Assembly: GCA_011389815.1 (NCBI GenBank)
Contig: JAABTP010000032.1
Coordinates: 1 to 32,352 of the forward strand
Direction: 5' to 3'
DNA: 32,352 nucleotides
Origin: Desulfobulbaceae bacterium
GTDB lineage: Bacteria; Desulfobacterota; Desulfobulbia; Desulfobulbales; Desulfobulbaceae
Part shown: positions 1 through 32,352 of the stretch, piece by piece
Position numbering within the stretch: position 1 is the first letter of the stretch
Layout of the letters: each line of letters starts with the position of its first letter
Position numbers and translations under genes: made by a program
Notes under the pieces: generated by a model
The model's input: the letters and a program-made list of their open reading frames with translations, nothing else
What the model was told of the DNA's origin: nothing
The model's database searches: none

Positions 1-2
1 AT

Positions 3-479
3 GCCCTGTATTTGCTTGTTCGAGCTTCTGGAATAGGAAAAATTGCTGGTACAGGGAAAAAATGCCGTTTGGTATCTACGAATACTGAAACAAATGAGAC
101 AGAAACAGTATGTTTTGTACATCTGACAGACATACCCATTAGCAAGGACAATGTTTCAGAAATCAGCCATACGGGGCGATTACGCTGGAAAATAGAGAAT
201 GAAGGTTTTAATACCCAGAAAAATCATGGGTATAATCTCAAGCATAAGTACTCCCGTAATAACTATACTGCCAGCAAAAATTATTATCAATGCCTACAGA
301 TTGCTCATTTAATCAATCAATTGGTTGAGTTGAGTCAAAATTTTGCAAGCCTTCTGAAAGGCAAGAGGACAGTAAAGCATTTGTGGAAATGCCTGATAGG
401 ATTTTTCACCTATGGCCTCATAATAGCTGAAGATTTATCTTGTATTTTAGAAAAAAGAAGTCAGATTCGTTTTGAATGA
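3..479 (+). CDS. DDE transposase, C-terminal part (truncated by window edge)
   Basis: The reading frame is open to the left edge, so only the C-terminal ~158 residues of an insertion-sequence transposase are visible. The key stretch is RLRWKIENEGFNTQKNHGY, about 60 residues into the fragment. Its R-W-x-I-E-N core is the tail of a DDE catalytic domain of the IS4 superfamily, with the E as the probable last catalytic acid. The following residues, rich in Lys, Asn and Tyr (NLKHKYSRN), and the Leu/Ile-rich end are usual for this group. The two catalytic Asp residues would lie left of the window and cannot be checked. The next gene downstream is a decapitated helicase, so this element or a relative probably caused that damage. 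The exact IS family is not certain. Confidence 0.75.
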   Translation, partial: ALYLLVRASGIGKIAGTGKKCRLVSTNTETNETETVCFVHLTDIPISKDNVSEISHTGRLRWKIENEGFNTQKNHGYNLKHKYSRNNYTASKNYYQCLQIAHLINQLVELSQNFASLLKGKRTVKHLWKCLIGFFTYGLIIAEDLSCILEKRSQIRFE

Positions 480-491
480 AAGATAAGGAGA

Positions 492-515
492 AATCCTGCT
501 CCCCAATACAGGATT
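492..515. repeat. Short inverted repeat after the transposase
   Basis: AATCCTG at 492-498 is matched by CAGGATT at 509-515, a 7-bp stem with a 10-nt loop, 13 bases after the transposase stop. It is followed by an A/T-rich stretch without a real T-run. It could be a weak terminator or part of the end of the insertion sequence; the partner end is outside the window. Confidence 0.35.
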
Positions 516-585
516 AAAATTGAGACTAAGAAGGAGGTGTACAGGGGAAAAACAAACAACCAGAGGGTAACCTAACTTTTCAAAC

Positions 586-1260
586 ATGTCTAAATTGAAG
601 AGGCGGGATAGTTGCGCCCAAAATTTCTCATTGCGCTATTCTCATATTGAAAAAAGTTTAGGCTCTGAATTGCTGGAGAATAAGATCAAAGCCTGCCAAT
701 CCTTTATTCGTTTTGCCCGGAGCACAGGGCTGCCAGTAGATGATTTTCTTCATGAAATTGAAACACTCGCTCAAAAAGGAACAGAAAAGAATCTCAGTTC
801 CAAGCATGACAGCCTGCTCATCACCTCTATTCATCGCGCCAAAGGGCTGGAGTGGCCCCTGGTGATTCTCCCAGGCCTGGAAGAAGGAATTATACCGTTT
901 CGTCAGGACAAAGGAGAACTGGAAGCTGAGGATATTGAAGACGAGCGACGTCTTTTTTATGTTGGTATGACCCGTGCACGGGAGGAGCTTTGCCTGACAT
1001 ACCCTCATGACCCGCGCCTGGAACGACGAAAAAAAGCAGGTGACAGCCGCAGTCCTGTGGATACGGAAAAGGGAAAGTACCTGGCAAGCTGTTTCCTTTA
1101 CGAGACAAATCTGAATTTTTCTGATTGCCTGGGAGAACGCATTATACTTTCTGAACAGAACAAGGACGCTGTAAAGGCTGTTGACCTCACCATAGGTAAA
1201 CGGTATCTTAAGGCTGTACAGGCATCGGTTCCCTTGAAACGAAGAAAAAACAAAAAGTAA
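586..1260 (+). pseudogene. UvrD/PcrA-type helicase, C-terminal remnant
   Basis: This 224-residue frame holds only the last part of a superfamily 1A DNA helicase. LLITSIHRAKGLEWPLVILP (about residues 80-99) is the region leading into motif V. DERRLFYVGMTRAREELCL (about 118-136) is motif VI with its arginine finger. The Walker A and B motifs and the whole N-terminal half are missing; UvrD-like helicases usually run about 650-750 residues. An in-frame stop at 568-570 precedes the ATG, and a transposase remnant lies immediately upstream, so truncation by an insertion is the likely history. Without its ATP-binding half the product cannot be a working helicase. The frame itself is undamaged, so the loss may be recent, or the fragment may still be expressed as part of the operon that follows 15 bases later. 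Confidence 0.85.
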
Positions 1261-1275
1261 AGACAGGTGCTACCC

Positions 1276-1566
1276 ATGAAGATGTCTTCTGAAGATATGC
1301 AAAAGAAAATTATCCTGGAGCCCAACTATCTTCTCGAACGGATAGCGAATGAAATTACCGTTTACCATCCAACCCTTACGACTTCGCTCTATCTGAATGA
1401 AACCGGTGCCCTTATCTGGGAACTCTGCAATGGACAAAGAAGCACAGCAGATATCATTGATATTCTGACAGCATCCTATCAGGAGAACAGCCAGCAAATA
1501 GCAGGCGATGTCGCCAATGTCATCACCCTACTGCTCAAGAATAATATTGCCACCTTGCAGGAATAA
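1276..1566 (+). CDS. PqqD-like peptide-binding protein
   Basis: A 96-residue protein with the PqqD/RRE-like fold signature. It has a beta-rich start (ILEPNYLLERIANEITVYHP), then LNETGALIWELCNGQRSTAD, the family's hallmark in which a conserved small-residue/W-x-L segment begins a helix. A second helical part reads VANVITLLLKNNIATLQE. PqqD-type domains bind leader peptides and hand them to modifying enzymes such as radical SAM proteins. I chose ATG 1276, which follows ACAGG at a usable distance; a GTG at 1267 would add three residues. It is 8 bases ahead of an HprK-like gene, a pairing known from exosortase-associated and lasso-peptide-type gene sets. No precursor peptide or radical SAM gene is seen nearby, so the substrate is unknown. 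Confidence 0.75.
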   Translation: MKMSSEDMQKKIILEPNYLLERIANEITVYHPTLTTSLYLNETGALIWELCNGQRSTADIIDILTASYQENSQQIAGDVANVITLLLKNNIATLQE

Positions 1567-1574
1567 ATTTTAAT

Positions 1575-2453
1575 ATGCCTTCTGTATATTCTGTTGGTTT
1601 TGCTGGGCTATCTGTTGAAATCCATTATACCGACAACAACACCCTTCAATTCTTGGACTTTCTCTTTAGCGACCTGCGTGCATCATCAAATTCTGATTTC
1701 TCTGGAGAAGCAATATTGACTATCTCACAGAACAAAGAAGGAGAGCACTACATCCTCACAAACAGAGAAGGAACTTTTTTTAGCGGCCCGCTCAACGTCC
1801 AGTTTGCTGCAAGCCTGTTTGACCAGGTCATCTTTCACCTGATTAATCATCGTACAGACGGGGTTGCCCTTCACAGCGCAGCAGTTGCCTATAAAGGAGG
1901 CACCATCCTGCTGCCTGGTCAAAGCGGTTCTGGGAAAAGCACGGTCACAGCCTGGCTGACCTCTGATCATTGTCAATGCCGTTGTTCGTACCTGACCGAT
2001 GAGCTGATCCTGTTAGCGGCAGACGATTCCAGCACGGTGACTCCTTTTCCAAGACCTTGTTGCATCAAACCCGGTTCTCTTGCTGCCATTCAGGAGATCC
2101 TGCCCGCGAACCGGAATATTTTTCTCGACCAACAAGGAGCTATGTTGCCTCACAGGCTACTTAACCCGGATTTTTCTCCACTTGCTCCACCCCTTGCTCT
2201 GCTGCTTTTTCCACACTACCAAGCCGATGCCCCCCTTCAGGTCGAAAAGATTTCACCGGCCCGGACATCAGCTCTGCTCATGACCTGTGATGTCAATGCC
2301 CGTAACTTACCGGATCATGGTTTTCACCAGCTTGTTGAGCTTGCCCGCTCAATACCGGCCTATACAATAACATACAGCAACTTGACTGATTGCAACGAAC
2401 TCCTGCCTGATCTTTTTGCCCATGTAGGTCTGGAAGCATTATCAGAAAAATGA
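1575..2453 (+). CDS. HprK-related P-loop kinase-like protein
   Basis: This 292-residue protein has a clear Walker A motif, GQSGSGKST, at about residues 115-123, preceded by VALHSAAVAYKGGTILLP. That arrangement is the HPr kinase-like C-terminal domain. SYLTDELILL about 20 residues later corresponds to the HprK Walker-B-like acidic segment, and FPRPCCIKPGS further on matches the usual conserved P-x-P...K-P-G run. True HPr kinase has an N-terminal DRTGG domain, which is absent; the first ~95 residues are a different region. Such stand-alone HprK-like proteins occur beside PqqD-like and nucleotidyltransferase-like genes, and relatives phosphorylate peptides in some lasso-peptide clusters. The gene overlaps the next one by four bases (ATGA), so translation is coupled. 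Activity on a peptide is inference; the family assignment is firm. Confidence 0.8.
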   Translation: MPSVYSVGFAGLSVEIHYTDNNTLQFLDFLFSDLRASSNSDFSGEAILTISQNKEGEHYILTNREGTFFSGPLNVQFAASLFDQVIFHLINHRTDGVALHSAAVAYKGGTILLPGQSGSGKSTVTAWLTSDHCQCRCSYLTDELILLAADDSSTVTPFPRPCCIKPGSLAAIQEILPANRNIFLDQQGAMLPHRLLNPDFSPLAPPLALLLFPHYQADAPLQVEKISPARTSALLMTCDVNARNLPDHGFHQLVELARSIPAYTITYSNLTDCNELLPDLFAHVGLEALSEK

Positions 2454-3661
2454 TTAGAAGAATTCTCTCACTATGTGCTCGTGATACCGGCCATGAGATG
2501 ATGTATTCTCAGCTGCAACAGGCCCTGCTTTGTTTTCAGGAAAATGCAGAAGCTGATTTATGGAACCAACTCCTGCATATGGCGGAACAGCAAGGTCTTT
2601 CTCCTTTGCTCTATCATCACAGTCAACAGATAAGCTGCCAACTCCCTGCACATTTTAAAAGATTATTACGAAGCCTGTATTTACGGAACAGACAGGCAAA
2701 TACTCTCCGCCTCAATGCTGTTGCTGAAATTCTTACCTGGTTTGCTGCGGCTAATATCCAGGTGATGACAGTCAAGGGGATTGCGCTCTGTCATTTTCTC
2801 TATACAGAGCCTGGCTTACGCCCTATGCGGGATATTGATTTATTGGTGAGCGAAAAGGATCTTGCTGTAGCTCAGGAGATCCTGCTTACTCATGGTTACC
2901 TCCCAGCTGAGAAGTATGACATCCCGAAAGACTATTACCACCTCCCACCCCTGGTAAAAACCATTGCAGGCCTGCCTGTAACCATTGAACTGCACCGCTG
3001 TCTTTTTCCCGCTCATCCCTGTTATCCAGCCTGGTCTTTGGAAACACTCTTGCCAAACAAACATACCTTCAGTATCAACAATATCACAGCCCACACCCTT
3101 TCCCTTGAAGAGACCCTCTGGTATGTCTACCTGCACGGCTTTCAGGCACCCCTGACCTATGAACCCTTTCGATTGATTCACGTTGCTGACTTGGTCACTC
3201 TTATTGAAAAATACTCTGAGCAACTTGATCAAAATATGCTTAAAAAAAATTGGCCAACAATGACCAATGTCCTTTCACGGTTCCATGGCCTGACACCCTT
3301 GCAAGAACAGGTGATCAATCGCTTCAACCTCCCCATTAAAGAACATGCCCATGAGGCAGGTCAGCCCTACCAAGGATGGCCTCAACGTCGTTTTCGAAAA
3401 ACTAACCTGCTTACACTGCCACAACTTCTTAAGGATACTTTTCTCCCATCCCGTTGGTGGGTGCAACTCTACTATGGTCACCTCTGCGGATACGGCTATT
3501 GGCGCGCTCTTTTTTTTGAGCATCCTCGTGCTGTCTGGCGCTGGTTTAAGGACTATTTCTTCGTATATAGAGCCTGCCTTCCAAACGCAACAGAAAGAAA
3601 AAAAAAGAAAAAAAACAATACGCTCAACTTCACTCTTCTTTCTCTTTGTTTTTCTCCCTGA
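2450..3661 (+). CDS. Nucleotidyltransferase family protein (NTP_transf_5-like)
   Basis: This 403-residue protein carries the pattern of the uncharacterised nucleotidyltransferase family NTP_transf_5. A helical N-terminus (LHMAEQQGLSPLLYHHSQ) is followed by VKGIALCHFLYTEPGLRPMR and DIDLLV (about residues 122-132), where D-x-D would be the metal-binding pair. Next comes EILLTHGYLP, then a long helical C-terminal region. It begins inside the stop of the HprK-like gene, so the PqqD/HprK/nucleotidyltransferase trio is one transcription unit. The last ~20 residues (after RACLPNATE) are translated from an A-rich tract at 3592-3616 and look unlike protein; the natural end may be earlier, or a slip in the A-run may have changed the tail. 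Function is unknown; NMP transfer to a peptide or small molecule would be the family-based guess. Confidence 0.7.
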   Translation: MIRRILSLCARDTGHEMMYSQLQQALLCFQENAEADLWNQLLHMAEQQGLSPLLYHHSQQISCQLPAHFKRLLRSLYLRNRQANTLRLNAVAEILTWFAAANIQVMTVKGIALCHFLYTEPGLRPMRDIDLLVSEKDLAVAQEILLTHGYLPAEKYDIPKDYYHLPPLVKTIAGLPVTIELHRCLFPAHPCYPAWSLETLLPNKHTFSINNITAHTLSLEETLWYVYLHGFQAPLTYEPFRLIHVADLVTLIEKYSEQLDQNMLKKNWPTMTNVLSRFHGLTPLQEQVINRFNLPIKEHAHEAGQPYQGWPQRRFRKTNLLTLPQLLKDTFLPSRWWVQLYYGHLCGYGYWRALFFEHPRAVWRWFKDYFFVYRACLPNATERKKKKKNNTLNFTLLSLCFSP

Positions 3662-3848
3662 AATTTTGCAGAAACAGTGCCCAGAAAACTTTCTATTTTT
3701 CAGGCTTTCACTCATTCGTCAGTTGACACCAGATCCTCTTTAGAGAATAATAGGGAAATTAAATATTTTTTTAAATTCAAGCAGAATATATGTAGCAGAC
3801 TCACAATAACACATGAAAGAAAATACTCAGGCAAATGGTGCAAACATT

Positions 3849-4850
3849 ATGACCTCCTTAAATTCACAGAAAACACTCTTCGCACTTGTTGTTTTTTTCT
3901 TTAGTTTTTCAGCGAGTTCCAATCTCCTTGCAGCAACTGATATGGGTATCGTTACCGGGGGTACAAAGGGGACATACATCCAGATAGGATCTGATATCTC
4001 CAAGCTGGTCAAACATGAGGGAATCTATCTTGACGTCCACCCTTCCAATGGGTCCTTAGACAATGTTGCAGATGTGTACGAACGCAAAGATATTCAACTG
4101 GGCATTGTCCAGTCAGATGTTTTGGCCTCTATCCGCTCTTCTGGTGACCAACAGCTCAATACTATCGCAAAACAAATCAGGATGATCTTCCCGCTCTATA
4201 ATGAGGAAGTCCATATTTTGGCCTCCCGATCCATCAAATCGTTTGCTGACCTGGACGGAAAGGTCGTTGCCATTGGTTCTAAAGGTAGCGGCACAGCCCT
4301 GACCGCTTCTCTTCTCTTTGAAATGGCAGGGGTCACACCAAGTGAAACCAAACATATTGGTTCCAAAAAAGCCCTTATGCTCCTTCGCTCAGAGGTCATT
4401 GATGCAATGTTTTATATTTCCGGGTATCCGGTCAGCCTTTTTTCAAGCATCTACACAGAAAAACTCCATTTACTTCCCATAACCGACCAACGTATTGCCG
4501 AGCATTATGTACCTTCAACTATTCCAGCTGGAACATATAATTGGCAAAAAGATTCGGTTAACACCTTTGCTGTCAAGGCTGTCCTTATGAGTTATGCTTA
4601 TGATGACAATCACCAGAACTGTAAAAATGTTGGAGAAGTAGCTAGAATTATTTACAGTAACGAGGCATGGCTGAAAAAAAATGGTCATGAAAAATGGGAA
4701 CATGTGAATCTGGATGCTAAGCTTGCAGGCTGGGAACAGTATAAATGCGTGGCTGATAACATCAAAGATCTCAAGAAAAATAAGGCGAAAAACGCCAGTA
4801 ACGGCACCTCTGTAAAAAATCTGCTCCGAAAAAAAGTCTCCATTCCTTAA
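3849..4850 (+). CDS. TAXI-family TRAP transporter solute-binding protein
   Basis: This is a periplasmic solute receptor of the TAXI subfamily. From ATG 3849 the product has 333 residues and begins with a classical signal peptide: polar-basic start, hydrophobic core LFALVVFFFSFSASS and AA cleavage area near residue 29. A start at 3813 would add 12 polar residues. The mature protein opens with MGIVTGGTKGTYIQIGSDIS, the hallmark of the family. DVYERKDIQLGIVQSDVLA and LDGKVVAIGSKGSGTALTA follow, the two conserved strands of the type II periplasmic-binding fold. TAXI receptors normally work with a fused DctQM membrane protein; none lies in this window, so this is an orphan receptor. The next gene on the same strand, 200 bases on, is a SulP transporter. 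A functional link is possible but not shown. Confidence 0.85.
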   Translation: MTSLNSQKTLFALVVFFFSFSASSNLLAATDMGIVTGGTKGTYIQIGSDISKLVKHEGIYLDVHPSNGSLDNVADVYERKDIQLGIVQSDVLASIRSSGDQQLNTIAKQIRMIFPLYNEEVHILASRSIKSFADLDGKVVAIGSKGSGTALTASLLFEMAGVTPSETKHIGSKKALMLLRSEVIDAMFYISGYPVSLFSSIYTEKLHLLPITDQRIAEHYVPSTIPAGTYNWQKDSVNTFAVKAVLMSYAYDDNHQNCKNVGEVARIIYSNEAWLKKNGHEKWEHVNLDAKLAGWEQYKCVADNIKDLKKNKAKNASNGTSVKNLLRKKVSIP

Positions 4851-4861
4851 GCCTTAAGGCT
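4850..4861. repeat. 12-bp perfect palindrome at the end of the TAXI gene
   Basis: AGCCTTAAGGCT begins on the last base of the TAXI stop codon and is followed by GAAAAAATC. CCTTAAG also occurs twice in tandem here (4845-4858). The palindrome has no loop and no T-tract, so it is a poor terminator; it could be a protein-binding site. Confidence 0.3.
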
Positions 4862-4895
4862 GAAAAAATCTTCTTGTTTATGGAGGTATAGACGT

Positions 4896-4923
4896 ATGTT
4901 ATTGGTGAAATGTTATTAGTAAA
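4896..4923 (+). repeat. Tandem 14-bp duplication starting two mini-ORFs
   Basis: ATGTTATTGGTGAA (4896-4909) is followed directly by ATGTTATTAGTAAA (4910-4923), 12 of 14 bases identical. Each begins a very short frame: M-L-L-V-K-C-Y-stop and M-L-L-V-K-I-T-S-stop. The first has an excellent Shine-Dalgarno GGAGG at 4882-4886. The region lies in the 200-base leader of the SulP gene. This may be a leader peptide, or the decayed start of a lost gene. Confidence 0.3.
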
Positions 4924-5053
4924 AATTACCAGCTGAGTATGGACACATTTTTTCCACTATTTCCAGAGAGCGCCGCAACATTCACCATAACTGGTCAGAA
5001 TGTCCTGCTACCCAGATTCACTGATACTCGCAGCAGGAACTATTTAAAATAGT

Positions 5054-7276
5054 ATGTCATTGGAACCACAAGAAGAAACAAGCAGGGGCCGATTTAATTT
5101 TCGGGAAAATGTACCGGAGTGGTTCTCTACGATCATTGCTGGTATACTACTCGGAACACTATTGAGCATTTTCTCCATCTCCCTGACCAGCCTTATTTTT
5201 ATCGGCCCGCTGGCATCAGAGTTTCACAGAGGAATAGCTATGGCCTTGGTCACGGTTTCCATCAGCTCCCTCAGTATCACCTTATTCTCAGAGAACAAAG
5301 GTATTCTTGCAGGCTTACAGGATGCGCCTCTTGTTGTCATGGCAACATCAATTTCTGCCATAGGAGCCTCTCTCGCTTCATCAGAAACAGCACTCCCCAC
5401 TATCCTGGTGTTCGTCACTCTTACAACGGTCCTCAATGGTATAAGCCTCATCCTGCTGGGTAAGTTCAAGCTGGGAATATTGGCACGTTACCTGCCTTAC
5501 CCTGTCATTGGTGGTTTTATGGCAGGAACAGGTATCATGTTGATCTTTGGTGGAGTAGAGACCATGATCGATTATAAGCTCAGCGCAAGCAAACTGATTG
5601 ATTTATTTGCCGGGGCTCAGCTGGAACTCTGGGGTCCTGGATTTCTGTTTGGCATCCTCCTTTTTATCGGGACACGGAGCATTAAACACACCTTAGCACT
5701 ACCCGGTCTCATTCTTGCAGAAGGACTCCTCTTCTACCTTCTCCTGTTCTCGAGTGACATTAATATCAAAGACGCTGCGAATGCAGGTTTTTTGCTCGGT
5801 GATATGACAGAGGCAGCTGGCTGGCCTTTTATCAATCCAAGCCATTTTTTTTCTGCTCGCTGGGATCTGATCCGGGAACAATCGGGAGGCATCGGCGCTG
5901 TTCTCATTATTACCCCTATTACCCTGCTGCTCAATCTTAGCGGGATAGAAATGAGTGACCGGAAAGATATGAACCTGAACCTTGAGCTTCAGGCTGCTGG
6001 CAAAACAAATATTCTTTCTTCGTTGGCAGGCGGCATGATTGGCTTTCATTCGTTAGGTACGACCTCATTGGGCCGTAATATGACCGCAACCCGGACACGT
6101 TTGTTAGGCGTTATTGTTGGCATTATGCCCCTGCTCATCTTCTTCTTTGGCCGAGACCTGCTTTCTTATGTCCCTAAAGCCGTTTTAGGGGGGCTGCTGA
6201 TTTTTCAAGGAATCCTCTTTCTCTATAACTGGCTGATCAAAAAATGGCGCTCTCTGCCGCTGGTTGATTATGGCGTGATTACAGTCATCGGCTTGACAAT
6301 TATGACGACCAACTTTATGACCGGTATCGTGCTGGGCTTTGTCGTCATGATGTTCACCTTTGTAATCAGCTATAGCCAGACCGATATTTTTTATCGCAAA
6401 CTTTCCGGGGCAGAACTGACCAGCAATGTCTTACGCTCCTCACGAGAACGCAAACAATTGGTCAGATTGGGTTGGCACTCACACATTCTTGAACTGCATG
6501 GTTTTATTTTTTTTGGCACAGCCAACGCTATTCTCAGTGAGTTGCAATTGCGGCTGCGGGCAAGCCTGCCCCTGCAACATTTGATTATTGACTTTCGCCG
6601 GGTCACAGGGGTGGATTCTTCAGCAGCCTTTTGTTTTACCCGTATCCTTTATCTTGCAGACTCGCTTAATTTTACAGTGATACTCAGTTCATTATCACCG
6701 CAGCTCAAACAACAAATGCAGCATAACGGCATCAAGGACAATAAAAAATCGTTACGTTTTGTCTCTGATCTGGACAGGGCACTGTCCTGGTCTGAGGACA
6801 CCTTGCTTCAATCAGACAAGAAACAGAAAGATGGCCTTGCCTTGCCGTTACAGCTCTTTGCAAAGGGGTTTAAAAAAGAACAAATACGCCTCTTAAGGTC
6901 ATACTTGCAACGTTCCACCCTGAGTGCCAAAGAACTGTTAATACGACAGGGCGAGACCTCAGATTCTGTATATTTCGTTGAGTCAGGCCAAATTTCAATC
7001 TATATTCAAACTGGTAATCAGTATCCGATTCGTCTGCAAACCATTTGCATTGGTACGATGGTCGGTGAAATTGGATACTGTCTCAATATCCCCAGAACAG
7101 CAACAATAGTGGCTGACACCAATACAGTTGTCTACCGACTTACCAAAGATGCTATGGAAACCATTAAACAGGAAGAGCCTCTCTTGGCAGAATCTATTCA
7201 AAAACTGATGATGCGGGTGATTGCTGAGCGTCTCATTACTGCAAATCGTCAGCTCCTGACCTCGTCAGGCAGATAG
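5054..7276 (+). CDS. SulP anion transporter with STAS and cNMP-binding domains
   Basis: A 740-residue inner-membrane protein with three parts. Residues ~20-445 are the SulP/xanthine-uracil permease-like core with 10 or more hydrophobic segments; the family motifs LPYPVIGGFMAGTG and SLAGGMIGFHSLGTTSLGRN are present. Residues ~474-575 form a STAS domain (LIIDFRRVTGVDSSAA, with the conserved D-S-S turn). Residues ~600-735 form a cyclic-nucleotide-binding (Crp-type) domain. Its phosphate-binding cassette reads GEIGYCLNIPRTAT, keeping the G-E and R that contact cAMP or cGMP. SulP proteins move sulfate, bicarbonate or other anions, often with Na+ or H+. The fused sensor suggests direct control by a cyclic nucleotide, which is inference. 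The substrate cannot be read from the sequence; sulfate or bicarbonate would suit a sulfate-reducer relative. Confidence 0.88.
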   Translation: MSLEPQEETSRGRFNFRENVPEWFSTIIAGILLGTLLSIFSISLTSLIFIGPLASEFHRGIAMALVTVSISSLSITLFSENKGILAGLQDAPLVVMATSISAIGASLASSETALPTILVFVTLTTVLNGISLILLGKFKLGILARYLPYPVIGGFMAGTGIMLIFGGVETMIDYKLSASKLIDLFAGAQLELWGPGFLFGILLFIGTRSIKHTLALPGLILAEGLLFYLLLFSSDINIKDAANAGFLLGDMTEAAGWPFINPSHFFSARWDLIREQSGGIGAVLIITPITLLLNLSGIEMSDRKDMNLNLELQAAGKTNILSSLAGGMIGFHSLGTTSLGRNMTATRTRLLGVIVGIMPLLIFFFGRDLLSYVPKAVLGGLLIFQGILFLYNWLIKKWRSLPLVDYGVITVIGLTIMTTNFMTGIVLGFVVMMFTFVISYSQTDIFYRKLSGAELTSNVLRSSRERKQLVRLGWHSHILELHGFIFFGTANAILSELQLRLRASLPLQHLIIDFRRVTGVDSSAAFCFTRILYLADSLNFTVILSSLSPQLKQQMQHNGIKDNKKSLRFVSDLDRALSWSEDTLLQSDKKQKDGLALPLQLFAKGFKKEQIRLLRSYLQRSTLSAKELLIRQGETSDSVYFVESGQISIYIQTGNQYPIRLQTICIGTMVGEIGYCLNIPRTATIVADTNTVVYRLTKDAMETIKQEEPLLAESIQKLMMRVIAERLITANRQLLTSSGR

Positions 7277-7315
7277 ATAAACCTGCTCTGCATTTTTATA
7301 AACCCAAAACATAAA

Positions 7316-7361
7316 AAAAGCCGATCAATCTTGATCTGACAACCAAGACTGATCGGCTTTT
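7316..7361. terminator. Bidirectional intrinsic terminator between SulP and ihfB
   Basis: AAAAGCCGATCA (7316-7327) pairs perfectly with TGATCGGCTTTT (7350-7361), a 12-bp stem with a 22-nt loop. There is an A-run before it and TTTTCTTTT after it. It lies between two convergent genes, so it can end transcripts from both strands. Confidence 0.9.
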
Positions 7362-7415
7362 CTTTTGCAAACACGATTACAAAGTATTGCAATAAGGGAG
7401 TGTTTTTTTTCTTCC

Positions 7416-7697
7416 TTACTCCTCAATAAGGACTTCCTTAAGGGACTTACTCATCGTGAAATGCAACGTTTTTCTTGCCGGGATATCCATCATTTTACCG
7501 GTCTTTGGATTTTTCGTCGTGCGCGGCTTACGTGTTCTCACCGAAAAACTCCCAAACCCCCGAATTTCAACCCGTCGCCCTTCTGTCAGTGCCTGAGTTA
7601 TATTTTCCAATATAATATCAACAGCCTGAGCTATATCCTGTTTGTAGTAACCATCTAACTGCTCAGTCACCTCACTCACTAATTCACGCTTGAGCAT
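7416..7697 (-). CDS. ihfB: Integration host factor beta / HU-family DNA-bending protein
   Basis: This 93-residue protein has the complete HU/IHF fold. A helical dimerisation part starts MLKRELVSEVTEQLDGYYK. GRRVEIRGFGSFSVRTRKPR is the beta sheet leading into the arm, and KNPKTGK is the R/K-N-P-x-T-G arm tip whose proline intercalates into the minor groove. It lies directly downstream of rpsA on the same strand, the same order as rpsA-ihfB in Escherichia coli; this supports the IHF-beta reading over plain HU. AAGGA about 7 bases upstream of the ATG is a good ribosome-binding site. Its role is DNA bending in recombination and in sigma-54-type promoter activation. An HU assignment remains possible because the two families are hard to tell apart at this length. 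Confidence 0.85.
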   Translation of the reverse strand: MLKRELVSEVTEQLDGYYKQDIAQAVDIILENITQALTEGRRVEIRGFGSFSVRTRKPRTTKNPKTGKMMDIPARKTLHFTMSKSLKEVLIEE

Positions 7698-7793
7698 ATT
7701 GCATCCTTTTTAAATAATTCTTTAATTGATCATAATAATTCGTTGTGTCACCGCACTACACGGTTCCACGATTTTCCTGAAGCTACAACAGGA

Positions 7794-7839
7794 AAGGGTA
7801 CGACCTCCTGCGTACTAAGTAGCAAGAAATCATACCCTT
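7794..7839. repeat. Inverted repeat in the rpsA-ihfB spacer
   Basis: AAGGGTA (7794-7800) and TACCCTT (7833-7839) form a 7-bp stem with a long 32-nt loop in the 170-base spacer between rpsA and ihfB. There is no T-tract on the minus strand right after it. It could be an mRNA-stability or attenuation structure; support is weak. Confidence 0.25.
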
Positions 7840-7867
7840 AAGGTGTTGGGCTTTTTATAAAGAAAGG

Positions 7868-9658
7868 TTAGTTGTTGTCAGAAGCTTCCTCTTCCTCTTC
7901 TTCTGTGCTGGCAGCAGCCTTGAGCAGATCACCAAAGGTTGACGGACCAGAGCTTGCCTTGGTAGCAGCAGGCTGTTTCTGAGCCGTTTCCTCAGTCCCG
8001 CCTCCTTTTTTGGCATTGTCTCCACTCTCTTCAGCCTCACCCCCTTCAAGGGCTTTTAATGAAAGGCCAATCTTGCGATCAGCAGCAGATACATTGATAA
8101 CAGCTGTTTTCAGCATATCTCCAACATTGAACATGCCAACCGGAGTTTTGATCTTATCACGGCTGATTTCAGAAACATGCACCAAGCCTTCAATCCCTTT
8201 TTCAAGCTGAACAAAGACACCAAAATCCGTGATATTGGTAATCTTACCCTCAACCAGACTTCCGGTGGGGTAGTTGCTCACAGCAGCCTGCCAAGGATCT
8301 GGCTCCAGTTGCTTCACACCAAGGGAGAAGCGCTCATTCTCTTTATCAATTTTTAGCACAACAGCCTGAATAGCTTCACCCTTTGCATACTTCTCCGAAG
8401 GATGCTTGATACGTTCGGTCCAGGAGAGGTCAGACACATGAATCAGACCGTCAATGCCCTCTTCAATACCGATAAAGACACCAAAATCCGTGATATTTTT
8501 AATCTTACCTTCAATTACTGCACCGATGGGATAGCTTTCTTCCACCAGATCCCAGGGATTAGGCTGGAGTTGCTTCATGCCAAGAGAAATACGCTTGGTC
8601 TCAGCTTCAACCTTCAGTACCTGCACATCAATTTCAGAGCCAACGCTGACAATCTTGGAAGGATGACGCGGCTTCTTGGACCAGCTCATCTCAGAGATAT
8701 GAACCAAACCTTCAACCCCTTCTTCCAGCTCAACAAAGGCACCATAATCAGTAATGGAAACAACCTTACCACTGACTTTTGCGCCCATCGGATAGGTTTC
8801 CGGAACCATTTCCCACGGATCAGATTTGAGCTGTTTTACACCAAGGGAAACGCGATCGGAATCCTGGTCATATTTAAGAACCTTAACCTCAATCTCTTCA
8901 CCCACAGTATACAGCTTGGAGGGGTGAGAAACCCGGCCCCAAGACAGATCAGTGATATGACAGAGTCCGTCCATACCGCCCAGATCAATGAACAGTCCAT
9001 AATCGGTGATATTGGTGATGGCACCACGAATGGTCTGGCCCTCTCCCAGGGTCGCCCGCATCTGTTCACGCAACTGCGAGCGCTGGTCTTCCAGAATAGC
9101 CCGACGGGAAATAACCACGTTATTGCGCTTACGGTTGAATTTCAGAATCTTAAATTCAAAGGTCTCGCCAATCAGAGCATCAAGGTCTTTGACCGGACGC
9201 AGGTCAATCTGTGAATACGGCAGGAAGGCAGGAACACCGATATCAACAGACATGCCACCCTTAACCCGGTTGTCAATGCGCCCTTCAATGGTCCCATCCT
9301 CTTCCTGGATTGTGGCAATCTGTTCCCAGACTTTAATGGCAATGGCTTTTTCCCGGGACAGCAGCAGACCGCCCTCTTCCTTTCTCTTCTCAATGAAGAC
9401 TTCAAACTGATCACCGATTTTAATCTCGCGATCAGGATCTTCCTTACGAAATTCTCCAATAGCGATATAGCTTTCTGCCTTATCACCAACATCAATGAGA
9501 AGTGCATCGCTGTTCAGATCCACGACGGTTCCAATCGCCACTTCCTGAACATTGATTACTGTATTATTGTCTTCCTGCTCGAAGAGTTCAGCAAAACTGA
9601 TATCTTCCATGCCATTTTCTTCTGCCGCTGCTGCGGGCTGAATTCCACTTTCAGTCAT
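7868..9658 (-). CDS. rpsA: 30S ribosomal protein S1
   Basis: Starting from ATG 9658 the product has 596 residues and six S1 (OB-fold) RNA-binding repeats, at about residues 40-103, 122-188, 211-276, 296-363, 383-450 and 470-535. Repeats 3-6 carry the clear ITDYG-x-F / EG-x-x-GL-x-H-x-S signature. Repeats 1 and 2 are more divergent, as is normal because they contact the ribosome. The C-terminus is a low-complexity Ala/Gly/Lys linker ending in a run of Glu. A GTG at 9682 would add eight residues, but ATG 9658 has AGGGGAA upstream at a reasonable distance. The protein brings mRNA to the small ribosomal subunit. A promoter and a hairpin sit just upstream, and ihfB follows. Confidence 0.97.
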   Translation of the reverse strand: MTESGIQPAAAAEENGMEDISFAELFEQEDNNTVINVQEVAIGTVVDLNSDALLIDVGDKAESYIAIGEFRKEDPDREIKIGDQFEVFIEKRKEEGGLLLSREKAIAIKVWEQIATIQEEDGTIEGRIDNRVKGGMSVDIGVPAFLPYSQIDLRPVKDLDALIGETFEFKILKFNRKRNNVVISRRAILEDQRSQLREQMRATLGEGQTIRGAITNITDYGLFIDLGGMDGLCHITDLSWGRVSHPSKLYTVGEEIEVKVLKYDQDSDRVSLGVKQLKSDPWEMVPETYPMGAKVSGKVVSITDYGAFVELEEGVEGLVHISEMSWSKKPRHPSKIVSVGSEIDVQVLKVEAETKRISLGMKQLQPNPWDLVEESYPIGAVIEGKIKNITDFGVFIGIEEGIDGLIHVSDLSWTERIKHPSEKYAKGEAIQAVVLKIDKENERFSLGVKQLEPDPWQAAVSNYPTGSLVEGKITNITDFGVFVQLEKGIEGLVHVSEISRDKIKTPVGMFNVGDMLKTAVINVSAADRKIGLSLKALEGGEAEESGDNAKKGGGTEETAQKQPAATKASSGPSTFGDLLKAAASTEEEEEEASDNN

Positions 9659-9680
9659 GGGTGTGTGTTTTCCCCTGTTC

Positions 9681-9696
9681 ACCGGTCCATACCGGT
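9681..9696 (-). promoter_or_regulatory. Hairpin in the rpsA 5' leader
   Basis: ACCGGT-CCAT-ACCGGT forms a 6-bp GC-rich stem with a 4-nt loop just upstream of the AGGGGAA ribosome-binding site of rpsA. S1 is known to repress its own translation in E. coli through leader structure. A comparable role here is inference. Confidence 0.4.
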
Positions 9697-9700
9697 CATC

Positions 9701-9729
9701 AGTATAAGGTAATTATTTTATTTCTCCAA
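9701..9729 (-). promoter_or_regulatory. rpsA: Probable sigma-70 promoter of rpsA
   Basis: On the minus strand, TTGGAG (9729-9724) and TATACT (9706-9701) are separated by exactly 17 bases. They match the -35 and -10 consensus at 4 and 5 of 6 positions. Transcription would begin near 9694, about 36 bases before the ATG at 9658. If so, the leader hairpin would lie at the very 5' end of the mRNA. Confidence 0.55.
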
Positions 9730-9902
9730 CGCCCCCCATGGGCGAGGATCTAAGTTCAAAACTTTTACCAAAGATATTTCTGAAAAACAACTGTTTCCTA
9801 CTGAAAGACTGTTTTTTTTTTATTATGCCCCCCACTCCCTTGTCAATGGATGATGTTCTCTGGTTCAAACAGCGCTCAATCTCTCCTTAAATACAGGGAT
9901 TA

Positions 9903-10649
9903 CTATTTCCCATAATTACTTAGCTCTTCAAGAAGAGGTCCGAAAAGTTGCTCATAATACGGAATGGCTTTATGCAGCACCAGTTGAAAATTTTTAAAAT
10001 CCTTATCTGCAACCACCAGATTGGCACTATTAGCAAGGGCTTGAATGTCATAAAGGGTCGTGAACTGGGGACCAATAAGAATGTAAAAGATCATTCTCCT
10101 TCTTGACATGGGCATTTCGCGCATAAAATTATGAAAGATTGAGTCTTCCAAAGTGCCTCCCTCAAAGCCGGTATGAAAGACAATGGTAGCAAAATTAACA
10201 GAACCGACCTGATCTACAGCCTCCTGGGCCGAGGTTAACTCCATTACCTGATAGCCCAAGGCCTCCATAGCCGCTCCCAGCTGATGACGAATGCCATCGT
10301 CAGCATGCAACACCAAGGCCATTGGTACATCCCGGACATTGTCTTCCAGAATGCCGCCCTGCTTTTCCTCCAGAAAATCCAGCGGAGGCGGAGGAGGAGG
10401 TTTAATCACATTCTCTTCATCCTTAGCTGTTGTGGCAGCTTCTTTTTCAGCAGTCTTTGCAGCAGCTTTTTGTGGAGCTGCCTCGGCAGTTTCTCCATTG
10501 CTATCAAGCTGCATGGGCTTTTTACAATGCGGACATTTCAGCGGCAGGCGTTTACCCGGTTTTAATGCCTTCAGAGCCTGTTCTATCTTTGCCTTTTGGG
10601 CTGCATTAAATTTCAGCGCACCCTGGCAATGGGGACAGTTACTGATCAT
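9903..10649 (-). CDS. Zinc-ribbon protein with degenerate receiver-like domain
   Basis: This 248-residue protein has three parts. Residues 1-50 hold two CPHC knuckles (C5-P-H-C8 and C39-P-H-C42), a zinc ribbon of the type seen in MJ0042-like sensor proteins. Residues ~52-90 are an Ala/Lys/Glu-rich linker ending in six consecutive prolines. Residues ~108-240 resemble a response-regulator receiver: MALVLHADDGIRHQLGAAME gives the first strand with its acidic pair. The strand that should end in the phospho-accepting Asp reads FATIVFHTGFEGG and has none, so this is a pseudo-receiver. It lies 60 bases downstream of a PilT/PilU-type ATPase on the same strand, so a role in type IV pilus control is plausible. 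The function is not known. Confidence 0.65.
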   Translation of the reverse strand: MISNCPHCQGALKFNAAQKAKIEQALKALKPGKRLPLKCPHCKKPMQLDSNGETAEAAPQKAAAKTAEKEAATTAKDEENVIKPPPPPPLDFLEEKQGGILEDNVRDVPMALVLHADDGIRHQLGAAMEALGYQVMELTSAQEAVDQVGSVNFATIVFHTGFEGGTLEDSIFHNFMREMPMSRRRMIFYILIGPQFTTLYDIQALANSANLVVADKDFKNFQLVLHKAIPYYEQLFGPLLEELSNYGK

Positions 10650-10709
10650 TCTTTTCTCCTTGCTTCTTCTGCATCATTAGGCACAGCATCAATTCTTCTC
10701 TTACGCCTC

Positions 10710-11876
10710 CTATGCATCTTCTTCCTGCTCCATAGCCAGTCCGGAAATGCTGGTGGTACTCTCACCTCGGGCTGACTTAATATTATCCATGCCCCGCTTA
10801 ATCACACTTTTATTGGTGCAATAGGTCATAGCAGCCTTTTCATCAATCAGGCCCCGGGTAAAGAGGTCAAGGAGATCCTGATCAAAGGTTTTCATGCTCA
10901 GGGTTGAGCCTTCCTGGATCACATTATAAAAGGTTTTTTCCGCTGCAACATCCTCACCGTTCAAGAGAAGATCAGTGACACGCAGACTACTGCGAAGAAT
11001 CTCCTGAGATGCGACCCGTCCTCCCCCGACCTTGGGCAGCAGGCGCTGGCTGACCACCCAACGAATGGTATCAGCCAGACGGACCCGGATCTGCTCCTGC
11101 TCATCATGCTCAAACATACCAATAATACGGTTCAGGGTCTGGCCCGCATCAATGGTATGTAGGGATGAAAAAACCACATGACCGGTCTCCGCCGCAGTCA
11201 AGGCGATTTCCAGGGTCTCCCGGTCACGGATCTCACCAACCAAGATCACCTTAGGTGCCTGACGCAGGGCCGAACGCAGGCCGCTGGCAAAGCTATCAAA
11301 GTCATCGCCCTGCTCGCGCTGATTAAAGGTGGCTTTTTTATGGGGATGGACATACTCAATCGGGTCTTCCAGGGTAATAAGATGCACTGATCGGGTCTTA
11401 TTGATCTGGTTTAAAATAGAGGCCAACGAGGTGGTTTTACCCGTTCCGGTTCCGCCAGTAAAGAGGATAAGCCCGTTCCGCTCTTCCGCCATATCATAAA
11501 AGCATGGTGGGAAACCGAAGTCCTCAATAGAGGGAATCGTGGTCTCCAATTTCCTCATAATGGTAGAATAACAGTTTTTCTGGGTAAAAACATTGACCCT
11601 GAAACGCGCTCCTTCTCCCAGTACATAGGAGAGGTCACAGGAACCGGTTCGCACCAGATCACCGAGCAAACGCTGGTTACCGTTGATCAGATTAAGGGCA
11701 AAGACTTCGGTCTGAAAGGGAGTAAGCTTCTCAACCGGAGGATCTACTTCAACAGGTGTCAACTCACCGTTGATCTCTACCTGGAGGCTCTTGCCCACCG
11801 TAACATTCAGATCGGACACCCCTTTCTTTGTGCCTAACATGGCAGCAACCCAGTAGGCAGCTTCCGCTTGTTTCAT
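10710..11876 (-). CDS. PilT/PilU-family type IV pilus motor ATPase
   Basis: This 388-residue hexameric secretion-type ATPase has all nucleotide-binding elements: Walker A GGTGTGKT (141-148), Asp box ITLEDPIEY (167-175), Walker B VILVGEIRD (210-218) and His box TGHVVFSSLHT (231-241). The N-terminal ~110 residues match the PilT N-domain. The C-terminal AIRNLIRE motif that is diagnostic for true PilT retraction motors is not present; FYNVIQEG stands at that place. The tail STLSMKTFDQDLLDLFTRG is closer to PilU-like paralogues. The product should act at the inner-membrane base of type IV pili and power filament disassembly or assist it. A zinc-ribbon/pseudo-receiver gene follows in the same direction. 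The gene has an unusual leader with two stem-loops. Confidence 0.88.
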   Translation of the reverse strand: MKQAEAAYWVAAMLGTKKGVSDLNVTVGKSLQVEINGELTPVEVDPPVEKLTPFQTEVFALNLINGNQRLLGDLVRTGSCDLSYVLGEGARFRVNVFTQKNCYSTIMRKLETTIPSIEDFGFPPCFYDMAEERNGLILFTGGTGTGKTTSLASILNQINKTRSVHLITLEDPIEYVHPHKKATFNQREQGDDFDSFASGLRSALRQAPKVILVGEIRDRETLEIALTAAETGHVVFSSLHTIDAGQTLNRIIGMFEHDEQEQIRVRLADTIRWVVSQRLLPKVGGGRVASQEILRSSLRVTDLLLNGEDVAAEKTFYNVIQEGSTLSMKTFDQDLLDLFTRGLIDEKAAMTYCTNKSVIKRGMDNIKSARGESTTSISGLAMEQEEDA

Positions 11877-11901
11877 AGATAACCTCGCTGTATTAGCTTA
11901 A

Positions 11902-11938
11902 CCTGTCCGGCTGGGACAGGCGCGGAAACGATGTTTCC
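11902..11938 (-). promoter_or_regulatory. Two adjacent stem-loops in the leader of the pilus ATPase gene
   Basis: On the minus strand GGAAAC-ATC-GTTTCC (11938-11924) is followed by CCTGTCC-CAGCC-GGACAGG (11920-11902), with three bases between them. Both stems are perfect (6 and 7 bp), and the second ends 25 bases before the ATG at 11876. No T-run follows, so they are not ordinary terminators. They may be an RNA regulatory element or protein-binding sites. I could not match them to a known riboswitch class. Confidence 0.45.
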
Positions 11939-12145
11939 AAATTGACAAAGACGATCATTGTTGAATAGTATCGCTGGATATGCATGTAGAATAAGTATGA
12001 AACTGATTTGGGGAAACTGCAAGTGTTTTTTGTGGGGTGGGTGAATGATTCTTGCCGAACAGTATTATTATCAATCAGGCAACGATATGACCATTGAGCG
12101 ACTCGTAGGAAAAGAATCGCATCACTTTTTGTTTACATCCCTGTC

Positions 12146-12871
12146 TCACCGTTCAGGTCTGACAAGGGAAATCCATAGATGTGTCATACATAATTCGTTA
12201 TCCGTTCGTTTTACAATTGATGCATATTCAGCAACTCGGCCATTGTTTTTCTTCGGCCTGAGTTGCTCCTGATCTGACCATTTTGGTTCTTCAGACGACT
12301 GTCCACACAGCTCGCGAATCCAGGTATTGATTTTCTCATGCCACGTTTCTGGCGTCCCATCCTGAAGATAGCCGATCAATCCGGCATAGTTGAGTTTTCT
12401 GCCGTGTTTGCCCAGCTTGAAACGCTCTATGCCGCCGCAGGGCACATGTTTTTCTTTCTCTTTATGTCCTATCACATATTCCTGGTGGCGTTTTTTCGGC
12501 AATTTCGTTGAAAGACGTTTTCCCTCGAAAACGGTAATCCGTGGCGAATCAATTCCGGTATCAGGATTCACCTTGAGATAAATGCCGATATCAGTCGCCG
12601 GACTATTACCACGTCTTTCGTCTTCCATGCTTTCTCGGTTTGCAAAGAAGTTCTCTTGGTCGGCAGCATTGGTGATAAAGCGGGTAAGTTTGCTGTTCAG
12701 ACCATCTTCATTCTCAATGGCATCGTTCATGGCAGATTCGGCAAATTTCGGCAGGATTGTTTTGATAACTTCAACCACCTTTTTGAATTGCGTATTTTGA
12801 GGTGGGCCAAGTAAGGTTCCGATACCGCCGAGCATTCGTCCGGGAGGGGATTGATTTATGGTATTCAGCAT
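12146..12871 (-). CDS. Putative PD-(D/E)xK-type nuclease partner of the methyltransferase
   Basis: A 241-residue protein with no family I can name. Its centre has the order of a PD-(D/E)xK nuclease core: a Glu in helix 1 (E80 or E82), D94 in SPATDIGIYL, then E116-G-K118 in RITVFEGKRL. The spacing of 21 residues between D and E is normal for that fold. A conserved-looking block, GGIERFKLGKHGRKLNYAG (146-164), follows and may bind DNA. The start ATGCTGA overlaps the methyltransferase stop by seven bases, so the two are co-translated. The pairing suggests the restriction half of a restriction-modification or defence unit. Nuclease activity is inference from three residues and context, and other helper roles are possible. 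Confidence 0.55.
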   Translation of the reverse strand: MLNTINQSPPGRMLGGIGTLLGPPQNTQFKKVVEVIKTILPKFAESAMNDAIENEDGLNSKLTRFITNAADQENFFANRESMEDERRGNSPATDIGIYLKVNPDTGIDSPRITVFEGKRLSTKLPKKRHQEYVIGHKEKEKHVPCGGIERFKLGKHGRKLNYAGLIGYLQDGTPETWHEKINTWIRELCGQSSEEPKWSDQEQLRPKKNNGRVAEYASIVKRTDNELCMTHLWISLVRPER

Positions 12872-15831
12872 CCCTGCTCCAAAAGATCAATTAATGTTTC
12901 ATCAGCATCACGAAGGGCAATGGAACGGAGCCAGTATCGTTTCTGATTCGGTTTAATCATGAAAATGATGTTTTGTTCGTAGAGGCGGAGAATGCGGTTG
13001 ATGAACAGACGACTGCTGTGGCGGCGATGCAACAGTTCATCAAGAAACGGAACAAGCTGTTCTTTATCCGGCAGCTCTATCTGTGGTTCGTCGCCGTAAC
13101 AAAAGGGGTAGCAGATAAAAGAACCAAGCGGAATAGGTTGTAACGGGCGAAATTCTTTATAGACTGGGTTGAGGATATCGCAATACATTGTGCCGAAATT
13201 CTGCAAGTCGGATTCATCTGCTTTAGAGAGAACAGCAGCGTTCTCACCCTTACGCCGGAACTCAACGAGATACTTGGAAATATCCTTCATAAGTGCTTGT
13301 TCCCAGAAAGCTATATCAATGTCGTGCGTGTCGTCGGGGTAGGGCAGTGCCATTATGTCGCTGAGATATAATGAGTTTGCCCTTCCAACTAATATCCTTC
13401 CGCTAATCAACGTGGCTAAGCCCCCGAAGAGTTTTGAATCGTTTAAACGTTCAGCGAGGATCTTTAATTGATTACGTTCACTATCCGGGGCATGTACTCC
13501 AATTATTTGATTAGTAAATACAGAATATTGATCCGTGTACATTGCGGGAATAGCTGCTCCATCAACAATTTCTCTGATCAATACATGAGGAGCGGAAAAA
13601 ATTTGTTGAATAGTTTTTCGTGGTTCTTCATAAAAAAGTTTATCAATAGGCTTTACGATATCCCAATTAAGCCCCTCTGATGTCAATGCATGAGGTGGAA
13701 CGTTTTGTTTTCCTGTTATCCAAGGTGCAAGTTTTGGAGTTCGTTTCAGACCACACTTCTCCATACGTTTTTTGGGGGACAATTCAATAAATTCGTTCGC
13801 ATTGGGCAGATCATTTAAGCGACTCCCGCATCCGACACTATACCCTTCGCCAAACTGCCACCCATGATTCTCCCTCTTTTCCTCCAGATACTCTCCCAAC
13901 GTCGGAGCGTCGGTCAACAGCTGATCCAGCATGCGATGCAGCCTGCCGCCGCCGAGCAAGTTGGTTTTCCAGACATACGGATTCTGCTGAACCGATTCTC
14001 GCGAAACCCAATGGAAGTCATAAGGGTCTAGTTCAAATAGAAGTTTTTCCTTGAGAGGCTTGGTTCTGCGGAAAGTGAGATGTAATATTTTTTCTGTAGC
14101 TGGAAGGGCATTTAGACTGATCACAGCTGCTGCTGCAACTTTTGCCTTAAACAGTATCCCTTCAAGCGGTGTAAAATCGAGAATTTGATTAACGGCGAAT
14201 TGTTCAAAGAGGTAACTGCGGAAAGGCCGGGCGTTGCCATTATAGAGCAGGGGGCCTGCCGGTTGAATCAGGCAAACTGTTCCTCCTTTACTGGCAACTT
14301 TAAAAGACTGCTCCAGAAAAAGGAGGGCAAGTTGGGTGTCCGGGAGTTTGGGACGTTCCTTGACCTGCGTTTTTTCTATCTGTTTTGCGGTATCAGTGGT
14401 TAACCTGCTGTCAAAAGGCGGATTACCGATAACCAGGTCAAAATGATTATTGAGTTCTTCGGACTGAACGACCTCAAAAAAATCCCTGTCCAGCAGATTA
14501 CGATCCTGTAATTTATCGAATTTAAGTTTTTTCCAGATAACCAACGGTTCTAGTTCGTCACAGAGCGCAACACAGAGACTGAAGGCGGTGACCAAAACCG
14601 CTTCGGAGGCTTTGTCGATCCCGAAGATATTATTTTTTAAAATTTTCTGTAATTCTTTGTACGAAGGTTTTTTCCAGTCATTGGCTATACGCCAGCATTG
14701 AATAAGTCGTTTAAATGCGCCGACCAAGAAAACACCTGAGCCGCAGGCAGGGTCAAGGATCTTCCAGGAAAGTGTTTCTGCATCAAGGGGCAGGCATTGG
14801 TCCAGCAGGAAATCAACCAGCATGGGCGGTGTATAGACAACACCTTTGTCTTTTGCAGCCAAAAACTCCTCGTAAATATTGCTGATCAACTCAACCGGCA
14901 GATCCTCAAAGGAGTAAAGCGGCCAAAAGAGCAGTTGTCCCGAGCCTGGATCCTGATCGCCTCGTAGGAAGGCTGCAAGTTCTGCAAGGTCGGCCTGTTC
15001 AAGTTCTTCCTTTTCCTCATTCGGTAAATCAAAGATACCGCCATTGAAATGCTTGCTCAAATGATCGAATAATTTTATACAGCTTCCTTCCTCTGAAAAG
15101 AGGGAGGCAACATCATCATTGTCCGCATGTGAAAATTGACGTAAGAATCCTTTCGCGAAAACGCGATTTCCGGCAGAATCCTGACGGTCATTCAGATACT
15201 TGATCAGAATACCCATCACCAGAAGACGGTTTACAGTGCGTTCCGAAAGGATTTTTCGTTTCAGCAGTTTGTTTCTGAATACTTTGAGGTGAGAGAGGAG
15301 CTTGAAATACGCGGTTTTTTCAAGGACGAAATCGTTTGTAAAAGCCGGATTTTCCCAAAGGGTTCCGGTGGCAATTTCACGCGCAGCAAAAGCCTGGTCG
15401 GTAGCAAGCAGCTTTTCGAGCTTATTGAACGGAGTGAATAGAGGTTTTTGGGAATTTTTATCTATCTTAGGTTCTTGGCGGCAATTGAGAATTTTTATCT
15501 GACCGGCTGTCAGGATAAAGACCAACGGAGGGATACCGGCATTCCAAAGTCGGCGATGCAGCCCGGCGTACTTGGATTCGTCAAAAGAAAGCGAACTGTC
15601 GTAATAGATATAAATTTGAGGAAGAGGGGATCGAGCGGTATCGTTCGGAAAAATACGGAAGTATACAGCATCTGCCTGATACTTCTCTGCCTGTTCAAGC
15701 GCGATGCGTATCCTTGGTTCTGCCTGCTCCTTCTCCTGGACAAAGTAAAGGCTCGAAAGTTCTCCGTCAGGACGGAGCATTTCCATGCGGCTCAATTCTT
15801 TTTTAAAAATTTCTTTGTTTGAACCGTTCAT
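12865..15831 (-). CDS. N6-adenine DNA methyltransferase (type IIG/Eco57I-like)
   Basis: This 988-residue protein contains a gamma-class N6-adenine methyltransferase domain. Motif I, the SAM site, is ILDPACGSGVFLVGAFKRL at about residues 355-373. Motif IV is VIGNPPFDSRL at about 465-475, where NPPF flips and methylates adenine. Between them, FGIDKASEAV is the SAM-ribose acidic loop. The helical lead-in KGVVYTPPMLVDFLLDQ is typical of Eco57I-like and BREX PglX-like enzymes. The first ~200 residues (with ADAVYFRIF, IYIYYD and PPLVFILTAGQIKILN) look like a decayed or remodelled nuclease-type domain without a clear ExK. Residues after ~620 should contain the target-recognition domain. It overlaps the small D-ExK protein downstream. 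It is most likely the modification half of a two-gene restriction or defence system. Confidence 0.85.
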   Translation of the reverse strand: MNGSNKEIFKKELSRMEMLRPDGELSSLYFVQEKEQAEPRIRIALEQAEKYQADAVYFRIFPNDTARSPLPQIYIYYDSSLSFDESKYAGLHRRLWNAGIPPLVFILTAGQIKILNCRQEPKIDKNSQKPLFTPFNKLEKLLATDQAFAAREIATGTLWENPAFTNDFVLEKTAYFKLLSHLKVFRNKLLKRKILSERTVNRLLVMGILIKYLNDRQDSAGNRVFAKGFLRQFSHADNDDVASLFSEEGSCIKLFDHLSKHFNGGIFDLPNEEKEELEQADLAELAAFLRGDQDPGSGQLLFWPLYSFEDLPVELISNIYEEFLAAKDKGVVYTPPMLVDFLLDQCLPLDAETLSWKILDPACGSGVFLVGAFKRLIQCWRIANDWKKPSYKELQKILKNNIFGIDKASEAVLVTAFSLCVALCDELEPLVIWKKLKFDKLQDRNLLDRDFFEVVQSEELNNHFDLVIGNPPFDSRLTTDTAKQIEKTQVKERPKLPDTQLALLFLEQSFKVASKGGTVCLIQPAGPLLYNGNARPFRSYLFEQFAVNQILDFTPLEGILFKAKVAAAAVISLNALPATEKILHLTFRRTKPLKEKLLFELDPYDFHWVSRESVQQNPYVWKTNLLGGGRLHRMLDQLLTDAPTLGEYLEEKRENHGWQFGEGYSVGCGSRLNDLPNANEFIELSPKKRMEKCGLKRTPKLAPWITGKQNVPPHALTSEGLNWDIVKPIDKLFYEEPRKTIQQIFSAPHVLIREIVDGAAIPAMYTDQYSVFTNQIIGVHAPDSERNQLKILAERLNDSKLFGGLATLISGRILVGRANSLYLSDIMALPYPDDTHDIDIAFWEQALMKDISKYLVEFRRKGENAAVLSKADESDLQNFGTMYCDILNPVYKEFRPLQPIPLGSFICYPFCYGDEPQIELPDKEQLVPFLDELLHRRHSSRLFINRILRLYEQNIIFMIKPNQKRYWLRSIALRDADETLIDLLEQGC

Positions 15832-15844
15832 AGCTTATGCCGTA

Positions 15845-15858
15845 CTCTCTGTCGAGAG
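15845..15858. promoter_or_regulatory. Small hairpin just upstream of the methyltransferase start
   Basis: CTCTC-TGTC-GAGAG forms a 5-bp stem with a 4-nt loop, 14 bases upstream of the methyltransferase ATG at 15831. Restriction-modification genes are often controlled near their start; the site could be an operator or mRNA hairpin. The stem is short and may be chance. Confidence 0.25.
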
Positions 15859-15894
15859 ATGAGCAAAATTTTTTCTTGACTGAGAGGATAGATG

Positions 15895-16125
15895 ATGCAA
15901 TCAAACTCTCTTGAAAAATATGCAAAAAAAGACAGTAGGCTTCTCTGTCGTTTCAGATCCATACCCGAGAAAAATAGTTGGTCTATTCCCGTGAAACGAA
16001 GGCGGACAATTATTCACTGTACAGGAAAAACTCGTCTTGTAACAGGAAAATCTCTCGCTGTAACGGGAGAAAACCTTCCCGAAGCGGCAGAAATCACTCT
16101 GAAGCAGGAGAAAGAGGTTCTGTAA
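15895..16125 (+). CDS. Possible small heptad-repeat protein (doubtful)
   Basis: A 76-residue frame opens at ATG 15895 (a second ATG lies at 15892), with GAGG at 15884-15887 about 7 bases upstream. Its second half reads as seven-residue units: TGKTRL, VTGKSLA, VTGENLP, EAAEITL. The frame ends where the fifth DNA repeat is shifted by one base. The remaining repeat copies continue as EAGERGS, VTGRTRH, VAGKSHS, VAGENGS in another plus-strand frame. It may be the start of a frameshifted repeat protein, or a by-product of a non-coding 21-bp array. The minus strand is also open through the array, so coding is not established. Confidence 0.2.
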   Translation: MQSNSLEKYAKKDSRLLCRFRSIPEKNSWSIPVKRRRTIIHCTGKTRLVTGKSLAVTGENLPEAAEITLKQEKEVL

Positions 16126-16200
16126 CAGGCAGAACCCGTCATGTAGCAGGAAAAAGTCATTCTGTAGCGGGAGAAAATGGCTCTGTAGCACTGCAACGCC
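16018..16200. repeat. Degenerate 21-bp tandem repeat array (about nine units)
   Basis: Units start at 16018, 16038, 16059, 16080, 16100, 16121, 16142, 16163 and 16184. Each begins with a conserved half close to TGTARCRGGARAAA (R is A or G) and ends with 7-8 bases that differ between copies. The period is 21 bases except in the first and fourth copies, which have 20. It fills much of the 500-base gap between the HigA-like gene and the methyltransferase. Because 21 is a multiple of three, it can encode seven-residue repeats on both strands. The conserved-plus-variable layout is unlike a CRISPR array, which has longer repeats and spacers. The rest of the gap (15859-16017 and 16201-16331) shows no supported gene. 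Confidence 0.7.
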
Positions 16201-16331
16201 ATTTTCTCCGCCTGCACTTACTCATCTTCCGGGGAATCTGTTCCTTCAACCCGGCGCAGGATAACACCATGCCTGTGATGCCCAGGAGCTGCAAAGCCGG
16301 AGCGGAATCAAAAGCTCTTCACATCAACAGA

Positions 16332-16658
16332 TCAAGCCGTTGCAAGGTCATGCGGCCCAGCTTGAGTTAACCGAGCCTTCACTTCTTTTTTGATTTTACT
16401 CCCCACCTTGCTTTTGGCTATTTTCATATTGTAACGTAGCTGTAAACTCAGCCAAAATTCAGGTTCAATAGCAAAGTATCTGCCAAGGCGCAATGCTGTA
16501 TTTGCTGTGATTTCCCGCTTGCCGTGAATAATTTGGCTTATCCGGTTTGCGGGTACATGAAGATCTCTGGCTAGCTGATTTTGCGATATTTCCAGAGGTT
16601 TGAGAAACTCTTCCAGTAAGACATCACCGGGAGTAATTGGAGATAATTTTTTCGGCAT
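16332..16658 (-). CDS. higA: HigA-family antitoxin-like HTH protein without visible toxin
   Basis: This 108-residue protein starts at ATG 16658, which has a strong AGGAGGGG ribosome-binding site; a longer frame to 16706 would only overlap lspA. It opens with SPITPGDVLLEEFLKPLEIS, the signature of the HigA/VapI antitoxins. Then comes the Xre-type helix-turn-helix: QNQLARDLHVPANRISQIIH, with GKREITANTALRLGRYF and EPEFWLSLQ after it. HigA normally neutralises the mRNA-cleaving toxin HigB, encoded just upstream of it. Here the upstream neighbour is lspA, four bases away, and no HigB-like frame is seen on either side. It may act as a stand-alone regulator, a solitary antitoxin or the survivor of a decayed pair. 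It would be transcribed with ileS-lspA. Confidence 0.88.
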   Translation of the reverse strand: MPKKLSPITPGDVLLEEFLKPLEISQNQLARDLHVPANRISQIIHGKREITANTALRLGRYFAIEPEFWLSLQLRYNMKIAKSKVGSKIKKEVKARLTQAGPHDLATA

Positions 16659-16662
16659 CCCT

Positions 16663-17157
16663 TTACCCCTCCTGCTCCACAACTTCCTGTTTCTCCTCCC
16701 CCTCAAAAACCTGCAACAACAAAAAGATGGTCACGCCGACGAAAATCGCTGAATCCGCCACATTAAAGGCGGGCCAATGGTATTTCCCGATATAGAAATC
16801 AAGAAAATCCACCACCGAGCCGTACAGCACCCGATCAATCACATTGCCCACAGCCCCGCCCCCGATAAGGGCGAAGCAGAGGGTGTACCAAGCGTTCTCT
16901 TTTCCCATCTTGCGCTGCATAAGAACAAGTGCCACCAGGGCCACCACCGCAATGCTGATGAAAAAGATCTGCCGCCAGAGCAGCGGCATCCCGGAAAGCA
17001 TCCCAAAGGCGGCCCCGCTGTTGCGAAGAAAGGTCAGGTTGAAAAAGCCTGGAATAACAGCTGTGGAATCATACAGGGCAAAGTTATCCAGAATCGAGAC
17101 CTTGGTCAGCTGGTCGCCAACCACGACCAGCGCCATAATAATAAAAAAACGGATCAT
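16663..17157 (-). CDS. lspA: Lipoprotein signal peptidase (signal peptidase II)
   Basis: This 164-residue inner-membrane aspartyl protease removes signal peptides from prolipoproteins after lipid attachment. It has four hydrophobic segments and all family motifs: GDQLTK near the start, NLTFLRNSGAAFGML, GGGAVGNVIDRV with the first catalytic Asp, VVDFLDFY, and FNVADSAIFVG with the second catalytic Asp. I chose ATG 17157, two bases after the ileS stop (TGATTATG); a longer frame would run back into ileS. The ileS-lspA order is common in bacteria and points to one operon. The charged tail EGEEKQEVVEQE is cytoplasmic and not conserved in the family. Confidence 0.96.
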   Translation of the reverse strand: MIRFFIIMALVVVGDQLTKVSILDNFALYDSTAVIPGFFNLTFLRNSGAAFGMLSGMPLLWRQIFFISIAVVALVALVLMQRKMGKENAWYTLCFALIGGGAVGNVIDRVLYGSVVDFLDFYIGKYHWPAFNVADSAIFVGVTIFLLLQVFEGEEKQEVVEQEG

Positions 17158-17159
17158 AA

Positions 17160-19976
17160 TCAGCCTGCCAGCTCCTTGACCACAGCAAGACAGCGGCTGC
17201 ACAGGGTCGGATGCTCGCTGTCTTCACCTACAGTGGGAGAGATGGTCCAGCAGCGTTCGCATTTATTGCCCGGTGCGGGCCGAACAGCAATCTGCAAGCC
17301 CTTCATTTCTTCGCCAGCAACAAAGCTGGTATCGCCTGCCTCGGTAACGACATGCAAACTGGAGATAATACAGAGTTCCTGCAGCAACGCCAGATTGTCA
17401 TTGAGAAAGGCTGTTGTTTCCGCATCTGCTTGGAGGAGCACCTCCGCATCCAGGGACAGGCCAATGGTCTTATCCCGACGCGCTGCCTCCAGTACCCTGG
17501 TGATCTCGCTGCGCAGATCCAGGAGCTTGCTCCAACGGGCATCCAGCTCCGCATCCTGGACAATATCATCCACCTTGGGGAAGTCAGCAAAAAAGACCGA
17601 TTCCTCAAGAGGTGCCTTCTGGTCCAGGTCATGCAAATGTTCCCAGGCCTCGGCTGCGGTCACGCTGAGGATCGGGGCCATCAGGCGGAGTAGGCCGTCC
17701 AGAATACGGTAAATAACGGTCTGGGCCGCCCGCCGCTCCGGTGCATTCGGGGCGGAACAGTAGAGTCGATCCTTGAGCACGTCCATGTACAGGCTGGAGA
17801 TGGTGGTACCGCAGAAGTTGATCAGGCTGTGGTAGATGGCATGGAACTCATATTCGTCGTAGGCCCGCTCCACTCGCCTGACCAGATCGGCGAATCGGGC
17901 CAGAGCCCATTGGTCTATCTCCTTGAAGTCCTCAGGTCCGACGCTGTCTGTGGCCGGATCAAAATCATTGAGATTAGAGAGGAGAAAACGCAGGGTATTG
18001 CGCAGTTTGCGATAGGCATCCGAGACCCGGCGCAGGATTTCCTCAGAGACCTTGACATCATCCCGGTAATCTTCACTGGCTACCCAGAGACGGAGGATTT
18101 CAGCCCCGAATTTATCAATCATCTCCTGTGGCGCAATCACGTTACCGATGGATTTTGACATCTTTTTGCCCTTGCCGTCTACCACATAACCGTGTGTAAG
18201 TACGCCCTTAAACGGTGCCTGGTCACGGGTGCCCACAGAGGTCAGCAGGGAGGACTGGAACCAGCCCCGGTGCTGGTCGCTGCCTTCCAGATAGAGATCT
18301 GCCGGAGAGCGCAGTTCGTCCCGGGCCTCCATAACCGCCGCATGGCTGACCCCGGAATCAAACCAGACATCCAGGATATCGGTCTCTTTCTCAAAATGGG
18401 TTGAGCCGCAGGAGCATTGTACCTCGTCCGGGAGAAAGTCCGCTGCCTCATGCTTGAACCAGGTATCAGCTCCTTCTTGTTCAAACATGGCCTCAATATT
18501 TTCACAGACCGCAGCATCCTTGAGAATCTCGCCGCAATCCGCGCAGGTCAGCACGGTAAGCGGGACACCCCAGGAACGCTGGCGCGAGACACACCAGTCC
18601 GGTCGGCCTTCCACCATGCCGTAGATGCGCTGCTGGCCCCAGGCCGGGGTCCATTTGACCTCCTTGATGGCCTGCAGGGCCTTGTCGCGCAGGTCATTAT
18701 TCTTCATGGAGATGAACCACTGCTTGGTGGCTCGGTAGATCACCGGTTTTTTACAACGCCAGCAATGGGGATAGGAATGGTTGATCTCGCTCTCCTTGAC
18801 CAGGGAGCCGTCTGCGGCCATATCATCATTGATCTCCCGGTTGACCGCCGGGACCTGACGACCTGCATATTTTCCGGCTTCTTCTGTGTATTCTCCTGCG
18901 TCATTCAGGGGCGAAAGCACCTCCAGATCGTAGCGCAGACCAGTGATATAGTCGTCTGCACCATGTCCAGGCGCAGTGTGGACACAACCGGTACCAGCCT
19001 CAGTGGTGACATAGTCGGCCAGCACCATCAGGGAATCACGATTCAGGAAAGGGTGGCGACATTTCTTGCCTTCCAGCCCCTTGGCAGAAAAAGTAGCCAG
19101 GATCTTGTAGTCGCTGATTCCGAAGTCCTCAAAGCATTTTTCTACCAGTTCCTGGGCCAGGATCCAGACTTCATCCTTGACCGCAACAGCGGCATAGACA
19201 AAATCAGGGTGGAAAGCTACACCGGTATTTGCGGGCAGGGTCCAGGGAGTGGTGGTCCAGATCAGTACCTTGAGGTTTTCCAGGCCTGCAAGTTCAGGCA
19301 CTACCTCTTTCAGCTCCTCTGGATCCTCAGCCACGGAAAATTTGACATAAATAGATGGTGAGGTATGATCGTAATATTCAACCTCAGCCTCGGCCAGGGC
19401 CGTGCGGCAGGTGGAGCACCAGTAGACCGGCTTTTTGGAGCGCACCACCCCGTCGGAGAGCAGGAAGCGATTGAACTCCCGAGCAATGGCGGCCTCGTAG
19501 TCGTAATTTATGGTGAGATAGGGATTATCCCAATCGCCCAAGACCCCTAAACGGCGAAACTGCTCTTTCTGGGTCTTGATCCATTTTTCAGCATATTTGC
19601 GGCAGGCCCCGCGCTTTGCCAACACTGGGATGGTTTCTTTTTTCTTGCCCAGCTCCTTGTCTACATTATGCTCAATGGGCAGACCGTGGCAGTCCCAGCC
19701 CGGAATATACGGGGCCTGGAAACCGGCCAGTCGGCGGGACTTGAGGATAATATCCTTGAGTACCTTATTAAAGGCGGTCCCGAGATGAATATTGCCGTTG
19801 GCATAGGGAGGGCCGTCGTGGAGGATGAACAGGGGCCTGTCCGCTGCTTTTTCCTGAAGCTTCTGATAGAGTTTTTCCTTGTCCCAATGTTTCAGGTATT
19901 GCGGCTCTTTCTGGGTCAGATTGGCCTTCATCTTGAATTTGGTTTTGGGCAGGTTCAGGGTATCCCGGTATTCCAT
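17160..19976 (-). CDS. ileS: Isoleucyl-tRNA synthetase
   Basis: This 938-residue class I aminoacyl-tRNA synthetase charges tRNA-Ile in the cytoplasm. PPYANGNIHLGTAFNKVLKD (about residues 56-75) contains the HIGH-type signature, here HLGT. KMSKSIGNVIAP (about 604-615) is the KMSKS loop. WTTTPWTLPANTG and the downstream GTGCVHTAPGHG region belong to the CP1 editing domain that removes mischarged valine. The C-terminus carries a zinc-binding pattern (CERCW...CSRC), as in the bacterial, E. coli-like form. The length matches the usual ~930-940. It is followed by lspA with two bases between stop and start. No T-box leader is apparent upstream. Confidence 0.98.
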   Translation of the reverse strand: MEYRDTLNLPKTKFKMKANLTQKEPQYLKHWDKEKLYQKLQEKAADRPLFILHDGPPYANGNIHLGTAFNKVLKDIILKSRRLAGFQAPYIPGWDCHGLPIEHNVDKELGKKKETIPVLAKRGACRKYAEKWIKTQKEQFRRLGVLGDWDNPYLTINYDYEAAIAREFNRFLLSDGVVRSKKPVYWCSTCRTALAEAEVEYYDHTSPSIYVKFSVAEDPEELKEVVPELAGLENLKVLIWTTTPWTLPANTGVAFHPDFVYAAVAVKDEVWILAQELVEKCFEDFGISDYKILATFSAKGLEGKKCRHPFLNRDSLMVLADYVTTEAGTGCVHTAPGHGADDYITGLRYDLEVLSPLNDAGEYTEEAGKYAGRQVPAVNREINDDMAADGSLVKESEINHSYPHCWRCKKPVIYRATKQWFISMKNNDLRDKALQAIKEVKWTPAWGQQRIYGMVEGRPDWCVSRQRSWGVPLTVLTCADCGEILKDAAVCENIEAMFEQEGADTWFKHEAADFLPDEVQCSCGSTHFEKETDILDVWFDSGVSHAAVMEARDELRSPADLYLEGSDQHRGWFQSSLLTSVGTRDQAPFKGVLTHGYVVDGKGKKMSKSIGNVIAPQEMIDKFGAEILRLWVASEDYRDDVKVSEEILRRVSDAYRKLRNTLRFLLSNLNDFDPATDSVGPEDFKEIDQWALARFADLVRRVERAYDEYEFHAIYHSLINFCGTTISSLYMDVLKDRLYCSAPNAPERRAAQTVIYRILDGLLRLMAPILSVTAAEAWEHLHDLDQKAPLEESVFFADFPKVDDIVQDAELDARWSKLLDLRSEITRVLEAARRDKTIGLSLDAEVLLQADAETTAFLNDNLALLQELCIISSLHVVTEAGDTSFVAGEEMKGLQIAVRPAPGNKCERCWTISPTVGEDSEHPTLCSRCLAVVKELAG

Positions 19977-20332
19977 TGTTTTTCTCGTGGATAAAATATG
20001 TTTTTGAGGATTCAGGCGTTGTATATATTATTGTGCATTTGATGCCCGATATACATATGAGGAGTGCGTACTCCGTACTTCTACCTGGACAAGCTCTTCT
20101 TCTTATTGTAATAACAGATCAATGCCTAAAAATATTCAGCATGCCTTTATCTGGCTCAGGCTGCATCTGCGAAAACAACGATAAAAAATGCAGAATTTTA
20201 CTCCGATCGGGAGAAGATGCAAGGGAAATTGCCTGATTTGTGCTGCCTGTCAGGATAAAACGAGTGTTTCTTCCTCCAGCCTGAAGCGTTGCCCAAGGAA
20301 GTGAACCCGATGGAGAAGTTCTAGGAGAAGCT
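19977..20332. other. Intergenic region between divergent ileS and glycosyltransferase genes
   Basis: This spacer separates the divergent ileS and glycosylation operons and should contain both promoters, but I see no strong -35/-10 pair. GGAGT-GCGT-ACTCC at 20061-20074 is a small perfect inverted repeat that might be an operator. An 86-residue frame covers part of it, but its composition and the lack of family features give no support as a gene. Confidence 0.4.
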
Positions 20333-20380
20333 ATGAGAACGGTGAAAATAATGATGGAGCAACTGTGTGCAAGTAATTAG
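20333..20380 (+). CDS. Possible 15-residue leader ORF overlapping the next start
   Basis: The ATG at 20333 has a strong AGGAG ribosome-binding site, and the frame ends with TAG at 20378-20380, giving 15 residues (M-R-T-V-K-I-M-M-E-Q-L-C-A-S-N). Its end overlaps the GTG start of the large membrane protein at 20367 by 14 bases in another frame. Such an arrangement can couple translation of the second gene to the first. It may equally be chance; no homolog is known to me. Confidence 0.3.
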   Translation: MRTVKIMMEQLCASN

Positions 20381-22727
20381 TAATTTTATTAATCAATGGC
20401 TTGGTACAGCCCTGCCGCAACTTTTTCTCCTTTTTCTCGGCATTCTGCTGGTTATTCTGGTGGTCACCGCCCTTTGGGATCGGCGGATCAATCGCCTGGG
20501 TGGGATTTTCGGTCTTTTGATCGGCCTGTTTATGGCTTCCATTGCCTTGGAGGAAAGCATTGCCGCTTTTATCGGTGGTCTTGATTCAGGGGTGCGTGTC
20601 CGGCTGATCGCTGTTTTGTTCAGTCTGTGTCTCCTCATCCTGACCGGTACAGCCTGGATAAAAACCGGGTTGCAGAAGCGTTATGGACTGACATGGACAG
20701 CAGTGGCACTTATTGTTCTGTTCACGGCCTTATTCCCAGACCTGCTCCGCTCCTTTCCCAGTCTGCTTGGTGTGCATTATGGTATTGCTCTTGCCGGACT
20801 GTTTATCGGCTTTCTTCTCTTGCTGGTCTTTCATTTTTCCATCACCATCTCGGAGTTATACGCAAATCAGCAGACCCTGCTTGAACGCATTAAACAGCTT
20901 GAGCGGCGTGAGGATACAGCTCTGGAGCAGCCGGTAGGCCCGAAAGACCCGGTAAAAGTGGAGCAAAAAGGTCTACATGGTTTGTTAAGCCTGCTTGGGA
21001 AAAAGCTGAAAAAGCTGTCTGTCAGCCTGATTCGTCGCCCGGAACGGGGAACCAGTCTGGGTGCGCCACTGATTATTCTGGTCGCAGTATGCTCTGTCTT
21101 TCTGGTTGGGATATCCACTCCCCAGGTTATGGTCGGCGACGAAGTGACCCATTATTATATGCTCAAGACGCAGGCCGATGTTCTGCCGCAACCGAATTTT
21201 ATCGCCGAAATTCCTACAGGCTGGGGGGAAACAGAGGTGCGGCGTTACCCCCATTCCTTTGGCTGGCATTATCTGGGGGCTGTGATCTACAAGCTCACTG
21301 GCGGCTCGTTTGCCGCTATCCAGCTTTATCAGGCCCTTTTTCTGGCCCAGTTCCTCGGTGTTGCCTATTTATTGGCCCGGAGCCGACGGGGCGTGCAAAC
21401 CCGATCTGCTTTGCCGTATCTCCTCATCTTAACAACAGTACCAATGACCTTGATCTTTTCCGTGACTTTTTATCAGGATATACCAATGACGGCCCAGGTG
21501 CTGACCGCCTTTTACCTGCTTCGGCAGAATCGTTGGCTGTTGGCGACTTTTTTTCTCGGTTTTGCTCTGGCGATGAAGGTCACGGCTGTTCTCTTTTTTC
21601 CGGCCTTTTTTATCTGCTTGCTCATATGGACTGCGGGACGTTGTCATTTGAGAAAAACCGTATTGATTTGTTGCTGCTCGCTGCTGGTTATTTCTTCGTG
21701 TACCTGGGGACTGGGCAGGGCTATTAACGTCTATGCCGGGGCATCGTTCTATCCGCTTGAAAAACTCTATCAAATAGTGCATATCGTTCAGGAGAAGATC
21801 AATCCAGTGCCGCAGAAGAAGAGGAGGGGGAAACAGCTTTCCGCTGTCAAGCAACAGGACCGGCAGCCAAACCAGGACCACGAACCAGTTGGAAACACAA
21901 CAGAAGATCAGGCAAAGGTTATTTCGGAACAACAGGCTTCTATTATTGCGAATCACCCTGGTGATCTGCGTATAAAGGCGAATTATTTTGTCTACGGCGG
22001 GCTGTTGCTCTGGCTTTTGATTATAGTCGGGGGTGCTGGTGCTCTTCTGTCTTTATTGCACCGGAGAGGTAAGGGGAGTCAACAACCTGTTCAGGAAAAG
22101 GCATATTGGTTATGGGGTACAGGGCTGTCTTATACCTTGCTGGTTGCGCTACTTCTTAAGAGCACACCTGATGCCCGTTTTTTTCTGCCCGGACTTCCTT
22201 TTCTCCTCCTGCCAATTGCGGAACAGACTGTGTGTCTGCCGCGTCCCAAATGGGTGATCTCATTACTTGCCAGTTTGGCACTCCTTCAGGGCGGGTATGT
22301 TCTGTCTAAAACCTATAAATTACGGCAGGTCAGCCCGGAGCTGAAAGAGGGGATATCCTGGCTCCAAAAGCATCCTCCGTACCCTGCCAAGGTTTTCATG
22401 TATCCAGAAGGGAATTATCGACTTTTTCCTGTCCCCCATGAATGGTATATGAATTACCATCTTCGGGAATTCTGGCGGGCAGATAATGATCTGCGGAGAG
22501 CTATTCTGCGTAATTTCAATATAGGTGCAGTGGTAATCAAAAAACATCTTATTGCCCCTGTTGATCAGGAGATTACCAACCTTGGCGTGTATCCGGATTA
22601 TTTTGTCCAGGAAATAGAGCAGGATGATCGCTTTCATACAGTCTTTGAGAACAAGGCTCTTCGTATTATTCGTGTTGTGCAGGTTCCCGGTGTCAATGAG
22701 CCTTCACAGAAACCTCTGAATTATTGA
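20367..22727 (+). CDS. DUF2304 domain fused to membrane glycosyltransferase (GT39-like)
   Basis: A 786-residue inner-membrane protein with two joined parts. Residues ~1-180 repeat a small integral-membrane layout and end in FHFSITISELYANQQTLLER, which matches the end of DUF2304 proteins; these are usually separate and sit next to polyprenyl-phosphate sugar transferases. A basic hydrophilic linker follows (185-225). From ~230 on there is a PMT/ArnT-type glycosyltransferase. MVGDEVTHYYML (about 254-265) holds the acidic pair in the first periplasmic loop that binds the lipid-linked donor, and about ten further membrane segments follow. A polar, Lys/Gln-rich loop lies at ~485-535. The start GTG 20367 has GGAG seven bases upstream. 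It probably transfers a sugar from a polyprenyl phosphate; donor and acceptor are unknown. Confidence 0.72.
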   Translation: MQVISNFINQWLGTALPQLFLLFLGILLVILVVTALWDRRINRLGGIFGLLIGLFMASIALEESIAAFIGGLDSGVRVRLIAVLFSLCLLILTGTAWIKTGLQKRYGLTWTAVALIVLFTALFPDLLRSFPSLLGVHYGIALAGLFIGFLLLLVFHFSITISELYANQQTLLERIKQLERREDTALEQPVGPKDPVKVEQKGLHGLLSLLGKKLKKLSVSLIRRPERGTSLGAPLIILVAVCSVFLVGISTPQVMVGDEVTHYYMLKTQADVLPQPNFIAEIPTGWGETEVRRYPHSFGWHYLGAVIYKLTGGSFAAIQLYQALFLAQFLGVAYLLARSRRGVQTRSALPYLLILTTVPMTLIFSVTFYQDIPMTAQVLTAFYLLRQNRWLLATFFLGFALAMKVTAVLFFPAFFICLLIWTAGRCHLRKTVLICCCSLLVISSCTWGLGRAINVYAGASFYPLEKLYQIVHIVQEKINPVPQKKRRGKQLSAVKQQDRQPNQDHEPVGNTTEDQAKVISEQQASIIANHPGDLRIKANYFVYGGLLLWLLIIVGGAGALLSLLHRRGKGSQQPVQEKAYWLWGTGLSYTLLVALLLKSTPDARFFLPGLPFLLLPIAEQTVCLPRPKWVISLLASLALLQGGYVLSKTYKLRQVSPELKEGISWLQKHPPYPAKVFMYPEGNYRLFPVPHEWYMNYHLREFWRADNDLRRAILRNFNIGAVVIKKHLIAPVDQEITNLGVYPDYFVQEIEQDDRFHTVFENKALRIIRVVQVPGVNEPSQKPLNY

Positions 22728-22742
22728 TTCCTGCGCATCATT

Positions 22743-24173
22743 ATGCCTCATATTATTGATAAAATATATCCGATTTATTTGCTTATTGCCTGTTTTTTTC
22801 TCTTCAAGCTGTCTCACCTCCATATTCCCTATTTCTGGGATGAACTGGGGGTGTACTCTCGGGCCGCACTGTATCTGTTTGATCATGGAATCAGCATGCT
22901 TCCAGATGCCATGCCGCCGGAACTCTCCAGGGGGCATCCGCTTTTATGCGCAGTATTCTTTGCATTCGGCTACAAACTGTTCGGCCCTCAGGTCTGGGCC
23001 GGGCACTTAACAGCCCTGCTGTTGAGTTGTGCTCTGCTTTATCTTCTCTATAAATTTACACGGGACGTTTTTGATCGCAAAACAGCGTTACTTGCCTCAG
23101 CCCTGCTCGCTGTTCAACCTGTTTTTATTGCCCAGTCCAGCATGGTATTACCTGAGGTTATGTTGGCATTTTTTTGCACCGCATCGCTCTATGCCTATTT
23201 CAAGGGGCGCTTTGTCTGGCTCGCCCTTTTTTCCACCCTGGCGATTCTGACCAAAGAAACCGCAATTATCCTTCCTTGTTGTTTTGGGCTGCCTGTTGTG
23301 TTAACCATGCTGCATAATGGAATAAACAAGAAACGTCTTTTAGAGTTTTTTTTGGTCTGCATGCCGCTGTTTGCTTGGGGGATTTTTCTTTTGATGCAGA
23401 AGATCCAGAATGGCTGGTTCTTCTTTCCTCTCCATACAGGGTATATTTCTTTTTCCCGTTCCGATATATTAGCACGGCTTGGGTATTATCTGAGCTTTTT
23501 ATTGAAAGGACAAGGGCGATATGTCTGGACTATACTGATCCTGGCGGTATCTATTCTGTTTTTATTAAAAAAAAGAACGACCTTGTTTTCCAGATCGTTT
23601 ATCAGCGAAGTTTTACCTGGAAGAGAATGGAGACCAGTACATATTTTGATTTTGTATATTGTTGTTTCTCTGTTCGTATCTACATTGAACTTCCATCTGG
23701 CTCGGTACATCCTTCTGATATTGCCTGCACTCTGTATGCTGATTGCTGCCCAATTCGTATATTTTGTTGAGAACCTCAATAGACCTGTTGGAAAGTACCT
23801 GCTTTTTCCCTTTTTTCTTGTTCCCCTGCTTTATTACCGAGGTCATATCTTTAACGTTGATGCTGATATGGGATATCTGGAATTCGTTGAGGCGCAACAG
23901 GAGATCACCGCCCACCTTGATGAAATTGCCGGGGAGGATGCTGTCTTAGCTGCCGAATTTCCAGTTATTCATGGGCTTATTGACCGAAGAGCCGGGTACT
24001 CAATAAGAGAATATAATGTGGCAGGCAGCGGCAAAAAGGCAGTTGAAGCAGATTACCGTATTTTTTCATCACCCGGCAACCTTGACCAATCTGAGCCTGA
24101 TGTAACAAAGTATGTACTGCTGCAAAAAAATATTTCGCCATTGGCTAAGATATTTCTTTATAAGAAAAAGTAA
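22743..24173 (+). CDS. GT39-type integral-membrane glycosyltransferase
   Basis: This 476-residue protein has many hydrophobic segments and the dolichyl-phosphate-mannose mannosyltransferase layout. The first helix is followed by FWDELGVYSRAA (W32-D33-E34), the acidic pair that coordinates the lipid-phosphate donor. SRGHPLLCAVFFAFGYKLFG and SSMVLPEVMLAFFCTASLY follow, then LAILTKETAIILP, the family's conserved K-E segment. It lies 15 bases after the DUF2304 fusion and 35 bases before a GT2 gene, so the three probably form one glycosylation pathway. The donor is likely a polyprenyl-phosphate sugar made by the GT2 enzyme. The acceptor (protein, lipid A or polysaccharide) is not evident. No clear Shine-Dalgarno precedes ATG 22743; translation may be coupled to the gene before. 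Confidence 0.82.
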   Translation: MPHIIDKIYPIYLLIACFFLFKLSHLHIPYFWDELGVYSRAALYLFDHGISMLPDAMPPELSRGHPLLCAVFFAFGYKLFGPQVWAGHLTALLLSCALLYLLYKFTRDVFDRKTALLASALLAVQPVFIAQSSMVLPEVMLAFFCTASLYAYFKGRFVWLALFSTLAILTKETAIILPCCFGLPVVLTMLHNGINKKRLLEFFLVCMPLFAWGIFLLMQKIQNGWFFFPLHTGYISFSRSDILARLGYYLSFLLKGQGRYVWTILILAVSILFLLKKRTTLFSRSFISEVLPGREWRPVHILILYIVVSLFVSTLNFHLARYILLILPALCMLIAAQFVYFVENLNRPVGKYLLFPFFLVPLLYYRGHIFNVDADMGYLEFVEAQQEITAHLDEIAGEDAVLAAEFPVIHGLIDRRAGYSIREYNVAGSGKKAVEADYRIFSSPGNLDQSEPDVTKYVLLQKNISPLAKIFLYKKK

Positions 24174-24208
24174 GCTTGAAACCAGCACCGGCATTGTAAA
24201 GGAGAAAA

Positions 24209-24952
24209 ATGTATAAGGGATGTAAAGTCGTGGTTGTCATGCCAGCGTATAATGCTGAGAAGACGGTTGTAAAAACCTACCGTGAGATCATGGCCCAGGA
24301 AGTTGTGGATACGGTTATTTTGGTTGATGACGCCAGTTCAGACAACACTGCGGAGGTCGCTGCCGAGTTGGAGAAAATGCAGGTGATCATCCACCCGAAA
24401 AACATGGGATATGGTGCCAATCAGAAAACCTGTTATCAGGCTGCTCTTGAGGCCGGAGGCGATATCATCATTATGGTGCATCCAGATTATCAATACACTC
24501 CCAAACTCATTCCGGGAATGGCATCATTGATCGGCAACGGGCTGTACTCCTGTGTGCTCGGCTCACGTATACTCGGTGGATACGCCCTGCAAGACGGTAT
24601 GCCGATGTGGAAATATATTGCCAATCGTTTCCTTACGTGTTTTGAAAATTTGTTGATCCAGGCAAAGCTGTCGGAATACCATACCGGTTATCGGGCCTTT
24701 TCCAGAGATCTCCTTGAATCTATAGATCTTTCCGATAATTCTGACGATTTTGTTTTTGACAACCAGATGCTTGCCCAGATAATCTGGGCCGGGTATCCGG
24801 TTGCTGAGATTACCTGTCCTACCAAATATTTTCCAGAGGCTTCGTCCATAAATTTTAGCAGATCAGTGCGATACGGATTCGGATGTGTAAGTACGGCAAT
24901 TCAGTTTCGACTTGCTAAAATGGGTGTGCGGCGTTCTGTATTATTCAGCTGA
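24209..24952 (+). CDS. GT2 glycosyltransferase, polyprenyl-phosphate sugar synthase type
   Basis: This 247-residue soluble GT-A fold enzyme is of the DPM1/Ppm1 type. VVVVMPAYNAEKTV opens the nucleotide-binding fold, and VILVDDASSDNT contains the conserved D-D-x-S-x-D. DIIIMVHPDYQYTP carries the metal-binding D-x-Q segment in the place of D-x-D, and SEYHTGYRAFSRDLL is the acceptor-binding helix start. There is no C-terminal membrane pair, so it is the short soluble form. AGGAG lies 4 bases upstream of the ATG. It would transfer a sugar from UDP or GDP to undecaprenyl phosphate on the cytoplasmic face. The two multi-membrane glycosyltransferases before it could then use that lipid sugar after flipping. 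Confidence 0.88.
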   Translation: MYKGCKVVVVMPAYNAEKTVVKTYREIMAQEVVDTVILVDDASSDNTAEVAAELEKMQVIIHPKNMGYGANQKTCYQAALEAGGDIIIMVHPDYQYTPKLIPGMASLIGNGLYSCVLGSRILGGYALQDGMPMWKYIANRFLTCFENLLIQAKLSEYHTGYRAFSRDLLESIDLSDNSDDFVFDNQMLAQIIWAGYPVAEITCPTKYFPEASSINFSRSVRYGFGCVSTAIQFRLAKMGVRRSVLFS

Positions 24953-25011
24953 GAATATCTGCGTTCATATGCGGATGTAGAATTTATCAAGAAAGCCGCA
25001 AAGAATTCTGT

Positions 25012-25027
25012 TGCATTTTATAATGCA
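25012..25027. promoter_or_regulatory. Palindrome overlapping a -10 element before the GbsR-like gene
   Basis: TGCATT-TTAT-AATGCA is a 6-bp inverted repeat with a 4-base centre. A perfect TATAAT (25019-25024) lies inside it, 45 bases before the ATG at 25070. No good -35 is seen at 17 bases. The layout would suit an autoregulatory operator of the dimeric regulator that follows. AAATTTGT/AAAATTTGTT just after it is a short direct repeat. Confidence 0.45.
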
Positions 25028-25069
25028 GTGGCGTATTTTCAGAAATTTGTAAAATTTGTTAACAAGTAA

Positions 25070-25582
25070 ATGGACAGACACGACACGCTGACAGAAGTAC
25101 GGATGAGGCTGGTGGAAACCGGCGGACGAACATCTCTGGATCTTGGCGCAGGACGGATCGTCGGGCAGATTATGGTATATCTTTATCTGCAAAAAGATGA
25201 GCAGTCATTGGACACAATCGGCGAATCCCTTGCCTTGAGTAAAGCCTCGGTCAGTATCGCGGTTCGTCAGCTTGAGCAGATTGGCTTGGTGCGTAGGGTA
25301 TGGGTTAAGGGTGATCGTAAAAAGTATTATCGCAGTGCTGATAATATCGGGAGTGGCTTGCAGCAAGGTCTGCTTTCGTTTCTGCGTCAAAAGGTTGTGT
25401 TTTTTGGGGTAGAGCTTGAAGGGGCGTTGAGTATGCTTGAAAGCGCACCTGCTGATATAAAAAACAGCGAAGAGTATCTCTTTCTACAGCAAAGGGTGAA
25501 CAGGGCAAGCAAATTACAGACAATTCTGTTGAAGGTGCTTGGTAATCCTCTGGTGAATTTTCTGGCGAAAAATATAACATAA
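25070..25582 (+). CDS. GbsR/MarR-type transcriptional regulator
   Basis: This 170-residue protein has a winged helix-turn-helix. SLDTIGESLALSKASVSIAV (about residues 46-65) is the helix-turn-helix, where SKASVS is the recognition helix start typical of GbsR-like proteins. RQLEQIGLVRRVWVKGDRKK gives the following helix and the wing. GAGRIVGQIMVYLYL before it is the conserved GbsR lead-in helix, and the helical C-terminal part should dimerise. GbsR relatives control osmoprotectant, choline or envelope genes. Which genes it controls here is unknown: candidates are itself (see the palindrome at 25012-25027), the AlbA_2 regulator 47 bases downstream or the polysaccharide genes. It has no clear Shine-Dalgarno. 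Confidence 0.85.
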   Translation: MDRHDTLTEVRMRLVETGGRTSLDLGAGRIVGQIMVYLYLQKDEQSLDTIGESLALSKASVSIAVRQLEQIGLVRRVWVKGDRKKYYRSADNIGSGLQQGLLSFLRQKVVFFGVELEGALSMLESAPADIKNSEEYLFLQQRVNRASKLQTILLKVLGNPLVNFLAKNIT

Positions 25583-25629
25583 TGTTGTGAAAGACTTTTA
25601 TGGATACAGTTTGATATTTCTTTCTTAAA

Positions 25630-26778
25630 ATGCCATATAATCAGGACGACATAAGGCAGCTTATACAGCAGGGCGAGAATCATGCTGTAGAGTTTAAGTT
25701 ATCTCAGGTTCATGCGGACTCCCTTGCCAAAGAGATGACCGCTTTTGCCAACTCATATGGCGGGGTGGTTCTGTTAGGAGTTGACGACAAGGGCAATATA
25801 CAAGGTTTATCCAAAGACCGTGATTGGGAAGAATGGGTGGCCAATATTTCCCGTAATAATGTCATACCTCCAATTATGTCTGCGTATCAGGAGGTTGATA
25901 TTGACGACGGAAAAGTCGGTGTCATCACGGTCGAAAAGGGGCTTGAGCGTCCCTATCAGACCTCCCGATCATTATTCTTAGTCAGGGTAGGATCGACAAG
26001 TCGGACCGCTACGCAAGGCGAATTGATGCGGCTGTTTCAGCAGGCCGGGTTGTTTCATTTTGATTTGACAGCAGTGCAAAACACCGGCTTGAAGGAACTT
26101 AATCTGACTAAAATAGCTGATTATTTTCAACGATGGGACGTTGATATTACAGATGAGGAGGATCTGGAAACGTTACTTGCCAACACGGATATTCTTACCC
26201 ATGACGGACAGGTCACAGTGGCCGGTCTTCTGCTTTTCGGGTTGCAGCCGCAACGATTTCTGCACAACAGCAGTATAATTTTTGCTCATTATCTCGGGAA
26301 AAAAGCGGATTCTGAACTGCTTGACCGACAGGTCATTGAAGGAACACTGGATTATCAGGTGGATGCCTGTCTGACTGTCATTAAGCATAATTTGAAGAAC
26401 CCTTCGGTAATTATTGAGGGTAAACGTGAGTCAACGATTGTACAGTATCTGGACAAAGTATTTCGTGAGTTGCTTGTTAATGCCTGTGTGCATAGAAACT
26501 ACGCAATCAGTGGTTCAAGAATTCGCATTCTCCAGTTTAATGATCGCCTGGAATTTATCAGTCCCGGTCGATTGCCGAACACAGTGACCATTGAAAAACT
26601 TCGTAGCGGAGTATCCTATGCTGTCAATCCGGTTATAGTAAAGTTTATGGAAAACCTGCGATATATCGACAAACTCGGGCGAGGGTTGCCGATGGTATAC
26701 AGAGAAACAGTACAACTCGGCAGGCAACCGATTTTTGAGGAGTTCGGTGAAGAGTTCAGGGTGACGTTGCCGCTTTAG
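25630..26778 (+). CDS. AlbA_2 (Schlafen-like)/GHKL ATPase putative regulator
   Basis: This 382-residue protein has two domains. The N-terminal AlbA_2 or Schlafen-AAA_4 domain (about 5-125) shows ENHAVEFKLS, then MTAFANSYGGVVLLGVDDKG, the most conserved block. SLFLVRVGSTSRTAT follows near its end. The C-terminal half has the GHKL ATPase-like C domain. FRELLVNACVHRNYAISGSR (about 277-296) is the N-box with its Asn, and DKLGRGLPMVYR (about 346-357) is the glycine-rich box. This combination is common in bacteria and is annotated as a putative transcriptional regulator or ATP-binding protein. Some relatives are near mobile or defence genes. It follows the GbsR-like gene by 47 bases, and both may serve as local control genes. 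Its target is unknown. Confidence 0.85.
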   Translation: MPYNQDDIRQLIQQGENHAVEFKLSQVHADSLAKEMTAFANSYGGVVLLGVDDKGNIQGLSKDRDWEEWVANISRNNVIPPIMSAYQEVDIDDGKVGVITVEKGLERPYQTSRSLFLVRVGSTSRTATQGELMRLFQQAGLFHFDLTAVQNTGLKELNLTKIADYFQRWDVDITDEEDLETLLANTDILTHDGQVTVAGLLLFGLQPQRFLHNSSIIFAHYLGKKADSELLDRQVIEGTLDYQVDACLTVIKHNLKNPSVIIEGKRESTIVQYLDKVFRELLVNACVHRNYAISGSRIRILQFNDRLEFISPGRLPNTVTIEKLRSGVSYAVNPVIVKFMENLRYIDKLGRGLPMVYRETVQLGRQPIFEEFGEEFRVTLPL

Positions 26779-26917
26779 GTGCCCATAGTTATTCCAGTTT
26801 GCTATTGCAATATCAGGCGATTTGTTTTTTAATCGTACTGCTTCAATTATAGTCAACTTTTTTGGTCCAATACCTAAGTCTGAAAGTTGAGTAAAAAAAC
26901 AAAAAAGGATTTTTTTT

Positions 26918-27880
26918 ATGGGTCAGTCAAACACTGAGCAGCATCAACCATACCACTCCGACGACGAAATTGATCTTGCGGAACTGTTCCTCATTTTATG
27001 GAAACGAAAGATCTTGATCATTCTGGGCACCGTTGTATGTGCGCTTGCAGGAATAGGGATATCTATATTTATGACCGAGGTTTATGAAATTGACGCTCTT
27101 ATTGAACCTGGAAAACGGATCGTTGAGAATGAGGAAGTGCCTGTAGCATCACCTATAGCGATCAAGGAAAAAGTGCTTGCTGGTGTTTTTGACCAAAATA
27201 TTCAGAAAGAATTGAAGATATCAGCTCGGGAGTACCCCAATATCTATGTTGATTTGCCTAAAGATACCAATTTGGTCAAGTTCAGGATTGAGAGTTCGGA
27301 CATCCAGAGAGCCAAGGATATTCTTAACGCTATTCTTTTACGAATCACCAGAGATACTGAAGAAAAAATCAAAAAGACGAAAGATGAGATTGAAAACAAG
27401 ATCAAACTCGCGAAGATTGTGTATCAGGGGAAGGTTAATCAGGTAAAGCTTTTAGCCGAACAAGTCAAAGAAACAAAAGCAACCATAGAGGATTTTAAAA
27501 TGGAGCGCAAAAAAGCCATGTCGTCTCGTTCTACGGATGCAATGGCTGTTTTGCTCTATTCCAATGAAATACAGAACAAGCAGATATACCTTAACGATTT
27601 AAATCGTAAACTTAGTGACATGGAAACGCAGAGCCAAGCCTCCAAAATCGAGTTAGAGCAGTTAAAGCTTGATCTCTCCAATATAATAGCCACCCAAATT
27701 GATAAATCCCCTACAGCTTCTTCAGATCCGATCAAGCCTAAAAAGATCCTGATCGTGGCATTGTCGTTCTTGCTAGGGCTGATGGGGACGATTATGCTCG
27801 CCTTTATCCTGGAATATGTTCAAGCGGCCAGGCAACGCAAAGAAGATGGAAGCCAAGGAATGCACTATCGAACCGACTGA
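26918..27880 (+). CDS. Wzz-type polysaccharide chain-length determinant
   Basis: This 320-residue inner-membrane protein has the polysaccharide co-polymerase layout. A short cytoplasmic start with IDLAELFLILWKRKILIILG leads into membrane segment 1 (about 34-54). A large periplasmic part follows, with a long coiled coil (about 150-250, Lys/Glu-rich). PTASSDPIKPKKILIVALS, the Pro-rich motif of the family, leads into membrane segment 2 (about 277-300), and a basic tail ends it. There is no Walker motif, so it is the kinase-less Wzz form rather than a Wzc tyrosine kinase. AAGG upstream of the ATG is usable. It sets O-antigen or exopolysaccharide length in a Wzx/Wzy pathway. The Wzy polymerase is not in this window. 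Confidence 0.88.
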   Translation: MGQSNTEQHQPYHSDDEIDLAELFLILWKRKILIILGTVVCALAGIGISIFMTEVYEIDALIEPGKRIVENEEVPVASPIAIKEKVLAGVFDQNIQKELKISAREYPNIYVDLPKDTNLVKFRIESSDIQRAKDILNAILLRITRDTEEKIKKTKDEIENKIKLAKIVYQGKVNQVKLLAEQVKETKATIEDFKMERKKAMSSRSTDAMAVLLYSNEIQNKQIYLNDLNRKLSDMETQSQASKIELEQLKLDLSNIIATQIDKSPTASSDPIKPKKILIVALSFLLGLMGTIMLAFILEYVQAARQRKEDGSQGMHYRTD

Positions 27881-27936
27881 TAAAATATACGCCAACAGCC
27901 TTCATTGCACAAACAACGGTACAAGCGAAAAAAGCA

Positions 27937-28092
27937 TTGATCATAACTTTGACAATCCTTGCTGCACTTATGGCTGGTGTCTGTTGGCACTTGCAACGGA
28001 GTATTTCAGCCGGGTTGGCAAGCAATAAGCGGAACACTCCGTTGAATACGAGACAAGAACTATCGTGGACACACCTGGAATCCAAGAAATAA
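27937..28092 (+). CDS. Possible small single-pass membrane protein
   Basis: Between the Wzz gene and the dehydratase gene a 51-residue frame starts at TTG 27937. It reads LIITLTILAALMAGVCWHLQ, a convincing membrane segment, then a basic polar tail, and ends at TAA 28090-28092 inside the next gene. The frame is open further upstream (KYTPTAFIAQTTVQAKKA precedes it) but has no ATG or GTG. It may be a real small protein, or the tail of an older gene joined by a frameshift. There is no clear ribosome-binding site. Confidence 0.25.
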   Translation: MIITLTILAALMAGVCWHLQRSISAGLASNKRNTPLNTRQELSWTHLESKK

Positions 28093-30065
28093 AAAAGCAG
28101 GCAATACTCTTTAAAAGCCTTGCCGGAAACCCAAAGTTCTGGCTGGTTTTGCTGACAGATATTGCACTGCTGATTATAGCCCATTGCTTGGCCTATGTCA
28201 TTCGCTTTGCCGATGCCATTATGGGATCTTCCCCTTTCAACTACCTGGCCATGTCGACAATTCTGTCGCTCACCGGCCTGCTGGTATGTGTCAAAATACC
28301 CATTTTCTATAGTGTTGGACTCTATCGGGGAATGTGGCGTTATACAAGTTATTCCGATATTCTCAATATTCTCAAGGGGACCATATATTCAGGGGCGCTG
28401 GTGATTATTGCCATGCTTTTTATCAACCGTTTTCAAGGGTATTCGCGTTCCATTTTCCTCATTGACTCCATACTCACCTTCCTGCTCCTCAGCGGTCATA
28501 GGGTGTCAATTCGCTATTTCTACAAAAACGTTGAGGGGCCCCGGCAATTTTTTCGCAGTCCGCAGAAAGAACGCAAAAAAAGAATCCTTCTTGTTGGTGC
28601 CGGTTCGGCGGCCGATAAGGTACTCAGGGAAGTGCATGATAATACTAAACTTCCCTATACAGTTGTTGGTCTGGTTGACGATGACCCAAGGAAAACCGGT
28701 CTGAAAATTCACGGTGTTCCTGTGGTGGGGCTTGTTGAGGATCTGGATGAACATATTGCCAGAACCAGGGCCGAAGAGACGCTTATCACCATTTCGGCTA
28801 TAAGTGGTGCGGCTATGCAGCGTCTTGTTGGTATCTGTCAGGAGACGGGTGTCCCCTTCAAGGTGCTGCCCGGCATCGGCCAATTGATGGATGGCAGGGT
28901 CTCCATCAAGGCCATCCGTGATATCTCCTATGCCGATCTCCTTGGCAGAGAAGAAGTTTGCTTGGAGCAGGATATGATTGGCAGTTATCTCCATGGCGCT
29001 ATCGTTTTGGTCACCGGAGCAGGAGGTTCCATTGGCTCGGAGCTGACCAGGCAAATTCTCTGTTTTGCCCCGCAAAAGCTCATTCTTTTCGACTCGGGCG
29101 AGGAAAATCTCTACACCATTGAAAATGAACTGCAGCAGGAGCATAAAGCCGACAATCTCGTCACTATTTTAGGTAAGGTCCAGGACCAGGGGTTGCTGGA
29201 GTATACTTTCAAGAAATACAAGCCCACTGTGGTCTTTCATGCCGCCGCCTATAAACATGTACCTCTGGTTGAGACCAATCCTTGGCAGGCAATCCACAAC
29301 AATGTTTTTGCCGCTCAGCTTCTCATTGAGACTTCAATAGTGCATGAAGTGCAGCGTTTCGTGCTGGTCTCAACGGACAAGGCGGTTCGTCCCACCAATG
29401 TCATGGGAGCCTCCAAAAGACTGACAGAACTGCTCATGATAGCATATAACCAGAAAAACTGGGACGGCAGTTTCTGTCCGGCACGAAGGCGACTGGGCGA
29501 ACATGCAGGCAAATGTCCTGATACACACACAACGATTTTTATGGCTGTCCGTTTCGGCAATGTCCTGGGCTCCTCCGGTTCTGTCATTCCTCTCTTCAAG
29601 CGCCAGATCCAGCGAGGAGGCCCCGTTACTGTCACCCATCCCGAAGTCACCCGTTACTTCATGTCCATCGAAGAAGCGGCCCAGCTTATCCTCCAGGCCG
29701 GTGCCATGGGTAAGGGGGGCGAGATTTTTGTCCTGAAAATGGGGGAGCCCATTAAAATCGTCCAAATGGCAAAAGACCTTATCAAACTCGCTGGCCGTGA
29801 ACCTGACACGGAAATTGAGATTCAATACACTGGCCTGCGCCCTGGCGAAAAACTCTATGAAGAGCTCATAACAGAAGGCGAAGGAATTGTGGAAACCAAC
29901 CATGAGAAAATCATGGTCCTGCAGGGCAACGGCTTGACGTGCGCAGAACTTGGCTCGTGCCTCGAACTGCTTCACCAAAAGTCAAAGGCCCATGACAGCG
30001 AAGGTATAAAGGCCATACTGCAGAAGTTGATTCCTGAGTATCACCCCGAACAAACCAGAAACTGA
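28065..30065 (+). CDS. FlaA1/CapD-type nucleotide-sugar 4,6-dehydratase (membrane-bound)
   Basis: This 666-residue protein has four membrane segments in the first ~150 residues. A first Rossmann domain follows (ILLVGAGSAADKVLREV, about 173-190), then a second SDR domain (VLVTGAGGSIGSELTRQ, about 312-330). In place of the usual Y-x-x-x-K, STDKAVRPTNVMGASKR (about 435-451) carries the Met and Lys found in UDP-GlcNAc C4,C6-dehydratases of the PglF/WbpM/CapD group. RFGNVLGSSGSVIPLF and RPGEKLYEEL complete the pattern. Such enzymes make UDP-4-keto-6-deoxy-GlcNAc for bacillosamine or QuiNAc/FucNAc in O-antigen and capsule. The stretch at about residues 462-488 has a Cys-containing insert not usual for the family. 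GTG 28065 is the start used; no strong ribosome-binding site is seen. Confidence 0.88.
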   Translation: MDTPGIQEIKKQAILFKSLAGNPKFWLVLLTDIALLIIAHCLAYVIRFADAIMGSSPFNYLAMSTILSLTGLLVCVKIPIFYSVGLYRGMWRYTSYSDILNILKGTIYSGALVIIAMLFINRFQGYSRSIFLIDSILTFLLLSGHRVSIRYFYKNVEGPRQFFRSPQKERKKRILLVGAGSAADKVLREVHDNTKLPYTVVGLVDDDPRKTGLKIHGVPVVGLVEDLDEHIARTRAEETLITISAISGAAMQRLVGICQETGVPFKVLPGIGQLMDGRVSIKAIRDISYADLLGREEVCLEQDMIGSYLHGAIVLVTGAGGSIGSELTRQILCFAPQKLILFDSGEENLYTIENELQQEHKADNLVTILGKVQDQGLLEYTFKKYKPTVVFHAAAYKHVPLVETNPWQAIHNNVFAAQLLIETSIVHEVQRFVLVSTDKAVRPTNVMGASKRLTELLMIAYNQKNWDGSFCPARRRLGEHAGKCPDTHTTIFMAVRFGNVLGSSGSVIPLFKRQIQRGGPVTVTHPEVTRYFMSIEEAAQLILQAGAMGKGGEIFVLKMGEPIKIVQMAKDLIKLAGREPDTEIEIQYTGLRPGEKLYEELITEGEGIVETNHEKIMVLQGNGLTCAELGSCLELLHQKSKAHDSEGIKAILQKLIPEYHPEQTRN

Positions 30066-30272
30066 GAATTTGATGGTGTCCCTTTGGAGCGTTGTTCAAG
30101 CTAACAATCAATTGTAGTGAATTGAAACTGCGCATTTTTTTGGCACAGAAGCTCGCTTATGCAATCTGCTGTTAACGCTTAACTTTACCTACACAGCACT
30201 CAACAGAGCGACTATCCAAAAACGACTATAAAAAAATACTTTTGTGAAATTTTGTAAGGCGAACGAGTATAT

Positions 30273-31388
30273 ATGAAAGAATTAATATATCCAATAGTAA
30301 ATAAATTAATTCTTCCTATATTCCCCTTTTTACTAACATTGGCCCTACAACATTACGACGGAGCCGAAGCAGATGCCTTCTTTTTTTTGTATAGTTTGTC
30401 TTTGATTGTGAGTGGCTTTTCGGATTTCGGCTTTCGATTTTACCCTTATAGAGTGTCTCTTGCCGAATCTTTTTTGTTTAAAAAAATCAAGATAATATTT
30501 TCATTTTTGGCGAGTTTGTTATTTTTTATAATAATTTTTTGTGTAGGGCATAACTACCTATATGCTTGGATATTTGCTCTGATAGTACCGTTTTATGGGT
30601 TCTCCGACATTGGAAATCATGCAATGAAGGCACATGGTTTACAACGTCAGCTGTTTAATATTTCCTGGCGATCATGGGTAGTTGTTTTAGTAGTCTTATT
30701 GCCATCTTTGTTAAGTAGTTTGCAGTTGTATTGTGTACTAAGTTTGTTTGCGGCAAATTTGGTTAGATTTTTGTTTTCATCCAAGTTGTTGAGAAAGTTT
30801 AAGAGGGAAAATATTAACTCTCCTCTTGAGGAATTTGATTTATGGGAAGGGGTCGCTCAGGTTTTGTTTGTGTTAAGAGACAAATTACCATTTGTACTTT
30901 ATCCTATTCTATTTTCTCTATCTGGGCTTGCAATTACCGGTGTTACCTTAGGCGTGATAGGGAAAATATCTGGATTAGGTATCGCTTTTTTTGAGGTAAA
31001 GAATAGGGAGAGAGTGGGGTTTAATGCTATTGAGATAAACATTATTATTTTGATATCTTTATTTTTGGTTTTCGTTTATACTGCTTTTTGTCGCATAACT
31101 GGAATATTCGAGTTTTCAGTATATTATGCAGTCGCATTGTTTCTAATATTATTACTATCTTTTTTTAATCAATTTAATCGGATGTTTCTTTTTTCAAAGA
31201 AAAAATCAAAATTTATTGTTACGATAAATTTTTTACTAGCCTTATTTGTTCCTGGATTATTAATTATATTTGAAGGAAAAAATGCAATTTTTGCATGTGT
31301 GTTAGTAGAGGAAGCGATTATCTTTATACTCTACTTCCTTTTTTTACACGGCAATCGCATGACTTGCTCAATAACTTCTAAAAGTTAA
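30273..31388 (+). CDS. Wzx-like polysaccharide flippase (putative)
   Basis: This 371-residue protein is almost all membrane: about ten hydrophobic segments, with short charged loops such as KKIKI and KLLRKFKREN. It is much richer in A+T, Ile, Phe and Leu (TTT and TTA codons) than the genes before it, which points to separate acquisition, as is usual for O-antigen cassette genes. Its size and position after wzz and a nucleotide-sugar dehydratase suggest a Wzx/MATE-type flippase that moves lipid-linked repeat units across the inner membrane. I see no signature motif that proves this. A flippase of ~410-480 residues would be more usual, so it is a short member. An IS3 transposase follows. Confidence 0.55.
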   Translation: MKELIYPIVNKLILPIFPFLLTLALQHYDGAEADAFFFLYSLSLIVSGFSDFGFRFYPYRVSLAESFLFKKIKIIFSFLASLLFFIIIFCVGHNYLYAWIFALIVPFYGFSDIGNHAMKAHGLQRQLFNISWRSWVVVLVVLLPSLLSSLQLYCVLSLFAANLVRFLFSSKLLRKFKRENINSPLEEFDLWEGVAQVLFVLRDKLPFVLYPILFSLSGLAITGVTLGVIGKISGLGIAFFEVKNRERVGFNAIEINIIILISLFLVFVYTAFCRITGIFEFSVYYAVALFLILLLSFFNQFNRMFLFSKKKSKFIVTINFLLALFVPGLLIIFEGKNAIFACVLVEEAIIFILYFLFLHGNRMTCSITSKS

Positions 31389-31657
31389 CTGAATTTGTAA
31401 ATGCTGGTTTTGGCGGATATAAACAAGCAGATCTTTTGTGGATGTTTCGTCACGGCAAGATATTCTGGGAGCATCTGCTGGTTGCAAGTGTCAAGCTTAT
31501 CTTGCGACGGTACGATATTACAGAAGACACCTTGTCTTGGGATTAAAGTGGACCCCATCGTCAACACAAAAATTGGCATAATTTAAGATAGATTTCGGGC
31601 TAACAACAAACTCTCTTATCTGGTGATTTCCTCCTATATTTGTTTGACTGCATCACA
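31389..31657. other. Gene-free stretch before the IS3 transposase
   Basis: This 269-base spacer has two overlapping ~60-residue frames on opposite strands, neither with family features. It probably contains the end of the IS3 element and may hold older transposon debris, but I cannot define the terminal inverted repeat from one end. Confidence 0.4.
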
Positions 31658-32352
31658 TCAGGAAAAATGAATATCTTCAGGGGATTTGTACCCCAAAGAC
31701 TGATGAGGGCGTCGAGTGTTATAAAACGAAAAATATTCTTCCAGACCGTGGTATAACTCACTGCCGTTTTGATAGTCTTTCAGGTAGATATTTTCATGTT
31801 TTACTGTACGCCAAAGACGCTCAACAAAAATATTATCCAGTGCCCGTCCCTTGCCATCCATGCTGATTTTTACATCAACATCTGTCAGGCGTTGTGTAAA
31901 TTGTCTGCTTGTAAACTGCACCCCCTGGTCTGTATTAAAAACATCGGGCAATCCATAAGTTAATGCTTCGTCAAGAGCCTCAAGGCAAAAGTCATTGTCC
32001 ATCGTATTGGATATGCGCCAGCTCAGGATGTAGCGGCTGTACCAGTCAATAATTGCCGTCAGGTACATGAAACCACCCTCCATAGGAATATATGTGATAT
32101 CAGTGCTCCAAACCTGATTGGGACGATCAATCAAGATGTTCCTCAAGAGGTACGGATAGACCTTATGTTCACTATTCCGTTGAGTTAGCTTCGGCTTAGG
32201 ATAAATTGCCTCAATCCCCATGAGGCGCATCAACCGTTGGACCCGTTTTCTGTTAACATGAAAAGAACGCCGTTCCAGTTCGATGACCATTCGCCTACTT
32301 CCATAAAAAGGGCAGTCTGTGTAAATCTCATCGATAATTCTCATCAATTTGA
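31658..32352 (-). CDS. IS3-family transposase OrfB, partial at window edge
   Basis: The visible 231 codons are the C-terminal part of the OrfB/integrase-type transposase; the frame continues past the right edge. YGSRRMVIELERRSFHVNRK and RVQRLMRLMGIEAIYPKPKL are the HTH_21 part, typical of the IS3 family (IS2/IS150-like groups). The rve core keeps its catalytic triad: D in VWSTDITYIPM, D in FNTDQGVQFTS and E in DNIFVERLWRTVKHE (35-residue D-E spacing, as in DDE35E enzymes). FYNTRRPHQSLGYKSPEDIHF is the family's standard C-terminus. The preserved triad suggests an active element. OrfA and the far end lie outside the window. It sits directly after AT-rich polysaccharide DNA, a usual place for such insertions. 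Confidence 0.95.
   Translation of the reverse strand, partial: KLMRIIDEIYTDCPFYGSRRMVIELERRSFHVNRKRVQRLMRLMGIEAIYPKPKLTQRNSEHKVYPYLLRNILIDRPNQVWSTDITYIPMEGGFMYLTAIIDWYSRYILSWRISNTMDNDFCLEALDEALTYGLPDVFNTDQGVQFTSRQFTQRLTDVDVKISMDGKGRALDNIFVERLWRTVKHENIYLKDYQNGSELYHGLEEYFSFYNTRRPHQSLGYKSPEDIHFS

Follow-up and report, generated by a model that had tools for sequence, protein, structure and literature searches.

Three adjoining genes at the start of a contig raise the question of what a PqqD-type RiPP recognition element (RRE), an HprK-like kinase and a nucleotidyltransferase might modify together when neither a radical SAM enzyme nor a precursor gene lies beside them. The stretch of DNA analyzed here (32,352 nucleotides, the window) comes from the genome of what is likely a cable bacterium. 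A first-pass annotation had read the trio as a peptide or protein phosphorylation or nucleotidylation system, with a substrate that is either encoded elsewhere or a host protein. We now consider it probable that the trio is a machine in which an RRE guides the marking of Tat-type exported proteins of a dedicated class.

The gene trio, its active sites and its surroundings

The cassette was confirmed as annotated, with 8 bases between the PqqD and kinase genes, a 4-base overlap between the kinase and nucleotidyltransferase genes, and intact active sites (Table 1). The first product matched PF05402 (49.9 bits; gathering cut-off 23.4) and the third PF14907, NTP_transf_5 (152 bits; gathering cut-off 31.2), while the same Pfam scan gave no match above any cut-off for the kinase. 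Against the NCBIfam model TIGR04352 (HprK_rel_A) the kinase scored 88.7 bits, below the curated cut-off of 200. Its AlphaFold2 model (pLDDT 93.8) matched PEPCK (6v2m; VIA Z 16.4, rmsd 4.3, 267 aligned) and HPr kinase (1kkl_B; Foldseek E 2.2e-4); against PDB sequences, a kinase profile gave only weak matches, in which HPr kinases (E 0.0037 and higher) were mixed with other P-loop proteins. The window kinase has the fold and the P-loop/His/Asp active site of HPr kinase/phosphorylase, but differs in partner genes and substrate class, and no HprK family model scored above its cut-off.

Table 1 Features at the start of the window (positions of the window, forward strand)
Feature	Position	Strand	Remarks
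Weak transposase-like fragment at contig end	12..479	+	NF033591 IS4 family, 15.6 bits, far below cut-off 152
UvrD-type helicase gene, C-terminal piece	586..1260	+	PF13361
PqqD-type RRE	1276..1566	+	96 aa; alternative GTG start 1267
HprK-like kinase (PEPCK/HprK fold)	1575..2453	+	292 aa
His100 codon of kinase	1872..1874	+	invariant in 47-kinase alignment
Walker A GQSGSGKS, kinase residues 115-122	1917..1940	+	G120, K121 invariant in 47-kinase alignment
Asp142-Glu143, Walker B-like TDE of kinase	1998..2003	+	invariant in 47-kinase alignment
NTP_transf_5 nucleotidyltransferase	2450..3661	+	403 aa
RPMRDID motif, nucleotidyltransferase residues 124-130, DxD catalytic pair	2819..2839	+	42-sequence alignment

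Loss of the Walker A or D-x-D residues in relatives, which would have spoken against the annotation, was not seen. GK[S/T] was present in 67/67 HprK matches and [TSC]DE in 66/67, and RPxxDxD in all 55 nucleotidyltransferase matches, figures in which some loci are counted twice and some genomes enter both under a G handle and as a named locus. The strict Walker A pattern fitted 51 of the 67, the others deviating mostly at the first Gly. R124, P125, D128 and D130 of the nucleotidyltransferase, together with E180 and H182, were invariant in the 42-sequence alignment.

The nucleotidyltransferase profile had no match at E ≤ 1 among PDB sequences. The best structural matches of its AlphaFold2 model (pLDDT 91.9) include MenT1 (8an4; VIA Z 12.4, rmsd 3.2, 175 aligned) and MenT3/TglT. 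Some of the MenT3/TglT entries are, by title, co-expressed with TakA, a kinase, and the last two genes could be read as a toxin-antitoxin pair in which a MenT-like toxin is countered by the kinase as its antitoxin. We find this scarcely credible, as PqqD and the leader class described below would have no part in such a pair, and drug-modifying enzymes fitted nearly as well, namely ANT(2'') (Z 11.4, rmsd 4.0, 166 aligned) and LnuA (Z 10.3, rmsd 3.4, 150 aligned).

Contig G000:C161 begins with the window, so that the upstream side of the trio is cut off. In three same-genus genomes (L041-L043) a full-length UvrD gene lies directly 5' of the trio; here, a C-terminal piece occupies this place and the N-terminal 435 residues of the same uvrD-type gene form the end of contig G000:C167. 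The transposase-like fragment ahead of it is probably an insertion sequence that split uvrD. Since uvrD, the first gene of the operon, is interrupted, expression of the trio may be impaired in this genome. The system might even be functional in relatives and dead here, its promoter removed by the insertion and its local substrate gene lost, given that uvrD is split between the two contigs and that no leader gene adjoins the trio, unlike in L041-L043, where one lies downstream. We regard this as unlikely, though not negligibly so, because all three ORFs have stayed intact, with their active sites conserved, and the genome still contains three leader genes. A pattern search for leader-gene remnants found none in the window. 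Two minor irregularities were noted in relatives: in G058 (L043), pqqD and hprK run across different frames, perhaps through draft errors, and an in-frame TGA in the kinases of G060 and G058 was flagged in one search and not in a later one.

A class of leader-bearing proteins associated with the trio

Next to the trio in relatives, and at other sites of this genome, are genes for proteins that share a common leader with the consensus RRxx(L/I)(K/R)K...LPxxWxxP(V/I)(V/I)ExxxLPAHA|xTS. This genome contains three such genes: C12 has one (258 aa; L065 4029-4805) and C116 the other two. The absence of a precursor that had been noted therefore holds beside the trio in the window, but is not a property of the system. 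Likewise, the presence of leader proteins elsewhere in the genome and beside the trios of relatives supports a substrate encoded elsewhere, whereas an ordinary host protein as substrate found no support, a dedicated leader-bearing class having come to light instead.

We compared 92 distinct leaders (copies identical up to AHA counted once, five matches short of the cleavage column dropped), whose 57 source labels do not equal 57 genomes, as G handles and named loci overlap. In a model ending at AHA, W-15, P-12, P-4, H-2 and A-1 were present in 92/92, and 91 leaders carried a twin-arginine motif, RRxx[LIMVF], near the N-terminus. Position +3 was Ser (77) or Thr (15) in all 92 proteins, compared with 21% S+T in the mature parts; many of these leaders come from loci fetched with a leader model that includes columns +1 to +4, but those from loci fetched by the kinase alone do not, and there the hydroxyl residue was found in 29/29, including 16/16 that differ from the seeds. 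Export by the Tat route and cleavage behind AHA are predicted from motifs and are the least certain attributes of the class. Among six leader proteins scanned with the Tat signal model TIGR01409, only L065 came close (15.6 bits; cut-off 16.7), and a TatA-type gene among the leader genes in L052 is the sole hint of TatC-dependent export.

Dedicated Tat chaperones exist, and the PqqD protein and the kinase could instead use ATP to proofread the Tat leader, acting as a gate that leaves no modified product. A leader that combines the RR motif with a WxxP of the RRE-binding type would suit such a gate. We nevertheless judge it rather improbable, since it accounts neither for the invariant Ser/Thr at +3, beyond the cleavage site, nor for a nucleotidyltransferase with intact catalytic residues, and since a comparable kinase, that of the linear polyphosphorylated peptides (LPP), does leave phosphates, according to its description.

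The possibility that the three genes do not travel together was not borne out: the whole trio was found in 41 of 50 named loci and five phyla (PqqD in 47/50, nucleotidyltransferase in 43/50). De novo clustering of the neighbors within 7 kb of the kinase, in which the leader model was not used, ranked the leader protein first among the families outside the trio (18/50 loci; next family 6). Across 242 genomes of the order, 36 had both a kinase of at least 200 bits and a leader, one the kinase only, four the leader only and 201 neither; these genomes are related by descent, so that co-occurrence statistics overstate their independence. The count comprised 84 kinase rows, 96 leader rows and the best 53 nucleotidyltransferase rows. 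By genus, kinase (at least 200 bits) and leader each occurred in 17/68, and the genera were identical. Genomes with only weaker HprK-like matches contained a leader in 2 of 21 cases. Because the model seeds stem from one family, co-occurrence within that family is partly built in; outside it, a leader match was found in 18 of the 19 kinase-positive genomes of the order (at least 200 bits; one, G222, partial), and two genomes had a leader match without the kinase.

Leader genes need not adjoin the trio. We examined 22 genomes with a leaderless trio locus (of the 26 named loci lacking a leader match, all but L087, L102, L125 and L128; several are also among the 242), and 20 of them had a leader match elsewhere at E ≤ 0.01, one genome with 16, while two had none. 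A distance analysis covered 92 leader matches of at least 45 bits and kinase or nucleotidyltransferase matches of at least 90 bits. Outside Desulfobacterota, trios were detected in Pseudomonadota, Chloroflexota, Acidobacteriota and Verrucomicrobiota, and 11/28 of these loci have a leader protein close by; for Pseudomonadota the figure is 1/17, a partial match (L111, 28 bits). In a quick kinase tree with long branches flagged, the trio kinases did not form one clade (4 changes needed), and three Chloroflexota kinases with an adjoining leader grouped with other HprK-like kinases (SH-aLRT 97).

Comparison with known RRE-dependent kinase systems

A profile of 50 PqqD relatives matched leader-binding RREs of known structure, namely TbiB1 (5v1u, E 1.7e-8), LppB (9x8z, E 1.3e-6) and PbaB1 (9x90, E 8.9e-6), the nearest match being a lasso RRE. 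The paeninodin and pseudomycoidin lasso clusters (PadeK/ThcoK, PsmK, PsmN) likewise contain a PqqD-type B1 protein, an HprK-like kinase and sometimes a nucleotidyltransferase. One report describes a His-Lys-Asp-Asp set in lasso kinases and PsmN as leading to hexoses on phosphoserine (PMC9266682). Lasso kinases act on a Ser of the precursor, as we propose for the trio, but their acceptor is C-terminal, whereas ours is predicted near the mature N-terminus. The trio also lacks the macrolactam cyclase, the B2 protease and the short precursor of these lasso clusters. As the annotation had stated for radical SAM enzymes, a Pfam scan of 25 window ORFs (some small ORFs lay outside the scan) found no radical SAM domain; it found no lasso cyclase (macrolactam synthetase) and no lasso B2 protease either. 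A PqqD gene on C134, followed by a gene that looked radical SAM-like by eye, was set aside as a different locus of this genome.

The trio might then be what is left of a lasso cluster, tailoring genes that outlasted precursor, cyclase and protease. The same three enzyme types in pseudomycoidin-type clusters and the nearness of the PqqD profile to a lasso RRE agree with such an origin, which is still very improbable: the trio is found repeatedly across five phyla and is linked to the leader class, no lasso enzyme family was recognized by eye among the neighbor families near the trio in three or more of the 50 loci, and the two lasso-type kinases detected within the order occupy their own branch of the tree. 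The suggested link to exosortases was not seen, as none was recognized by eye in the neighborhoods inspected and no open-access paper joining exosortase and PqqD was found.

PqqD and HprK-like parts are also combined in HprK_rel_A (TIGR04352) and in the PqqD-HprK fusions of the order, the latter forming, apart from the trio, their own branch of the kinase tree. Four such fusions (L060, L149, L150, L158) have a short RR protein adjoining or one gene away, and another leader, RRxFLxxxxYxxYATPV, is common to three of these four RR proteins. The L060 fusion, too, remained under the TIGR04352 cut-off (105 bits).

A further parallel is provided by LPP. In the 2026 report, the HprK-like kinase LppK of Bacillota polyphosphorylates Ser3 of an RRE-held precursor, which is abolished by S3A; the LPP RREs recognize leaders with [Y/W]xxP, the S3T variant was left unphosphorylated by LppK, no effect of LppN could be seen in its host, and LPP is described by the authors as restricted to Bacillota (PMC13381572). 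Both systems feature a discrete RRE, an HprK-like kinase with an intact P-loop and an NTP transferase (the LppN sequence itself being outside the comparison), an aromatic-xxP leader motif (Y-16 to P-13 in LPP, W-15 to P-12 here), Ser at +3 and variable mature parts. The trio substrates differ in a Tat-type RR signal ahead of the motif, in W instead of Y, in LPAHA rather than FET before the cut, and in size, with mature parts of up to 422 residues compared with LPP precursors of 35-200. They are also several and dispersed, unlike in LPP, and come from five phyla, none of them Bacillota. Instead of the LPP consensus YxxPxVLxHQxIxFETxxS, the trio leaders show W-15xxP-12...P-4xH-2A-1 followed by S/T at +3 (92/92), and the 15/92 proteins with Thr at this position stand against the failure of LppK on S3T. 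Neither an SpI/SipW-like leader peptidase nor an MsbA-like exporter was detected by Pfam in the 25 window ORFs scanned, the upstream side lying beyond the contig end; the only peptidase gene among them, for a lipoprotein signal peptidase, is at a distance of 13 kb (16663-17202). As a separate observation, one S26 peptidase occurs near the distant relative L057. Since the window departs from LPP in three features, we regard the trio system as a new variant that would work like LPP.

Proposed marking of exported proteins

By analogy with LPP and lasso biochemistry, we infer that PqqD binds the WxxP part of the substrate leader and that the HprK-like kinase, thus brought to the leader, would phosphorylate or perhaps polyphosphorylate the Ser/Thr at +3 after LPAHA. 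The nucleotidyltransferase may add a group to this phosphate, most likely a sugar or sugar-phosphate, in line with what is reported for PsmN of pseudomycoidin; its product is least certain, LppN having shown no visible effect in its host. Natural fusions of the kinase domain, with a GT2 glycosyltransferase in L056 and L109 and with a fucose pyrophosphorylase plus GHMP kinase in L122, point to sugar chemistry. The marked, possibly folded protein would exit via the Tat pathway and be cut after LPAHA, the roles of Tat and signal peptidase being least certain as well. One trio machine would serve several dispersed substrates.

The three-gene cassette thereby gains a candidate substrate and a binding motif, as well as a single residue at which modification is predicted. 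If the proposal is true, the LPP discovery of 2026 would extend from short Bacillota peptides to whole export-signal proteins in other phyla, and a single export tag would be both passport and modification leader. Searches of the open-access literature without preprints returned no description of the trio with its leader system, and none for the leader strings, PF14907, the HprK-related kinase or Candidatus Electrothrix with twin-arginine. PqqD with twin-arginine, as well as LPAHA (among the matches listed), gave nothing relevant by title in this literature, and RiPP recognition element with twin-arginine gave, by title, only a hot-spring paper. Cable bacteria are, to our knowledge, not in pure culture, and their envelope biology is for this reason hard to reach; for them, the leader names a set of exported proteins predicted likely to bear a phosphate-based mark.

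A broader reading, which we put forward only tentatively, is a general decoration of surface proteins at the N-terminus. The phosphate at +3 would be followed by a phosphate-linked glycan, attached by the nucleotidyltransferase and partner glycosyltransferases, and the export signal would double as modification leader. The logic would resemble that of sortase or exosortase systems, except that it is the N-terminus that is read. If true, this would join RiPP enzymology with Tat export and with the glycosylation of cell surfaces across at least five phyla, with the cable bacteria among their members.

Architecture and predicted active sites of the trio

The three tightly joined ORFs delimited by the first-pass annotation, with their junctions, were borne out by an ORF check, and Pfam and NCBIfam profiles assigned the products to the PqqD, HprK-related kinase and NTP_transf_5 families (see table). 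Among solved structures, the PqqD profile was closest to the RREs of lasso, PQQ and linear polyphosphorylated peptide (LPP) systems, with TbiB1 as the top match. Aligning 47 kinases drawn from five phyla showed no variation at His100, Gly120, Lys121, Asp142, Glu143, Arg160 and Arg243; among 42 aligned nucleotidyltransferases the same held for Lys109, Arg124, Asp128, Asp130, Glu180 and His182. A strict Walker A pattern was present in 51 of 67 kinase matches and a relaxed GK(S/T) in all 67.

AlphaFold2 gave confident models of the kinase (pLDDT 93.8) and the nucleotidyltransferase (91.9). The whole kinase model corresponded to the PEPCK/HprK fold (PEPCK 6v2m: VIA Z 16.4, rmsd 4.3, 267 aligned; HPr kinase 1kkl_B: Foldseek E 2.2e-4). 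The core of the nucleotidyltransferase model resembled MenT1 (Z 12.4, rmsd 3.2, 175 aligned), ANT(2'') (Z 11.4, rmsd 4.0, 166 aligned) and LnuA (Z 10.3, rmsd 3.4, 150 aligned); the sugar-phosphate transferase FKRP was a weaker match (Z 7.7, rmsd 4.1, 157 aligned). In the kinase tree, trio kinases did not form one clade; three from Chloroflexota grouped with other HprK-like kinases.

The first base of the window is also the first base of its contig, C161. The uvrD-type gene 5' of the trio is incomplete, its N-terminal part lying at the end of contig C167, and residues about 436-497 of a relative's UvrD matched neither piece. Three genomes of the same genus carry a complete UvrD gene (714-726 residues) immediately 5' of the trio. 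Here uvrD is split across two contig ends, probably by an insertion sequence. Elsewhere in the window, a 241-aa ORF adjoining the Eco57I-type methylase had no Pfam match.

Features of the window, of the same genome (own genome) and of related loci
Feature	Location	Remark
uvrD-type gene, C-terminal piece	window 586-1260	
uvrD-type gene, first 435 residues	contig C167, 57-1361	
PqqD/RRE	window 1276-1566 (+)	PF05402
HprK-like kinase	window 1575-2453 (+)	TIGR04352, under cut-off
Nucleotidyltransferase	window 2450-3661 (+)	NTP_transf_5, PF14907
Eco57I-type restriction-modification methylase, 988 aa	window 12865-15831	PF07669, 74.8 bits
Envelope-polysaccharide genes: two PMT_2, one GT2, one Wzz, one Polysacc_synt_2	window 20367-30065	Pfam; 17 kb from trio
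Transposase ORF, integrase core rve	window 31658-32347	PF00665; opposite contig end
Second PqqD-nucleotidyltransferase pair, kinase-less	own genome, contig C177 (L008), 2214-3750	3' of histidine kinase/response regulator pair; by eye
Solitary NTP_transf_5 gene	own genome, contig C155 (L009), 7757-8974	
Single protein with HprK-like, fucose pyrophosphorylase and GHMP kinase domains	verrucomicrobial locus L122, 9941-13894	
77-aa ORF with YESPEI, HprK-like, PqqD, S24-type peptidase, nucleotidyltransferase, in a row	locus L157 (genome G061, same genus), 4967-8532	peptidase PF00717, 29.3 bits

A leader protein associated with the trio

A partner for the trio was found in relatives of the family, whose genes around the trio repeatedly include one for a leader protein that bears LPAHA and, at its N-terminus, an RR motif. 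RR, W, P and LPAHA were kept in all 17 rows of the leader alignment. Across 242 genomes of the order, kinase (at least 200 bits) and leader matches occurred together in 36, the kinase alone in 1, the leader alone in 4 and neither in 201 (Fisher p 3e-37); at genus level the two sets were identical (17 of 68 genera, p 2e-16), both statistics being inflated by kinship. Only 2 of 21 genomes with merely weaker HprK-like matches had a leader. For 43 of 92 leader matches, the contig also carried a kinase or nucleotidyltransferase match no more than 10 kb away, which is a minimum given the draft genomes.

Because the seeds came from one family, four observations are least circular. First, 50 kinase loci in named genomes (Thermodesulfobacteriota 22, Pseudomonadota 17, Chloroflexota 8, Acidobacteriota 2, Verrucomicrobiota 1) included 41 complete trios, and 24 held a leader match inside the fetched DNA, 11 of them outside Thermodesulfobacteriota (Chloroflexota 7, Acidobacteriota 2, Verrucomicrobiota 1 and Pseudomonadota 1, a partial match); in Pseudomonadota, leader genes were mostly distant from the trio. 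Second, when neighbouring proteins were clustered by BLAST without the leader model, the leader protein ranked next after the trio (18 of 50 loci; following family, 6). Third, genomes whose trio locus lacked a leader had a match elsewhere in 20 of 22 cases, one genome having 16. Finally, 18 of 19 kinase-positive genomes of the order's other families had a leader match, in one of them a partial one.

With its operon head broken and the sisters' local substrate gene gone, the trio in the genome studied may be silent or may serve three dispersed substrates.

A predicted acceptor residue and a possible modification route

Downstream of AHA, the mature parts vary widely, from 6-7 up to 422 residues, some with Thr-rich tails. 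The leader model ended at the AHA column and was thus blind to residues beyond; position +3 after AHA was Ser (77) or Thr (15) in 92 of 92 distinct leaders, part of which came from loci retrieved with the full leader model, against a Ser+Thr background of 21% in mature parts. Loci retrieved by the kinase alone gave 29 of 29, or 16 of 16 without seeds. With the AHA-ended model, W-15 and P-12 were invariant among the 92 leaders, and RRxx(L/I/M/V/F) was present in 91. Six leader proteins searched against Pfam and NCBIfam matched no family above cut-off.

We propose that the RRE would bind the leader, the HprK-like kinase would phosphorylate residue +3, and the nucleotidyltransferase step would add a decoration, phosphate preceding sugar, before export of the marked protein. 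Judged from sequence, the putative Tat-type signal would suit such cytoplasmic modification ahead of export. Counting against this model are the lack of a single trio-kinase clade, the mostly distant leader genes of Pseudomonadota, the broken operon in the genome studied, and the LppK and LppN results given below. Natural fusions of the kinase to a GT2 glycosyltransferase (L056 and L109, by Pfam) and to fucose pyrophosphorylase/GHMP kinase domains (L122) are consistent with the phosphate-then-sugar order. By eye, L054 and L057-L059 also appeared to encode HprK-like/GT2-type fusions, with Thr-repeat leader proteins nearby in L057 and L059.

Comparison with LPP and lasso peptide systems

According to Popov and colleagues (May 2026; PMC13381572), the LPP systems of Bacillota use a discrete RRE that binds the leader through a YxxP motif with Y at -16. 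Ser3 of the precursor's core receives one to four phosphates from an HprK-like kinase, and the leader is removed by a SipW-like peptidase; the role of the NTP transferase is given as not known, and LppN had no visible effect in its host. For lasso peptides, two papers describe a nucleotidyltransferase, PsmN, that leads to hexoses on phosphoserine (PMC8498205; PMC9266682).

The trio and LPP have their core enzymes, three in number, and the grammar of the leader in common; W-15, P-12 and the +3 hydroxyl had been recognised here ahead of this comparison, and the agreement is close. In contrast, LppK rejects Thr at position 3 according to that report, whereas 15 of 92 leaders here carry Thr at +3. 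No LPP peptidase or exporter gene was found among 25 window ORFs scanned with Pfam, on a contig that starts just upstream of the trio, and the LPP precursor consensus was not matched. As the window thus departs from LPP in three features and the authors state that LPP is restricted to Bacillota, the trio would represent a new variant acting like LPP rather than an LPP. A description of the leader was not found in the open-access literature searched, preprints and most subscription journals lying outside this scope.

Short RR proteins adjoin, or lie one gene off, PqqD-HprK fusions at four loci, with RRxFLxxxxYxxYATPV...MS in L060, L149 and L150 and RREALKK...APVMITLL in L158; they possibly constitute a second leader class. 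The gene row at L157 is, from its sequence, a possible LPP-like cluster outside Bacillota.
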